56,392 bases of DNA, taken from contig JASEFA010000006.1 in NCBI GenBank assembly GCA_030019365.1, positions 1 to 56,392 of the forward strand. The letters are read 5' to 3'. A model generated the notes under the pieces. That model made no database searches and was not told where the DNA came from. It was given only the letters and a program-made list of their open reading frames with translations. Shown piece after piece: positions 1 through 56,392 of this stretch. A program made the translations under genes and the position numbers. Within the stretch, counting starts at the first letter, position 1; each line of letters starts with the position of its first letter. This DNA is from Bacillota bacterium. Lineage in GTDB: Bacteria > Bacillota > Sulfobacillia > JACIYH01.

Positions 1-54
1 AGATTATCCTTCACCGCCGAGCAGCACACCAGGTGGGTACAGTTTGACGCTTAC
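1..54 (-). mobile_element. End of a second IS66 copy
   Basis: Bases 1-54 are identical to 13,886-13,939, the tnpA-proximal end of the complete IS66 in this window, and finish with the same terminal sequence TTTGACGCTTAC. The flank from base 55 (CAAAAATC) differs from the flank of the complete copy, so this is an independent insertion. The window opening inside a repeated IS suggests a contig boundary. Confidence 0.85.
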
Positions 55-72
55 CAAAAATCACCCCCCGCA

Positions 73-423
73 CTACCGCAGAGCCGTGTTAAGCACCAAC
101 GCCCGAACGATGTGCAACTCGTTGGAGAAATGGTCAGCTTGCGACGCCAACTGCTCCTGAGCGTGCTCCAGCGAGGGGTACGGGGGACGCCGCCTTGGGT
201 CGTCTCGGTCCCACTGCTCACAGTGGAACCAGCCCACAACGTAGAGCCCATGACACCCGGGGTTGTCCGCCAGATAACGGTCAACAAGTTGCGTGCGCAT
301 CGCATTTCTCAGCTCCCGGTGCCAGGACCCCTTGACCTCAATGATGGCGCTGATGACGTCATAGCTGTCTCTGTTGGGCTTCCTGATCACCGCGTCTACG
401 TGAATATCCGTACGTTCCCCACA
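73..423 (-). pseudogene. C-terminal fragment of a PD-(D/E)XK nuclease-like protein
   Basis: The minus frame holds about 110 residues that look like the end of a larger protein: a conserved D in DIHVDAV, then IIEVKGSW (the E-x-K of a PD-(D/E)XK nuclease core), then GLYVVGWFHCEQWD and a helical tail. This pattern is known from the C-termini of large defence-associated proteins. The 5' part is missing: at about 423 the sequence switches abruptly to the 3' half of an unrelated plus-strand gene. No start codon or ribosome site fits. It is probably non-functional. The family call rests on the E-x-K segment and is moderate. Confidence 0.55.
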
Positions 424-980
424 GCACTGAACCCGGCGAACTGCAGTCCGACATCGAGCGGTACGGCTCCCTCCTTGCCGCCTGCCGGGAACTGGAAGAG
501 CGGGAAAGGAAGCTGGAAGCTTCCGTCCGCGCGCTTGAGGGGAAGCGGGGTGAAGTGGAAGGGACGGTGGCCGCCCTGAGGGATTCTGCCCTGTCGACCA
601 TCGCGAAGTTGAAAGATCAAAGCCTGGCTGAGTTGCAAGCGGCGGGTAATGGAATGCGGGAGAAGATTGACGCCTATGGGGAAGCCTGCCGACTGTCGGA
701 GGTCCTGCGCCGCGACCTCCCCCTGGCGGCGGCGCTGCACGGGATGGGAGCCCCCGAATTGGCCGCGGAGGTGCCGCCTGCAACAGTGCTGCTCGTCCTG
801 GACAGGGTGAGGAGGTGGTCGGATGCGACGGGGGCCAACCCCAGGGCCAGGCCTCCGGAGCCGATCACGGGCGGCAACTGGCTCCACGCCGGGTGGGAGT
901 TGGGCCTGCGGGAGCTTGTCCTGTGGGTGGCGGCGGCGCTGCTGCCGCTATGTCAAGAGGGCAAAGGCACTTCGTCTTGA
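424..980 (+). pseudogene. 3' fragment of a paralogue of the RHH/coiled-coil gene at 23,510
   Basis: From about 424 the plus strand matches the 3' two thirds of the gene at 23,510-24,376 in one continuous frame. Shared stretches include SDIERYGSL, LEGKRGE, AYGEACRLSE, RRDL, LLVLDRV, GANPRARPPE, ITGGNW and LRELVLW. The N-terminal ribbon-helix-helix region and its upstream GTTTAC boxes are absent. An internal ATG at 555 could give 141 residues, but no good ribosome site precedes it. The copy has diverged from the intact gene, so it is an older duplicate or came from a related element. The junction with the beheaded minus-strand fragment at 423/424 looks like a deletion scar. Confidence 0.75.
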
Positions 981-1294
981 CGGCGCAAAAGACCGGCGCA
1001 GGGTCATCGGATGGTACTCGGCGCAAATCATACGAGTAGCCTCATCAAGGCGATTGTCTCTTACCGCAAGGGGAACACGTCCTTTCGTAGTCTGCACCCT
1101 CAGTTGAGCCGCACCTGTCCGGCGCCAGCGTCACCGCCCTTCGGCCCTGATCTGAATCGGGCCGGCAGAATGGGATCCAGCTACGGCCGTACCGGTACAC
1201 CGGGGAAACGGGGGGCTTGATGTCCTCACAAAGTCGTAAGGGAGCAGAGGAGAACAGAACTCATGGACAGAACGTAAGTGGGAGGGGAATCGCG
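981..1294. other. No gene recognised
   Basis: Short overlapping frames on both strands show no family motif and no convincing ribosome site. Only the last 15 bases matter: GGAGGGG at 1281-1287 is the likely ribosome site of the broken gene starting at 1295. Confidence 0.5.
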
Positions 1295-1944
1295 ATGCAT
1301 TACCTGGTTCCACACCTCCGTCGTCTCAACCGCAAGGAGCGGTTCTTCCTGGTCGGCCTCGCCTTGGACAACAAGGAGTTCCGGCTTGGGAATGACTTCC
1401 GCCAGAAGCTGTCCCAATGCTGGGCTTGTTCATCCCCGAGGACGCATTCGTGGCGATGGACTACCACCTCGATTGGCTCTTCGCCGCCATCCATCTGGCA
1501 GCTACGTCCGGTGCGCCTGGCCCCCATCCCCGCGATTCCCGACTCATCACCGGCACACAAGAAGACATTGATCTCCTTGTGGCCTTCGACACTGACCGAG
1601 AGTCCCACGTCATCATGCTGGAGGCCAAGGGCGTTACCGCCTATTCCAACCGTCAGTTCCAGTCCAAGGTGGCGAGACTCTCGGCAGTGTTCGCGGCTCC
1701 GCAGGCTGAGCGGGTGGTCCCGCACCTCGTGCTTGTGTCACCCGTGATGCCCCGGTGTCTTCGGTACGAGGGCTGCCCAGCGTGGATCTTTGGCGAGGAT
1801 GGCCGGCTTGCTTGGCTACAACTGCCGGTGCCATCCGACATGCAGAAGATAGTGCGGTGTACGGAAAGCGGAGCACCGAACAGCCAAGGCAAGTACTCGA
1901 TAGTGAAGCGAGAGCGCAACCTCCCGTTTTCAGGCTCGCGGTAA
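1295..1944 (+). pseudogene. Frameshifted PD-(D/E)XK nuclease-like gene
   Basis: ATG at 1295 follows GGAGGGG at good spacing. The first frame gives about 40 residues ending DNKEFRLGNDFRQKLSQ; the continuation GLFIPEDAFVAMDYHLDWLF lies in another frame from about 1417. Both parts read as one protein if a single base is restored near 1411-1416, where the run CCCAATG may have lost an A. The second part contains DIDLLVAFD and VIMLEAKG, an acidic residue plus E-x-K typical of PD-(D/E)XK nucleases. About 216 residues if repaired. Either the gene is dead or there is a homopolymer sequencing error. No partner gene is adjacent. Confidence 0.6.
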
Positions 1945-2391
1945 CGTCCGCGCCTCTGCAAGGGCCTGGGGTAAGCAGGGAAACCGCGCTGGACCCACAC
2001 GCTTTTCCCAAGCAAGCGACCTTCCCGCTCCCGGTCACGGTGGTTTTGGCCTCAGGTTAGCTCGCGGGAGAGAAGGGATGTTCCGCAACGGTTGTCCTCA
2101 GAGGTTACTGGTCGGTCACGGCGCCCCCCAAGTAGGCAGCTTTCAAGCTGGCCTGCCTGGTCAGTTCGTCGGCCTGTGTGTTGCCCAGATCTCAGCATGT
2201 CCCCTGGTTCGTTAGAAGTCTCGGGAGGGAGCGACCGGCAGCGGGTCGGGGGATGGTTGTGGTCGGCAATCTAGGGGTCATGGCGTGTAAAGGTGGAAAA
2301 CCTGTGCCGCGTGAGCATAGCCTGCGGGGCCAAGCGATTCTGGCGAGAAGCGGGGAGTTGAACGGAGGGTTAGAAGGAGGTAGGCATTGAG
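1945..2391. other. Noncoding or degraded stretch
   Basis: No gene was recognised. A small perfect hairpin CAGCTTTCAAGCTG sits at 2137-2150, inside weaker AGGCAG/CTGCCT arms (2134-2158), without a T-run on either side. AGAAGGAGG at about 2372-2380 is a strong ribosome site for the small frame at 2392. Confidence 0.4.
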
Positions 2392-2505
2392 GTGAAAGGC
2401 GGGCTGGAGGCGATGCATTGTTGCGATGGGGGCTGGGTGGCGCGGTGGTTGGAACGGCGTAGGCGGGGGGTGGCGGACAATGGCGGCGGGGAAGAGCATC
2501 GATAA
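2392..2505 (+). CDS. Possible 38-residue peptide, unrecognised
   Basis: GTG at 2392 lies about 11 bases after a strong AGAAGGAGG. The 38-residue product is rich in Gly and Arg with a Trp/Arg cluster (WVARWLERRRRG). The frame overlaps the next one (ATG 2480) by 26 bases. No family is recognised. The ribosome site is the main support, and it may be a relic of a longer gene. Confidence 0.25.
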   Translation: MKGGLEAMHCCDGGWVARWLERRRRGVADNGGGEEHR

Positions 2506-2605
2506 GCTGCTGAAGCTGGTCGAGTCTTACCATCAGGAAGCTCTGAAGTGTGCGGAAGCGGGAGCCGGTTCGACATTTTCCACTGATTGTCCTCCTCTGC
2601 CATGA
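2480..2605 (+). pseudogene. Truncated N-terminus of a small helical protein
   Basis: ATG at 2480 opens a 41-residue frame beginning with an amphipathic helix (SIDKLLKLVESYHQEALKCA) followed by EAGAG and then a non-helical, Pro/Cys-containing end. The helix resembles the N-terminus of longer HEPN-like or DUF4145-like helical proteins in which the helix continues. The abrupt change after AEAGAG suggests a truncation. This is a judgement from memory of the family pattern. Confidence 0.3.
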
Positions 2606-2795
2606 TGCGGCACCCGCGGCTTTCGACCATCCCTCCGACTGCAGTGTCATATCCGGTACGTTTCCGCCGTGACGGTGCTTCACAAACACATCCCAATCGT
2701 GGGCTCAACAGGAGACCCGCATCCCTTCCTCCAATTAGTGTGCCGGCCTGTCAACCGGCCCTTAGCGACAACCACAATGAGGGGAGGATTCCGTC

Positions 2796-3287
2796 TTGAC
2801 TACCAAGTGTCAACTTGAGGTAAGGCTGACGCTGCCCAACGGCCTAACTGTTGCTGCCGAAAGTCTTGGGCCAGATGAACGAGTCGCTTTCATCGAGTTC
2901 GCCATGCACTTGGCCGCCCCCACCTTGGCGCAAGTATTTGTGCCCCGCTCCATGAGGGATGAACCGGCAAGAACGCAGACATCGTCGGGAGATAGGTTGC
3001 GCGATGAACTGCCTCCTGCTCTCACCGTCAAAGAAACGGCAAATCTGCTCCGAGTTAGCACTTCTGCAGTCTACGAGATGTGCCGCAGGTGGGAAGGTAA
3101 GTTCTTCCCCTGTATTAGGATAGGACGGAAGATAATCATCCCTCGAGATCAACTCATCGAGTGGATTAATGCCGGTGGAATTGAAGGGTATCAAAGAAGG
3201 GTTCAAGAGGCTGACCGGGAGTACGAGAGCCAACAAGGAAGAAAGCGGTACAGTACGCGCGCGAGACCCGGCACCGTCAAGCTATAA
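2796..3287 (+). CDS. Excisionase-type helix-turn-helix protein
   Basis: TTG at 2796 is preceded by GGGGAGGA, which decides the start; no ATG fits. The product is 163 residues. Residues about 75-130 (LTVKETANLLRVSTSAVYEM, then IRIGRKIIIPRDQLIEWI) are a clear HTH_17/excisionase DNA-binding fold: a helix-turn-helix followed by the R-x-G-R-x-x-x-I-P wing and a final helix. The N-terminal 70 residues are not recognised. The basic C-terminal tail (about 140-163) may add nonspecific DNA contacts. Such proteins direct excision or regulate transcription in mobile elements. It stands alone on the plus strand, with no recombinase nearby. Confidence 0.75.
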   Translation: MTTKCQLEVRLTLPNGLTVAAESLGPDERVAFIEFAMHLAAPTLAQVFVPRSMRDEPARTQTSSGDRLRDELPPALTVKETANLLRVSTSAVYEMCRRWEGKFFPCIRIGRKIIIPRDQLIEWINAGGIEGYQRRVQEADREYESQQGRKRYSTRARPGTVKL

Positions 3288-3369
3288 CCGTCCAAGTTAG
3301 GGCTCGTGCTTGAACCGTGGCCGGTCCCCTCCAGTAAAAACCGGCGTTAACGGCGCTTCTCTGCCTCAT

Positions 3370-4296
3370 TCAGATGTCTCGGGGAAGGTCACCGAGCACT
3401 TCCTGTTCATAGGCCCTCACGTCTAAGGCTTCGGTCAACTCAACTATGAGCTTTGCCTTCCAGACGTACCCAAGCTCCAGTGATTCTCTATATCGAATGC
3501 CTAGCCTTTGCGGCGCCTCACCCACGTCTATTTCCTCCAGAAACCTGTTCTCTTCACGCACTTGTTGGCTGGCGTATACTCCCAAGAATCGACGTGCTCC
3601 CCCGACGGTAGTTGAACCATCTTCCGCTTCGTACACACCGTACGCAATGGCAAACACTGGAGACCCTGACATGCCCGGGAAAGCCGAAACGTCTACCAGG
3701 AACACAGGCTTACCGAGAAAGTCGAAGTCCGGCTCGGTCGCAACGTTACCAGTCTTGTAAATCGGCAACATGTTTACAGAGTCGTAGAAGCCATAGGGGT
3801 AACCAACGAGAGTAATCTCTGATGCGGGGCGGACTTTCAGGCTGTTCTGGGTCCACTCTTTGTCCAAGCACCATACCCTTGATACCCTTGCGTTCGCGCA
3901 CAACTTTGGTGGGAGAGGGATCACGGCAAGATCGGCTTCTGGATAGGAAGGACTTGTTAGGAACACAGGCTTTCCTGAACCGGTGTACAGAGGAACCCGA
4001 ATGGTTACGGCATTCTTGGGCTCAGTCCCCGAGTTGTGAAGCTGGATGGTGATCGAATCTCCCTTGTGTGGCTTATTGTCCGTAGGGGCGCATCCAGTGA
4101 GGACATGGTAGTTGGTTACCAAGAACAACAGCTTACTTTCAACTGCCCAATAGAAGCCAGTTCCCAGGGAAACCGGTTCATCACCGTTCAAGAGAACCAC
4201 AGGCGTTGTTAGCAGAGAGATAACGTCCGCAGGCACTTCCCGGCGCACTCCCTTCCGCAGGAATTGAGGAGCCCAGTTGCAGTACACTGAACGCAC
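3370..4296 (-). CDS. Trypsin-like serine protease, stand-alone
   Basis: A 308-residue protein with a full chymotrypsin-fold triad: His in TNYHVLTG (about residue 64), Asp in EADLAVI (about 122), and Ser in PGMSGSPVF (about 210). There is no signal peptide, so it is probably cytoplasmic, and there is no PDZ domain, unlike HtrA/DegP proteases. About 90 residues follow the protease core and contain no recognised domain. The GTG at 4296 is the most upstream start; a GTG at about 4248 (VRREVPADV) is possible. Stand-alone trypsin folds next to nucleases are known from bacterial conflict systems, but no partner is seen here, so that role is inference. Confidence 0.7.
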   Translation of the reverse strand: MRSVYCNWAPQFLRKGVRREVPADVISLLTTPVVLLNGDEPVSLGTGFYWAVESKLLFLVTNYHVLTGCAPTDNKPHKGDSITIQLHNSGTEPKNAVTIRVPLYTGSGKPVFLTSPSYPEADLAVIPLPPKLCANARVSRVWCLDKEWTQNSLKVRPASEITLVGYPYGFYDSVNMLPIYKTGNVATEPDFDFLGKPVFLVDVSAFPGMSGSPVFAIAYGVYEAEDGSTTVGGARRFLGVYASQQVREENRFLEEIDVGEAPQRLGIRYRESLELGYVWKAKLIVELTEALDVRAYEQEVLGDLPRDI

Positions 4297-5463
4297 ACGT
4301 GCAACTCCAAGACAATTCCGCTGTAGTCCAGACGCACGGGACGGTCCGACTCAGTCACTGCAGCTTCTCCATGATCTCTTGGGACTGCTTCGCTCTTGCG
4401 GCACTTCTTTCCTGCCGCTGCCGCCCGCACGAATCCTGGACCACTTTGCTGCAGCACACCTGGGGGTACTGTGTCTGCACCTGGTCGGTGGAAGGGGACA
4501 TGTCCAGACCCTCACGGGGTGGGGGGCAGGGTTAGCGGCCGACCGTGCGCATGTCGGCGAAGAACATTGGGAATGCTTGCCGTGTGACCTTGGTGGTGAT
4601 CAACGGAGGCGCTCCCCTTGGGGGGATGCCCGATACACTTCGGGCAATCCCGTGACGAAACCTCGTGTCACTGGCCGGTTAGTGGTTTGCGGAGCCGGAG
4701 CCAGCAAGGGGTCGGAGCACCAGCGGACGTCGAAGCGGCGGCGAGTAGCGGATTCTTCGTAGGCGGTCTACAGGGGGTGGACGGTTGCGGTCCCGGGCTC
4801 GGATGTCAGTGGGGGTATCCCTGTTGCCCGCGCGTGCTGATTCCAGTTCCTTCGGCGTCTGGATGGAGATGACGGGCCTGTCCAACTCGTAGCGCCCGCG
4901 CATGGCTTTTCTTGTTCTCCATGGGGACACCCCCGGCTCGAGCCTGGAGCAGGAGCTAGTAGCGGCGCAGGCCAAACCCACCTTACTGTAAACGCGCGCA
5001 GGCCAATCCGAACGTCCGAGATTGGCTGTGGAACGGGCCGCCACAATCAATTATCCTGGGCAAAAACGGGGGGATGAAGGACGCGTAGCCTATCCCCCCC
5101 CTGGAACCGGCCCCGTGCCGTCACCATCCGTCAGTCCGCCTCAGTCGCAATCCGAAATGCCCCTCTGGTGCTGGAGAGGCGAGCCACAGTGTGTCGCAGG
5201 TAATCGCCGGCAGATGGTCCGGGAGTCCTCTGGGTATCTCCGGGCGTTCGACCGGGTCTTTATGCTCCGGAGCACTTCGGAATATCGCCTCAGGCGAGGC
5301 GCAGGATGCGGACCCCTGGGCAGGGTCTAGTCATGAAACGTCTGGCGTCGATCAGCAAGCGCCTGCCCCGCCCGGGAGGAGGTTTGGGCTGGAAAGCGGT
5401 CATCTTCACATGCCATGCCATCGCCACAGTTAGGGGACATCATCAAACATTTTCTTACCGGTC
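4297..5463. other. 1.2 kb without a recognisable gene
   Basis: Several short frames on both strands lack family motifs and ribosome sites; the longest (minus, 4679-5050) is Arg/Pro-rich and looks like chance. A hairpin GCCCGA-TACACT-TCGGGC lies at about 4628-4645, extended by flanking GGGAT/ATCCC with one bulge, but no T-run follows. The stretch could hold the degraded upstream region of the protease or the remains of a lost gene. Confidence 0.4.
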
Positions 5464-7320
5464 TCACTGATCGGGGTCGCATTCAATAGTGATACCGATA
5501 CTGCGGCTCACTTCCTCCAGATCGGTAGCTAGCTTCACATAGCTTGCTCCGAGTCGATGCTCAATCGGAGTTCTACGGACAGACCTCCCAACAGAAATCG
5601 TCAGGGACCTCGACGCGCGGGTGACTGCTACATACAAACGCCTTACGCCGTCAGCAGGCTTAACATCGGCGAATGCTTCATCGTGGGCACCCGCAAGGAA
5701 AACATGCTCGGCTTCCAGGCCCTTGGCTTGATGTATCGTCCTTACGGGTATCCTTTGTGAATCGGGAGAAGCATCTTGAGGATCGGTTGCCATGGTGCGC
5801 AGCAGTTCCTCCAGGTTCTCCAACATCGTACGGCCTGTTGGTGATAAAGAAGCGTGCAACATAGCGTTCACTGCAGTGAAATCCGACTTGGCCTTTCCGC
5901 TAACTGTGAACCACTCTTCCGCTATTGCCACGGAGTCGCCCGGTTCCTCGAGCTGTTGGAGGCGTGCAATCGCCTCTTCCGTCGCTTCAAACCACCGCCG
6001 CACCTCCTCGTCCGAGTCGATGCGTGCCCTGAGTGCGGAGAGAAGCGAATGTTTTCCGGCCGTGAAAACCTGGCGCATACGGGGAGGCCGGAAGCCACCA
6101 AGTTGCATAAGCGTTCTCCAGGCGAGAAGGTCATTCTTGTCCAAAGCGACCCGCGCTAACGCATAGATGGTACGGAAGGGCATCGAATCAGCGATTTTCG
6201 CACCGGACCGCGGGTCATAGTAGTTGTCTTGTCCGGCATGCCTGTTCAGCAGGTTAACGTAGACGTCCACATCCCGCGCCACTACGACCATGATCTGGCT
6301 TGGCGCAACGCCTTGCTGAAGGAGATTTGACACCTCACGGTGAAGCCACTTCGCTTCCGCTTGAACGCTCTTGTGTATGGTAATTCGGATGGTGCCCGTG
6401 TGGGGGGAGTCTGGGTGAGGACTGAGCTTGGGCCTATCCTCCAGACCTTGGACTGGAGGTATGCGCTGTGCAATGGACTCTGCAAACTCGCAAATCAGTC
6501 TGGGGCAGCGATACGAAGTTGAGAGGTACCATGGTCGTGCTACCCCGTATAGTCGGCAGAAATTGTTCAGTCCTCTTGGATCAGCGTCCCTGAAGCCATT
6601 GATGGATTGCCGGTCATCCCCACACACGAAAACCGCAGTGCAATGAACTTCGCTAATACGTTTCAGCAAGGCAAGCTCGCAAGGTGTCAAATCCTGGTAC
6701 TCGTCTACCAAGATAACTCGGGGTGGGTGTTTGAGCCTCCCGCCTTGTTCCAACGACCGCAAAAGATCATACGCAAGCTCGTCGAAAAGTCGGAAGCCAA
6801 GGAAGCCTCGGAGAAACAACCAGGCGCGGCGAAGAATCTGCTCCTCAACGCTAAGTTGCGGCGGCTGTTCCTGTCCTTCCCGAAATCCAGCACCCAACCG
6901 TCGGAGGAAATCGGCCGCAGCCTTTAAGCCTACCTTGACGTCTTCCTGCGCGGCCACCAGGCAAAGATCCCGCCTTATCAACTCGTCCTGTTCCCATTCG
7001 TCAGCAATTCTACGGTTTGCCGACTCGCCAATGGCGTTGAGATGGTACAAGGCGAAGCTATGCACCGTCGAGGCCTTGAGTTCCGGGATCTTGGTTTGCA
7101 GATGACGGGTAGTGGAGTTGGTAAACGTGAGTAGGGCTATTTGCTCCGGTAAAACGCCGCACTGACCTACCAACCACCGGGCACGCTTAGCGAGTTTAGT
7201 CGTCTTGCCTGTACCAGGCCCAGCAACAACAACAGCGTGCTGCTCCGGGGGCAAGGCGACACAATCTTCCAGTTGGGGCGGATTTCTCCCCCCCAGGCAA
7301 CCACCGCACCTGAACCGCAT
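5464..7320 (-). CDS. UvrD/Rep-like superfamily 1 DNA helicase
   Basis: A 618-residue helicase from ATG 7320, chosen because GGGGGAGG precedes it at 4 bases; a longer frame to 7371 has no such site. Motifs occur in order: Walker A AGPGTGKTT (residues 33-41), Ia TFTNSTTRHLQ, II VDEYQDLT, III GDDRQSINGFRDAD, IV STSYRCP, V TIHQAKGLEAEHVF, VI YVAVTRASRSL. All are intact, so it should be an active 3'-5' ATPase translocase. It is shorter than UvrD (about 720), mainly in the accessory subdomains. It is the last gene of a minus-strand cluster with a nuclease-like and an AlbA_2 protein, which suggests a defence or DNA-processing role. The partner is unproven. Confidence 0.85.
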   Translation of the reverse strand: MRFRCGGCLGGRNPPQLEDCVALPPEQHAVVVAGPGTGKTTKLAKRARWLVGQCGVLPEQIALLTFTNSTTRHLQTKIPELKASTVHSFALYHLNAIGESANRRIADEWEQDELIRRDLCLVAAQEDVKVGLKAAADFLRRLGAGFREGQEQPPQLSVEEQILRRAWLFLRGFLGFRLFDELAYDLLRSLEQGGRLKHPPRVILVDEYQDLTPCELALLKRISEVHCTAVFVCGDDRQSINGFRDADPRGLNNFCRLYGVARPWYLSTSYRCPRLICEFAESIAQRIPPVQGLEDRPKLSPHPDSPHTGTIRITIHKSVQAEAKWLHREVSNLLQQGVAPSQIMVVVARDVDVYVNLLNRHAGQDNYYDPRSGAKIADSMPFRTIYALARVALDKNDLLAWRTLMQLGGFRPPRMRQVFTAGKHSLLSALRARIDSDEEVRRWFEATEEAIARLQQLEEPGDSVAIAEEWFTVSGKAKSDFTAVNAMLHASLSPTGRTMLENLEELLRTMATDPQDASPDSQRIPVRTIHQAKGLEAEHVFLAGAHDEAFADVKPADGVRRLYVAVTRASRSLTISVGRSVRRTPIEHRLGASYVKLATDLEEVSRSIGITIECDPDQ

Positions 7321-7395
7321 TTGCCTCCCCCTTCCGGGTGGGAGCAAGCTGTTGTGTGGATATCGTAGCACCCGCGGAGTCCGTGTGGGGTTCGT

Positions 7396-7587
7396 TCAGT
7401 CGCTCCCGCCGCACCCATGTCCCCCACTCGCACCGAGAAGTGCATGATCGTAAGCCAACCGCAGGGCTGTGCGCAAAGCCTGGGATGTTAGTGACGGTCG
7501 GTCTATGGTCAGTCGCTCCCCGCTCAACGTTGCATACTCCGCCCACAACTCCAGTGCATCCGCTGCGTCCTCAATTCCAAATGCCAC
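7396..7587 (-). CDS. Small protein sharing a motif with the gene at 9319
   Basis: A 63-residue frame from GTG 7587. Its N-terminus (IEDAADALELWAEYATL) is nearly the same as the C-terminal part of the 76-residue protein at 9319-9546 (VEDAADALELWAEYARL). The DNA is also similar (about 7541-7580 against 9358-9400), so this is a duplication rather than convergence. After the motif the two diverge. It lies between the nuclease-like gene and the helicase on the same strand. The start is weak and it may be a fragment. Confidence 0.4.
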   Translation of the reverse strand: MAFGIEDAADALELWAEYATLSGERLTIDRPSLTSQALRTALRLAYDHALLGASGGHGCGGSD

Positions 7588-7614
7588 CCCATCGTAGTTC
7601 GGCGGGTAGCCCCC

Positions 7615-8325
7615 CTAGACGGCTGGCTTGACCACCCAGCCGAGTCCATGTTCGTACCAAACGTGCGTATCCGCTGGCGAACGAAACACTTCCTTGGGAA
7701 GGGGGACTGCCGCGAACGGATTGAAGAGAATGGTCGCCCACATTGGTCGTTCCTCCGACATATCATCGTCCGGGTAGCGCAGTTCTCCAGTGTTCACCAG
7801 GACGGCACTCACATGCCTGTGGACTTGGTCGGTAAGCACCCGCGAACCACCGTGGGCAAGCTGAAGGTCTTCGATTTTCCCTTCTTCGGGCCTGTACCAT
7901 CCCCTGAACTCAAGTTGGCCGAATAACCCGATCAGCGCCCTCGCGTCCAAGGGCAGTCGAACTTGCCGCCAGTTGTCGAGGACTACCACCATCGCGATAC
8001 CATAGATTGAGTACGGCTTGAGCTGTCTGGCTGCCTCATGCACCCGCTCGTTAACCCGCTTCTGAAGCGCACCCGGGTCTACCACCCCAACCCGCTGCCC
8101 CAAGTCGATGGCTCGGTCCAGTACCGATGGCTCGCGAAACGACTTCAGCTCAGCCAGGAAGCTACAGTGGGGCGTGCGGACATAGAAATCGGGCTTCTTC
8201 CCGGTGACGCAGAGCACCTCATATATGCGGTCCTCTTTGCACCATGTATACCCGCGTTGTTGCAACAACCATTCAAACCTGCGGATCGACACCTCATCGC
8301 TCCTGTCCGCGCCCACCACCAGCAC
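7615..8325 (-). CDS. PD-(D/E)XK nuclease-like protein
   Basis: A 236-residue protein. Residues about 47-65 read GKKPDFYVRTPHCSFLAELK, a PD...E-x-K core in which the strand order of the restriction-endonuclease fold is plausible. The N-terminus (RRFEWLLQQRGYTW) supplies a likely preceding helix. The remaining 150 residues are not recognised. It lies between the AlbA_2 gene and the small motif gene, with spacing of 27 to 47 bases, and probably shares a transcript with the helicase. Catalytic activity is inferred from the motif only. Confidence 0.55.
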   Translation of the reverse strand: MLVVGADRSDEVSIRRFEWLLQQRGYTWCKEDRIYEVLCVTGKKPDFYVRTPHCSFLAELKSFREPSVLDRAIDLGQRVGVVDPGALQKRVNERVHEAARQLKPYSIYGIAMVVVLDNWRQVRLPLDARALIGLFGQLEFRGWYRPEEGKIEDLQLAHGGSRVLTDQVHRHVSAVLVNTGELRYPDDDMSEERPMWATILFNPFAAVPLPKEVFRSPADTHVWYEHGLGWVVKPAV

Positions 8326-8372
8326 CCCCGCGCCTAGTCACAGCGCCTGTTCTTGCCCAGTGGCATCCGGTG

Positions 8373-9203
8373 CTAGTAGAAAACGATGGGCCAACTTTGC
8401 TGATGCTCGGTCCCCGTCTTGTCCTCCCAACATGTTCGTACCCGCAAGTTGCGTTCTGTTTCCGATGTAGAGAGCGTTAGGACGCGCACCCGAACACTCG
8501 CCGGCAGAACCTCCAGCGGGAACGGATCTTGAAGAACATGCGGCACGTTGGTCTCAGGGCTTTCAAGACACCACTCCCACCTCACGTGATAGACATCCAG
8601 GTCTCCATCGTTCCGGAACACCAGGTATTCCCTCCGGAGGGTTCTCAACCGTCCTCGGCTGTCAGTCTCCTGGTACGGCTCCACCTCAACCTGGGCAACC
8701 ACGCGACCTGGGCGTCCCATCACTAGCCCGAACTCCTCAGCAAACCCCGGCGAAGCAGCGAAGAGTTCTCCAATCTGACGTCGGGTAAGTCTCGAATTGC
8801 CTTTGGGCGTGCGACCCCAGGCAGTCCCGTGCACGAAGTGCGGAGCACGGTCACTCTTGGGAACCACGACCACGAGGAAGCCCTCCTGCCCGCTGGCACA
8901 GATCGTCCTCACCTCGGTGAGTTCGACCGGGCCATCCAATGCGCTTCTGGCAACGAGGTTCACTCGATTACCTGCACCTGAGAGTGGAAATGGCGTCAAG
9001 CGGCTTGCACGGGTGGCCTTGTCTTCTTCTACTCCGTAAATGATGACGCCACCTTCCGAGTTGGCCATGGCACACAGGACGACTGCGAGGTCATCGTTCT
9101 TCTGGGATTCGGGTAGTTGGCGCTTGAACTCGAGCTGCATCCCCTCCTCCAGGCGCTGTTCCACTATGCCCTGGAGATCACCCAGACTCTGGGGAACAAA
9201 CAT
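8373..9203 (-). CDS. AlbA_2/Schlafen-type DNA-binding domain protein
   Basis: A 276-residue protein. Residues about 18-60 carry the Slfn_AlbA_2 signature: QLEFKRQLPES, then LCAMANSEGGVIIYGVEED, the acidic E-x-K and the N-x-x-G-G turn. In this superfamily the domain binds nucleic acid, and in some Schlafens it is an RNase; the E and K are both present here. The C-terminal half (about 150-276) is beta-rich with no recognised domain. It is encoded 47 bases upstream of the nuclease-like gene on the same strand, consistent with a common defence-type cassette. Confidence 0.7.
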   Translation of the reverse strand: MFVPQSLGDLQGIVEQRLEEGMQLEFKRQLPESQKNDDLAVVLCAMANSEGGVIIYGVEEDKATRASRLTPFPLSGAGNRVNLVARSALDGPVELTEVRTICASGQEGFLVVVVPKSDRAPHFVHGTAWGRTPKGNSRLTRRQIGELFAASPGFAEEFGLVMGRPGRVVAQVEVEPYQETDSRGRLRTLRREYLVFRNDGDLDVYHVRWEWCLESPETNVPHVLQDPFPLEVLPASVRVRVLTLSTSETERNLRVRTCWEDKTGTEHQQSWPIVFY

Positions 9204-9318
9204 AGTCTCTTCCCTCGCTTCCTGAGCCCAGCAATAATCAGACTATCCCTTTTCCTTACCAGAACGGCTGCACCCGGCCCTAGCCCCTGCAGTTCCCGTC
9301 AACCCTGCGAAGCGCCTG

Positions 9319-9546
9319 TCACTCGGCTTTACAGCGCACTCTTTCCTCCCTCAACCTCGCATACTCCGCCCACAACTCCAGCGCATCGGCCGCGTCCTCA
9401 ACCCGCTCCGCCGCCCGCCTCAGTTCGGCCGCCAACTCGCGCGCCTCACGAGAGGTCATGGATTCGCGTACCCCTTTGAGCATCTCGGTGGTGCGCTGCA
9501 GTTCTGGTATTACCGCGAGAGCACGGTCAATAAGTTCGTCGCTCAC
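9319..9546 (-). CDS. Small helical protein, unrecognised
   Basis: A 76-residue protein from GTG 9546, chosen because GGGAGA lies ahead of it. It is strongly helical and heptad-like (ARELAAELRRAAERVEDAADALELWAE would form one long amphipathic helix). Its C-terminal motif is repeated in the frame at 7396-7587. It could be an antitoxin-like or scaffold protein; no family was recognised. It is separated from the AlbA_2 gene by 115 bases, on the same strand. Confidence 0.5.
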   Translation of the reverse strand: MSDELIDRALAVIPELQRTTEMLKGVRESMTSREARELAAELRRAAERVEDAADALELWAEYARLREERVRCKAE

Positions 9547-9714
9547 CCGACACGTCTCCCGTGCACCAAGCAACAGTCCCAGCCTTTACTGCCTCATGTG
9601 CGTGCTCAACAACCGCTAACGTTCTCCGGATGCCCCGATACGCGCACCGCCACCGCTAGAAGTCCCGGTCAGCCCTCCTTGGGGGGAGCCGCTGGGCATG
9701 TTGGGGCGGATCGC

Positions 9715-10290
9715 TCACTCGACTTGCTCCTCCAACACCTGCGCCCCGATCTGTTGCAACGTCTCTCTCACCTTCTGCTGCAACGTCGACACCTTGATGC
9801 CGCCGGACTCGCAGCGAGCCTCGACCAGCACCTCCACTTGCAGGTTGGCCCCATCGCTGCGTAGCGGCAGGACGACTTCCCGGACGAAATCGGCGAGTTT
9901 GTCCCATGGGACCTTCGCCCGCAAGTGGACACCTGACACAGCAACGCCCGGAGGCGTGGTGGACGGCACCGTAATTGCACCCGCCGACCCTTCCTTCCTC
10001 ACCGAGGGGCTCCCGTTGCTGACCTCGACTGAAGCAACCTCTCTAGCTTCGGTCCGCTTGGCGGCCTCGGCCACTTCCTTGCGTAGTAGCACCGCACCGG
10101 AGCCAAGCGTCGAGTCGGCCACCGGTTCGTTGAAGTAAACGCGCTCCCCAACCCGCACGCCGAACACACCGCCGGCTACCCCCTGTGCCACAGCACTGGC
10201 GACCACTGCCTCACTCTCCAGCCTCGGCAGATGCCTAGACCAGAAGGCTCGATCGTCGCACTGATGCCGAAGCCTGCACTGAGCAAGCAA
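9715..10290 (-). pseudogene. C-terminal fragment of a DUF499-type AAA+ ATPase
   Basis: The frame encodes 191 residues that resemble the extreme C-terminus of large DUF499 ATPases (about 1000 residues): LPRLESEAVVASAVAQGV near the start and KVPWDKLADFVREVVLPL, NLQVEVLVEARC, LQQKVRETLQQIGA near the end. No Walker motifs and no ribosome site are present, so the gene has lost its 5' four fifths. DUF499 proteins are usually encoded with a DUF1156 methyltransferase and other defence genes; none survives here. Confidence 0.55.
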
Positions 10291-10319
10291 TGATCCCGGT
10301 GATACCTCCTCATCTCAAA

Positions 10320-10568
10320 TCATGCATCGCCCTGCTCGCACTCCGAATCGCGCACGGGCCACCGGTCGTGTTCCTCCAGCAGCCACTTCAAAACATTGTA
10401 GAGATTCTCATGGCGTCGCTTCGACCCAGGATTGTTGTTAACCGTAGTGTGAAATCCCTGTATCCCAGGGGCAGTAATATGGATCGAATTGTCGGATTCC
10501 TGATACCAAACGTCAACAGTGAAGCGGATATACTTAGTGCCTCCTGGACCAACCTGGACTCCAGCCAT
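10320..10568 (-). CDS. Small conserved-looking protein, unrecognised
   Basis: An 82-residue protein from ATG 10568, supported by AAGGAG about 10 bases upstream. It is beta-rich at first (KYIRFTVDVWYQESDNSIHI) followed by TAPGIQGFHTTVNNNPGSKR and an amphipathic helix (LYNVLKWLLEEHDRW). The compact layout looks like a real small domain. Its start overlaps the end of the broken frame at 10,534-10,815 and it is followed by the DUF499 fragment. Confidence 0.5.
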   Translation of the reverse strand: MAGVQVGPGGTKYIRFTVDVWYQESDNSIHITAPGIQGFHTTVNNNPGSKRRHENLYNVLKWLLEEHDRWPVRDSECEQGDA

Positions 10569-10815
10569 GGGCTTCCGTTCTCCTTCCCTCGCCAAGATCG
10601 CTGACCAACCTTTCCCGACTGCGGATCTCCAAGGACCTGATTTGGCTTCTTTTGTGCTGCCTGACGATGCAGTCGATGCCCTGATCGTCCACCAGCGTCT
10701 GGTACACGTCAAATCCGCGCCGCAGAAGTTCGCCTATCGCAACGAACTCCTGCCGTTTGCCGAAAGACGCCGTGGTTTTGCGGCCACCCTCGTAATCCCT
10801 CGCTCGAGCCACCAC
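10534..10815 (-). pseudogene. Nuclease-like N-terminal fragment
   Basis: A 93-residue frame with KRQEFVAIGELLRRGFDVYQ followed by TLVDDQGIDCIVRQ. This looks like the beginning of the restriction-endonuclease-like proteins that open with a helix and a D-x-D/GID strand. After IVRQ the sequence becomes basic and unfamiliar, and the expected E-x-K or Q-x-K strand is not clear (IRSLEIRSRE is the best candidate). The frame stops early. It is probably a truncated gene. Confidence 0.35.
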
Positions 10816-11053
10816 AAGTCTTAGCGTGTTACCTGGGGAACCCTGGTCGCCCAGGAGCGCTTATCCAGTAGGCTACCAACCCCATTGCTATGTGACGGGT
10901 TCGCTACCTGGCGCGATTATCCTCCTCCGCCACCGCGTGGCAGCCCCGCCATCAGCCGCGCGTCCCTCAAACCATGGCAAAGGGACCATGCGGCCAGGCT
11001 TACGCACCCTGCTGCCCGACCGCATGGCTCAGGGAGGAAGGATGATGGGACTG

Positions 11054-11188
11054 CTAACTCAACAGCTTCAGCACGGCCTGGGGGGCTAGGTTGGCCTGGG
11101 CCAGCATTGCCGTGCCCGCCTGCTGCAGGATCTGAAACTTTGTGTAGTTCATCATCTGGGCGGCCATGTCAACGTCCCGGATGCGGGA
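11054..11188 (-). pseudogene. Flagellin C-terminal fragment
   Basis: The minus strand encodes the last ~43 residues of a flagellin, ending at TAG 11,054-11,056: [20 protein letters not shown] then [20 protein letters not shown]. This is the classic D0 C-terminal helix of FliC/Hag. Upstream of NSRIRD the family sequence is lost (reads GRRNPA), so nothing but this tail survives. It shows that chromosomal motility DNA was captured or that this segment is of chromosomal origin. Confidence 0.85.
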
Positions 11189-11405
11189 GTTGGCTGGGTT
11201 CCTTCGCCCAATGCGTATTCTACGCATACATTACCCGCAGGCGGTTAGTCCGGCCCGGTCCTGTCCTGCTGCTGCGGAAGGAGGTCTTGAGAGTGCCGGA
11301 GAAGCATCTGTTCGGTTCGGCTGCGGGTTGGGTGGGCACCCGTTGGCCTGCTGGGGCAGACCTGCAGGGCTGGCTGCTGAGCTTCCGGGGAGGTGGAGAG
11401 GAGCA
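11189..11405. other. Former 5' region of the Cys-rich gene
   Basis: No gene was recognised. The last bases, GGGGAGGTGGAGAGGAGCAG (about 11,387-11,406), form a good ribosome site which, before IS66 insertion, would have sat directly before the ATG now found at 13,941. Confidence 0.5.
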
Positions 11406-11413
11406 GATGGGTG
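11406..11413. repeat. Left IS66 target-site duplication
   Basis: GATGGGTG, identical to 13,940-13,947. Eight-base duplications are typical of IS66. Confidence 0.95.
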
Positions 11414-11518
11414 GTAAGCGTCAAATAGCGCCCACCTCCGAGAACGCCCGAGGTGAACATCACCAGAAGCAGGGCAGGCCGCCCTTGACCTGATGGTTGC
11501 CGCGCTGGCGCAAGACAG

Positions 11519-13078
11519 TCAGTTTCGTCTGCCGATCCGGCAAGCATCAGGCAGCGAGTCCGACCAGGGCAGCAACTCGTCCAGGTCACCGCCGCCCAGG
11601 TTGGGAAGCCTCTCGAAGAGGTGGCGGAAATATTCGAAGGGAATCAATCCGTTCTCCTTGGCCGTCTCCACGATGCTGTACACAATGGCGCTGGCTCTCG
11701 CCCCGCGCGGGGTGTTGCAGAACAGCCAGCCCTTCCGGCCGATCACAAAGGGCTTCAGAGAGCGCTCGCTGCGGTTGTTGTCGAGCTCCAGGCGCCCGTC
11801 AAGCAGGAACCCCTGGAGCTTGCCCCACTGGCTCTGGCAGTACCTGATGGCCTGGCCAAGCAGGCTTTTGGGGAGGACCCTGGGCGACTGGGTCCTGAGC
11901 CAGGCCGAGAAGGCATCCAGCACGGGACGGCTCCTCTCCAGCCGGGCTCTGTACCGCTCCTCCGGGTCTGCCTCCCTGAGGTCGCGCTCGATGGCAAAGA
12001 GCTGGTTGCAGAAGTCCAGCCCCTCCTGGGCGGCCACCGGTGGGGAGCGCTTGTCAGGAGGCAACACCTTGAGGGCCTCGTCGAACTTGCGGCGCACATG
12101 AGCCCAGCAGCCCACCAGGGTGACGCCCGGCAGTCCGTCGTAACCGGCGTAACCGTCGACCTGCAGGTAGCCCTTGAACCCGGCGAGAAACCGCTCGGGG
12201 TGCTTGCTCGCCCGGGTGGTCCTGTAGTCGAAAAGGACGATGGGCGGGGGTTCCCTCCCGGTGCGGTACAGCCACATGTAGGACTGGGTCTGGGCCGCGC
12301 GGCCATCTTCGTGGAGCACCTGCACTGTCGTCTCGTCGGCCTGCAGGATGTCCCGCTGCAAGAGGTGCTCGTGCAGGCGGTCGTACAGGGGTGAGAGCCA
12401 CCTGTCCGCCGCGTAGATCACCCAGTTGGCCATGGTCTGGCGGGAAAGCTCCACCCCCAGGCGCGCAAGCTGCTCTTCCTGGCGGTAAAGGGGAAGGCCG
12501 TCGACGTACTTACTGTTCATCACGTAGGCAACGGCCGAGGGCGAGGCCAGACCGCCCGGGATCACCGGAGATGGCGCCGGGGCCGTGACCATCGGGGTAT
12601 TTGTCTCTTCACGCTCGCAGCGGCGGCAGGAGTAGACGTAACGCACGTGCCTGAGCACTTTAGCCTGGGCCGGGATGATCTTCAGTTCCTCGTGCACCTC
12701 GGTGCTCATCTCGTGCATGGGACCCCCGCACTGGGGGCAGACCTGCTCCTCGGGGGGCAGGCGGTACTCAATCGTCTCCACGGGCAGGTCTCCGAGCACC
12801 GCCTCACGGTGCCCTTTCTGCTTGCGACGCCGGTAGGTGATGGTCTCCAGGGTCGACTCCGGCTCGTCGGGCCGGACCTCTTTCTCCGCCTCATTGAAAA
12901 AAGAAGGCTGTTCGGGAACACTCCGTTCGCTGGAGGCCCCGAACTGGCGGCGCTTGATCAGTTTGAGTTGCTCCATGAGCCATTGAACCTTGGCGGTCAG
13001 CTCGGCGTTCTCTTGTTCGAGCAGAGCGCAGCGTTGCCTTAGCTCTTCTACGGTCATGGCGGCGGATAAGCTGTCCAT
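11519..13078 (-). CDS. tnpC: IS66 transposase TnpC
   Basis: A 519-residue IS66-family transposase. The N-terminal coiled coil ([20 protein letters not shown], a leucine-zipper-like segment) is followed by the zinc-finger segment VCPQCGG and the later CRRCERE, then the catalytic DDE core: the D of [10 protein letters not shown], the D of [11 protein letters not shown] and the E of [12 protein letters not shown] basic stretch [12 protein letters not shown] follows the last motif, as is usual. The length is normal for the family. It is the last gene of the tnpA-tnpB-tnpC set. Confidence 0.95.
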
Positions 13079-13154
13079 ATTTGTTTGGTTCTACATCTAG
13101 CGCCGAATTCCTCCTGATTTGGCCACAATATGCAGGGGCTGACCGGGTTTCTCC

Positions 13155-13514
13155 TCACACGATCGTCCTCGCTTTGACCTCGGGGTGCGCCTTGGGCTGC
13201 CTCAAGGACAGCCCGTCGAGCAGCCAGCGCAGCTGCCGGTAATCGACCGCCACGGGGATCTTGTCCCCTGTCCTCTGGGGCCACTGGAACTTGCCCCGCT
13301 CCAGCCGGCGGTAGTACAGCCAGAACCCGTTGCGGTCCCACCTCAGGATCTTTACCTTATCCCTCTGCCGGTTGCAGAAGACAAAGAGGCTGCTTGAGAA
13401 AGGATCAAGGTCGAAGCCTTGCCGCACCAGGGCTGCTAACCCATCAATGGATTTGCGCAGGTCGGTGGGGCCGCAGGCAAGGTAAACCCGGTCGACGGAA
13501 GCCTCGCTCAGCAT
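13155..13514 (-). CDS. tnpB: IS66 accessory protein TnpB
   Basis: A 119-residue IS66 Orf2-like protein with the family segments VYLACGPTDLRKSIDGLAAL, FVFCNRQRDKVKIL and WDRNGFWLYYRRLERG. It is required with TnpA and TnpC for IS66 transposition in studied members. It starts 7 bases inside the end of tnpA, so translation is probably coupled. Confidence 0.95.
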   Translation of the reverse strand: MLSEASVDRVYLACGPTDLRKSIDGLAALVRQGFDLDPFSSSLFVFCNRQRDKVKILRWDRNGFWLYYRRLERGKFQWPQRTGDKIPVAVDYRQLRWLLDGLSLRQPKAHPEVKARTIV

Positions 13515-13855
13515 ATGGCGCGAAGTACCCGGACCACCCCGGAGAGCAGTTCGGGATCGAACCCGGCTCTGACCTCAATGGTGGCCTCACCTATGCGGAT
13601 GAGCAGTCTTGCGCTGTCTTGTTCCTCGGGAGCCGGGCCGGTCAGCGTGGCCTGCAGCCACATTGGAGCCATGGTCTCCTTGCCGGCTTTCTCCTGGCAT
13701 CTCTCCCGGCACCGGCGCAGGTGGTACCACAACCGGCCTGGCTTGATGCCGTTGGCGGCGCACCACTCCCTCACGCTCTGTCCGCTCGCCCGGTACTCTG
13801 CGATGCGGGTTTCCCATTCTCGCCGCAGTTTCTGCCGCGCACCACTCGCCATCAC
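13508..13855 (-). CDS. tnpA: IS66 accessory protein TnpA
   Basis: A 115-residue protein with an N-terminal helix-turn-helix (WETRIAEYRASGQSVREWCA) followed by the IS66 TnpA pattern in which a hydrophobic strand (IRIGEATIEVRAGFDPELLS) precedes a final helix. It probably binds the IS ends. First gene of the element; it overlaps tnpB by 7 bases. Confidence 0.9.
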   Translation of the reverse strand: MMASGARQKLRREWETRIAEYRASGQSVREWCAANGIKPGRLWYHLRRCRERCQEKAGKETMAPMWLQATLTGPAPEEQDSARLLIRIGEATIEVRAGFDPELLSGVVRVLRAIC

Positions 13856-13860
13856 GGACC

Positions 13861-13887
13861 CTCCCCGAATTGATGAACTTCGGGGAG
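13861..13887 (-). promoter_or_regulatory. Leader hairpin ahead of tnpA
   Basis: Perfect 9-bp arms CTCCCCGAA and TTCGGGGAG around a 9-base loop, 5 bases upstream of the tnpA start. It could block translation from outside transcripts or act in end recognition. The role is inference. Confidence 0.5.
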
Positions 13888-13939
13888 ATTATCCTTCACC
13901 GCCGAGCAGCACACCAGGTGGGTACAGTTTGACGCTTAC

Positions 13940-13947
13940 GATGGGTG
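13940..13947. repeat. Right IS66 target-site duplication
   Basis: GATGGGTG, the match of 11,406-11,413. The ATG inside it is the start codon of the gene that follows. Confidence 0.95.
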
Positions 13948-14684
13948 AATACGTATATGCCTGCACAAGGCCGGAAGGTGTGCCGCCGCACGCGCACCCC
14001 GACTGCCGGAGGTGTAAGGTCGCCCGGTGCGGCTACTCGCTCTGCTTCGAGTTCAACGAGGGGTGGGAAGAGCAGGGCGGGATCTGCGGCTGGGAGCACT
14101 GCATCGAGAACATGCCCTACCCCGGTTCGGGGGCCAGGTGCCCAGTGTTCGGGCATGACTGCCCAGGCGGGGCCGGCGCAGTCTCGAGTTGCGAAGCGGC
14201 CAAGAAGCGGGTGGGTTTGGCGCGAGCAAGGCTTGGCTCACTGCAGCGACATCAAGATGCAGCGCGGGAGATTTTCTGCGACCGGGCGGTGACGCTCGGC
14301 CACTTCGGGGTGCCGCTTGGAATTGGAGCTATGCCTAGGATTACCAACCACAGTCCCGGTGCGCCCAAGGAACACTTGGAGCTCCCCGTCATGTACCTGC
14401 TCACTCGCGAGGCCATTCCCTCCTACCTCGGCCGATGCAGGGTCAAAGTGGGAGAGCTTAGTTCGGGGTGTAGGCGGCTATCTGCAACCAGGGCGCACAG
14501 TCTGGACAAGACACAGTTCCCACACACCGGATTGCGATCTTTGCAAACCAAGGCAGCAAAGTCCAAGAGCCCCCAATTGAACTCTCTAGCCCGTTCTTTG
14601 TCGAGCACCTTCTCCGCGAACCCCCACATGGCCCTAGCTGGACCCTTGTCAGCACGCACGGGTAAAGCGAACACCCTCTTATAG
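13941..14684 (+). CDS. Cys-rich protein cut from its ribosome site by IS66
   Basis: The frame opens with MGEYVYACTRPEGVPPHAHP and holds a Cys/His-rich region in its first 90 residues (DCRRCKVARCGY, GGICGWEHC, GARCPVFGHDC, SSCEAAKKR), suggesting one or two metal sites. It is not a family I recognise. Its ATG lies in the right target duplication, while the ribosome site stayed left of the IS, so expression is probably lost unless IS66 supplies one. The frame has no stop before it runs antisense into the glycosylase gene (from 14,423), so the natural C-terminus may already have been lost; residues beyond about 110 look unstructured. Confidence 0.55.
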   Translation: MGEYVYACTRPEGVPPHAHPDCRRCKVARCGYSLCFEFNEGWEEQGGICGWEHCIENMPYPGSGARCPVFGHDCPGGAGAVSSCEAAKKRVGLARARLGSLQRHQDAAREIFCDRAVTLGHFGVPLGIGAMPRITNHSPGAPKEHLELPVMYLLTREAIPSYLGRCRVKVGELSSGCRRLSATRAHSLDKTQFPHTGLRSLQTKAAKSKSPQLNSLARSLSSTFSANPHMALAGPLSARTGKANTLL

Positions 14685-15172
14685 ACTCGCATTACATTTC
14701 GGTCCACGACTGGTACGGGGCGTTGGTACGCAAAGCATAACACAGCGTTGGCCGTGTAATTCCCCACTCCAGGTAAGCTTTTCAGCTTTGTTACGTCATC
14801 GGGAACTGTACTGTGGAATTGCTCCACTAAGGCAGAACCGAGCCCCTTCAAAACTCGGGCGCGGTACAGAAACCCCAATGGCCGGAGAATTTCAACTATG
14901 TTTTCTTCGCAGGCTTTTGCCAAGCGCGCGGGGTTCGGGTAACAATCCAAGAGTTTTGTGAATACTGGGACAACTTTCCCAGCATACGTCCGGTGAAGAA
15001 GGATCTCGGCGACTAGGATCGCGTAGGGGTCATCCGTCTGACGCCAAGGGAAGGTCCTACCGTTTGCTCGGTACCAACCGATCAAAGCGTTGCGTAGTCC
15101 ATCATAACGTGCGTTACCCAAGGGCACTACCAACCTTGCCGATCCTCCGTAGTGTCTAGCCTGTATGGCCAA
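14423..15172 (-). CDS. HhH-GPD mismatch DNA glycosylase, Mig-like (G:T)
   Basis: A 249-residue glycosylase of the EndoIII/MutY superfamily. The helix-hairpin-helix LPGVGNYTANAV (about 133-144) has Tyr139 where EndoIII has the catalytic Lys, and the catalytic Asp is Asp157 in VVDRNVMRV. The iron-sulfur ligands are Cys210, 217, 220 and 226 (C-x6-C-x2-C-x5-C). It ends soon after the cluster, lacking the C-terminal NUDIX-like domain of MutY. Length, Tyr and position beside a C5 methyltransferase fit Mig-type thymine glycosylases, which repair T:G pairs from deaminated 5-methylcytosine. Some MutYs also have Tyr, so specificity is inferred. TTG 15,172 overlaps the nuclease gene by 17 bases; a later start is possible. 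Confidence 0.75.
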   Translation of the reverse strand: MAIQARHYGGSARLVVPLGNARYDGLRNALIGWYRANGRTFPWRQTDDPYAILVAEILLHRTYAGKVVPVFTKLLDCYPNPARLAKACEENIVEILRPLGFLYRARVLKGLGSALVEQFHSTVPDDVTKLKSLPGVGNYTANAVLCFAYQRPVPVVDRNVMRVYKRVFALPVRADKGPARAMWGFAEKVLDKERAREFNWGLLDFAALVCKDRNPVCGNCVLSRLCALVADSRLHPELSSPTLTLHRPR

Positions 15173-16451
15173 TTAAACGGCCAAAAATCAGCTTGAATTG
15201 AGGCGTCAGGTCACCAGAGACGATCGCCAGATCTTCAGCCGTCAGCGAATCTTCAGATACGGGGGCCGTGCCCCCCGGATACACCAATGTGAACTTCGGA
15301 TGCTGATGCTCCGGCCATAAGCCTTCGTAATCGCGCAGATAGCCCAGAGCTTTGTATATGCTGTCGCTCCCATACCTCGAAGTTGGATCCGTGTTCTTCG
15401 CTTCAACTATGACTTTGACTTCGTTACTCCGCCCATCGGTCAATCTCACCGACACATCGGGGCGCCTCGGGGCTCCGGAAAGCCCACGGAACAATTCCGT
15501 TATGCGAATGTAGAACGACCCGCCCCCTTCGAAACCCAAGGCCACGGACGGAGCTTTGTCGTAGTAGACCTCGGCTCTCCACACGGGACCTTCGTACACA
15601 GCCACCGCGGCAGGGCCATCGCTCCTGACCAGTCCGAACTTAACATTTCCGCGCTCTTGGAGGACCATTTCCTCCAGCGCTTCCAAGATCGAGACCAGCA
15701 CAAACAATTGAAAGAGGCTGTCCGTGTCTTCCTCCATCTTTGGCGCCAACCACCCCCGCGCCAAGACATCTTTCAGGACGTCCACATCTCGGAGGAGTAC
15801 CGCAGATTCGAATTCGGCCCACAACTGGGAAACCTTGGCGTAAACGCGGTGCTTGCTTCTGCGCGCCCGCGCTAACATCCGGGCGGTGACTCGTGGCACC
15901 AACGAGATGTCCCGGAGAAAAACCGACCCGAGAAGCTCGTTCGCGACCCGGAAAACTTCCACGACCTTCCGAGCGGTAGATGTCTTGGACCCGGCTTCTA
16001 CGGGGGGCTTACAGTCCACTAGCGCTTGCAGGTACTTTTTGAGCAACCTGTTCTCCGGTGTGTCTGGCGTTTTTGAAGACTCTTCGGCAATGTAGACAGT
16101 AGGATCCGCCCTCGCCCTCTGGATCTTAAGGGTTCTTTCCCAGAGAACTCTGCCGCGAGCCACAGCTTTCCTAACAGTGATTTGCGACTTGCGTTCCCTT
16201 GTGAGGCTGGACAGGGAGTCCTTCAAGATGTCCACAACGAACTCGTGCGCCCCGTGCGCTTGGACGATGTGGTATACGCGAGCTAGCCAATCCAAATCCC
16301 CTTCGGACAATGTGAGAGCCTCTAAAAAGCGGCCAACCGCCTTCCGTGCTTCCAGAGGATCGTTCCTCCACTCGGCGTCTATCCTTGCATACAAGTATCG
16401 CTTGACCTGTTGGTTCCAGTACTCTGGATTGGGGCAGAATTGTCCGCTCAT
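15156..16451 (-). CDS. PD-(D/E)XK nuclease subunit of McrBC/LlaJI-like system
   Basis: A 431-residue protein. Start ATG 16,451 forms ATGA with the stop of the McrB-like gene, indicating coupling. The N-terminal two thirds are helical and resemble McrC/DUF2357 proteins (KHRVYAKVSQLWAEFESAVL, SLFQLFVLVSILEALEEMVL). The nuclease core is near residues 330-370: RRPDVSVRLTD, then KVIVEAKNTDPT, giving D and E-x-K, followed by a helix with SIYKALGYLRDYEGL. It is expected to cut DNA after recruitment by the NTP-driven partner. Whether the target is methylated or unmethylated DNA cannot be read from sequence; the cognate methyltransferase upstream suggests unmethylated sites. Confidence 0.7.
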   Translation of the reverse strand: MSGQFCPNPEYWNQQVKRYLYARIDAEWRNDPLEARKAVGRFLEALTLSEGDLDWLARVYHIVQAHGAHEFVVDILKDSLSSLTRERKSQITVRKAVARGRVLWERTLKIQRARADPTVYIAEESSKTPDTPENRLLKKYLQALVDCKPPVEAGSKTSTARKVVEVFRVANELLGSVFLRDISLVPRVTARMLARARRSKHRVYAKVSQLWAEFESAVLLRDVDVLKDVLARGWLAPKMEEDTDSLFQLFVLVSILEALEEMVLQERGNVKFGLVRSDGPAAVAVYEGPVWRAEVYYDKAPSVALGFEGGGSFYIRITELFRGLSGAPRRPDVSVRLTDGRSNEVKVIVEAKNTDPTSRYGSDSIYKALGYLRDYEGLWPEHQHPKFTLVYPGGTAPVSEDSLTAEDLAIVSGDLTPQFKLIFGRLIGHTG

Positions 16452-18253
16452 AGTTCGCCTTCGGCGCCCGTCCACTTCTTGAGGCTGGCGTCGAGCCGTT
16501 CAAACCATTCATCCGCCCTGGGTATACCAATGGCCTCGCACAACTTGTCCCGAAGCAAGTTGTGTTTTCTTCGGTACCCTTCGAACTGTGGGAACAAAAA
16601 CATTTCCAACGACTGGAGGAGCAGCGTCTTGGGTGTTGTTCCTGCGATGTTGCCGCGGCTTAGTCTGGTTTTGAGGTGTTTGGAGATCGACAGTGGGATT
16701 GCGGCTCCCACGGGAATTCCCGCCGCGAACAGGCCGGTGCTGTCATCGGCGAAAACACGCTTTAGTCTTTCCCCTAGTTCATTCCACAACTCCTGTGCCT
16801 CTGCGGGGACATCTCCGCGGTTGCTGTCGAAGAATCTGTCGAGGATCGCTGCCATGGTTCCGGCTGGGGGAACCGGGACCTCCACGAAAGCAAAACGCCT
16901 CATGAACGCGTACGACAATTGGTAGAGAGTGGCTTTGTCCGCCGTGTTCATTGTCGCGATGATTCTCCAATCGTCTGGGACATCGTACACTCGGAAATCG
17001 TTGTCATCGTAAGAGTTGTCACGCTCGATGCGGAGAACGACCTGCCGTAGTTTCCCCCCACAATCCCCCGCGTTGTCGTTCGGTTCGCAAACCTTGTGAG
17101 AAAGTACCACGTCTTTCCCGGCCAGCAATGTGAAGAGTTCTCCGAATGCCTTGTCCACGTCAGCCCTGTTGATCTCGTCTATGACAACCCACGCGTTCTT
17201 GGCTATGGCACCGGTGACAATGCCCTCTGAGAAATTAAGGCGGCGGGGATCGCCCAGGTCGGGCATGTACCCGCCCAACACTTCGAATGTCGTCCAGTCG
17301 GAGGTGGCAGTGCAGACTACGAAGTCGGAGCCTTTGCAGTGTCTTGCTATCGCGATGGCTAGTGTTGTCTTCCCTGTTCCGGGCGCTCCAGTCAGGATCA
17401 GATGCTGTCCACTCTCGAGCGCGGACAAGGCGTTTGCTACAACGTCAAGTGGGATTTCGAGTTCAGCATTGACTTCTCCCGGGTCAGGCCATGTAAACTC
17501 GGACGATGGCACTTGCTCGAGTGGTACTTCCATTGGTTCGTCTTTGACCATGTTATCGAAGGCCAATGGCGGCGAATCGGAGAGTAAGCCAAGTTCGTCC
17601 CAACCGTGTTCGTGCGCAGATGAATGCTCCACGAGGTAACCCGCAACACTTTCGGTGAACAAAGTTTCTAGGGCGCGGCGGATCCCTTCGTGAAAGGGGG
17701 ATTCGCGGAAGCGCGACAGATCCGTTGTCTTGAGAGTAAATACGATCAACGGAAAGAGATCCCCGCCGCACCCCCTGTCGTGGAAAAACCTCGCCAGATT
17801 GTCTCTCCATCGCACGTGCTTTCGCGCTCCCCAGAAATCGCCTCCCGCTTCTAAGCCGAATTCAAGTAAGGGACGAGGTCGCTTGGGGTAGTCGCGTCGG
17901 CGCCCAGCCTCTCGTGCTTCTTTCAGGGGCCTTGTCAGCACATTTGAACTAAATTTTCGTTTGACTTCATCCACGCTCAGTCGCGAGGCGAAGCCCAACT
18001 CGTGAACGGTGAATTCTTGAGGGCCTGTGCCGAGGGTCATGAGAGATGCGTAATTATTGGCAAGCAATCGGCGAGCTTCTTGCCCAGGCGCGAGGTTTAC
18101 TAATTCAATGTTTAGTTGTTTTTGGACCATGTCGAGAGCCAAGAAGCAACCCAAACCGGTGGTGTGTTCTATACCCATTTTGGGGGCCGGCCTGCGCAGC
18201 CTCAGTTTCGGGTACTCTCTGTGAAAGGTTTCCGACGAGAAGTACACGTTCAT
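16448..18253 (-). CDS. McrB-like AAA+ NTPase
   Basis: A 601-residue protein. Residues about 280 onward are a McrB-type AAA+ domain: Walker A GAPGTGKTT (289-297), Walker B VVIDEINRADVDKAFGE, and the McrB signature MNTADKATLYQLSYAFMRRF with a sensor/arginine finger. McrB and LlaJI.R1 use GTP and translocate DNA; GTP preference is known for the family, not shown here. The N-terminal 260 residues, probably the DNA-recognition part, do not look like McrB-N/DUF3578 by eye. ATG 18,253 overlaps the stop of the methyltransferase gene by one base, and the 3' end overlaps the nuclease gene by 4. Confidence 0.85.
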   Translation of the reverse strand: MNVYFSSETFHREYPKLRLRRPAPKMGIEHTTGLGCFLALDMVQKQLNIELVNLAPGQEARRLLANNYASLMTLGTGPQEFTVHELGFASRLSVDEVKRKFSSNVLTRPLKEAREAGRRRDYPKRPRPLLEFGLEAGGDFWGARKHVRWRDNLARFFHDRGCGGDLFPLIVFTLKTTDLSRFRESPFHEGIRRALETLFTESVAGYLVEHSSAHEHGWDELGLLSDSPPLAFDNMVKDEPMEVPLEQVPSSEFTWPDPGEVNAELEIPLDVVANALSALESGQHLILTGAPGTGKTTLAIAIARHCKGSDFVVCTATSDWTTFEVLGGYMPDLGDPRRLNFSEGIVTGAIAKNAWVVIDEINRADVDKAFGELFTLLAGKDVVLSHKVCEPNDNAGDCGGKLRQVVLRIERDNSYDDNDFRVYDVPDDWRIIATMNTADKATLYQLSYAFMRRFAFVEVPVPPAGTMAAILDRFFDSNRGDVPAEAQELWNELGERLKRVFADDSTGLFAAGIPVGAAIPLSISKHLKTRLSRGNIAGTTPKTLLLQSLEMFLFPQFEGYRRKHNLLRDKLCEAIGIPRADEWFERLDASLKKWTGAEGEL

Positions 18254-19416
18254 CACCCAACCAATTCAAACGTTTGTTGGACAAAGCATTCTGTGGTCGC
18301 GACTGGTCGTCCATCGAAGCCTATTTCCGGGTCCGTAGGTTTAATGGGCCGACCCCTCAACCTCGAGTATTCGATACAAGGGATGAACTGATCCGGCTCC
18401 GCCCCAGCGAGCACTTCTTTACAGCGCTCGGCGAAGGCGCGAGCCAGCTTCGGAGGTACCGCGTTCCCGATCATTTGGTAGATTGCCTTCGTAGATCTCG
18501 CAACGAACACGAAGTCGTCCGGAAACGACTGGATGCGAGCGATTTCCCGCGCGGAGAGCACTCGGTTCGCCGTGGGATGCCAAACGCCTGCGTTCTCAGG
18601 TTTGAATGCAGCCGTTATGGTCCCCGCGATCTCGTCTCGGTGAAAACGGCGGTAAAACTTGGGCCACCTGTATTTGCGCATGTTGTTTCTGATACGCTTC
18701 AACCTATCGGGTAAGAGTTCATACGGTATGTCCTTCCAGGACCCGCCTTCAGGAACCAGGCTGCCCAAGTACAACGCTTGAGGATTAAGCTTAAGGATGT
18801 CTCCTTGATTTGCGGTGGACGGCGGGACATCCAGTATCGTTTTCAACCGCAAATCTACGCCCTCGATGGGGCGGGGAAATCTAAAACCACGTGGGGCAAC
18901 TGATTTAGAGACCGCCATGATGATGACCCTGAGCCGATGTTGCGGTACAGCGTAGTCGGCGGCGTCTACTAGTTTGAAGTGAACCTCGTAGCTCATTTCT
19001 GCCAAAGCTTCGCAAATTTCCTCGATTAATCTCCCTCTCCTTCCTTGAACTGTAAGAAAGCCTCTGACGTTCTCGAAAAGAACTATCTTCGGGCGCAGGT
19101 GGCAGACATACTCTAAACAGATCTCGTACAATGTCCCGCGGCTGTCCTGTAAACCTCGGCGGTTTCCGGCGTTCGAAAACGGCTGGCAAGGAAACCCCGC
19201 GGTTAACACATCTAACTCCGGCACTGTGGGAATCTCAAGATCTCGAACGTCCCCTTCGATAATCTCCCCGAGATTGTGTCTGTACGTTGCACAGGCATCG
19301 GGGTCAATATCGTTCGCCCACACGATCCGGAAACCAGCTTGGACAAAACCGAGATCCATCCCGCCACAGCCGCTAAACATGCTCAGCACAGTTGGACGAC
19401 CGACACTGTCCGCCAT
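18253..19416 (-). CDS. DNA (cytosine-5) methyltransferase
   Basis: A 387-residue C5 methyltransferase from ATG 19,416, chosen for GGAGGGA seven bases upstream. Motif I is LSMFSGCGGMDLGF, motif IV TAGFPCQPFSNAGN with catalytic Cys77, motif VI FENVRGF with Glu115, motif VIII near QHRLRVIIMAV, and motif X QMIGNAVPP. The target-recognition region between VIII and IX-X is short to medium, as in single-specificity enzymes. It begins the enzymatic part of the operon and should protect the host's own sites from the downstream McrB/nuclease pair. Confidence 0.95.
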   Translation of the reverse strand: MADSVGRPTVLSMFSGCGGMDLGFVQAGFRIVWANDIDPDACATYRHNLGEIIEGDVRDLEIPTVPELDVLTAGFPCQPFSNAGNRRGLQDSRGTLYEICLEYVCHLRPKIVLFENVRGFLTVQGRRGRLIEEICEALAEMSYEVHFKLVDAADYAVPQHRLRVIIMAVSKSVAPRGFRFPRPIEGVDLRLKTILDVPPSTANQGDILKLNPQALYLGSLVPEGGSWKDIPYELLPDRLKRIRNNMRKYRWPKFYRRFHRDEIAGTITAAFKPENAGVWHPTANRVLSAREIARIQSFPDDFVFVARSTKAIYQMIGNAVPPKLARAFAERCKEVLAGAEPDQFIPCIEYSRLRGRPIKPTDPEIGFDGRPVATTECFVQQTFELVG

Positions 19417-19497
19417 CGCGCTTCCCTCCACGAGCTTCCGGCAAATTGCGCTATTCTACATCGAAAACGAACTAGACTACCATTTTCGCTCACCGGG

Positions 19498-19962
19498 CTA
19501 AGCCACCGACCTGCCCGTACGAACTGTGCCCGATAGTCCTACCGCGTCTTCTATTTCGCGGGCAACCGGCGCTAAACCAATCAACCAGACCATCTGCCCG
19601 TATCCTGCGATGTTGACTGCCGCAAGAGGATTGTCGGTTAGCATAAGTACCTCTGTGCCAGCAACCACAAAGGCCCCGGAGGCGATAACGCTGTCCGTGA
19701 CGTTCTCGCGCAAGTATTTCAAACACATCTTGAGCTTACGCGCCGAGAGTCCTGCGTCCAGCAACTGCTTCGCAACGCGCAGTTGTACGAGGTCTAAGAA
19801 AGAGTAAACGCGAGGTGTCCCCCGCCCCCGGGGGCGGACGAGGCTGGGCGTGAACAAACCTGTCTTGTCCCAGTAAGCCAGTTGCCTTCGAGTAAGACCG
19901 GTGAGCCTTGCCGCTTGTCCAGTTGGGAATCCACAAACCGCTCGGGATCTTGCTTCGCCCAC
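19498..19962 (-). CDS. MerR-type transcriptional regulator
   Basis: A 154-residue protein from GTG 19,962, which follows GGTGAGG at good spacing; a longer frame to 20,058 lacks a ribosome site. The N-terminus is a MerR winged helix: TGQAARLTGLTRRQLAYWDK, TGLFTPSLVRPRGRGTPRVY, then SFLDLVQLRVAKQLLDAGLS. The second half (about 75-154) is not a known ligand domain: it is Ala/Gly/Val-rich (VIASGAFVVAGTEVLML) and has no Cys pair. It lies 81 bases upstream of the methyltransferase on the same strand and is a good candidate for the timing control of the R-M operon. Confidence 0.7.
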   Translation of the reverse strand: MGEARSRAVCGFPTGQAARLTGLTRRQLAYWDKTGLFTPSLVRPRGRGTPRVYSFLDLVQLRVAKQLLDAGLSARKLKMCLKYLRENVTDSVIASGAFVVAGTEVLMLTDNPLAAVNIAGYGQMVWLIGLAPVAREIEDAVGLSGTVRTGRSVA

Positions 19963-20873
19963 CTTGTCCTCACCTCTACACCGATGTTCAACATACAGCC
20001 CGAGAATCCTCCTAGCTGTTCGAGCAGGCCCCGTCCGCGCCCTGCTAACCCCCTGCAACCTTCAACGTTTTTCTAGATCCATCGGCGCTCAACGGGTCTC
20101 GGATGGTCTGTTGTGCTTCCCCCAATTCTTTGGGATCCCGCCTGGCTCTCGTCCTTCAACGCCTCTCAGCCCGCAAACCTGGAGCCTATGAGGCTATCTG
20201 CATCCGTGTCTCCCGCTCCCGGAAGAGAACCCAGGTTGGCTGGTGCTGCTGGTTTGCAAGGATTGCGGACCAGCGGACTAGGAACCCCAGCGGATTGCAA
20301 ACCACCTGCAAACCGTACACACGTGAACTGGAGTACAATTCCTTAGACTCAACGAATCTACATAGACTGTTCTAGACTCCCACTTCCCGGCAGTGCACCA
20401 CCCGAGCCCCTGGGCCGCAAGGATTCCCGCCACTCCGGGCGTGCCCCGTTGCCAAACTCGTAGCTTGGCAGCCCACCCAGCCCAAGCCCCCAACCGCTCG
20501 TTAGAGTCAAAACGTGGCCTCCATGTATCCTGGCACCTGCTCTGCCCATCATTCCGGCTCAGGAATCCAGCAAGGCGTACGAGGCTCGCTCTTTGCACAT
20601 CAATTCTTGTCCTGGAAACGACTCACCCTGGGAGGCGGCACGGGCGCGGCGAAGACTCTCTGGTGTGCACTGGGCCGGGCCGGTGTTTGCTGTGCGAGGC
20701 GGCCAAGCGACGGTGGCCAGTCGAAGGGTGGACCCTCATCGCTCCCGCGCTGCAAGAGCTCTGGCCTGCGTTCTACGACTGATGCCCGCCTACGCTGGAA
20801 ATCAACGCCTGCCTGCCCGATGGTTCCGCCGAGAATGCATCCTCCCCCGTCAGAGACAGGTACCACGTGGCTC
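19963..20873. other. 0.9 kb without a confident gene; motif clusters
   Basis: There are two repeat clusters: GGTTTGCA and its inverse TGCAAACC at about 20,250, 20,295 and 20,306, and three TAGACT boxes at about 20,343, 20,360 and 20,371. CATAGACTGTTC here recurs at about 23,298. A plus-strand frame ending at 20,782 finishes CEAAKRRWPVEGWTLIAPAL and resembles a coding remnant. No family was recognised. The promoter of the R-M operon may lie near the right side of 19,963-20,100. Confidence 0.4.
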
Positions 20874-20916
20874 GTCAAGTACCTTCTTGACACATTCCGT
20901 TGCGCCATGGTACAAG
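20874..20916 (+). promoter_or_regulatory. Promoter with operator for the HTH gene
   Basis: TTGACA (20,887-20,892), an 18-base spacer and TACAAG (20,911-20,916). The inverted repeat GTCAAG-TACCTT-CTTGAC (20,874-20,891) covers the -35 box, so a repressor there would block RNA polymerase. The gene starts at 20,939. Confidence 0.6.
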
Positions 20917-20938
20917 AAGACCGAAAGGAGGCTGGGAG

Positions 20939-21121
20939 TTGGAGGAGCTGCTGACTTTCCGGGAGGCCCAGAAGCTGCTCAAGGTGAGCCGGTCCACCAT
21001 GTACCGGCTGATCCGGTCGGGGCTCCTCCCCGTGGCCCGCCTGGGTCCGCGCAGCCCCAGGTTCCGGAAGGAGGACCTGGAGGCCATGCTGCGGGCCAGC
21101 ATGGAGGGAGAGCGGGGATGA
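20939..21121 (+). CDS. Small excisionase-type HTH protein
   Basis: A 60-residue protein from TTG 20,939 after AAAGGAGG; a longer frame from 20,900 starts inside the promoter. The whole protein is one HTH_17 domain: LLTFREAQKLLKVSRSTMYR, LIRSGLLPVARLGPRSPRFR, then EDLEAMLRASMEGE. This size and fold are typical of Xis-like directionality factors and element regulators. It overlaps the next small gene by ATGA. Confidence 0.8.
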   Translation: MEELLTFREAQKLLKVSRSTMYRLIRSGLLPVARLGPRSPRFRKEDLEAMLRASMEGERG

Positions 21122-21228
21122 GGAGCAATGCCTACGTGGGCCGGCGGTGGCCCGAGGGCGTGGTCGTCTACGTTGAGGAGGCGGGCAGCCCTCGCCCCCT
21201 GCGCCACGTGGCACGCCACGGGGGTTAG
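21118..21228 (+). CDS. 36-residue peptide, possibly a truncated DUF6166-like protein
   Basis: ATG 21,118 overlaps the preceding stop (ATGA), which indicates coupling. The peptide NAYVGRRWPEGVVVYVEEAG with a PRPLRHVARH tail resembles the first strands of DUF6166-type small proteins, which normally continue with a conserved HSPxGFEWGYGGSGP segment. Here it stops after RHGG, so it is either truncated or a different peptide. Confidence 0.4.
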   Translation: MRSNAYVGRRWPEGVVVYVEEAGSPRPLRHVARHGG

Positions 21229-21257
21229 TTAAAGGTGCTTGAAGGGGGGAAGGCATC

Positions 21258-21599
21258 GTGAGAATCGCAGCTCTTATTCTCGGTATCCTCGGGGGCCTAG
21301 CTGGAATAGGAGGGGCCGTCTTTGTCCTCTTTTTTGGAGGGGCAGGTGCTGTCTTGGCGGCAGAGGGGGCTTTTACCGTTGTGAAGCTTGGCGTGGCAGC
21401 GGTGCCGTTGTCGATACTTGGGCTTATAGGCGGAGCGCTTGCCCTGGCAAAACCGAAAGTAGCGGGCGTCCTGATGCTGATTAGCGCCTTTGGCGGCCTG
21501 ATTGCGATTTCCATGGGGTACGCAGTGGCATTCATCCTGCTCCTCGTGGGAGCAGTATTTGCTTTTGTCGGCCGGCGAGAGGCAGCAAAGCAGAGCTAA
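21258..21599 (+). CDS. Four-helix membrane protein (DUF4064-like)
   Basis: A 113-residue protein from GTG 21,258 after GGGGGGAAGG. Four hydrophobic segments are visible at about residues 3-33, 42-62, 67-85 and 86-104, ending in a basic cytoplasmic tail (GRREAAKQS). The layout and Gly-rich helices resemble DUF4064 proteins. The function is unknown. It is followed 48 bases downstream by another membrane gene. Confidence 0.6.
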   Translation: MRIAALILGILGGLAGIGGAVFVLFFGGAGAVLAAEGAFTVVKLGVAAVPLSILGLIGGALALAKPKVAGVLMLISAFGGLIAISMGYAVAFILLLVGAVFAFVGRREAAKQS

Positions 21600-21647
21600 G
21601 ACGCTTAAGGCGAACGTTCGCCTCCGAATCAATAGGAGAGGGCCACC

Positions 21648-22739
21648 ATGAGAGATTTCCTGCTCGGCGTCGGCTGTCTCTGCTCCCTCATTGGCATCGC
21701 GAGCGTGATTAAGCCACTGCAATTGCTCCGCATTCGCACGCGCCGCATGGGAGCCCTCGTCTTGCTCACAGGCATGGTGCTTAACATAGTAGGCGTCTCG
21801 ACTTCTGTGGGCGGGTTCCTGGTCGGCGTTGGTAGTCTGTGCTTCCTAGTTGGCATGGTGAGTCTAATCAAGCCACTGGAATTTGTCGGCATTCGGACGC
21901 GCCGCATGGCAGCCCTCGTCTTGCTCGCAGACATCGTAATTGTCATGGTAGGCGGAGGGATTCTTGGCGGAAAGCCTGCTCCGTCCACGCCGCCATCACA
22001 AACACTCACCGCTACACCAGGTGAAGCCGGTTCTTCAGCTTCGACAGCCCAAGCTGCTGTGTCTACGGTGCCCCCGTCGATCACCGCCACCTCGCTACCT
22101 GCTGGCGGGGTGGGCGGCCTCTACAAAGCCTCGCTGTCGGTGACGGGCGGTACTCCCCCCTACAACTGGTCGCTGGCCCGCGGTAGGCTACCACCGGGGC
22201 TGATCCTGAGCGGGGACGGCACGATCAGCGGCGCGCCCACGGCGGCCGGAACCTACAACTTCACGGTGCAGGTGCAGGATAGCCACCACCCGGCGCAGAC
22301 GGCACAGCAGCCGCTGTCCATCGCCATCGACGAAGTGTGCCCGGCGAAGACGCCGGTTTTGGTAGGCAAGTGGGTTGTAGCGGCCGGCATCGACCCCGGG
22401 GTACAGCTCAAAGACAGACTTGGTAATGAATTCCTCAGCATCAAAGCGGACGAAGGATATACCTTCGCGCTGGTCCCGGTAGCGGTAACAAACGCATCGA
22501 ATCAGACGGAAAGTCTCACGCTGGTCATCTGGGAGCTATCAGACAGTGCTGGGAGAGTCTATAAAATTGAGACATTGGCCGATATGTATCTCCCCGAAAA
22601 AGCACGGCTGGACGCGACAGGGGTTCCTCCCGAAGCAACGAGAACAGGGTACTTGGTGTTTCAGGTCAAGAAGGGTGCCGAGGGCCTAGTTCTCTCCATG
22701 GAAAGTATGTTGAGGGAGGTCAAGTGGAAGATTAAGTAA
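21648..22739 (+). CDS. Membrane-anchored Ig-like domain protein with duplicated membrane unit
   Basis: A 363-residue protein with a good AGGAGAGG before ATG 21,648. Residues about 1-100 are a tandem duplication: FLLGVGCLCSLIGIASVIKP with a following IRTRRMGALVLL, then FLVGVGSLCFLVGMVSLIKP with IRTRRMAALVLL. A Ser/Thr/Ala linker (about 108-140) leads to an Ig-like fold of the He_PIG type (GTPPYNWSLARGRLPPGLIL, GTISGAPTAAGTYNFTVQVQ), then a DUF4352-like beta domain (TFALVPVAVTNASNQTESLT). It is probably surface-exposed and tethered. The role is unknown. Confidence 0.7.
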   Translation: MRDFLLGVGCLCSLIGIASVIKPLQLLRIRTRRMGALVLLTGMVLNIVGVSTSVGGFLVGVGSLCFLVGMVSLIKPLEFVGIRTRRMAALVLLADIVIVMVGGGILGGKPAPSTPPSQTLTATPGEAGSSASTAQAAVSTVPPSITATSLPAGGVGGLYKASLSVTGGTPPYNWSLARGRLPPGLILSGDGTISGAPTAAGTYNFTVQVQDSHHPAQTAQQPLSIAIDEVCPAKTPVLVGKWVVAAGIDPGVQLKDRLGNEFLSIKADEGYTFALVPVAVTNASNQTESLTLVIWELSDSAGRVYKIETLADMYLPEKARLDATGVPPEATRTGYLVFQVKKGAEGLVLSMESMLREVKWKIK

Positions 22740-23323
22740 GCAGGCAGGTACTTCGCTCAGCAACAGTCCTGTGGGCAGGGCCAGCCGAATCCCTTAGAGA
22801 CCCTAGCCCAGGGATTACAGCTAAACTCCCGAAGCCAGTTCCTCGACCTTGGGGCCCCGGCTGACCGGGTAGTTCTTGATGGCATCCGGGTCGGGGTAGT
22901 ATTTCTTGGCTACTTCCATGTCTTCCTTCACACTAGGGCGGCGCTGGTCGCGGTGCTCCGGTGCATTACCCTTTCTGGAACACAAATAACCCGTCAGCAC
23001 GCGGTCCAAGAGGCCTTAGACCCCCCATGTCCGGCCATCCGCTGTAACCCCCGAACACGACTTCGGACTGGCGGAGATCTCGGCGGCATCCCACCACAGC
23101 GCGCCCAGCCAGAGTTGACCGTCCGCCAGATGCCCCGACGCGGTTATGCCCACCGCATACGGACCTTCCCCATCGCCAGCAGCACTTCGCGATGTCGCTT
23201 CCCCTCCGTTGCCTGCCGCGCTGGCCGGACCTAGCCTGTGAAGTCCTCTATTACAGACTTTCTCGCATAACCCAGAGACACGTCCATAGAGAAACTCCAT
23301 AGACTGTTCCTTGGAGTGGGCGC
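22740..23323. other. 0.6 kb without a confident gene
   Basis: Short minus frames at 22,821-23,009 and 23,016-23,300 have no family match; the former contains MEVAKKYYPDPDAIKNYPVS behind GAAGGAAG and might encode a 32-residue peptide. CATAGACTGTTC at about 23,298 repeats a sequence at about 20,357. Confidence 0.35.
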
Positions 23324-23490
23324 GTTTACACGCCGCTGACAGGGCTGTAAACGGCCAGTTTACGTCGCGGCTCCTCCCATAAGCTAGCTGTGGACTCCCA
23401 GTTTGCTCCAGGCTGGGGCATGTTTACCGGTCGGGCGGGAGTGTTTACGCCCTCGCCATGCCTTGCACCCCGGTGTTTACCGCTGTAAAC
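23324..23490 (+). promoter_or_regulatory. Array of seven GTTTAC/GTAAAC boxes
   Basis: GTTTAC at 23,324, 23,358, 23,422, 23,443 and 23,475; GTAAAC at 23,347 and 23,485. Steps are 23, 11, 64, 21, 32 and 10 bases, nearly all whole turns of B-DNA. Two pairs are inverted: 23,347/23,358 and GTTTACcgctGTAAAC at 23,475-23,490. The array ends 19 bases before the RHH gene. It looks like a multi-site operator, or a partition or replication site. Confidence 0.7.
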
Positions 23491-23509
23491 TGCGCGCGAG
23501 GTGAACCCA

Positions 23510-24376
23510 ATGGCTGAATCCGTCACCGTCAGCGCCCGCCTCCCGGCCGACTGCAAGCGACGACTGGATGCCATGTTGAACGGTCGCTCCCTTGGAGCCT
23601 GGCTGCAAAACGTGGTGGACGGGCTGGAGCGGGTGGGCAACCTCGAGGCCCGGGCGCGGGAGCTGGAAAGGGCGATTGCCGAGCGGGAGGCGGGGCTGAA
23701 AGCGCTCGAAGAGAAAGTCCGCCAGCGTCAGGCCGCGCTGGAAGAACTCCAGGCCCTGCGGAGGGCCGGGGTAAGTCCTGAGCAGGTGTCCAAGTGGTCG
23801 GCGATACTGTCCCGGGCCGGCACTGAACCTAGCGAACTCGAGTCCGACATCGAGCGGTACGGCTCCCTTCTTGCCGGCTGCCGGGAACTGGAGGCCAGGG
23901 AGAAGAAGCTGGAGGCCTCCGTCGGGGCGTTGGAGGGGAAGCGGGGTGAACTCGAAGGGGCGGCAGCCGCCCTCAGGGATGCGGCGGTTTCGGCCATCGC
24001 CGGGCTGAAGGAGCAGGCCGTGGCCGAGGTGGAAGCGGCGGGGGCCGAGATGGGGGAGAAGATCAAGGCGTACGGGGAGGCTTGCCGCCTGTCGGAGCTA
24101 TTGCGGCGCGACCTTTTCTTGGCGGGGGCCCTATACGCGATGGGAACACCCGAATTGGCCGCGGAGGTGCTGCCCCCAACCGTGCTGCTCGTCCTGGACA
24201 GGGTGAAGAGGTGGTCGGAAGCGACAGGAGCCAACCCCAGGGCCAGGCCGCCGGAGGCGATCACGGGCGGCAACTGGTCGCACGCGGCGTGGCAACTGAC
24301 CTTGCGGGAGCTTGTCCTGTGGGCGGCGGTGACGTTGGTGCCGCTATGTCAGGAGGGCACAAGCGCCTCGCCATGA
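23510..24376 (+). CDS. Ribbon-helix-helix / coiled-coil DNA-binding protein
   Basis: A 288-residue protein from ATG 23,510 after GAGGTG. The first 40 residues (ESVTVSARLPADCKRRLDAM, then GAWLQNVVDGLERV) have the strand-helix-helix pattern of an RHH domain. Residues about 45-75 and 105-190 are heptad-rich coiled coils (LEARARELERAIAERE, ELEAREKKLEASVGALEGKR). The C-terminal 90 residues form a separate unit with GEACRLSELLRRDLF, LVLDRVKRWSEATGANPRAR and LRELVLWAAVTLVPL. No family is recognised. A damaged paralogue is at 424-980. The upstream GTTTAC boxes suggest it binds its own promoter or a centromere-like site. Confidence 0.7.
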   Translation: MAESVTVSARLPADCKRRLDAMLNGRSLGAWLQNVVDGLERVGNLEARARELERAIAEREAGLKALEEKVRQRQAALEELQALRRAGVSPEQVSKWSAILSRAGTEPSELESDIERYGSLLAGCRELEAREKKLEASVGALEGKRGELEGAAAALRDAAVSAIAGLKEQAVAEVEAAGAEMGEKIKAYGEACRLSELLRRDLFLAGALYAMGTPELAAEVLPPTVLLVLDRVKRWSEATGANPRARPPEAITGGNWSHAAWQLTLRELVLWAAVTLVPLCQEGTSASP

Positions 24377-24441
24377 CAGCCGCAGGGGCAAAGAGCACCG
24401 ATGGAACGGGCAACGCCTGCTGAGGGGCGCGGGGCAGAGGC

Positions 24442-24561
24442 TTATTCTCTCGCCTTCTTCGCCGCGGCGGCAGCTTGGGACACAGCCCGCCAGGCTCCGA
24501 TAGTTGCTACCACCAGCACCACCCCAGCGGCGGTCAGAAACAAAGCACCGAGCACGGTCAT
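24442..24561 (-). CDS. Single-span membrane peptide
   Basis: A 39-residue product from ATG 24,561, with GAGGGAGG about 10 bases upstream. One hydrophobic helix (VLGALFLTAAGVVLVVATIG) is followed by an Ala/Lys tail. It ends the minus-strand replication operon and converges on the RHH gene. The function is unknown. Confidence 0.45.
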   Translation of the reverse strand: MTVLGALFLTAAGVVLVVATIGAWRAVSQAAAAAKKARE

Positions 24562-24623
24562 GCCCACTCGCCTCCCTCTCGATAACAGCGGGAAAACGGG
24601 GCCACCGTGGCGCCTCCTTTCAC

Positions 24624-24986
24624 TCACAGCGGCAGCCTCAACTGATCGCCAGCTGTACTGGGCTGGCACCGCCGGGGTCCCGCCCTGATCTGGGCCAGCG
24701 CTGCAAGAATCGTCTCCTGACCCGCCTTGACCAGGCGGACTTCGGACAGGACCAAGGTCAGCAGGGACAGGACCTCCTTGAGGTCTGGCCCGGTGGCTGT
24801 CCACGTGTTTTCCCCAGGCAGGAGGCCCCCCCGGCCGGGGCGGGGAGGTTCCCGCATCAGCCTTTCCAGTTCCCGTGCCGAAAGGCGCTCCGCCACCGGT
24901 GCCGCGAGGCAATCTTGCTTGGCCAATTCCTTAAACACCTCCCCGCATATCTCCCCCCTGCCCCCGGCGGAAGCAAAGGCCCACAA
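24624..24986 (-). CDS. Unrecognised protein of the replication operon
   Basis: A 120-residue frame from GTG 24,986. The middle is predicted helical (AERLSARELERLMREPP), followed by a Pro/Gly linker and a second helical stretch LKEVLSLLTLVLSEVRLVKA. No domain was recognised. It lies 12 bases after the zinc-ribbon gene. The start is uncertain. Confidence 0.4.
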   Translation of the reverse strand: MWAFASAGGRGEICGEVFKELAKQDCLAAPVAERLSARELERLMREPPRPGRGGLLPGENTWTATGPDLKEVLSLLTLVLSEVRLVKAGQETILAALAQIRAGPRRCQPSTAGDQLRLPL

Positions 24987-24998
24987 CCGTCCGCCACG

Positions 24999-25247
24999 TC
25001 AGCGTTGCCCCCTCGCTAGTAGCCTGCGTATTTCCTCACGCGCAGCCAGCGTGTCCGGACTCCAAAGCTTCCGCCGCGCATCCCCACAATGGCCGCAGCG
25101 GTACACTGCGAGGATGCTGCCCCGCTCCATCACCCAGGAGACGAGGTATGTCCCTTGCCCGCACCGGCGGCACAGTTCACGTGTGGGCAACCTACTCGAC
25201 GGCGCGTGATCCCTCACGTCGATTGCCTCCCTTTGATAGGCATACAT
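24999..25247 (-). CDS. Small zinc-ribbon protein
   Basis: An 82-residue protein from ATG 25,247, chosen because GAGGGGGGA precedes it. Two Cys pairs form a zinc ribbon: LCRRCGQG at about 26-33 and YRCGHCGD at about 57-64, separated by hydrophobic strands (YLVSWVMERGSILAVY). The C-terminal helix is basic (REEIRRLLARGQR). It is probably a DNA- or protein-binding accessory of the replication operon. It lies 13 bases behind the previous gene. Confidence 0.6.
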   Translation of the reverse strand: MYAYQREAIDVRDHAPSSRLPTRELCRRCGQGTYLVSWVMERGSILAVYRCGHCGDARRKLWSPDTLAAREEIRRLLARGQR

Positions 25248-25260
25248 CCGCCATCCCCCC

Positions 25261-25722
25261 TCACGCTCGGGCAAGCCTAGATGCCTCCTCTTCGCCCATC
25301 CACCGGTCCACCAGTTCAGGTACCGCCGGGGGGTGGCAGACGCCGCAGACTAGCACGGCGTACCTGCTCAACCACCACCTCGACCCACCACACACATAGC
25401 AACTGCCATCGCCCTGGAGGCTCAACGCCAGGGTAACTCCATCCGCCCGGTTCAGCGAAGCTCCGCCCCCGTGGTCGGCGGGCGGGGCCGACAGAATGTG
25501 CTCCGGCGGCACCGTGGGGGCAGCGGAGGGTTGGGCCACCTCCTGCCCCGTGGCACGCGCCCCGGAGAGGAGCCGCAGCAGTTCGGCCTTCTGTCGGCGG
25601 ATGGCCTCCCGGAGCTCGTCGCTCATGGCTCCCTTGGGGCAGGAGTAGCGGATGTCGCTCCCCACGGGGCCCAGTTCGATGCCACGTCGGGCGCACTCGG
25701 CCAGGAGCTCCTCGAGGGTCAC
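25261..25722 (-). CDS. TubC-N-like / zinc-binding accessory protein
   Basis: A 153-residue protein. GTG 25,722 overlaps the primase stop (GTGA), so it is translationally coupled. The N-terminus (LEELLAECARRGIELGPVGS then ELREAIRRQKAELLRLL) matches the TubC-N docking fold often found on primase-like or mobile-element proteins. The C-terminal half carries CYVCGG and VCGVCHPP, a likely zinc ribbon. The probable function is docking to the primase-helicase. Confidence 0.6.
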   Translation of the reverse strand: MTLEELLAECARRGIELGPVGSDIRYSCPKGAMSDELREAIRRQKAELLRLLSGARATGQEVAQPSAAPTVPPEHILSAPPADHGGGASLNRADGVTLALSLQGDGSCYVCGGSRWWLSRYAVLVCGVCHPPAVPELVDRWMGEEEASRLARA

Positions 25723-28700
25723 AGGACCCCCTCCTCCCGCTCCCGCGTTTTTTGGTTCACGGCATCAGTGTTATACGCCCCTGAAACCGGGACAATCGGG
25801 ACATTCGGGACGGATCCTTGAGCCTCAACACTTTCAGGCTCCGTTTTCTGTCCCGATTTTGCCGGAGCCGCCGAAAATCGGGACGGAAAATCGGGACACT
25901 CAGCTCCGGCCCCGGGCCACGCTGTCCCGATTTCGGTGTCCCGATTTTCGCGTTGTCCGCAAGAATCGGGACGCCTTTCAGGTTCCGAAAAGCCTTGTCG
26001 CTGTTGGTTTTCCGGCATGCCTGTCCCGGTTGTCCCGACTGTCCCGATTGTGTCGGATAAGAGAGTGTCGGCGTGGAGAGAAATTACGTGCCGCCTCTTG
26101 CCCACCACCGTGGCCTTGTACGTGTTTCGGTCCCTGTCCGTGGCAACCAGCAATTGCCTTTCGGCCATGCGCTTCCACAACACCCGCTGGGTAACGGGAA
26201 TGCTTGTTCCTTGCGCCCTCGCCAGTTGTTGCGCCACAGCATAGGCCGCGTCTGGTTCGAGATACAGGTTCACGCCCTCCAGCCACCCGACACACCTGCC
26301 CTGCGGCTGCCATCCGGTATGGCCATTCTCCCCTGCCCCGATGCACTTCTTCCGCCAGCCCCACCGCTCGGCATTCTCAGGCTCGGCCCCATCCTTCGCA
26401 TCCGCTACGTGGGCTTCGCCCGAAGCGATGGTCGCAGCAAGAAGGCGTAGGAACATACCAACCGGCTCCTCCGCCTCCTGGTGGCGGGCCTGGGCCGCCG
26501 CTCCCTCGCTCAGGGCCACCCACGTGCGCTCCCAGAGTCCTGCCCGTTCCTCCTCGCCAATGGCACCCACTTCCTGGGCGAAACGCAGGAAGGTTTCCAT
26601 GCCCACACCCAGCGCGGCCTGGTTGTCGGGGACCCTGGCGTGTTCGCCCAGCGCTTTCTGCCGGAGCTCCACGCGGCGCCGCGGCAGCGTTTCCTTGAGC
26701 GCGTGGATCTGAGGCGCAAGCCACCTGATATAAGCGGCCATCGCCCTAGCGAAGACCCCCGGGGCGGCCAGCGTCTGCGCTTCGGTGAGCCGACCAGCGT
26801 CCACATCGGTGGGCGAAACCTCCACGATCCAGGTTCGGGGGCGCAGCGAATGCCCCCGGGGAAGATCCTCGCCGGATGAAATGATGATGCCCCGGGGGTA
26901 GTAGACCGGGCGCGCCGTAGCGTCTGGTCGTAATCTGGCCCTCCCGGCCCGGTTCGCCGCGCCCCGCAGCAGGCGGTCGGCGTCCCGGTGCAGGATTGCG
27001 AGATCGGCTTGTGTGCCCCTCGGGGCGAAGTCGTCAATGACGAGCACTGCATCTTTTGCCAGGAAGGCCGTCCGCTCAAGGGCATTCGCAGTGCTGCGCC
27101 AGTCTGCGGGCAGGTATCGCCCGGTCCAGACCGGGCCCCAGTGTGCTTGGGCCAGAGCGGTCAGTTCGGTCTTGAAGACGCCCGTCTGCCCAGCAAGGAA
27201 AGCTGATATGTCTAGGTTTACGCATTCACCCAGCGGAGCGAGATAAACGGTAGCCAGCAAGGGCACCATGACCCTGTCGGGGGCTAGGCCCTCTATAAGA
27301 GAGAGAGACGCCCTGACCGATTGGCGAAGTTCCTCCTCTTGTGGAGGCTCGGGCAGAACATAGTCGCGCAGTCGGTCCTCTGGTTCGGTTTGTATTCCTG
27401 CCACTGCCCCCTGTGCTCCAATTGCTCCAGCCCCGTGCAAGTAGATCCATGCCCCCTCGATCTTACGCCACCCGAGGTGGGTGAAGACGGTCCTCTCGGG
27501 TACCTCGCTCGACAGGTGCTGGATCGCCACGCGGAGATGATCCTTCGTGGCTTGACCAGCATAGACCAGCGCCCTGGTTCCCCATTTTTCCGTCACCCAG
27601 CCCATGCCAGAGTACCGCTCCGCGGGCACCTCGACGCAGGGGAGGGGGGCATTGGTGCTGAGTGCACCCTGGATGGCGAAGACCCGGGTTTGCTCTGCGC
27701 CGTCATCGCGTAGGATTTCTGCCACGATGCGGGCATTGAAGTTCGCCAGCGGGATCACCTCGGGGCCGTACGGGGTCTGCTTGGTATAGCAAATCTGCCC
27801 ACCGAGGACGGAGTACGGCAGCCCATCGCGTACTGGCGGCCCTGCCTGCTCCCTGGCATCCCTGGCGGCCTCGGCCACCACCCGGTGCAGATCGCGCAGG
27901 TGCACCCCGGCCTTCTTCAGCGCCGCCCGCACGCGCGCCCAGTCTGCGGGGTCCTTCTCGCGCAGTTCAGCCAGGGCCTCCAACGCCTCGGGGGCGAACG
28001 GTGCTCCAGGATCGGTGCGGACGGCCTCCAGCACGTGAGCCACCTTCTCACGAGCGGTAGCCAGGGCGGCTGCCTGCGTGTCTGAGTAATCTTCGGCCGG
28101 CGGATACCGGGAAATGCTCCGGGCGATAGCCCGCACTTCGTCCTCCGGGAGAGGAGGCCGGCACCGCCGGGCGTTGACGGCCAGCAGGGCCGCTTCGATC
28201 TCCTCGGCGGTCATCCCACGCCGGCGCATAGAACCAGCAAGACTAGTCAGGGTAGCGTTCCGCTGCCCCTCCGGGATGGGTTCGCCATCTCGGTCCTGCG
28301 CCGCATGGCGCGAGCCAGCAGGGCTTCGAGTTACCAAGCCAGCAAGAACGGCATCTGCTAGGAACGGGTCAAAGTCACTGGGATTGTACCGCCTGTCTAG
28401 GTGCACTTCCAGTACGCGCACGGGCACCGGCTGCTGGGGTAGTTTGTAATTCATCGTTCCAGGCACGCGCAGCACCCGTGCCAAGTCCGATGTCGTGTCC
28501 AAGTTCCATCCGCGCTCCCTGGCTTTCGCCTGGATCGTCGCCTGGAAGCACCGCAGGAGTTCCTGCGCGGCCCGTCGCTCCTGGTCGCTTTCCAACAGCG
28601 AGAGTTCGCGCAGGAGCCAATAAAGATGGAGGCCCCAGCCGGAACCCACCAAGAGCGATGGCAGCAGGGGGAACTCGCTCACTAGAGCCAAGGCTTCCTT

Positions 28701-29072
28701 CAGGCTGGGAGGTAGCGCCGCGCTGGCGTGCGCTGGGCCAGCCACGTCTACGTCAATCCACAAGGCAGGGATGGCGCACACGTCAGCGGCCTCCCCGCGC
28801 CGCTTTTCTCCAAGGTTCTGGGCCCGCAGTCCGACCCCGAAGTACACGTCTAGTCCCGCGTTGGAGAGCCACATGGCCTGGCTCGCTGCCAAGTCAAGCT
28901 TGCCGCCGGGAAAGTACCGGGTTTTGCGGTCGTGTGGAGTCCAGAGCGTGAGCCAGCCGGTGGCGTCGTTGCCGTAGAGCGCGCGGAAGAAGCTCGCGGC
29001 GATTTCGCGTTGTGGTCTCGCGCCTTTTCGAGTAAAATCAATGTCGGGAGGTGCAGGGTCCATACGTACCAT
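25719..29072 (-). CDS. Replication primase-helicase (RepB-type primase, PriCT, DUF927-like)
   Basis: An 1117-residue replication protein. Residues about 20-260 are an archaeo-eukaryotic-type primase domain with the acidic pair in IPALWIDVDVAG and the His-containing strand GSGWGLHLYWLLRE. Next comes a PriCT_1 domain (QRNATLTSLAGSMRRRGMTA to PLPEDEVRAIARSI). Residues about 420-880 resemble DUF927/superfamily-3-type helicases: Walker A FLAGQTGVFKTEL, Walker B AVLVIDDFAPRG and an IIISSGEDLPRG sensor. The C-terminal ~110 residues are low complexity because the DNA is an array of CGGGAC boxes. It heads a minus-strand operon with two zinc-ribbon partners. Start 29,072 or 29,063 (MDPAPPD). Confidence 0.85.
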   Translation of the reverse strand: MVRMDPAPPDIDFTRKGARPQREIAASFFRALYGNDATGWLTLWTPHDRKTRYFPGGKLDLAASQAMWLSNAGLDVYFGVGLRAQNLGEKRRGEAADVCAIPALWIDVDVAGPAHASAALPPSLKEALALVSEFPLLPSLLVGSGWGLHLYWLLRELSLLESDQERRAAQELLRCFQATIQAKARERGWNLDTTSDLARVLRVPGTMNYKLPQQPVPVRVLEVHLDRRYNPSDFDPFLADAVLAGLVTRSPAGSRHAAQDRDGEPIPEGQRNATLTSLAGSMRRRGMTAEEIEAALLAVNARRCRPPLPEDEVRAIARSISRYPPAEDYSDTQAAALATAREKVAHVLEAVRTDPGAPFAPEALEALAELREKDPADWARVRAALKKAGVHLRDLHRVVAEAARDAREQAGPPVRDGLPYSVLGGQICYTKQTPYGPEVIPLANFNARIVAEILRDDGAEQTRVFAIQGALSTNAPLPCVEVPAERYSGMGWVTEKWGTRALVYAGQATKDHLRVAIQHLSSEVPERTVFTHLGWRKIEGAWIYLHGAGAIGAQGAVAGIQTEPEDRLRDYVLPEPPQEEELRQSVRASLSLIEGLAPDRVMVPLLATVYLAPLGECVNLDISAFLAGQTGVFKTELTALAQAHWGPVWTGRYLPADWRSTANALERTAFLAKDAVLVIDDFAPRGTQADLAILHRDADRLLRGAANRAGRARLRPDATARPVYYPRGIIISSGEDLPRGHSLRPRTWIVEVSPTDVDAGRLTEAQTLAAPGVFARAMAAYIRWLAPQIHALKETLPRRRVELRQKALGEHARVPDNQAALGVGMETFLRFAQEVGAIGEEERAGLWERTWVALSEGAAAQARHQEAEEPVGMFLRLLAATIASGEAHVADAKDGAEPENAERWGWRKKCIGAGENGHTGWQPQGRCVGWLEGVNLYLEPDAAYAVAQQLARAQGTSIPVTQRVLWKRMAERQLLVATDRDRNTYKATVVGKRRHVISLHADTLLSDTIGTVGTTGTGMPENQQRQGFSEPERRPDSCGQRENRDTEIGTAWPGAGAECPDFPSRFSAAPAKSGQKTEPESVEAQGSVPNVPIVPVSGAYNTDAVNQKTREREEGVL
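25788..26046. repeat. Twelve CGGGAC/GTCCCG boxes: candidate iteron array/origin
   Basis: CGGGAC at 25,788, 25,797, 25,806, 25,879, 25,892 and 25,967; GTCCCG at 25,850, 25,924, 25,938, 26,023, 26,032 and 26,041. Most sit in AATCGGGACA-like contexts. The array is bounded by two triplets of exact 9-base period in opposite orientation. It lies inside the 3' end of the primase-helicase gene. Plasmid origins often lie in or beside rep genes, so an origin is a reasonable inference. Confidence 0.65.
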
Positions 29073-29107
29073 TCACTCCCAGGGGCCGCAGGCGGGGCGG
29101 CCCCAAA

Positions 29108-29302
29108 TCACTTGGCCAGCGGGCCTCGCGTCAGGCCCGGGGCACAGTTGCGACCGATTGCGGGTCTACGTGTTGGGCAATCCAGAATGCGCAAGAAGCT
29201 CAGGACGATTGCTTCGCTCTCCCACGGGTCCGGCGATCGGTAAATGCGGACGACCCGCAACGGCTGCGTGGGTGGGTGCCTACCCAATGCACGCCCGGTC
29301 AC
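29108..29302 (-). CDS. Small protein coupled to the HTH gene
   Basis: A 64-residue frame whose ATG 29,302 overlaps the stop of the HTH gene as ATGA. The middle reads RVVRIYRSPDPWESEAIVLS, followed by FLRILDCPTRRP. The R-I-Y-x-S-P-D-P pattern looks like a short strand then a helix, and I have seen similar small proteins in mobile-element operons. The function is unknown. The primase gene begins 36 bases downstream. Confidence 0.5.
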   Translation of the reverse strand: MTGRALGRHPPTQPLRVVRIYRSPDPWESEAIVLSFLRILDCPTRRPAIGRNCAPGLTRGPLAK

Positions 29303-29511
29303 TGCACTCTCCCCCCGCGGCCACCGCTCTGGACGGGGCGGATACGACGGTCGGGGGCCAGGCGTTCTACTTCGTCCAGCTCGACGAACAGTCGCCCCGT
29401 GATGCTGTCTCGGTGTCCGGTGAGGATGCCCCGGCCGACCCAGCCGTACACGGTGGGCGGAGTGACCCCCAGCAGTCGGCTAGCTTCGTAAATACTGATA
29501 AGTCGCCCCAT
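29299..29511 (-). CDS. Excisionase/MerR-like HTH regulator
   Basis: A 70-residue protein from ATG 29,511 after AGGGGTGA. An HTH_17/MerR-like domain fills it: LISIYEASRLLGVTPPTVYG, WVGRGILTGHRDSITGRLFV, then ELDEVERLAPDRR. It is the first gene of the replication operon and directly faces the palindrome-rich region at 29,555-29,670, so it is the leading candidate to bind one of those operators. Confidence 0.75.
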   Translation of the reverse strand: MGRLISIYEASRLLGVTPPTVYGWVGRGILTGHRDSITGRLFVELDEVERLAPDRRIRPVQSGGRGGRVQ

Positions 29512-29554
29512 TCCGTTTCACCCCTTCACCGCACCGGGCACCGGGATTTCTCGG

Positions 29555-29670
29555 AGTTCAAGTCTTGAACTGAGTTCTCTGGTGTCCACGAGAGTGCCCC
29601 CGTGCTGCTAGCGCTAGCAGTGTTGTAAAATAAGAAACGGCGACATAATAGATCCCCATTTTTGTCGCCG
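29555..29670. promoter_or_regulatory. Divergent regulatory region with three inverted repeats
   Basis: Three perfect repeats lie between genes that diverge: AGTTCAAGTCTTGAACT (29,555-29,571), CTGCTAGCGCTAGCAG (29,605-29,620), and arms CGGCGACA (29,638-29,645) and TGTCGCCG (29,663-29,670) with 17 bases between. TTGTAA at about 29,622 with ATAATA near 29,645 is a possible rightward promoter. Likely operators for the replication operon on the left and the unknown gene on the right. Confidence 0.65.
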
Positions 29671-29685
29671 CAGCGGGGTGACACC

Positions 29686-30807
29686 ATGGACGAAGGGCGC
29701 ATACACACCCCCCTGTGGACCCAGGCGGTTGAAGGGCTTCGGAAGAGGTTCAACATGCCCATCGGCCCGGAGCACGCGATCGAGGTGTGGCTAGGAGAGA
29801 ACTGGCCCGCGTTCAGAGAAGCTGCCCTGAAAGAGTACGAGGAACTTGCCTTGGCCGAACGTCTCCCCCTGAGGTACTTGAACTACTTCTTGTCCTGTGT
29901 CTTGTCGCACCATCACGGCGGGACGTTCCCGCACAGCCTGCCTCCCGAGCGCTTCCGGTTTAACACCTCACCGCCGAGCATGGCCGCCGTGCAGGGAAGT
30001 TTTTATTCGGCTGACGGGTACTACCGGGTGGAGTACATTCCCCGGCGGGGCCCGGCCCCAGAAGAATTCGCCTGGGAGCCGGTCGCGGCACCGCGGGGGT
30101 TCGGCGTGGCGTGGCCCAACACGCTCTATGTTGAAGTGGACAATACCGCTCTAGACATGGCCAGTGCCGAGGTTGAGCAGCGGCTCGGCGAGAAACTAAC
30201 GTGGCGTCTGCGCCCCGGTTACGCGTACAGGCTCCACGACCAGTGGTGGGATGCCCCGCTGCTGTACGGGCCCGCTGTGGCGGGCCGAACGGTTCGGGAA
30301 GTTCTGGGCCTGCCGCCCGACGTCCCCGTGGTGGAGGGAGTGGCACCCATCCCCGAGGTGGTTCTTGGCGACGACATCTCGGTGCTGGACATCCAGGGTG
30401 GTGCCCCGATGGATCAGTGGAGGCAGCCGAGGGTGGAGAAGGACCCGACCATCGACAAACAGGACAATGAACTCGCCGAGAGGTGCGAGAAAGTTATCCG
30501 GTTCCTGGCGGGCAACCCGGCCCTGTCGGGCTTCCTGGTGGGTGGAAGACCGCGCAGCGTCCTTCGTCCTCCGGGAGCTGCATATGAGGAGTACGTTCGG
30601 AACGAATACCGGCGGGAGCTGGCCAAGTTCCGCAATCAACCCCCGAAGGATAAACTGGTCAAGATCAGGAAGCGGGTGCTCAAGCGGGCGGAGCGGCTTT
30701 TTCCGCCGGAGGACCGCACCCCCCTCCCCACCGACTGGTTCAAGGCTGTGGAGGACGACAAGCCGTGGAAAGGCCGATCAGGCGGCAAAAAGGGTGGCGC
30801 TGGGTGA
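29686..30807 (+). CDS. Unrecognised 373-residue protein
   Basis: ATG 29,686 follows GGGGTGA; an upstream TTG lacks a ribosome site. The N-terminal 70 residues are helical (TQAVEGLRKRFNMPIGPEHA); the middle is rich in Pro, Tyr and Trp strands (YYRVEYIPRRGPAP, YAYRLHDQWWDAPLLYG); the C-terminus is very basic and helical (DKLVKIRKRVLKRAERLFPP), ending in a Gly/Lys tail that could bind DNA. There is no signal peptide or membrane segment. It has its own operator-rich promoter and converges with the methyltransferase gene 23 bases away. No family is recognised. Confidence 0.65.
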   Translation: MDEGRIHTPLWTQAVEGLRKRFNMPIGPEHAIEVWLGENWPAFREAALKEYEELALAERLPLRYLNYFLSCVLSHHHGGTFPHSLPPERFRFNTSPPSMAAVQGSFYSADGYYRVEYIPRRGPAPEEFAWEPVAAPRGFGVAWPNTLYVEVDNTALDMASAEVEQRLGEKLTWRLRPGYAYRLHDQWWDAPLLYGPAVAGRTVREVLGLPPDVPVVEGVAPIPEVVLGDDISVLDIQGGAPMDQWRQPRVEKDPTIDKQDNELAERCEKVIRFLAGNPALSGFLVGGRPRSVLRPPGAAYEEYVRNEYRRELAKFRNQPPKDKLVKIRKRVLKRAERLFPPEDRTPLPTDWFKAVEDDKPWKGRSGGKKGGAG

Positions 30808-30829
30808 CTGTTGACGCTCGGGCAAGCGG

Positions 30830-32173
30830 TCAACCCTTCTGGAACACCGCGAGGTCCCGGTGCAGGACCAGCCTCACGCCCGTCTCCCTCGCCCGCGCCA
30901 CATCGTGGGCCTCATACTGCCACTTCGAGTACGGTATGATGTACCGCCTCTCGAACTCCAGGTGGCGCACCGCCCGCCGGTACAGCTCGAAGGCGTGGTC
31001 GTATTCTTTCCCATCCACGAGGCTGGGCGAGATCAGGAGAGCTACCCTCGCCCCGTTGGCCAGCACATCCACCGCCCCGGCGATGACCTTCTCCATCTCT
31101 TCGTAGAACCCGTCGAGGGGGAGGTTGACCAGGTTGGTCGGCTCGGGGCCGTAGTCGCCCTTCCTCTGGCTCCAGTAAGGCGGGTCCAAAATTACCAGGT
31201 CCATCCTGTAGCCCTTGGGGAAGCGAGGGTAGCCCTGGGCAATGTCGTGCTGCAATATCTTGTCCTTCGCGTAGGGAGCGATGTCCGAGCACCAGCACCG
31301 GCGGAACATTGCCCGGCACACGTCCCAGGTGGTGCCCGACCCGGCGAAGGGGTCGTAGACGTTGCCGAACACCGGCACGTAGCTCCAGAGCAGGTTTTCC
31401 ACGATCTGCCCCGCCATCCGGCCTGGGTAGTCAGAACCGTACTTGGGGTCGCAGCCGTCGAAGTACCACACTGAGTAGTCCTGCCAGCTAGGTGGCGGCG
31501 TGGCGGGATCGAGGAGATGCTCACCCAAGATCTCGTGTACCAGCCTCTGTTTGGCCTCCTCGAGTTCCATGCCCGGCCGGCTGGTCGCGGTCCTCACGAT
31601 TTCGGAAAGCCTGCCAATGTCGTGAGCATAGCGGTCCACGATCTCCTCCACCGTCGACCTGGGCAAGGACAGGGCCTCCCCAATGGCCGCAGGGGTCTGC
31701 CCCCGGAGGTAAAGGTCCAGCACCTGGAGGTCCCGGCGGAACTCGGCGAGTTGCCTCTCCTGCCGGGTCCATTCCCTCACCGTCCGAGGGCTTACGGAAA
31801 GGAGGTCTGCCAGCTCCTCGACGGAGTACTCGCCGAACAGCCGCCTGGCCAGCCGTTCCTTGTCCTTGCCCGAGAGTTGCGTCCCGTGGGTGGCGTTGAG
31901 GCGGATGGCCTCCAGCAGGACGTCCCGGCGGGTGGGAAGGTCCGTGCGGATGACGGCCCTGACGGAGGCCTTGCCCTCCAGCTGGTGGGCCGCCAAGCGG
32001 TGGTTACCGTCGACCAGCAGGTACTTGCCTGAACGGGTACGTACAACGTGGATCGGTGGCAGGCGGTCCAGGGCCAGGCGCTGTTGAGCGATGGCGGTGT
32101 CGTCCCGGCGCTTGCGGGGGTACACCTCGGGGTCGACCTCGATGTCGAGGATGGGGATTTCGCAGGCTTGCAT
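30830..32173 (-). CDS. ParB-domain fused DNA methyltransferase
   Basis: A 447-residue protein from ATG 32,173 after GAGAGGTG. Residues about 5-110 form a ParB/sulfiredoxin-like domain (YLLVDGNHRLAAHQLEGK, RLNATHGTQLSGKDKERLAR), followed by an HTH (YSVEELADLLSVSPRTVREW) and a second helix-turn-helix (QTPAAIGEALSLPRSTVEEI). The C-terminal half is an amino-methyltransferase: motif I DPFAGSGTT and motif IV LDPPYWSQ, in that order. It probably methylates adenine-N6 or cytosine-N4. ParB-methyltransferase fusions are common in phages and ICEs and are usually solitary. There is no cognate nuclease here. Confidence 0.85.
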   Translation of the reverse strand: MQACEIPILDIEVDPEVYPRKRRDDTAIAQQRLALDRLPPIHVVRTRSGKYLLVDGNHRLAAHQLEGKASVRAVIRTDLPTRRDVLLEAIRLNATHGTQLSGKDKERLARRLFGEYSVEELADLLSVSPRTVREWTRQERQLAEFRRDLQVLDLYLRGQTPAAIGEALSLPRSTVEEIVDRYAHDIGRLSEIVRTATSRPGMELEEAKQRLVHEILGEHLLDPATPPPSWQDYSVWYFDGCDPKYGSDYPGRMAGQIVENLLWSYVPVFGNVYDPFAGSGTTWDVCRAMFRRCWCSDIAPYAKDKILQHDIAQGYPRFPKGYRMDLVILDPPYWSQRKGDYGPEPTNLVNLPLDGFYEEMEKVIAGAVDVLANGARVALLISPSLVDGKEYDHAFELYRRAVRHLEFERRYIIPYSKWQYEAHDVARARETGVRLVLHRDLAVFQKG

Positions 32174-32246
32174 GGTTCGCACCTCTCGGTTCCAAGTTTA
32201 GCACAGCCTGGGCTTGAAGGGAGGCAGCGGTTGGGGGGCACCGGGT

Positions 32247-32298
32247 GCGTATTTGGGCGCGTATTTGTGTTGACAAAATCCCGGCGGGGCTCTAGGTT
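32247..32298 (+). promoter_or_regulatory. Promoter of the tyrosine recombinase gene with direct repeats
   Basis: TTGACA (32,270-32,275), a 17-base spacer, then TAGGTT (32,293-32,298). Two copies of GCGTATTTG, at 32,247 and 32,259, lie 12 bases apart just upstream of the -35 box. The expected transcript start (about 32,305) is almost at the GTG start codon, suggesting a leaderless mRNA. Confidence 0.6.
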
Positions 32299-32306
32299 TA
32301 ACTGAG

Positions 32307-33173
32307 GTGTTTTCCGTGCCCGGTGCCAGCCAGATGTTGGAATGCTACGCTGACACATTGCCCCCGTCCTGCCGCCGTTCCTACGTCCACACCGCCCGCC
32401 GGTTCCTCCAGTTCGCCGGTGGCGACCTCGGACGGGACAGGCTCCTAGCCTACATCCGCCACCTGGAAAAGCAGCGTTACTCCCCCAATACGATTCGCCG
32501 GTTTGAACTCGTGGCCATCCGAGGTCTTTACCGGGCCTGCGGCATCCCCTGGCCCTTGAAGAGGTGGGAACTTCCCGCCGTGTCGGAGCGGGACATCTAC
32601 GCCCCTGCGCTGCACCCCGACCTCATATCCCGCATGGTTTCCGCCGCCACTTCTGGCAAGGTAACGCCCACGGATGCCGCCCTGGTAGCCATGTCCACCA
32701 CCTACGGCCTGCGGAGGGTGGAGATGGCCTCGGTAACCCCAACTGACCTGGACACCGATCGAGGGGTCCTTTACGTCCGCACCGCCAAGCGGGGGCGTGA
32801 GAGGGCGCACCTGGTTCCCGACGCCGTGCTCCCCTACCTGGAAAGGGGCCTGAGCCACCCCCCGACCCCCCGTGAGGTCTCCGAGGCGTACTACCGCGTC
32901 GAGGAGGCGGCCGGCCTTCCCCGGATGCCCGAGGTTGGATGGCACGCCATCCGCCGGGCCCTCACCCGCGGCCTGGTGGAGGCCAACCTGCCCGAGGCGG
33001 TGATCCGCAACTTCCTGAGGTGGAAGCGGTCCGAGTCGGACATGTTGTTGCGCTATCACGCCGCCACGGTCGTCGGCGAAGATGGCGGCTACCTGGACCC
33101 CGGCAGGCAGGACCGGCAGGTGGACCAGGCGGTTTTCGAGCGCCACCCGTTCCTGCCGTTGTGGGGTGATTAG
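32307..33173 (+). CDS. Tyrosine recombinase (phage-integrase family)
   Basis: A 288-residue recombinase from GTG 32,307. An N-terminal SAM-like core-binding domain (about 8-88) is followed by the catalytic domain with Arg136/137 (TYGLRRVEM), Lys161 (TAKRGRER), His213-x-x-Arg216 (GWHAIRRALT) and nucleophile Tyr250 (SDMLLRYHAA). The size is XerC/D-like, shorter than phage integrases with an arm-binding domain. It may resolve dimers or rearrange the element, because the integrase at the right end is a serine enzyme. The next gene starts 1 base after its stop. Confidence 0.9.
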   Translation: MFSVPGASQMLECYADTLPPSCRRSYVHTARRFLQFAGGDLGRDRLLAYIRHLEKQRYSPNTIRRFELVAIRGLYRACGIPWPLKRWELPAVSERDIYAPALHPDLISRMVSAATSGKVTPTDAALVAMSTTYGLRRVEMASVTPTDLDTDRGVLYVRTAKRGRERAHLVPDAVLPYLERGLSHPPTPREVSEAYYRVEEAAGLPRMPEVGWHAIRRALTRGLVEANLPEAVIRNFLRWKRSESDMLLRYHAATVVGEDGGYLDPGRQDRQVDQAVFERHPFLPLWGD

Positions 33174-33174
33174 G

Positions 33175-33672
33175 ATGCCGAGGCGGAAGCGTAACGACGT
33201 AACGAACCAGACCCCTGTTCCCGTTGCTACCACAACGGCGGAGGTGACGACCGGGGCCGCCCCTCCCCGCCACGCCGTGCGCGTGAGGATGACCTGCCCG
33301 GTGTGCGGCATGATGCCCGAGATAGAACGGCTATTCGCTTCACCCTACGCGGCCGAAGTGCGCGTCCAGAAGTTCGGCGGCTCCCTCCCCGCCACCAACG
33401 AGAGGCCCATGGTCGGCTTCATGCAATACGACTTCGGTAGTCCGGAGCAGTTGCTGGACGCCTTGCACCTATTCCTGATCTTGTCTGAAGAAGCGCGGCG
33501 GGCCGTGCTGGAACTGCTGCCGGACGCCTACCGTGACGCTGGGTTGGCCGTTCCCCCCGAGGTCGAGGCAGGCGACTTGGGCCAGATTATGGTATCGCTG
33601 CCGCCCAGAGACGTTTTGCTGGAAAGGTTGCTCACGGAGGACACCGTTTTCCGCTTGAAACGGGCAGGCTGA
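33175..33672 (+). CDS. Unrecognised small protein with CxxC
   Basis: A 165-residue protein from ATG 33,175, right after the recombinase stop, so probably coupled. The basic/Thr-rich N-terminus (about 1-32) is likely disordered. A short MTCPVCGMMPEIERLFASPY segment holds one Cys pair; the rest (about 60-165) is helical (SPEQLLDALHLFLILSEEAR, RAVLELLPDAYRDAG). No family was recognised. Confidence 0.55.
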   Translation: MPRRKRNDVTNQTPVPVATTTAEVTTGAAPPRHAVRVRMTCPVCGMMPEIERLFASPYAAEVRVQKFGGSLPATNERPMVGFMQYDFGSPEQLLDALHLFLILSEEARRAVLELLPDAYRDAGLAVPPEVEAGDLGQIMVSLPPRDVLLERLLTEDTVFRLKRAG

Positions 33673-33706
33673 GCGACCTGGCCGAGACGGAAAGGAGCTG
33701 ACGATC

Positions 33707-34099
33707 ATGTCCCCGAAGGCCCGTGTCATCTCCGAGGCTGACCCCGAGGCCGCCTCCCGGCTGGCGGCCTGGGCGAAGGAGGTCACCGCCGGGGAGTTCG
33801 ACGAGGCGGCCAAGACCTTCCGGGTGACCGAGGGCAAAGAGGACTTGTTCCGCACCGCCGCCAAGCTGGCCGGGGTGGAACTGGGATGGCAGAAGTCTTC
33901 CAATCCCGGTGCCCTGGAAGGCCCCACCGGTACCCGGCAGCCGTCCGAGAAGAATCCTGGAGCGGAATACGCCGCTGCCCCCAGCAATGCGCAGGAGGAA
34001 GAGGGGCCGGGAAAGCCCGGGCTGCCTGCCGCCGCCATCCTCGTGGGAGTGGGCCTGGCCAGCCTGCTGGCGTGGGCAGCTTCCCGCCCGTCCGCATAG
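33707..34099 (+). CDS. Tail-anchored protein, unrecognised
   Basis: A 130-residue protein from ATG 33,707 after AAAGGAG. The N-terminal ~60 residues are helical and charged (ADPEAASRLAAWAKEVTAGE), the middle is a Pro/Ser/Glu linker, and the C-terminus is a single hydrophobic segment (LPAAAILVGVGLASLLAWAA) ending in a short tail, so it is probably anchored in the membrane by its C-terminus. Same strand as the recombinase cluster. Confidence 0.55.
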   Translation: MSPKARVISEADPEAASRLAAWAKEVTAGEFDEAAKTFRVTEGKEDLFRTAAKLAGVELGWQKSSNPGALEGPTGTRQPSEKNPGAEYAAAPSNAQEEEGPGKPGLPAAAILVGVGLASLLAWAASRPSA

Positions 34100-34252
34100 C
34101 CGCCCGCCCATTCCGGGACCGTCCAGGATGGCCCCAGGACCGCCGGAAACCGTGGTGGGTGACCCATGGTATCGTCCCGCCCGTTTCCCCCCGTCCTGGG
34201 CCATCTACGCGGCACCCCCGTGCCCGATGCAGCTTGCCGCGAACCGCGGCAT

Positions 34253-34303
34253 CCGATGCATCGGAAAAATGTCTTGACAGAATCCACCCATCCGCTGTAC
34301 CTT
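34253..34303 (+). promoter_or_regulatory. Promoter with perfect palindrome
   Basis: CCGATGCATCGG (34,253-34,264) ends 9 bases before TTGACA (34,274-34,279), followed by an 18-base spacer and TACCTT (34,298-34,303). An ACGGCCACGGACGGCC repeat follows at about 34,320. It drives the coiled-coil gene at 34,348. The palindrome is a likely operator. Confidence 0.55.
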
Positions 34304-34347
34304 GGCTAGGCTCAAAACCGACGGCCACGGACGGCCAAAAATGGCGG

Positions 34348-34908
34348 ATGGGGGTGGTTCGGGTGGCGGTCGATTTCCGGGATCTTCTGGACCAGGCCGC
34401 GGCCAAGGGCGGAGTTGAGTGGGCAGGCGTGGAGGCCGAGAAGCGGCAGGCGGAGGCCAGGGTACGGGAGTTGGAGGAAGAGTTGGTGAGTCTGAAGCGG
34501 CGCTTGGCCGAACTGGAGAGCGCACTCCAGCGGCCGGTGAGGGAGGCCATCAAGGCGGCGGAAGTGCTGGGCATCCCGGTGCCTGCCGAGTACTTGGCCT
34601 CGGTGCGCAGGCCGGGGGCAAGCGGCAACTCGGGCAACGGCAGGCCTGCTGGCGCCTACCTGTGGGAAGCCAACGGGAAGCCAGGGTTCCAGTGCGAGGT
34701 TTCCCGGGCCATGTGGCGCCTTTCCAAGGGTTCCGGTGGCACGGCGGGAGCCAAAGGCGAGGGAGTCCTTTCGGCGGCGGAATTCTGGGGCATCGTGAAG
34801 GCGCAGACTGGCAAGTTCAACCTGGAGGCAGGGGAGTCGGTGGAAGTCACCCTCCCTAACGGCCAGAAGGTGAAGGTCACCAGGGTTTCCCCGGTAACTG
34901 AGGGCTAA
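34348..34908 (+). CDS. Coiled-coil protein, unrecognised
   Basis: A 186-residue frame; ATG 34,348, GTG 34,354 or GTG 34,363 are all possible starts. Residues about 28-62 are a coiled coil (VEAEKRQAEARVRELEEELV, SLKRRLAELESALQ), followed by a Gly/Ser/Asn linker (about 90-105) and a folded C-terminus (FQCEVSRAMWRLSKGSG, VEVTLPNGQKVKVTRVS). The coiled coil plus linker plus beta domain layout is reminiscent of DNA-binding scaffold proteins, but no family was recognised. It is followed by a terminator-like hairpin. Confidence 0.55.
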   Translation: MGVVRVAVDFRDLLDQAAAKGGVEWAGVEAEKRQAEARVRELEEELVSLKRRLAELESALQRPVREAIKAAEVLGIPVPAEYLASVRRPGASGNSGNGRPAGAYLWEANGKPGFQCEVSRAMWRLSKGSGGTAGAKGEGVLSAAEFWGIVKAQTGKFNLEAGESVEVTLPNGQKVKVTRVSPVTEG

Positions 34909-34927
34909 CGACTAACGTCCAAAAAGA

Positions 34928-34968
34928 CGGCAGGCCCCTGCGCCCTCCGGGGTGCGGGGGCCTTGCCG
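34928..34968 (+). terminator. Terminator-like hairpin
   Basis: Arms CGGCAGGCCCCTGCG and TGCGGGGGCCTTGCCG pair with one bulge and one mismatch around a CCCTCCGGGG loop, 20 bases after the stop of the coiled-coil gene. The T-run after it is short (GTGTTTG), so efficiency is uncertain. Confidence 0.55.
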
Positions 34969-35011
34969 TGTTTGCGAGAGGTTGCTCACAATCCTGAGAG
35001 GAGGTTCCGGC

Positions 35012-35368
35012 ATGAGGCTCTCACTGTATTCGGCGCGCAAGGCGAACGGCGAGGTCAAACTCTCGCTGGCCGGCGTGTACTCCGGAGAACTCGTCGAGGT
35101 GGTCATGTCCCCGGCCGAAGCGGCGGGGCTGTCGGCGTGCCTTAAGCAGGCCGTGGCGGACCTTGAGGGCGAGGCCGAGGGATTGGGCTACGGGTACTTC
35201 GTCCGCGCGCGGGGGTTTTCCGCTCCGACCGTGGCCGACCTTACGTGCCAACTGAACTCCTACCTGGCCTCCCGCGGCGCCCAGTGGGTTAGGGAGGTCA
35301 GGTTCCTAGTGCAGGCGGGCGAATACGCTGCCTTCGTGGTGGAGGAGGTGGAGGCGGAGGGGGACTAG
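35012..35368 (+). CDS. Unrecognised 118-residue protein
   Basis: ATG 35,012 follows a strong GAGAGGAGG. The sequence alternates strands and one helix (RLSLYSARKANGEVKLSLAG, VVMSPAEAAGLSACLKQAVA) with an acidic C-terminus (VVEEVEAEGD). It has no Cys cluster, membrane span or known motif. It sits between the coiled-coil gene and the next small gene on the same strand. Confidence 0.5.
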   Translation: MRLSLYSARKANGEVKLSLAGVYSGELVEVVMSPAEAAGLSACLKQAVADLEGEAEGLGYGYFVRARGFSAPTVADLTCQLNSYLASRGAQWVREVRFLVQAGEYAAFVVEEVEAEGD

Positions 35369-35415
35369 GCCCCGAGTGCCAGGGTGCGCTAAGATTGGCA
35401 GGGGGAGGGGTCGGG

Positions 35416-35802
35416 ATGACGCAGAGCTACGTCGAGGGGATCAAGACCCAGTTCGTGCGGGACCGGCTGAAGGAGACCTCCTGGGCGCGCAGGGGCTACA
35501 TCGAGGTGTTGAAGATCTTCGAGGAGATATACGAGGAGGGAGGAGCGAAGGGCTTCGGCAAGATGTGGCACGGGCAGAAGCGGAAGGAATACCCCGTTGA
35601 GGACGAGTGCATAAGGAAGGAGATCCAAGAGGGCGTCTACACCCCGCCCGAAGAATTCCGCCGCCTCGTGGAAGAGTGGAAGGAGGAACAACGTCGCAAG
35701 GAGGCGGAGTGGATGCGGCAGCAGTGGGAGCAGCAGCGTCGGGAGCAGGAGTGGCTGGAGGAAGAACGCCGCAAGTGGCTGGAGGCCGGGGGCAAGCCCT
35801 GA
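35416..35802 (+). CDS. Charged helical protein, unrecognised
   Basis: A 128-residue protein from ATG 35,416 after GGGGGAGGGG. The second half is a continuous Glu/Arg/Trp/Gln-rich helix (EFRRLVEEWKEEQRRKEAEW, MRQQWEQQRREQEWLEEERR), probably a single-alpha-helix or coiled coil. The first half is helical with a Trp. It ends 14 bases before the serine recombinase gene and is probably co-transcribed with it, so it could be its accessory factor (inference). Confidence 0.5.
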   Translation: MTQSYVEGIKTQFVRDRLKETSWARRGYIEVLKIFEEIYEEGGAKGFGKMWHGQKRKEYPVEDECIRKEIQEGVYTPPEEFRRLVEEWKEEQRRKEAEWMRQQWEQQRREQEWLEEERRKWLEAGGKP

Positions 35803-35816
35803 AGGGAGGCGGTGTC

Positions 35817-37985
35817 GTGACTAGAGTAGCTGTCTACTGCCGGGTGTCCACCGAAGAGCAGCAGGAGGCAAGGTCCATAGAGAATCAGGTCGAATACGCG
35901 CGCCGTTACTGCGAGTTGAACGGGGTAAAGGTTACCGCGCACTATCTGGACGATGGCGTCACGGGGACCATCCCGCTTGAGGAGCGGCCAGAGGGCAGGA
36001 GGCTGCTTGCGGACGCAAAGGCGGGCAAGTTCGACACCGTTCTCATCTACAAGATCGACCGCCTCGCCCGCAAGACGATCTGCCTCCTCGATGCCTGCGA
36101 GAAGATGAAGGCTGCGGGGGTTCGTTTGCAGAGCATGACCGAGCCCTTCGACACCTCCACTCCGGTCGGCCAGTTCATCCTCACGATGCTGGGGTCCATG
36201 GCCACGCTGGAGCGGGAAACCATCCTGGAGCGCACCTCTTTGGGCAAGGACCGCATACTGCGGGAGGGGAAGTGGCCTGGTGGGCCACCGCCTCTCGGAT
36301 ACCGGGTAGGCGAGGACGGGCGCCTGGAGATCGAGCCCAGGGAGGCAGAAATCGTCAGGCGCATATTCCACCTCTACACTCAGGAACGTATGGGGTCGCT
36401 GGCCATAGCCGACCTGCTCAACGCTGAGGGAGTACCCCTGACGGCCGAGTTCAAGAACACTCACCGCGCAAGACAGGGAGTGTGGCGCTGGCGCGCGAGC
36501 AGGGTACTCCAGATCGTGGCGGACCCCGTGTACATGGGCCAGTACCACTATCGCAAAGGCTCTGGCGAGGTGGTGATCGTTGAGGTGCCCCCCGTCGTGA
36601 CGGAGCAGGTGTGGCGTCAGGCCGAGCAAACCAGGAAGCAGAACAGGAAGGAGGCCCTGCGCAACACCAAGCAGCCTTACTTGCTGCGCGGCCTCGTGAC
36701 CTGCACCCACTGCGGTTCCCCCTATGCGGGTGACGGCCAAGTACGGAGCACCTACCGCTACTACCGCTGCCTGGGCAACAAGAACGTGGACAGGCGGCTC
36801 GGCCAGCCCTGCCCCTCCAAGGCGGTGCGGGCGGACGTACTCGAAGGCATCGTGTGGGAAGACATATGCGAGTTCGTCCGCAATCCCGGCGCACTGCTCG
36901 GAGAAGTGGAGGCGCGGTTGAGCCAGGAGCCGGCGGCCAGGGAGGAAAGGGCGCGCGAGTTGGAGAACCTCGCCCGCTCCCTCGCCCGCTGCGGTGAGGA
37001 ACGGGCGCGACTCATAAACATCTACCGCAAGGGGCTAATCGACGAGGCCGAACTGGAACGCGAACTCGGCGCCCTGGCGCGGGAGGCCTCCGCCCTGGAG
37101 GAGAGAAAGGCCGCCCTGCTCGCCGCGGAGTACAGGGCGGAAGAGATCCGCACCCAAGCGCTCAACGCCAGGACTGTCCTTGAGCAGCTGAGAGACAAGC
37201 TGGAGGCGGCCGACCCGGCGGCCAAGCGGGAACTGGTGCAGGCCCTGGTGGAGAAGATTGAGGTGACGACCATAACAGAAGAAAACGGCAAACGGATTCC
37301 CCACGTGACCATCCGCTACAGATTCAACCCGCCAATTGATCCCAATAATTCGGATTGCAAATCGGGGGTGTTGGGCCCCAGAAAACCGAATATCTCCCCC
37401 GCCCCGACCTGGAAACTCACCCGGTCCACGGCCAGGGTTCCTCCCGCGTATCGCTTGGTTAGCTCCTCCGTCTCCACTATCGCTTCACCCGTCATGCTCT
37501 CCCCGTCGGCCTCCTTCCATCCCCTTACGGACTTCCCCCGGCGAACCTTCTCCCCTACGCCGGACATAGTGCCCCACGGCCTCCCGGAGGGCCTGCAGGC
37601 CCCGGCCCAGGGCAGCCCGGTCCCCGGCGCTCATTTCCCCAAACAGCTCCCGCAGGACCGACCAGTGCTCCTGCCGCACCTGCCGCAGGGTCTCTTCTCC
37701 CGCAGGCGTCATGGAAACGTACACCACCCGCCGGTCCGTGCGGCCCCGCTCCCGGTGCACCAGGCCCAGGGACGCCATGCGCCCCACCAGGTTGGTTACC
37801 GTGGGCGCAGAAACTCCCAGGATCTCAGCCAGTTCGCCGGCGGTGACCTTCTCCCGCCGGGACAGCACGTGCAGCACCTTGACCTGGGGCATCGTCAGTC
37901 TCAGGGGCAGCAGTTCCCGCCAGTGGAGCCCCCTCAGCGACTGCATCACCTGCTGGCACAGGTCCAGGAGGTGCTCGGGGGTTAA
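35817..37985 (+). CDS. Large serine recombinase/integrase with host-encoded tail
   Basis: A 722-residue frame from GTG 35,817 after GAAGGGAGG. The resolvase domain (about 1-150) opens VAVYCRVSTEEQ with nucleophile Ser11 and includes YKIDRLAR. The recombinase domain (about 165-280) contains PPLGYRVGEDGRLEIEP. A zinc ribbon (CTHCGSPY, then C at CLGNKNV and PCPS) lies at about 300-345, followed by a coiled coil (about 375-470). Residues 1 to about 518 come from the element. At 37,368-37,372 the frame crosses into host DNA and continues antisense to the ABC stub and marR for about 204 Pro/His/Arg-rich residues. In the excised circle the C-terminus must differ. Confidence 0.9.
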   Translation: MTRVAVYCRVSTEEQQEARSIENQVEYARRYCELNGVKVTAHYLDDGVTGTIPLEERPEGRRLLADAKAGKFDTVLIYKIDRLARKTICLLDACEKMKAAGVRLQSMTEPFDTSTPVGQFILTMLGSMATLERETILERTSLGKDRILREGKWPGGPPPLGYRVGEDGRLEIEPREAEIVRRIFHLYTQERMGSLAIADLLNAEGVPLTAEFKNTHRARQGVWRWRASRVLQIVADPVYMGQYHYRKGSGEVVIVEVPPVVTEQVWRQAEQTRKQNRKEALRNTKQPYLLRGLVTCTHCGSPYAGDGQVRSTYRYYRCLGNKNVDRRLGQPCPSKAVRADVLEGIVWEDICEFVRNPGALLGEVEARLSQEPAAREERARELENLARSLARCGEERARLINIYRKGLIDEAELERELGALAREASALEERKAALLAAEYRAEEIRTQALNARTVLEQLRDKLEAADPAAKRELVQALVEKIEVTTITEENGKRIPHVTIRYRFNPPIDPNNSDCKSGVLGPRKPNISPAPTWKLTRSTARVPPAYRLVSSSVSTIASPVMLSPSASFHPLTDFPRRTFSPTPDIVPHGLPEGLQAPAQGSPVPGAHFPKQLPQDRPVLLPHLPQGLFSRRRHGNVHHPPVRAAPLPVHQAQGRHAPHQVGYRGRRNSQDLSQFAGGDLLPPGQHVQHLDLGHRQSQGQQFPPVEPPQRLHHLLAQVQEVLGG
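37316..37495 (-). pseudogene. 5' stub of a host ABC-transporter ATPase gene
   Basis: ATG 37,495 overlaps the end of marR by 11 bases. The first ~42 codons are a normal ABC ATPase start (AIVETEELTKRYAGGTLAVD, RVSFQVGAGEIFGFLGPN), the type found in drug or ABC-2 exporters. After GFLGPN the frame reads TPDLQSELL and stops at 37,316, encoded by the mobile element. Walker A is lost, so the product is inactive. The remainder should be found beyond the far end of the element. The gene was probably regulated by MarR. Confidence 0.85.
37362..37378. other. Right attachment site (attR) of the element
   Basis: On the minus strand the ABC frame reads GFLGPN and then departs from the family (expected G-A-G-K-T-T). 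AAC of the Asn is at 37,370-37,372, so the crossover lies at or next to 37,367-37,372. The serine recombinase reads across it. The exact core cannot be fixed without the other end. Confidence 0.75.
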
Positions 37986-38012
37986 CTTCTCCGTCTCCCG
38001 CCCGCTCTCCAC
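37485..38012 (-). CDS. MarR-family transcriptional regulator
   Basis: About 175 residues from GTG 38,012, which follows AGAGGAG (spacing short, about 4 bases); ATG 38,033 gives 182 residues but lacks a ribosome site. The winged-helix core is typical: LTMPQVKVLHVLSRREKVTA, GELAEILGVSAPTVTNLVGR, LVHRERGRTDRRVVYVSMTP. The dimerisation helices are at both ends. It is coupled to the ABC ATPase stub, so it probably repressed an exporter operon that the element has now broken. Its own promoter carries a likely operator. Confidence 0.85.
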   Translation of the reverse strand: MESGRETEKLTPEHLLDLCQQVMQSLRGLHWRELLPLRLTMPQVKVLHVLSRREKVTAGELAEILGVSAPTVTNLVGRMASLGLVHRERGRTDRRVVYVSMTPAGEETLRQVRQEHWSVLRELFGEMSAGDRAALGRGLQALREAVGHYVRRRGEGSPGEVRKGMEGGRRGEHDG

Positions 38013-38035
38013 GTGACTCCTCTGTGGAAACATAC

Positions 38036-38132
38036 TTAGACTGCGGCTAATTATATCTACACCGGGGCGACCCGTCAACCTGTCTGCACACCACACACCC
38101 GTTTGGTCAACGCGTTTGTAGACTCGTCTCTA
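38036..38132 (-). promoter_or_regulatory. marR promoter and operators
   Basis: On the minus strand: -35 TTGACG (38,073-38,078), exactly 17 bases, then a consensus -10 TATAAT (38,050-38,055). TTAGACTGCGGCTAA (38,036-38,050, plus-strand reading) is an inverted repeat (TTAG...CTAA) between -10 and the start, and TAGACTCGTCTCTA (38,119-38,132) has a similar palindromic shape. Autoregulation by MarR is likely. Confidence 0.7.
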
Positions 38133-38264
38133 AATGGCGGCATCGCCCCGGGCTCCTCCTGTGATGCGATTCTCAGTCCCACCGAAAGGAACACGGGGGG
38201 CTTTTGGCGAAATTGTTTCCCCGGACCCTACCCAGGCCGTAAACAGAAAGGGGAGGACGGCCCG

Positions 38265-38810
38265 GTGTCCTTGCAGGTTTTGCTCCACGAGAAGAAAGCA
38301 GCCGTCGTGGCCAGGTGGCTGGACCTCGTGCTGGAAGATTACCCCCCGGAAACGGTGCGCTTCCTGAAAGGGCAGCGGGACCGGTTCGCCAACCCGGTAG
38401 GAAACGTCTTTCAGGAAGCGATAGCAGGGGTTTACGAAGAGCTCATTGGAGAAGGTGATCCCGCACGGTCGGCCACCCTGCTGGATCGCATCGTGCGTAT
38501 CAGGGCGGTGCAGGATCTCCCTCCCTCCCGGGCCCTCGCCTTCGTCCCCGGCCTGAAAAGGGTCGTCCGCGAGGTGCTGGAGCCCCGCGAGGCACGCACG
38601 CCGGGGTCCGCATCGGGTGCCGCGGCGCCCGAGGAGTGGCGGGAGCTGGACGACCGCATCGACCGGCTGGCCCTGCTCGCCTTCGACGTCTACCTGGGTT
38701 GCCGGGAAAAGATCCACGAAATCAGTTTCACCCAGCTCAGGAACCGCACGCACCTGCTCCTGGAGAGGGCGGGCCTGACGTGGCGGCAAGCAGGAGAGGG
38801 GGAGGGTTAG
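38265..38810 (+). CDS. RsbRD-domain protein preceding the dsrMKJOP operon
   Basis: A 181-residue protein from GTG 38,265 after GGGGAGG. The sequence LLHEKKAAVVARWLDLVLED, FANPVGNVFQEAIAGVYEEL and REVLEPREAR is the all-helical RsbRD N-terminal sensor-like fold (RsbRD_N). Genes of this type are found next to dsrMKJOP in several sulfate reducers, and their role there is unknown. No STAS or kinase domain follows. It ends 3 bases before dsrM and is surely co-transcribed. Confidence 0.8.
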   Translation: MSLQVLLHEKKAAVVARWLDLVLEDYPPETVRFLKGQRDRFANPVGNVFQEAIAGVYEELIGEGDPARSATLLDRIVRIRAVQDLPPSRALAFVPGLKRVVREVLEPREARTPGSASGAAAPEEWRELDDRIDRLALLAFDVYLGCREKIHEISFTQLRNRTHLLLERAGLTWRQAGEGEG

Positions 38811-38813
38811 GCG

Positions 38814-39848
38814 GTGGGGATGGGGATATCCCTGGCTTTGACGGTAGCACTGATACTGGTGGCCTGGGCGGGGGCGGCCGCCGGCCTGCAGGCGGTGTTG
38901 GGGACGGTGACACCCTACCTGGCCGGCCTCACCTTCCTCGGAGGGGTGATCTGGCGGGTGGTGAGGTGGGCGCGGGCGCCCGTGCCCTTCCGCATTCCCA
39001 CCACCTGCGGGCAGGAGAGGTCCCTACCCTGGATGCGGTACGCCACCGTGGATAACCCCGCCACCACCCTGGGCGCCGTGGCCAGGGTGGCGCTGGAGGT
39101 GCTCTTCTTCCGGTCGCTTTTGCGCAACAGCCGCTTCGAGTTGCGGGAAGGCCCGAAGCTGGTCTACTTCTGGGAGAAGTGGCTGTGGGTGGCGGGCCTG
39201 GCCTTCCACTGGTCCCTCTTCGCCATCCTGACCAGGCACCTCCGCTTCTTCACCCAGCCCGTGCCCGCCTTCGTGGGCTGGCTGGAGGGAGCCGACGGCT
39301 TCTTTCAGGCCGGCCTCAGCGCCCTGTACCTCACGGACGTGGCGGTGCTGGTGGCCCTAACCTACCTCTTCCTGAGGCGGGTGCTCATCCCCCAGGTGCG
39401 CTACGTATCGCTGCCCGCGGACTACCTCCCCCTCTTCCTCATCATGGGGGTGGCGGGGTCGGGCGTGCTCATGCGCTACTTCTTCCGGGTGGACGTTACC
39501 GCCGTCAAGGAGCTGGCCCTGGGCCTGGTGACCTTCCATCCGGTGGTACCGCCCGGGCTGAGCGCCCTCTTCTACGTGCACCTCTTCCTGGTGAGCGTGC
39601 TGCTCATGTACTTCCCCTTCAGCAAGCTGGTGCACATAGCCGGCATCTTCCTCAGCCCCACGCGGAATTTGGCCAACACCAATCGTGAACGCAGGCACAT
39701 CAACCCCTGGAACTACCCGGTGAAGGTGCACACGTACGAGGAGTACGAGGAGGAGTTCCGCAAGCACATGATCGCGGCCGGCATCCCCGTGGAAAAAGCC
39801 GGTCCCCCCGCGCAGGTGGGCATCCCCGTGGAAAAGGAGGGCCAGTGA
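38814..39848 (+). CDS. dsrM: DsrM, heme b quinone-reactive membrane subunit
   Basis: A 344-residue membrane protein of the NarI-like/HdrE family. GTG 38,814 has GGGAGGG eight bases upstream; ATG 38,820 is possible. Six or so membrane helices are visible (LALTVALILVAWAGAAAGLQ at the N-terminus, later LWVAGLAFHWSLFAILTRHL, LYLTDVAVLVALTYLFLRRV, ADYLPLFLIMGVAGSGVLMR, LFYVHLFLVSVLLMYFPFSK), with His residues placed to bind heme b. The N-terminal ~60 residues are longer than in NarI. In DsrMKJOP it exchanges electrons with menaquinone. The C-terminus holds a short GIPVEK repeat. Confidence 0.9.
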   Translation: MGMGISLALTVALILVAWAGAAAGLQAVLGTVTPYLAGLTFLGGVIWRVVRWARAPVPFRIPTTCGQERSLPWMRYATVDNPATTLGAVARVALEVLFFRSLLRNSRFELREGPKLVYFWEKWLWVAGLAFHWSLFAILTRHLRFFTQPVPAFVGWLEGADGFFQAGLSALYLTDVAVLVALTYLFLRRVLIPQVRYVSLPADYLPLFLIMGVAGSGVLMRYFFRVDVTAVKELALGLVTFHPVVPPGLSALFYVHLFLVSVLLMYFPFSKLVHIAGIFLSPTRNLANTNRERRHINPWNYPVKVHTYEEYEEEFRKHMIAAGIPVEKAGPPAQVGIPVEKEGQ

Positions 39849-41545
39849 TGTCCGCACCCAAGCCGCAGGAGCTGCTCAAGATAAGTCACCGGCCGCCCCG
39901 CACGGGATGGATGGATACCCCGGTCCAGTTTCGCAGGGGCACCTGGTGCTACCCGGGTAAGGCCAGGAGCCTGGAGGTCCTCGATCTGCCCTTCCCCCGC
40001 CAGTGGTCCCCGGAGGACGACGACTGGAAGCTTCCTCCCAACTGGAAGGAGATCGTTCTGGAGGGACTTCGTGAGCGGCTGCACAGGTTCCGCTCGCTGC
40101 AGATCTTCATGGACGCCTGCGTGCGCTGCGGGGCCTGCGCCGACAAGTGCCACTTCTTCATCGGCTCGGGCGACCCCAAGAACATGCCCGTGCTGCGGGC
40201 GGAACTGCTGCGATCGGTGTACCGCCGGGAGTTCACCGCGGCGGGGAAGCTCCTGGGCAGGATGGTGGGCGCGCGCGACCTGGACGAGCGGGTGCTCAAG
40301 GAATGGTTCTACTACTTCTTCCAGTGCACCGAGTGCCGGCGCTGCTCGGTGTTCTGCCCCTTCGGCATCGACACCGCCGAGATCACCATCATCGCCCGCG
40401 AGCTGCTCAACCTGCTGGGGCTGAACGTGGACTGGATCGCCACCCCCATCGCCAACTGCTACCGCACCGGCAATCACCTGGGCCTCTTGCCCCACGCCTT
40501 CAAGGACATGGTGGACTTCTGTGTGGAGGAGATCCAGAACGTCACCGGGGTGGGGATCGAGCCCACCTTCAACCGCAAGGGAGCAGAGATCCTCTTCGTG
40601 GCGCCCTCGGGCGACGTCTTTGCCGATCCCGGCATCTACACCTTCATGGGCTACCTGATGCTGTTCCACGCCATCGGCCTGGATTACACCCTCAGCACCT
40701 ACGCCTCCGAAGGCGGCAACTTCGGCCTCTTCACCTCCCACGAGGTGATGAAGAGGCTCAACGCCAAGATCTACGCGGAGGCGAAGCGGCTGGGCGTGAA
40801 GTGGATCATCGGAGGCGAGTGCGGTCACATGTGGCGCGTACTGCACCAGTATATGGACACCATGAACGGCCCCGCCGACTTCCTGGAGGAGCCGGTCTCC
40901 CCCATCACCGGCACCAGGTTCGAGAACGCCCGGTCCACCAGGATGGTCCACATCTGCGAGTTCACCGCCGACCTCATGAAGCACGGCAGGCTCAACCTGG
41001 ACCCGTCCCGCAACGACCACCTGGTGGTGACCTTCCACGACTCCTGCAATCCCTCCCGGGCCATGGGACTGCTGGACGAGCCCCGCTACATCATCCGGAA
41101 CGTATGCCGGCACTTCTTCGACATGCCCGAGAACACCATCCGCGAGTACACCTTCTGCTGCGGTAGCGGGGCCGGCCTGGGCCCGGACGAGAACCTGGAA
41201 ATGCGCCTGCGGGGCGGCCTGCCCCGCGCCAACGCCGTGAAGTACGTGCACGAGAAGTACGGGGTGAACACCCTGGCCTGCATCTGCGCCATCGACCGGG
41301 CTGCCCTGCCGCCCCTCATGGACTACTGGGTGCCCGGGGTGGGGGTGACCGGGGTGCACGAACTGGTGGGCAACGCCCTCATCCTGCCCGACGAGGACGA
41401 GCGCACCACCGACCTGCGCGGCAACCCCCTCCCGCAACCGGCCGGCACCGGCGACCCGAGCGGGCCCGGTGTCAGCGACCTGGATGAGCCCGGCGGGCCG
41501 GGACCACGCAGCGGGCCGAACACGGCCCCGGGGAGGGAGGCGTAA
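39848..41545 (+). CDS. dsrK: DsrK, HdrD-like iron-sulfur catalytic subunit
   Basis: A 565-residue cytoplasmic protein from ATG 39,848 after AAGGAGG. Two [4Fe-4S] motifs, CVRCGACADKCHFF and CTECRRCSVFCPFG, lie at about residues 95-175. CCG-type sites follow: GGECGHMWRV, then FHDSCNPSR and FCCGSGAGLG, which bind the special [4Fe-4S] centre in HdrD/DsrK. It is thought to reduce the DsrC trisulfide or disulfide. The C-terminal ~45 residues are a Pro/Gly/Arg tail not usual in the family. It overlaps dsrM by one base. Confidence 0.9.
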   Translation: MSAPKPQELLKISHRPPRTGWMDTPVQFRRGTWCYPGKARSLEVLDLPFPRQWSPEDDDWKLPPNWKEIVLEGLRERLHRFRSLQIFMDACVRCGACADKCHFFIGSGDPKNMPVLRAELLRSVYRREFTAAGKLLGRMVGARDLDERVLKEWFYYFFQCTECRRCSVFCPFGIDTAEITIIARELLNLLGLNVDWIATPIANCYRTGNHLGLLPHAFKDMVDFCVEEIQNVTGVGIEPTFNRKGAEILFVAPSGDVFADPGIYTFMGYLMLFHAIGLDYTLSTYASEGGNFGLFTSHEVMKRLNAKIYAEAKRLGVKWIIGGECGHMWRVLHQYMDTMNGPADFLEEPVSPITGTRFENARSTRMVHICEFTADLMKHGRLNLDPSRNDHLVVTFHDSCNPSRAMGLLDEPRYIIRNVCRHFFDMPENTIREYTFCCGSGAGLGPDENLEMRLRGGLPRANAVKYVHEKYGVNTLACICAIDRAALPPLMDYWVPGVGVTGVHELVGNALILPDEDERTTDLRGNPLPQPAGTGDPSGPGVSDLDEPGGPGPRSGPNTAPGREA

Positions 41546-41547
41546 GC

Positions 41548-41946
41548 ATGTACGACTCGGGAAAAATCCTGACCGGCCTGCTCATATTCGCCCTCCTGGT
41601 GACATTTCCGGTGTGGTACCACCTGGGGAGAGCTACTCCGGCGCCCCAGCCGGACCTGAACACGCCGGTAATCGCGGGATTGGCGAAAAAGGAGTGCATC
41701 GAGCCCGTGGAATACATGAGGGCCAGCCACATGGAGCTCCTGAAGAGCTGGCGGGATCGGGTGGTACGATCGGGCGATAAGAGTTACGTGGGGCAGGACG
41801 GCAAGGAGTATCCCATGAGCCTGGAGGACACCTGCCTCAAGTGCCACTCCAACAAGAGCCGCTTCTGTGACCAGTGTCACAACTACCTGGGCGTTCATCC
41901 CAACTGCTGGAACTGCCACGTGCCGCCGGAGGAGGGGAGCCGCTGA
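41548..41946 (+). CDS. dsrJ: DsrJ, triheme cytochrome c
   Basis: A 132-residue protein with an uncleaved signal anchor (ILTGLLIFALLVTFPVWYHL) and three c-heme motifs near the C-terminus: CLKCH, CDQCH and CWNCH. This is the hallmark of DsrJ, which sits on the outer face of the membrane in the DsrMKJOP complex. The distance from dsrK is 2 bases, and its stop overlaps the dsrO start (TGATG). Confidence 0.95.
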   Translation: MYDSGKILTGLLIFALLVTFPVWYHLGRATPAPQPDLNTPVIAGLAKKECIEPVEYMRASHMELLKSWRDRVVRSGDKSYVGQDGKEYPMSLEDTCLKCHSNKSRFCDQCHNYLGVHPNCWNCHVPPEEGSR

Positions 41947-42722
41947 TGGAGATGGACCGCAGGACCTTCCTCAAGATGGGCGGGCTGGGGCTGCTGGGCC
42001 TGATGGCAGCCCCCGTCATCGACGTCCTGCTCAAGACCGGGGCAGCCCAGGGAGCCCGCAGTTCCGGCGTCATCACCGCCGGGAGATGGGCCCTGGTGGT
42101 GGACATGAAGAAGTGCTGGGAGAGCGGCGGGAGCGCTTGCCGGGACTGCATCCTGGCCTGCGATCGAGCCCACAACGTCCCCGACATCTCCGACCCCGAG
42201 GAGCAGATCCGGTGGATCTGGAGGGAACCCTACGAACATGCCTTCCCCGAGCAGGAGGGGCGGGCGGAGAGCCTGGCGGGCAAACCCTTCCTCGTGCTGT
42301 GCAACCACTGCACCGATCCCCCCTGCGTGCGGGTATGTCCCACCCGGGCCACCTTCAAGCGGAAAGACGGCATTGTGATGATGGATTACCACCGCTGCAT
42401 CGGCTGCCGGTACTGCATGGCCGCATGCCCGTACGGAGCACGTAGCTTCAACTTCCGCGATCCCCGGCCCTACCTGAGCACCACCAACCCCGCCTACCCC
42501 ACCCGGGAACGGGGCGTGGTGGAGAAGTGCAACTTCTGCGAGGAGAGGCTGGCCGAGGGGCGGCCCCCCGCCTGCGTGGCCGCCTGCCGGTACGGAGCGC
42601 TGGTTTTCGGAGACCTGGAAGATCCCCGTTCCCAGGTGCGGGATATCCTCCGCACCCGCTACACTGTCTGCCGCAAGCCGGAGCTGGGCACCCGGCCCAA
42701 CGTCTACTACGTGGTCGGCTAG
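41946..42722 (+). CDS. dsrO: DsrO, exported ferredoxin-like subunit
   Basis: A 258-residue protein. The N-terminus MEMDRRTFLKMGGLGLLGLM is a Tat signal (RRTFLK), so it is exported folded. Iron-sulfur motifs occur in the order expected for the NrfC/DmsB-like family: CWESGGSACRDCILACDRAH, CNHCTDPPCVRVCP, CIGCRYCMAACP and CNFCEERL with a later CVAACRYGA. It relays electrons between DsrP and DsrJ. The next gene, dsrP, lies after a 156-base repeat-containing gap. Confidence 0.95.
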   Translation: MEMDRRTFLKMGGLGLLGLMAAPVIDVLLKTGAAQGARSSGVITAGRWALVVDMKKCWESGGSACRDCILACDRAHNVPDISDPEEQIRWIWREPYEHAFPEQEGRAESLAGKPFLVLCNHCTDPPCVRVCPTRATFKRKDGIVMMDYHRCIGCRYCMAACPYGARSFNFRDPRPYLSTTNPAYPTRERGVVEKCNFCEERLAEGRPPACVAACRYGALVFGDLEDPRSQVRDILRTRYTVCRKPELGTRPNVYYVVG

Positions 42723-42751
42723 ACCGCGCGCGGGGCTCGGCGCGCGGCCGC

Positions 42752-42850
42752 CGGCACGCACAGAGGCGCACGATGGCTCCGAGCCAGCGGCACGCGCAGA
42801 GGTACGCGATGGCTCCGCACCGCCAGCGGCACGCGCAGAGGCGCACGAGC
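42752..42850 (+). repeat. Three tandem 36-39 bp repeats between dsrO and dsrP
   Basis: Copies start at 42,752, 42,788 and 42,827 (the last partial), each with CGGCACGC(A/G)CAGAGG and the first two with GATGGCTCCG. The otherwise tight operon has a 156-base gap here. The repeats are GC-rich and could form RNA structure. Confidence 0.7.
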
Positions 42851-42878
42851 ATGCCACATAGGACCAGGAGGGTGACTG

Positions 42879-44033
42879 ATGATCGAGAAGGCACTGACGG
42901 GAAGCAAGAAATACTGGGGGTGGGTGGCCCTCCTGCTGGCGTTGGTCGCGGTCGGCGCGGGTTGCTACCTGCTCCAGTTGGCGCGGGGCCTCACCATCAC
43001 CGGCATGAGCCGGGACGTCTCCTGGGGCCTCTACATCGGCCAGTTCACCTTCCTGGTGGGGGTTGCCGCCTCGGCGGTGATGGTGGTCCTGCCCTACTAC
43101 CTCCACAATGTCAAGGAGTTCGGCCGCATCACCATCTTCGGCGAGTTCCTGGCCGTGTCCGCCGTCATCATGTGCCTGCTCTTCGTCATCGTGGACCTGG
43201 GCAAACCGACTCGCATCTTCAACATGATCCTCTACCCCACCCCCAACTCCATCCTCTTCTGGGACATGGTAGTGCTCACCGGCTACCTGCTGCTCAACCT
43301 CATCATCGGCTGGAACGTCCTGGAGTCAGAGCGGAACCAGGTCTCCCCGCCCCGGTGGGTGAGGACCCTGGTCTACGTGTCCATCCCCTGGGCCGTCAGC
43401 ATCCACACCGTGACCGCCTTCCTGTACGCCGGGCTCCCCGGGCGGCATTACTGGCTCAATCCCCTGCTGGCCGCCCGCTTCCTGGCCTCGGCCTTCGCTT
43501 CGGGGCCCGCCCTGCTCATCATGCTGGCCTTCATCCTGCGTAGGGTGACCTCATTTGATCCCGGACGCGAGGCCATCGCCAAGCTTTCCCTGATCGTCAC
43601 CTACGCCCTCACCACCAGCCTGTTTTTCCTGGGCCTGGAGCTTTTCACCGCCCTCTACAGCCGGGTGCCCGGCCACGGCCTGCCTACCATCGTCTACCTC
43701 TTCACCGGTTCCGGCAATCTGGTCCCGCTGATGTGGGCCTCGGTGATCCTGGGGCTGGTGGCCGCCTACCTGCTCATCAGTCCCGCCACCCGCCGGCGTG
43801 ACGCCAGCCTCCTGTTTGCCTGCGCAGCCACCTTCGTATCCATCTGGCTGGAGAAGGGCATCGGCCTGGTGGTGGGCGGCTTCATCCCCAACCCCTTCGA
43901 AGAGATCCGGGAATACGCACCCACGCTGCCCGAAGCCCTCATCGCCATAGGGGTGTGGGCAGCCGGCCTGCTCATCCTCACCCTCCTCTGTAAGATCGCC
44001 ATCTCCGTCAAAGAATCCGCCGCGGCAGGATGA
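42879..44033 (+). CDS. dsrP: DsrP, NrfD-like integral membrane subunit
   Basis: A 384-residue protein with about ten membrane helices, of the NrfD/PsrC family. ATG 42,879 follows AGGAGGG. Helices include WVALLLALVAVGAGCYLLQL, FTFLVGVAASAVMVVLPYYL, ITIFGEFLAVSAVIMCLLFV and LILGLVAAYLLIS-type segments. It is the quinone-site partner of DsrO. It is the last gene of the operon; a convergent P-ATPase gene follows about 206 bases later. Confidence 0.9.
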   Translation: MIEKALTGSKKYWGWVALLLALVAVGAGCYLLQLARGLTITGMSRDVSWGLYIGQFTFLVGVAASAVMVVLPYYLHNVKEFGRITIFGEFLAVSAVIMCLLFVIVDLGKPTRIFNMILYPTPNSILFWDMVVLTGYLLLNLIIGWNVLESERNQVSPPRWVRTLVYVSIPWAVSIHTVTAFLYAGLPGRHYWLNPLLAARFLASAFASGPALLIMLAFILRRVTSFDPGREAIAKLSLIVTYALTTSLFFLGLELFTALYSRVPGHGLPTIVYLFTGSGNLVPLMWASVILGLVAAYLLISPATRRRDASLLFACAATFVSIWLEKGIGLVVGGFIPNPFEEIREYAPTLPEALIAIGVWAAGLLILTLLCKIAISVKESAAAG

Positions 44034-44239
44034 AGAGATGCGGCCACGTGGGGGAGCCTGGCGGATTCCCACCGCGGTGCCTGGGGGGCCTGGCGGCTGC
44101 TCAGGAGAGGGAGTCCTCCATTTTTCGAAGGAGCTCCTCCGTTGATTTTTGTAGAACTCCTCCTGCGAGCCCCCCCTCGCCGGAGAGACGATGCCCGATT
44201 CCCACTGGAGTGCGAGCGCCGGGGATTCTCCGAGCCGGA

Positions 44240-47092
44240 TCAGCGCGGGCGGGGGAAGATGAGGCGGCCTAACAGGTCCAGCACGTCGCCGCCCAGGGCA
44301 CCGGCCAGTACCACCATCCATTGCTGCCAGTTCAGGGGGACGGTGTGGAAGAAGGGGGCAATCCAGGGGAGGTAAATTACCGCCAGCAACATGGCCAGCG
44401 AAACCGCCACGGCGCCCACCACGGCAGGGTTGCCTCCCGGTGCCGTCCCCAGGAGGGAGCGGGTCTCCGAGCGGCAGTGGAAGGCGTGCACCAACTGGGC
44501 CATTACCAGGCAGGCGAAGGCCATGGTGCGTGCCCCATCCAGATTGGGGGCAGCGACGTCGGCGCCCGCGATGACCGGGCCGGAGGCGCCGCCGCTGGCG
44601 GGGGCGTAAAGGCCCCAGCAGAAGACGGCCAGGCTTGCCAGCCCGATGAAGAGACCACGCCCCACGATGCGCCAGAGCAGGCCGCGGGCGAATATGCTCT
44701 CCTGCGGCGAGCGCGGCGGCCGGTCCATTACGTCGGGCTCGGCGGGCTCCACACCCAGGGCGAGGGCGGGAAGGCCGTCGGTGACCAGGTTCACCCACAG
44801 CATCTGGATGGGCAGGAGGGGGATGGGCAGGCGGGCCAGGGTGGCGCCCAGCATGACCAGCACTTCGCCCACGTTGCAGGAGAGCAGGTAGCGCACGAAC
44901 TTACGCACGTTGTCGTAGATGGCACGGCCCTCCGCGACCGCCGCCACCAGAGTGGCGAAGTTGTCATCCTGGAGCACCATCGCCGAGGCCTCCCGGCTCA
45001 CCTCGGTGCCGCTGAGGCCCATGGCCACCCCGATGTTGGCCTCCTTGAGAGCAGGGGCGTCGTTGACGCCGTCTCCGGTCATGGCCACCACGTGCCCCCG
45101 GGACTTGAGGGCGCGCACGATGCGCAGCTTGTGGGCGGCGGAGGCGCGGGCGTAGACCCTCACCGAAGGGGCGAGGTCGCGCAGACGGTCGTCGGTCATC
45201 ATTTCCACTTCGGTGCCGGCCAGGATGTGGTCGCCCGGGGAGAGCATCCCCACCTGCTCGGCCACGGCACGGGCGGTGGCGGGGTGGTCACCGGTGATCA
45301 TCACGGTGGCGATGCCGGCTCGACGGCAGGTGCCCACCGCCCGCCGCGCCTCCTGCCGGGGAGGATCGGCCATGGCCGCCAGGCCCAGGAACACGAGATC
45401 CCGCTCGATGGCCTCCGGGCTGATGTCCGACGGCAGAGCGTCCAGTTCCCGGTAGGCGAGAGCCAGCACGCGCAGGGCTCGCTGGCCGTAGCCCTCGTTG
45501 TGCGCCCCGATCTCGGCGGCCAGGGCGCGGTCGAGAGGCACCGTCCCCCGGGGGCCCAGTGCCGCACGCGCCATGCGCACGATCACGTCGGGGGCCCCCT
45601 TCACAAAGGCCACGTGCTTGCCACCGCGCCCCCGGCATACTACGCTCATGCAGCGCCGCTCCGGCTCGAAGGGGATCTCTCCCACCCGGGGCCAGTGCCG
45701 CTCCAGTTCCTCGCGCCAAAGGCCTGCTTTGGCGGCCGCCACCAGTAGGGCGGCCTCAGTGGGGTCCCCCTGCACCTCATACTCGCGGTTACGGTGCAAC
45801 AGGTGGGCGTCGTTGCATAGCGCACCCGCCACCAGGGCCATCTCGACCTGCCCCGACAGACCCGGCAGCCTCGGCAGACCCGGCAGCCTCGGCAGACCCG
45901 GCAGCCCCACTGGCGTCGGCAGCCCCGTCCGGCCCGCGCCGGCACCTCCCCCGGTCGTACCTGCCCCGGCACCGGGGTCGGCCGCAGGCGCGGGGGGACG
46001 GAAGGAGCCACGGGGCTGGTAGCCCTCTCCGGTCACGTGCCACTCCCCGCCTGGCACCCACAGGTACTGCACCGTCATCTCGTTGCGGGTGATGGTGCCC
46101 GTCTTGTCGGCGCAGATCACCGTGGCACATCCCAGCGTCTCCACGGCGGGCAGGCGCCGGACGATGGCGTTCCGCCGGCTCATACGCTGCACTCCCAGGG
46201 CCAGGCAGATAGTGACCACGGCGGGCAGCCCCTCGGGGATGGCCGCCACCGCCAGGCTCACCCCCGAGAGCAGCATGAAATAGGGAGCCTCGCCCCGCAT
46301 TACGCCCAGGGCAGCGACCAGGGCGCACACCGCCAGACAGCCCCACACCAGCCGCCGTCCCAGCTCATCCAGGCGGCGCTGCAAAGGCGTGGGGCCCTCA
46401 TCAGCCTCGTGGATGAGGCCCGCGATGCGCCCCATCTCGGTGTTCATACCGGTCGCCACTACCACCGCCTTCACCCGGCCCCGGGTGATGGTGGTCCCGG
46501 CGTAGACCAGGTTGCGCCGGTCCCCGAGGGGGCGCTCCGCGGGCAGCACACCCGCCCACTTACGCACGGGCACCGACTCCCCGGTGAGGGCGGCTTCCTC
46601 CGCCTCCGCCCGGTGCGCCGCCAGGATGCGGGCGTCAGCGGCTACGCGGTCCCCGGCTTCCAGCAGCAGGACGTCCCCCGGTACCACCTGGTGGGCGGGT
46701 ACGGCCTCCTCCTGCCCGTCCCGGAGTACCCGGGCGGTGGGCGCGCTCAGCACCCGCAACGCCTCCAGGGACCGCTCCGCCCGGTACTCCTGAGTAAACC
46801 CCAGCCAGGCGTTCAGGATCACGATGGCTATGATGGTGATGGCGTCGGCCACCTCCCCCAGGAGGCCGGAGATGGCCGTAGCCCCGAGCAACACCAGACT
46901 CATGAAGTCATCGAACTGGGAAAGGAAGAGCCGCCAGGCGGGTACCCGTTTCTCCCTGGCGATGGAGTTGGGCCCCACCCTCTCCAGCCGGCGCGTGGCT
47001 TCCTGCCGGGTGAGGCCCCTTTCGCCATCGCTGGCCAGCATGTCGAGGACCTGATCGCCCTCGATGGCGTGCCAGGTAGGTGTGCCCTCCAC
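44240..47092 (-). CDS. Ca2+-type P-type ATPase (P2)
   Basis: A 950-residue P2-type ATPase. It has the Cation_ATPase_N region ([17 protein letters not shown]), the actuator motif TGES, the helix-4 sequence [14 protein letters not shown] (the Ca2+/Mn2+ type), phosphorylation motif [12 protein letters not shown] and hinge [13 protein letters not shown]. After KTGT, in the nucleotide-binding domain, a Pro/Gly/Ala-rich insert ends in four copies of LPGLPRLPG-like units (about residues 385-405), unusual for the family. Probable role: ATP-driven Ca2+ efflux. GTG 47,092. Convergent to dsrP. Confidence 0.9.
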
Positions 47093-47310
47093 GCTTTCGC
47101 CCCCCGGTGCAAGTCCTCCCTATGCCTATGCCCGGGGGGTAACCGTGATGCCCGGCCACCCTGGCCCAGTCCATCACGTCGAGAACACCGGACTCCACGT
47201 AAATTACCACGCCGTCCCATCCTATGCCGCACGGCCAGCGTCAGTCACTCGCGGCCGCCCGCCACCCGCTCGCAACGCTGGCACAAGCCACCGCTATCAG
47301 GCCGGCGCGG

Positions 47311-48354
47311 TCACACGGGTTGCAGGACGCGGCGGAGGAGACCGACGTCCACGTTGCCGCCCGTCACCACCGCCACCACCGGCCCACCCGGCGCCTCCGG
47401 CGCTGCCGCGGCGCGCTCCGGTGCGTCCGCCGCGCGCCTCCCCGCCCGCCCCGCCCTGTCCGCCCGGCTGGCCGGGCCAATTCGCCCGGCCAGGAGGGCG
47501 GCCACCGCTGCCACGCCGGCCGGTTCCGGCACCAGGGACGCCTCCGTGACGAGGAGACGCATGGCGGCCAGGATCTCCTCGTCGGAGACGGTGACCACCC
47601 GATCCACCAGTTCCCGCACCACGGCAAAGGTGAGATCGCCCGGCCGCCTCACTGCGATGCCGTCCGCCACCGTGTGCACCGACTCCAACTCCACCGGTTC
47701 GCCCCGCTCCAGGGAAACCTTCGTGGAGGCGGCGCCCTCTGCCTGGACGCCCACCAGCACGGTACGGGGCGAAAGCACCCGGAGCACCACCGCCATCCCC
47801 GCGGCGAGTCCACCTCCCCCGATGGGGAAAACCATCGTGCCCGGTGCGGGCAGGTCCTCCAGGATTTCCAGGGCCACCGTCCCCTGGCCGGCCATGATGT
47901 CGGGGTGGTTGAAGCTGGGGATGTAGACCGCCCCCGCCTGATCCGCCAGCCGGCGGGCGCAGACCTGGGCGTCGTCGTAGGCCTCCCCGTGCAGGATCAC
48001 CCGCGCACCGTAGGCACGCGCCTTCTCCTGCTTGACCAGCGGCGCCCCCTCCGGCATCACCACCGTGACCGGCACCCCCGCCAGGCGTCCCGCCAGGGAC
48101 ATGCCCAGGGCGTGGTTGCCGCTGGACGCGGTGACCAGATGTAATCCCGGGGCCCCGCGCGTGGCCACCAGCCTCAGCACGCAGTTGAGCGCACCCCGGA
48201 ACTTGAACGCCCCCGTGCGCTGGAAGTTCTCCAGTTTGAGGGCCACCGGCATGCCCAGCCTCTTCTCCAGGGCCTCCGGGCTCACCAGGGGCGTGCGTAC
48301 GACCTCTCCCCGGATTCGGTCCCGGGCCTCCCTGACCTCGTCCAACGTTACCAT
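47311..48354 (-). CDS. Threonine/serine dehydratase-like PLP enzyme
   Basis: A 347-residue fold-type II PLP enzyme. The PLP lysine is in RTGAFKFRGA (about 50), the phosphate loop is FPIGGGGLAAGM (about 185), and SSGNHALGMS is the usual Asn loop. It resembles catabolic threonine dehydratase (TdcB/IlvA core, no ACT domain). The C-terminal region contains an Ala/Arg-rich insert (RADRAGRAGRRAADAPERAA). It lies 32 bases after the mmsA relic, last in a catabolic operon. Substrate (Thr, Ser or a hydroxy-amino acid) is inferred. Confidence 0.85.
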   Translation of the reverse strand: MVTLDEVREARDRIRGEVVRTPLVSPEALEKRLGMPVALKLENFQRTGAFKFRGALNCVLRLVATRGAPGLHLVTASSGNHALGMSLAGRLAGVPVTVVMPEGAPLVKQEKARAYGARVILHGEAYDDAQVCARRLADQAGAVYIPSFNHPDIMAGQGTVALEILEDLPAPGTMVFPIGGGGLAAGMAVVLRVLSPRTVLVGVQAEGAASTKVSLERGEPVELESVHTVADGIAVRRPGDLTFAVVRELVDRVVTVSDEEILAAMRLLVTEASLVPEPAGVAAVAALLAGRIGPASRADRAGRAGRRAADAPERAAAAPEAPGGPVVAVVTGGNVDVGLLRRVLQPV

Positions 48355-48386
48355 GCGACCACTCCTCTACCGCGACTACTCCTCTA

Positions 48387-48949
48387 TCAGAACCAGCGCT
48401 CGCGGACTTCCTTCTCGGGGAACCACCTCTCGACGACTACCTTGCGGTCGGAGAAGAAGTTGACCACGTCCTTGCCCTGGCCGTGCAGGTCACCGAAGAA
48501 GGAGTCTTTCATGCCGCCGAAGGGGTAGAAGGCCATGGGCGCCACTATCCCCACGTTCACGCCCACGTTGCCACATTCCACCCGGTAGCGGAACTCCCTG
48601 GCCCAGGCGCCGTTCTGGGTGTAAATGGTGGCGGCATTGCCGTAGCGGCTGGAGTTTATGAGGGCGATGCCAGGGTGATCATCCGCACCAGATCCGCCTG
48701 CTTCTCCTCGAGCAGGTGCTTGAGGCGGAACAGGTAGCGGCACCGCTCGACGGCGGGCACATTCCGCCACGCGGGGAAGGCCTCCCTGGCTGCCGCCACA
48801 CAGGCGTCAACCTCATCCAGCGTGGACATGGGCACCAGGGACAGCACCTCATCGGTGGCGGGGTTCCTCACCTCCTCCCAGTGCGCAGACCCGGACTCCA
48901 CCCACCTGCCCCCCACGTAGTTGCGCAGCCTCTCTGCCATTTCTACCAT
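48387..48949 (-). pseudogene. mmsA: Internally deleted methylmalonate-semialdehyde dehydrogenase
   Basis: ATG 48,949 begins a normal MmsA N-terminus ([40 protein letters not shown]) up to ADLVRMITL at about 48,680. The next sequence, in another frame, is the C-terminus ([53 protein letters not shown]). The ~290 residues between, including the catalytic Cys and Glu, are missing. The reading frame is lost, so it is a pseudogene. It lies in an operon with an AGXT2-like aminotransferase, with which it would have oxidised (methyl)malonate semialdehyde. Confidence 0.9.
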
Positions 48950-50286
48950 TGATCCCCCTTGCACAAATTCGCCCGCGCGAAGCGTGTTGGGGCCGGCGCT
49001 ACGCGCGCCCCGTTCAGGCGCTGGCACACGCGGCCCAGCTTATCCAGGGCCTCCGCCACTTCGTCTTCAGTGATGGTCATGGGCGGGGCGATGCGCAGCA
49101 CGTTCCCGTACAGGCCGCCCCTCCCGACCAGCACGCCCTCCTCGCGCGCAAGCTCCATGAACGCCAGCGCCAGGTCGGAGGCGGGCGCCTTCCCCTCCCC
49201 CACCAGCTCCACGCAGATCATGAGCCCCTTCCCCCGCACCTCGCCCAGGAAGGGGTGGTGTTCCTGCAGGGCGCGCAGGCCCCGCATCAGCATGTCTCCC
49301 GTGCGGGCGACGCGGGCGGGAAGGTTCTCTTCGATGATGACCTCCAGGGTGGCCAGGGCGGCGGTCATGCTCACGGGGTTGCCGCCGAAGGTGGAGATGC
49401 TGTAGCCCGTGCAGGCGTCGGCCACTTCCGGCACCGCGATGGTGGCACCGATGGGCGCCCCGTTGGCCAGACCCTTGGCGAACACCATGATCTCGGGCTC
49501 GACCCCCCAGTGCTCGATGCCGAACATGCGAGAGCCCGTGCGGCCGAAGCCTGTCTGCACCTCGTCACAGATGAACACGCCCCCGTGCCTGCGTACGATG
49601 TCCACGGCCACCCGGAAGTACTCCGGCGGCGGAGTGATGAATCCCCCCACGCCCTGGATGGGCTCGGCGATAAAGGCTGCAACCTCTCCGGTGGTGGTGG
49701 TCCTGATCAACTCCTCCAGATCCCGGGCGCAGGCCACGTCGCAGCCGGGATACGACAGGCCATAGGTACACCGGTAGCAGTAAGCGTTGTGGGCGTGCAC
49801 GATCCCGGGGAGCGGGCTGGGCGTGCGCCAGGCCGCGTTGGCGGTGAGGGTGGTGGCCAGTTGCGAGCGGCCGTGGTAGCTGTGGCGCAGGGCGATCACC
49901 TCGTGGCGCCGGGTGTAGGCCCGGGCGGCCGCCACCGCCGTCTCAATGGCCTCAGTGCCGCTGTTGGTGAAGAACGATTTCTGCAGCCTCCCCGGCGTGA
50001 TCTCGGCCAGTCGCCGGGCCAGGTCCAGCATGGGCTGGTTCAGGTAGCAGGTGGACGTATGCATCATGCGGCCCACCTGCTCAGACACGGCAGCGTTCAC
50101 CCGGGGGTGCGCGTGCCCCACACTGACCGTGAGGATGCCACCGAAGAGATCCAGGTAGTCCCTACCGGCAGCATCGCGCACCCGCACGCCCCGTCCCTCC
50201 GCCAGCACGAGGGGCCGCGCGTAGTACGTCCTCACATTGGGGAAAAGGTACTTCCCCTTCAGCTCCACCGCATCGCCGTCATCCAC
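48943..50286 (-). CDS. Class III aminotransferase (AGXT2-like)
   Basis: A 447-residue PLP fold-type I enzyme. Markers: FFTNSGTEAIETAVAAARAY, FICDEVQTGFGRTGSRMFGI (the D pairing with the PLP ring) and the PLP Lys in IMVFAKGLANGAPIGA. The sequence ISTFGGNPVSM is typical of AGXT2/beta-alanine or 2-aminoisobutyrate aminotransferases. GTG 50,286 has GGGAGG upstream. It overlaps the mmsA relic by 7 bases. Likely task: transfer from beta-alanine or 3-aminoisobutyrate, giving the semialdehyde that MmsA would have oxidised. The substrate is inferred from neighbours. Confidence 0.85.
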   Translation of the reverse strand: MDDGDAVELKGKYLFPNVRTYYARPLVLAEGRGVRVRDAAGRDYLDLFGGILTVSVGHAHPRVNAAVSEQVGRMMHTSTCYLNQPMLDLARRLAEITPGRLQKSFFTNSGTEAIETAVAAARAYTRRHEVIALRHSYHGRSQLATTLTANAAWRTPSPLPGIVHAHNAYCYRCTYGLSYPGCDVACARDLEELIRTTTTGEVAAFIAEPIQGVGGFITPPPEYFRVAVDIVRRHGGVFICDEVQTGFGRTGSRMFGIEHWGVEPEIMVFAKGLANGAPIGATIAVPEVADACTGYSISTFGGNPVSMTAALATLEVIIEENLPARVARTGDMLMRGLRALQEHHPFLGEVRGKGLMICVELVGEGKAPASDLALAFMELAREEGVLVGRGGLYGNVLRIAPPMTITEDEVAEALDKLGRVCQRLNGARVAPAPTRFARANLCKGDQW

Positions 50287-50289
50287 CCC

Positions 50290-51114
50290 TCACACCTCCC
50301 TTATCTCGGACGTCCCTGGCAAGTAACCCAGGTTGCGCGATATGGCCTCTGCCGTGGCCTTGAGGGGCTCGACCAGCGCCAGGATACGCTCCCGGACAAG
50401 CCTCACCGAGGGCCCAGCGATGCTAACCGCCGCCACCGCCCGGCCGTGGTGGTTGAAGACGGGCGCCCCCAGGCAGCGCACCCCGGGAATGTATTCCTCG
50501 TCGTCGAGCGAAAAGCCCGCTTCCCTCACGTCCTCCAGGTGCTTCCGCAACTCGTCGGGGTCCGCGATGGTGCGGGGGGTGTACCTCTGAAAGGTAATGG
50601 TGCTCAGGACAGTCTCTCGCTCCTCCGACGGGAGGTAAGCAAGCAACACCTTGCCTAGTGCGCTGCAGTACGACGGGACGCGGCGGCCCACCTGCAGATC
50701 GGCCCGCAGGGGTGCAGCGCACTCTATGCGGTCGAGATACACCGCTTCGTTGCCGTCGAGGACGGCCAAATTGATGGTCTCCCGACACAACCTGCCCAGT
50801 TCCCCCATGGGTCCCAGGGCCACCTTGCGTAGCCCGGTCCGGTTAACCACCGTGCTGCCCAACTCGAACAGCTTGATGCCCAGCGTATACCTCCTGGTCA
50901 CCGGGTCCTGCACCACGTACCCGTGGTGCATCAGGGTCAGCAGTATGCGATAGGCGACGGCCCTGTTCAGCCGCAGCTTCCTGCTGATTTCGCTAAGACC
51001 GTATCCCGATCCCTCTTCCGCCAGGGCTTCGATAAGCCCCAGCGATCTCTCCACGGTCTTCAGGGCTTCTTTGGGCCGTCCCGTCTCAACTTCTGCGCCG
51101 ATGGCCGACGCCAC
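50290..51114 (-). CDS. IclR-family transcriptional regulator
   Basis: A 274-residue protein. The HTH is ERSLGLIEALAEEGSGYGLS, EISRKLRLNRAVAYRILLTL; the effector domain contains NLAVLDGNEAVYLDRIECAA, RRVPSYCSALGKVLLAYLPS and AVAAVSIAGPSVRL. GTG 51,114 is the most likely start (GAGGAG overlaps it); the frame is open further upstream but without family likeness. It lies 3 bases ahead of the aminotransferase, so it is the operon's local regulator. Confidence 0.9.
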   Translation of the reverse strand: MASAIGAEVETGRPKEALKTVERSLGLIEALAEEGSGYGLSEISRKLRLNRAVAYRILLTLMHHGYVVQDPVTRRYTLGIKLFELGSTVVNRTGLRKVALGPMGELGRLCRETINLAVLDGNEAVYLDRIECAAPLRADLQVGRRVPSYCSALGKVLLAYLPSEERETVLSTITFQRYTPRTIADPDELRKHLEDVREAGFSLDDEEYIPGVRCLGAPVFNHHGRAVAAVSIAGPSVRLVRERILALVEPLKATAEAISRNLGYLPGTSEIREV

Positions 51115-51190
51115 CTCCTCGTCGTCTCTCCCGCTTAAATCACCGGGAGCCCAACCGCATCCCCGTCTTTCTGCGCAAGGCTCTCGCCCT

Positions 51191-51652
51191 TCAGCCACGG
51201 CTCCCCGGGCGGCCAGCAAGGGGACTCGCGGGCAGGCCCCCTGCGGGTTCGGCCATGAGCACAGCCCGCCGCACCGCTTGCGCCACCGTGCGGGCGGCTG
51301 CGGTACCGATGGCACTGAGTTCGCCCCGGATGGACCCGTCGCCGCAAGAAAGGACAAAGATCGTGTCGCCGTCGAGCATCGTGTGCACGGGAGATATGCA
51401 GCGGGCGAGTCCGTCGTGGGGACATCTGGGCCACCTTGGTGGCCTGTGCCTTGTCCAGGGCGGCGTTGGTGGCCACCACCCCGATGGTGGTGTTAGACGA
51501 GAATCCCGGTGAACCCCCATCCGCCTCCTCCAGGAGGAGACGGGTGGTGTCGGCCCATCCTCCCTCGGGACTCCTGGTGCCCGCCAGGATCTGCCCGGTT
51601 TCCGGGTCCAGCACGTCACCGAGAGCATATGTTGCCAGCCAGGTCCATCACC
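51191..51652 (-). pseudogene. P1/S58-family peptidase remnant (DmpA/NylC-like)
   Basis: The 3' half of a P1 peptidase is recognisable: LGDVLDPETGQILAGTRSPE, then SNTTIGVVATNAALDKAQAT, then HDGLARCISPVHTMLDGDTI and AARTVAQAVRRAV. The Asn-Thr in SNTTIG is the autoprocessing site in NylC-type members. The frame shifts at a run of four G at 51,418-51,421 (plus strand), consistent with one extra base. The N-terminal half is absent. It sits directly behind ecfT. Confidence 0.75.
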
Positions 51653-51658
51653 TCCCGG

Positions 51659-52495
51659 TCACCATGGGGGCCGCAGAACCCAGGTGTAAGTCAGCATCAG
51701 CCCGCAGAACGCCACCACCACGGCTATGGCCCGGTAGTCCAGACCGGTGACCCGCAACTGCCGGCGCTTGGTCCTTCCCTTTCCCCCCCGGTAGCAGCGG
51801 GCCTCCATGGCCAGGATGAGGTCTTCCGCCCGGGCAAAGGTGTTCAGCAAGAGGGGAATCAGAATGGGTATCCGCTGCCTGGTCCTCTGAACGAAGTTAC
51901 CCGTTTCGATCTCAGCTCCCCGCGCCATCTGCGCCTTCATGATCCTTTCCAGCTCGTCCACCAGAGTGGGCACAAAGCGCAGGGCAATCACCATGACCAT
52001 GGCCAGTTCGTTGGCGGGCACCCCGATGCGGCGCCCGATGCCGAGAAGGCTTTCCATGCCGTCGGTGAGACCCACCAGCGAGGTGGTGAGGGTGAGGATG
52101 GTCACCGACCAGAACAGGAGGACCACCCTTACCATGGTGAGACTGTACGTGTAAAGGGCCTCCGCCGTCACCCTGATAAAGCGCCAGTGGAAGAGGACAT
52201 GGGCACTCTCGGGGTAGAGGCTGCCAGAGAAAAGGATCTGTATCACGAAGAGCGCGGCGATGAAGGGGAGAGCCGGTCGCAGTCCCCGCAGGGTGTACCC
52301 TACCGGGATTTGCGACACGTGCACCAGCAATCCCATGAACAGGGCGAATGTGAGGTAGCCCGTGAACGAGCGGACCAGGAACAGCAGAGTCACCAGGACC
52401 GCCCACAGGATGATCTTGGTGCGCGGGTCCAGCCGGTGAATCGGCGAATTGCGGGGCACGTACTGCCCCAGCGTGATGTCCCTAGAGAGCTCCAC
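51659..52495 (-). CDS. ecfT: ECF transporter T component
   Basis: A 278-residue membrane protein of the energy-coupling-factor transmembrane family. Hydrophobic segments occur at about 28-60, 75-95, 115-140 and 245-270. The conserved coupling motifs are present as QMARGAEIET and LAMEARCYRGG (A-R-G and A-R-C/x). It links S components to the ATPases. It overlaps the ATPase gene upstream by 14 bases. Confidence 0.9.
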   Translation of the reverse strand: MELSRDITLGQYVPRNSPIHRLDPRTKIILWAVLVTLLFLVRSFTGYLTFALFMGLLVHVSQIPVGYTLRGLRPALPFIAALFVIQILFSGSLYPESAHVLFHWRFIRVTAEALYTYSLTMVRVVLLFWSVTILTLTTSLVGLTDGMESLLGIGRRIGVPANELAMVMVIALRFVPTLVDELERIMKAQMARGAEIETGNFVQRTRQRIPILIPLLLNTFARAEDLILAMEARCYRGGKGRTKRRQLRVTGLDYRAIAVVVAFCGLMLTYTWVLRPPW

Positions 52496-53390
52496 CCGTG
52501 CACCCCCCCACCGCAGGCGAGGCCTGCCCGGCCATCCTGGCCCGGTATGCTCGCAGTATCTCGCGGGCTGCTTCCTCCACGCCCAGAGCGGTCAGCCGCA
52601 CCTCCCAGCCCTTTCTCCGCAGCCGCCCCAGTACGTCCACCGTCTGCAGGGTACCCACCCCTATACGTCCCAGGGTTTCCACGTCGGAGAAGACCTCCAC
52701 CGGGGATCCCAGCTTCACCACCCGTCCCTCCGCAAGGACCGCCACCCGGTCGGCCAGACGCGCCACGTCCTCCAGACTGTTGGACACGAACACCACCGTG
52801 AGGCCCTGCTCCCGGTGCAACCGGGCAATGGTGTCCAGGATCTCCAGCCGGCCCCGCGGATCCAGCCCCGCGGTGGGATCGTCAAAAACCATCACCCGCG
52901 GGTTCATGGCCAGGACGCCGGCTATGGCGGCCCGTCGCTTCTGCCCTCCGCTCAGGGCGAAGATGTACCGGTCCCGGAAGATCTCCGGATCCAGGCCTAC
53001 GGCGGCGAGAGCCCTGTTCACCCTCTCGCCCGTTTCCGCTACGGAAACCCCCAGGCATCTGGGCCCAAAGCCTACGTCCTCGCCCACCGTTCCCTTGAAC
53101 AACTGATGCTCAGGGTACTGGAACACCAGACCCACCTTCTGTCTCAGGGCCTTCAGGTCTGCACCTCTGCGGGAAGTGTCGATACCATCGACCACCACCC
53201 GCCCCTCCCCCCTGGGAACGAAAAGCCCGTTGAAATACTGTACCAGGGTGGACTTGCCGGACTGGCTCGGCCCGATCAGCCCGAGCATCTCCCCTTCTTC
53301 GACCTCCAGGTTGACCCCGTTCAGCACCCTGGTCTCAAAGGGCGTGCCCTCCATGTAGGTGTGCTCCAGGTCTTCCACCGTGATCAGCAT
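52482..53390 (-). CDS. ecfA2: ECF ATPase A2 with degenerate catalytic site
   Basis: A 302-residue ABC ATPase. Walker A GPSQSGKST (40-48), Q-loop FQYPEHQLF, signature LSGGQKRR, Walker B VMVFDDPTAGLD. The catalytic glutamate is Asp171 instead of Glu (DD, not DE), and the switch His is Asn204 (VSNSLEDV, usually V-T-H). This site should hydrolyse ATP slowly or not at all. The C-terminal ~80 residues are the ECF-specific extension. It overlaps its neighbours on both sides. Confidence 0.9.
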   Translation of the reverse strand: MLITVEDLEHTYMEGTPFETRVLNGVNLEVEEGEMLGLIGPSQSGKSTLVQYFNGLFVPRGEGRVVVDGIDTSRRGADLKALRQKVGLVFQYPEHQLFKGTVGEDVGFGPRCLGVSVAETGERVNRALAAVGLDPEIFRDRYIFALSGGQKRRAAIAGVLAMNPRVMVFDDPTAGLDPRGRLEILDTIARLHREQGLTVVFVSNSLEDVARLADRVAVLAEGRVVKLGSPVEVFSDVETLGRIGVGTLQTVDVLGRLRRKGWEVRLTALGVEEAAREILRAYRARMAGQASPAVGGCTGGAL

Positions 53391-54301
53391 AGGTGAGCCA
53401 TCAACTCCTCCACGGTGAGGACCTCCCCAGGAACCGGCAGGCCCAGCCGGTGAAGCTCCACCGCCAGCTGGGTGACCAGCGGCACGTCGAGGCTGAGGGC
53501 CCTGAGTTCGTCTACCCGGGCGAACACTTCCCTGGGAGGCCCGGTCATGATGATGCGCCCTCCTTCCATCACCACCACCCGGTCGGCCTCCACCGCCTCG
53601 TGCATGAAGTGGGTAACCAGCACCACCGCTATCCCCTCCCGGCGGAGGACACGGATGGCTTCCATGACCTCTTCCCGCGCCAGGGGTGCGAGGAGGGACG
53701 TCGGTTCATCCATCACGATGTACCGACTGCGCATGGCCAGCACCCCGGCGATGGCCACCCTCTGCTTCTGGCCGCCCGAGAGCATGTGGGGAGCCTTCTC
53801 CCGCAGCGAGGTGATACCCATCAGGGCCATGGCCTCGTCCACCCGGGCCTGGATTTCGGCGGGAGGCACCCCCAGGTTCTCGGTCCCGAAGGCCACGTCG
53901 TCCTCCACCAGGGTGGCCACCAACTGGTTGTCGGGGTTTTGGAAGGTCATGCCCACTCTCTCCCTGATCTCCCAGATCCGGCTCCTGTCCCTGGTGTTGA
54001 TCCCGTCCACCCAGACGTCACCCCGGGTGGGGATGAGGAGGGCATTCAGGTGCTTGGCCAGGGTCGACTTGCCGGAACCGTTATGGCCTACGATGACCAC
54101 GAACTCACCCTCCTGGACTTCCAGGCTCACGTCCACCAGGGCCGGCACCGGGTGAGGACCCTTGGCCTGATAAGCAAATGACACGTTGTCCACCCTGATC
54201 ACTGTTGCCACCTCTGTAGCGGCAGCCACGGGGGAACAAGGGCCGGGGCCTGCCGACAGCCATCCACCCCGGCCCCCTTCCGCCCCGCTACTGCCCGACA
54301 T
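53384..54301 (-). CDS. ecfA1: ECF ATPase A1
   Basis: A 305-residue frame; the family homology begins near residue 34 (VIRVDNVSFAYQ), so a start at a nearby GTG is likely. Walker A VGHNGSGKST (71-80), Q-loop QNPDNQLVATLVEDDVAFG, signature LSGGQKQRVAIA, Walker B YIVMDEPTSLLAP with Glu199, and His231 in LVTHFMHEA. The D-loop, normally M-L-D-P, reads L-L-A-P (Ala205). It pairs with A2 and T. Confidence 0.9.
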   Translation of the reverse strand: MSGSSGAEGGRGGWLSAGPGPCSPVAAATEVATVIRVDNVSFAYQAKGPHPVPALVDVSLEVQEGEFVVIVGHNGSGKSTLAKHLNALLIPTRGDVWVDGINTRDRSRIWEIRERVGMTFQNPDNQLVATLVEDDVAFGTENLGVPPAEIQARVDEAMALMGITSLREKAPHMLSGGQKQRVAIAGVLAMRSRYIVMDEPTSLLAPLAREEVMEAIRVLRREGIAVVLVTHFMHEAVEADRVVVMEGGRIIMTGPPREVFARVDELRALSLDVPLVTQLAVELHRLGLPVPGEVLTVEELMAHLC

Positions 54302-54378
54302 GAATACCCCCCGCCTCGCTGCCTCCTGCTGCTGCCCGAGACGGGTATTCGGGCACCTTCCCCACCGGGCATGCCGCG

Positions 54379-54915
54379 TTACCTGCTCGCCGACACCTCA
54401 CCCCTGCGCATGCGCTCAACCCCGAGCACCAGCACCACCGTGATGATCACGGCAACGATCACTTCCGCCACCCCGTTGGTCAGGGCAATGGGCCAGAACG
54501 CAGCCGCGGGCAGGTAGCCCCGGATGATGCCCATGCCCAGGACCAGCACGGTATTGGTGGCCGTCCCCACCGCCGCACCCACGGCCAGTGCGAGGACCTT
54601 GTTCACCCGCGCCAGGGCCGCATAGGCCAGGTAGGCGGTGACGCCGATCCAGATGCGGGGGAATATGGCCACAAGGGGGTCGGCAAAGAGGGGAATGGTG
54701 GAGTTAAGGAAGCTGAATACGCCGAAAATGAGACCGACCATGGCACCCACCACCGGCCCCTCCATTATCCCACCCAGGATGGCGGGCACGTGCATGATGG
54801 TGGCATTGCCGGAAAGGTTGGGCACGGGGATGAATCCCAGTCGGGTAACTCCGAGCAGGATGGCCACTGCCCCGAGCACACCAGAGATCACTATCTTCCG
54901 GACCGAAAGGCTCAT
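54379..54915 (-). CDS. ECF transporter S component
   Basis: A 178-residue membrane protein with about six helices, of the ECF substrate-binding family (PF12822-like). ATG 54,915 has GAAAGGAG 9 bases upstream. The helix-1 basic motif is KIVISGVLGAVAILLG and helix-2 includes NATIMHVPAILGGIMEGPVV. The substrate is not readable from sequence; a water-soluble vitamin or its precursor is usual. It heads the S-A1-A2-T operon. Confidence 0.8.
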   Translation of the reverse strand: MSLSVRKIVISGVLGAVAILLGVTRLGFIPVPNLSGNATIMHVPAILGGIMEGPVVGAMVGLIFGVFSFLNSTIPLFADPLVAIFPRIWIGVTAYLAYAALARVNKVLALAVGAAVGTATNTVLVLGMGIIRGYLPAAAFWPIALTNGVAEVIVAVIITVVLVLGVERMRRGEVSASR

Positions 54916-55001
54916 GGCTAACAACTCCTTTCCGGGGATAGCACCCCTTCGGGGTCACGCGGGCTGCCACCCCGGGCTCCCGTGCGCATGGCCGCGCCGG
55001 G

Positions 55002-55145
55002 TCACCCCCGGGGCTGGTACCCGAGCAACTGCATGGCCGCCAGGCCCATCACCTTGACCGCGTCCACCACGTCCTGCACCGGCACGTACTCGTCCGTCTG
55101 GTGCGCCTGCTCCAGCAAGCCGGGCCCGTAGATGATGCACTCCTG
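55002..55145 (-). pseudogene. M20-family peptidase C-terminal fragment
   Basis: The last ~47 residues of a DapE/ArgE-type (M20) peptidase: ECIIYGPGLLEQAHQTDEYV, PVQDVVDAVKVMGLAAMQLL. The G-P-G-x2-x-x-A-H-x-x-D-E motif supplies the final metal ligand His. The rest is absent; at about 55,146 the sequence changes to a PanB-like fragment. Confidence 0.8.
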
Positions 55146-55147
55146 CT

Positions 55148-55374
55148 ATCCCGGCCTTCTGGACCACAAACTTCTGGCCTGATCCTGGGCTGGCAGGGCT
55201 GGCCGATGCAATGGTGGTCATGGCCCCGGAATCGCCCACCAGGATGATGTCGATGTCCACCGAATCCACGATGGAGGCAAACGCATAATCGTAGCATGCC
55301 ACCATGGTAATCTTCCGCCGCGAATGCTTGGCCTGCTGCAGGTCCATTACAGTCGGCTTCTTCTTGGTTGACAC
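55148..55374 (-). pseudogene. PanB-like N-terminal fragment
   Basis: From GTG 55,374 the frame gives KKPTVMDLQQAKHSRRKITM, VACYDYAFASIVDSVDIDII, LVGDSGAMTTIA, which resembles the first ~60 residues of ketopantoate hydroxymethyltransferase or a related PEP-mutase-like enzyme (D and the S/G-D-S loop). It then loses homology and joins the M20 tail. Confidence 0.6.
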
Positions 55375-55534
55375 CTGCGATCCTGACAACCCCTCTAGTT
55401 CGCAAGGCGAACCAGGCGGTCGCTTTACGATTAAATTCGCCGGCAAAGCTCAAAATCCTCCCGCGAACCGTCGTTCCCAGAGGAGGCGGTTCCGCCACCG
55501 TGTCAGTGATTTGACAGCAGGGGGCCGCCCGCAG

Positions 55535-55800
55535 TGTCACGCCCCTGATCATCCCAGGGCGATCAGCGCCGGTGTGCTTGCCATTGGCTACGGCCAGCTT
55601 CCCGTTGACCACCACCCAGTGGATCCCGGCGGGAAAGCAGTAGGGCTCGGTGATGGCTGCCCGGTCCGCAACGGACGATGGCTCGAACACCACCAGGTCG
55701 GCGGCCGCCCCCTCCCGTATCACGCCACGGTCGGGCAGCCTCGACCAGATTTCAGCCGCACCATGGAGCAGGCAACCAGGTAGTGCCTCGACGACGGTTG
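55535..55800 (-). pseudogene. D-aminoacylase (amidohydrolase) C-terminal fragment
   Basis: The frame reads LPDRGVIREGAAADLVVFEP, CFPAGIHWVVVNGKLAVANG and KHTGADRPG, the classic end of D-aminoacylase/dihydroorotase-type amidohydrolases, in which the small beta domain wraps up the fold. The catalytic barrel is absent. The frame continues beyond the usual end, so the stop was also lost. Confidence 0.8.
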
Positions 55801-55861
55801 CGAGCCGTATAATGTAGCAGGAAACCAGCGCCACTTACCGCGTCAACAGGGGGGATCTGCG

Positions 55862-56392
55862 GTGAGCGCAGACGGACGCAGGCGGTGGGCCAGGCGCTTT
55901 GCCAACGCTATGACGGCGGCGAGAGGGGCGATCACACTAATGATACTGCTGGAGGCCAAACGCCTCCCGGCAGAAGCGGTCCGGCGCGTGATCCTGCTCA
56001 GCCTGGCCGGCTGGACCACCGACGTGCTGGACGGCAAGCTGGGGCGCTACTCGCGCCTCCCGGGCGGGATCTGGGCCCGCCTCGATCTCCCCCTCGACAC
56101 GGCGATGACCTGGGCCATCGGGTGGGTGTTTTCCGTGTGGGGCTATATCCCGCAGGACGCCTACCTGGGATACGCGCTCCTGGCGGCGGTCGCCACACTG
56201 TTCCGGCCCAACCGGACCACCGTGATGGCGTTCTCGGCCCCGGTGACCGCCCTACCCCTGTGGATGAGCTGGCGGACCGACCCCGGGCTCGGCCTCGCTT
56301 ACGTGGCGTGGATCTCAGCCGTGCTGTACCTGGATTGGCGCCGGTTCTGGGGCGTGGTGGCCTCTTTCATAGAGGGCCTACCCCCGCGCCAG
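55862..56392 (+). CDS. CDP-alcohol phosphatidyltransferase-like protein, 3' end beyond window
   Basis: GTG 55,862 follows GGGGGGATC. The frame is open to the window end (177 codons). The motif VLDGKLGRYSRLPGGIWARL followed by DLPLD matches the CDP-OH-P_transf pattern D-G-x2-A-R-x8-G-x3-D-x3-D, but the Ala is Gly and the internal Gly is Trp. Several membrane helices follow (AMTWAIGWVFSVWGYIP, YLGYALLAAVATLFR). It probably makes a phospholipid head group; the alcohol is unknown. Confidence 0.7.
   Translation, partial: MSADGRRRWARRFANAMTAARGAITLMILLEAKRLPAEAVRRVILLSLAGWTTDVLDGKLGRYSRLPGGIWARLDLPLDTAMTWAIGWVFSVWGYIPQDAYLGYALLAAVATLFRPNRTTVMAFSAPVTALPLWMSWRTDPGLGLAYVAWISAVLYLDWRRFWGVVASFIEGLPPRQ

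Follow-up and report, generated by a model that had tools for sequence, protein, structure and literature searches.

Described systems with repeated operators and helical tails

Ribbon-helix-helix (RHH) repressors and centromere-binding proteins, such as Arc/Mnt, CopG, ParG and omega, are short proteins with short repeated boxes before their gene, and the RHH partition types have a ParA partner. KfrA, as described from plasmids RA3 and R751, joins an N-terminal DNA-binding head, in this case a helix-turn-helix, to a long alpha-helical coiled-coil tail (PMC7783346, PMC7821693). KfrA of RA3 has operator repeats that lie over its own promoter, oligomerises through its helical tail and is autoregulated, and its role in plasmid stability, an accessory one exerted with ParA/ParB-type partners, requires DNA binding (PMC7783346); KfrA proteins also form filaments on their own operator (PMC7821693). 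The RA3 example indicates that a coiled-coil DNA-binding protein whose promoter carries repeats can be both an autoregulator and a stability factor (PMC7783346). The Par protein of the staphylococcal plasmid pSK1, like RocS and RacA, is built of a DNA-binding head, a coiled coil and a C-terminal segment, and is a single protein with no ATPase; its head is a MerR-type winged helix, and its C-terminal segment is DUF536, with an amphipathic helix (PMC11500499). StbA of R388, which is tied to conjugative transfer, acts in trans on cis direct repeats (stbDRs) and is required for plasmid stability (PMC3098194).

The locus that is the subject of this report lies in a 56,392-nucleotide stretch of Bacillota DNA (the window), and consists of a box array and the gene that follows it:

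23324..23490, no strand assigned: array of seven GTTTAC/GTAAAC boxes (box scan, shuffles and phase test), the presumed operator or binding array of the RHH head
23475..23490, no strand assigned: last box pair, GTTTACCGCTGTAAAC, 19 nt from the ATG, the expected promoter site of the 288-aa gene
23510..24376, + strand: 288-aa apparent fusion protein, with a predicted RHH head at about residues 4-43, a coiled coil with a short helical break at 44-190 and a conserved C-terminal domain at 190-288
23510..23640, + strand: predicted RHH domain, assigned with the profile of the relatives' RHH proteins, with the signature R-x-P-A-x-x-K ... W-[LV]-Q-x-x-V-x-G, and with probable homologues in the stand-alone RHH genes of relatives

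The window protein shares with KfrA an N-terminal, presumably DNA-binding, head and a long coiled-coil tail, and with pSK1 Par the succession of head, coiled coil and C-terminal segment. Its array, like the KfrA operator, is made of several short repeats; those of KfrA overlap the promoter of the kfrA gene itself, and those of the window end 19 nt before the ATG, in a region where no consensus promoter was detected. The head itself is RHH-like, as in Arc/Mnt, CopG, ParG and omega (the Mnt ribbon aligns with the RHH proteins of relatives), and to this head are added a rod and a new C-terminal domain. Homology to R751 KfrA was not found, since a profile comparison gave a probability of 9%, over the coiled-coil stretch only, and the DUF536 (RocS-like_C) segment has no Pfam match in the window protein. 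StbA is likened to it by description and not by sequence, and no transfer genes were found here. The window protein most likely works like KfrA or pSK1 Par and is homologous to neither.

Partner ATPases of the partition kind were sought at several levels. ParA-type deviant Walker A and TubZ motifs are absent from genuine open frames over 210 kb (the window and the loci of relatives), the ParA family is absent from Pfam scans of the window genes, and no ParA-type ATPase gene of the kind that type Ib partition (RHH plus ParA) would call for stands beside the RHH gene in the window or in relatives; ParA/ParB-type partners such as those of KfrA were likewise not found for the window protein. The initial annotation had stated that no ParA, ParM or TubZ gene is nearby, and this holds for the ParA and TubZ motifs and for the Pfam scans.

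A phased array in front of the gene

The seven boxes, all exact matches, start at 23324(+), 23347(-), 23358(+), 23422(+), 23443(+), 23475(+) and 23485(-), with steps between successive boxes of 23, 11, 64, 21, 32 and 10, just as first read from the sequence; with the final box ending at 23490 and the start codon ATG at 23510, 19 bases intervene, as reported earlier. This density is not random: 0.15-0.17 boxes are expected in 310-500 bases of local sequence, and none of 500 dinucleotide shuffles of that sequence yielded at least seven. The claim of helical phasing was also borne out. Over periods of 10 to 11 bp, the box positions were most coherent at 10.7 bp (R = 0.93, p = 0.002); random box placement matched the observed coherence in 0.2% of trials. 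Two inverted pairs had been described as well. The (-) boxes are indeed present at 23347 and 23485, but each box is a GT-WW-AC near-palindrome in which the GT-TT-AC orientation is set by the central dinucleotide alone, so that a symmetric dimer can fit on any one box and the pairing carries little information. A promoter scan detected no consensus sigma-70 promoter in the array region, which has 59% GC and is thus not A+T rich.

The predicted head and the coiled coil of the window protein

Searches of Pfam, PHROGs, NCBIfam and PADLOC returned generic coiled-coil matches only, and the window protein belongs to no named database family. The RHH head that had been claimed for it is supported, but weakly. 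In favor, the profile of the relatives' RHH domain places the window gene at the top of 1428 reading frames, with an E-value of about 0.001, weak by sequence, and the alignment pairs R-L-P-A-D-x-K and W-L-Q-x-x-V-x-G; against it, no Pfam RHH model matches the window protein and no Pfam cut-off was met. An RHH head is expected to show a strand followed by two helices, with an R-x-P-x-x-x-K/R motif where ribbon and helix join; a structural model of low confidence has helices that fit this pattern, the strand being absent from the monomer model. Fold searches with the two low-confidence models (this one and that of the relatives' coil proteins, described below) recovered only unrelated long helices, none with E below 0.25. 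For the relatives' RHH proteins, too, the matches to described families are weak, with sub-threshold Pfam matches to NikA-like (the best, E 2.3e-4), HicB and RHH_1 models, and PDB matches to AcrIF25 (E 0.0013) and Mnt (0.56). Taken together, the conserved positions, the pattern of secondary structure and the profile match, which is weak, suggest that the window head adopts an RHH fold. One alignment had equated this head with the first helical region of the coil proteins of relatives; this was rejected, as separate profiles favor RHH at residues 1-45 and coil 1 at 41-104.

A second copy of the family, reported from the start as a damaged paralogue, is present in the same genome:

423..980, + strand: paralogue truncated at its 5' end, which retains the coil and C-terminal part from residue 104 to 288, recognised by nucleotide and codon comparison

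This copy is real, with 81% nucleotide identity to the window gene over 424-984 and a truncation at about coil residue 104. The dN/dS between the two copies, over shared codons, is 0.31, a value that points to constraint on the protein sequence. The further suggestion that the family is repeatedly acquired does not follow from this, because two copies in one region would equally result from duplication.

Relatives and the two-gene form of the module

A search of genomes of the same class gave weak matches in four genomes, which were then shown to be true homologues: they have in common with the window protein its coiled coil, its helical break and its C-terminal domain. By profile search, the coil family is present in 10 of the 154 class genomes, the window's own included, and was found in none of the genomes outside the class among the 398 sampled from the phylum; the distribution outside the class was judged from this sample and from narrow patterns in a large genome collection. 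Collections of plasmids, phages and viral contigs held no relatives of the window protein, nor of the relatives' coil or RHH proteins. Two candidates were set aside, a match in G337 that lies inside a nucleotidyltransferase/membrane-protein pair and was discarded as chance, and one in G518 that falls in a non-coding frame.

The complete coil proteins of relatives have about 420-435 residues and begin with a strongly conserved domain, (M/V)PLTDIIEEELLATLDGEGDPQAVLDRHAGSKGPLYAALARAT, which the window protein does not have; a three-helix model of this head, of low confidence, could correspond to a helix-turn-helix. In G072, G118, G051 (two loci) and G094, the coil gene and a separate RHH gene diverge from an array that lies between them. 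An extra RHH gene on contig C198 of G118 has three GTTTAC boxes and no adjoining coil gene was found, while in G019 coil and integrase genes are present and an RHH gene was not found. In all, the module is represented by a small sample of about nine loci, six or seven of which are independent. Since the window head matches the RHH profile, the window gene looks like a natural fusion in which an RHH domain stands in the place of the N-terminal domain that the coil proteins otherwise have.

The initial annotation had made the presence of arrays upstream of homologues its test, and the outcome supports it. Every close RHH homologue has an array (G072, G118 twice, G051 twice and G094), and the most distant, in G121, has none in front. 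The boxes are of the type GGTWWACC. Three genomes, G072, G118 and G094, have GTWWAC/GGTNNACC boxes, 3 to 6 in number and reading GGTAAACC or GGTATACC; the fourth, G051, has 4 or 5 boxes of sequence GGTCTTGCC. The array is conserved while the box sequence varies, and spacing in the relatives is also helically biased (p about 0.001). The ribbon may vary along with the box, as T-L-T-V-R-I-P accompanies GGTWWACC in G094 and S-L-T-V-R-[VI]-P accompanies GGTCTTGCC in G051, a correlation at one ribbon position (T versus S) that comes from a handful of sequences, including two of a single genome.

A second kind of array, of 4 to 7 GTCCA/TGGAC boxes, precedes all six coil genes that have their own N-terminal domain; about 0.7 boxes are expected, and the observed counts were reached by at most 1 of 500 shuffles. 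Steps of 11, 12, 8 and 32 recur in these arrays, the step of 32 being kept even at a decayed copy in G133. Four of the six regions are closely related to each other; G019 and G094 supply the independent support. The window gene, in which this N-terminal domain is absent, also has no GTCCA array (2 sites versus 0.6 expected). The N-terminal domain thus occurs together with its array, and it may be the part of the protein that reads it, head and array probably travelling as one. Decayed copies of the N-terminal domain were observed at 1371-1547 of L041 (G019:C49), at about 890-1015 of L101 (G051:C215) and at 1865-2017 of L099 (G133:C95), with GTCCA boxes remaining upstream in two of the three.

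The element and its integrases

The window gene is part of an integrated mobile element, of which the following features are of interest:

1..37370, no strand assigned: part of the integrated element, whose right junction was mapped to about 37370, within a gene for an ABC-transporter ATPase
35607..37370, + strand: large serine integrase gene (Pfam Resolvase, Recombinase and zinc ribbon) located at the element's right end; the reading frame continues into host sequence
25719..29072, - strand: primase/helicase-type gene (PriCT_1, DUF927; Pfam) in the same element
25261-25722, - strand: TubC_N docking-domain gene (Pfam), directly preceding the PriCT_1/DUF927 gene

The interrupted ABC-transporter ATPase gene is intact in a genome of the same genus, and the rest of it lies on contig C8, where it stops at about 107564, with another 9.8 kb before that contig ends. 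Every module whose flank is long enough has a large serine integrase gene nearby, or a fragment of such a gene at a contig edge, and the complete serine integrase genes of relatives have the same direction as the RHH gene.

Several other genes of the element may be mentioned. A tyrosine integrase (32307-33173) occurs in the same element as the serine integrase (35607-37370), which suggests a nested or composite element. The region 30830-32182 (-) encodes an N6/N4 DNA methylase fused to helix-turn-helix domains, and 5464-7371 (-) a UvrD-like helicase with a strong match to Gabija GajB (E 4e-34), while 15156-19431 (-) holds a McrBC-like pair (a DUF2357 protein and an AAA_5 ATPase) and then a C5 cytosine methylase, which together look like a restriction island carried by the element. 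A several-gene block that includes a small gene similar to the TubC_N gene is common to two coil-module contigs, G051:C31 and G019:C18.

Proposed function and its alternatives

The reading that we favor, to which we give about an even chance, is that the window protein is a self-regulating, array-coating scaffold that serves the upkeep of the element, as a fused form of the two-gene module. A dimeric RHH head would bind each GT-WW-AC box, and with most boxes facing the same side of the helix and a long coiled coil linking the heads, loading would be cooperative, leading to coverage of the array. As the covered array ends at the gene's presumed own promoter, the gene would repress itself. In other serine-integrase elements of the class, the same module is present as two mostly divergent genes, one for an RHH protein, preceded by an array, and one for a coil protein that has its own N-terminal domain and a GTCCA array. 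The resulting large nucleoprotein complex would most likely act in the upkeep of the mobile element, either in its stable inheritance or in holding a maintained state, much as KfrA, pSK1 Par and StbA do as stability proteins that are accessory or work without an NTPase. Cooperative autoregulation is the best-supported part of this proposal, box binding and autorepression by the window protein being likely from the position and phasing of the boxes; a role in element maintenance is a conjecture drawn by analogy with KfrA, pSK1 Par and StbA. Against upkeep, nothing ties the module directly to segregation, no ATPase partner was identified, and an element integrated in the host chromosome does not need active segregation.

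The main and serious rival to maintenance is control of integration, in which the RHH repressor and the coil protein would govern the serine integrase operon as an integration/excision switch and hold the integrated element silent; the array would be an ordinary large operator with no role in segregation. This is possible, although we hold it to be on the unlikely side. The RHH gene of relatives is close to the integrase and co-directed with it, so that the array-bearing RHH promoter could drive the integrase: the gap is 13 bp in G118:C198 and 365 bp in G094, and the two genes are on the same strand in G072 and G118:C107. In the window, however, the integrase is 11 kb away and in another context, and G019 has coil and integrase genes with no RHH gene found. 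Furthermore, a coiled coil of 250-300 residues, a second array and a conserved C-terminal domain exceed what a simple repressor needs.

The other explanations fare much less well. An improbable one is that of a relaxosome accessory protein, an RHH with a stalk as in NikA, MobC and PcfF, which would bind an origin of transfer. The NikA-like model is the best weak Pfam match of one relative's RHH protein (E 2.3e-4, below the cut-off), and PcfF is described as an RHH with a helical part (PMC6514445), yet Pfam identified no relaxase family among the genes scanned, those of the window (the left part of the element is on contig C8), and the modules of relatives adjoin integrases. Very improbable, in turn, is that the module provides the serine integrase with a recombination directionality factor or an accessory at the attachment site; large serine integrase genes are constantly near the modules of relatives, but such factors act via the integrase at the attachment site, whereas the window array is 14 kb from the junction and at each locus the array precedes the RHH gene in the way of an operator. 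Finally, replication iterons, that is, initiator sites of the element's origin with the adjacent protein as initiator, would place repeated boxes near the primase/helicase gene at 25719-29072, but are hardly credible given a protein without an initiator domain, relatives' arrays without an adjoining primase and an array region that is 59% GC.

Implications

The array-coating scaffold proposed here could be part of a broader system. Less likely than not is the full picture of an NTPase-free stability system in serine-integrase elements, where a single kind of coiled-coil scaffold would carry either of two interchangeable DNA-binding heads, each with an array, and in which heads and arrays would be exchanged together and the array sequence would track changes of the RHH ribbon. 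To our knowledge, little is known about how serine-integrase elements are kept, and our literature search found no paper that links serine integrases with such an RHH/coil module.

The analysis defines an unnamed protein family and a module, known to date from a single class of Bacillota, whose DNA-binding head, coiled-coil scaffold and cognate box array seem to be exchangeable. The fused gene of the window predicts that the RHH and coil proteins of relatives would act jointly. Should the conjectured role in maintenance be true, the module would represent another NTPase-free system beside the few that are known, and one linked to serine-integrase elements.
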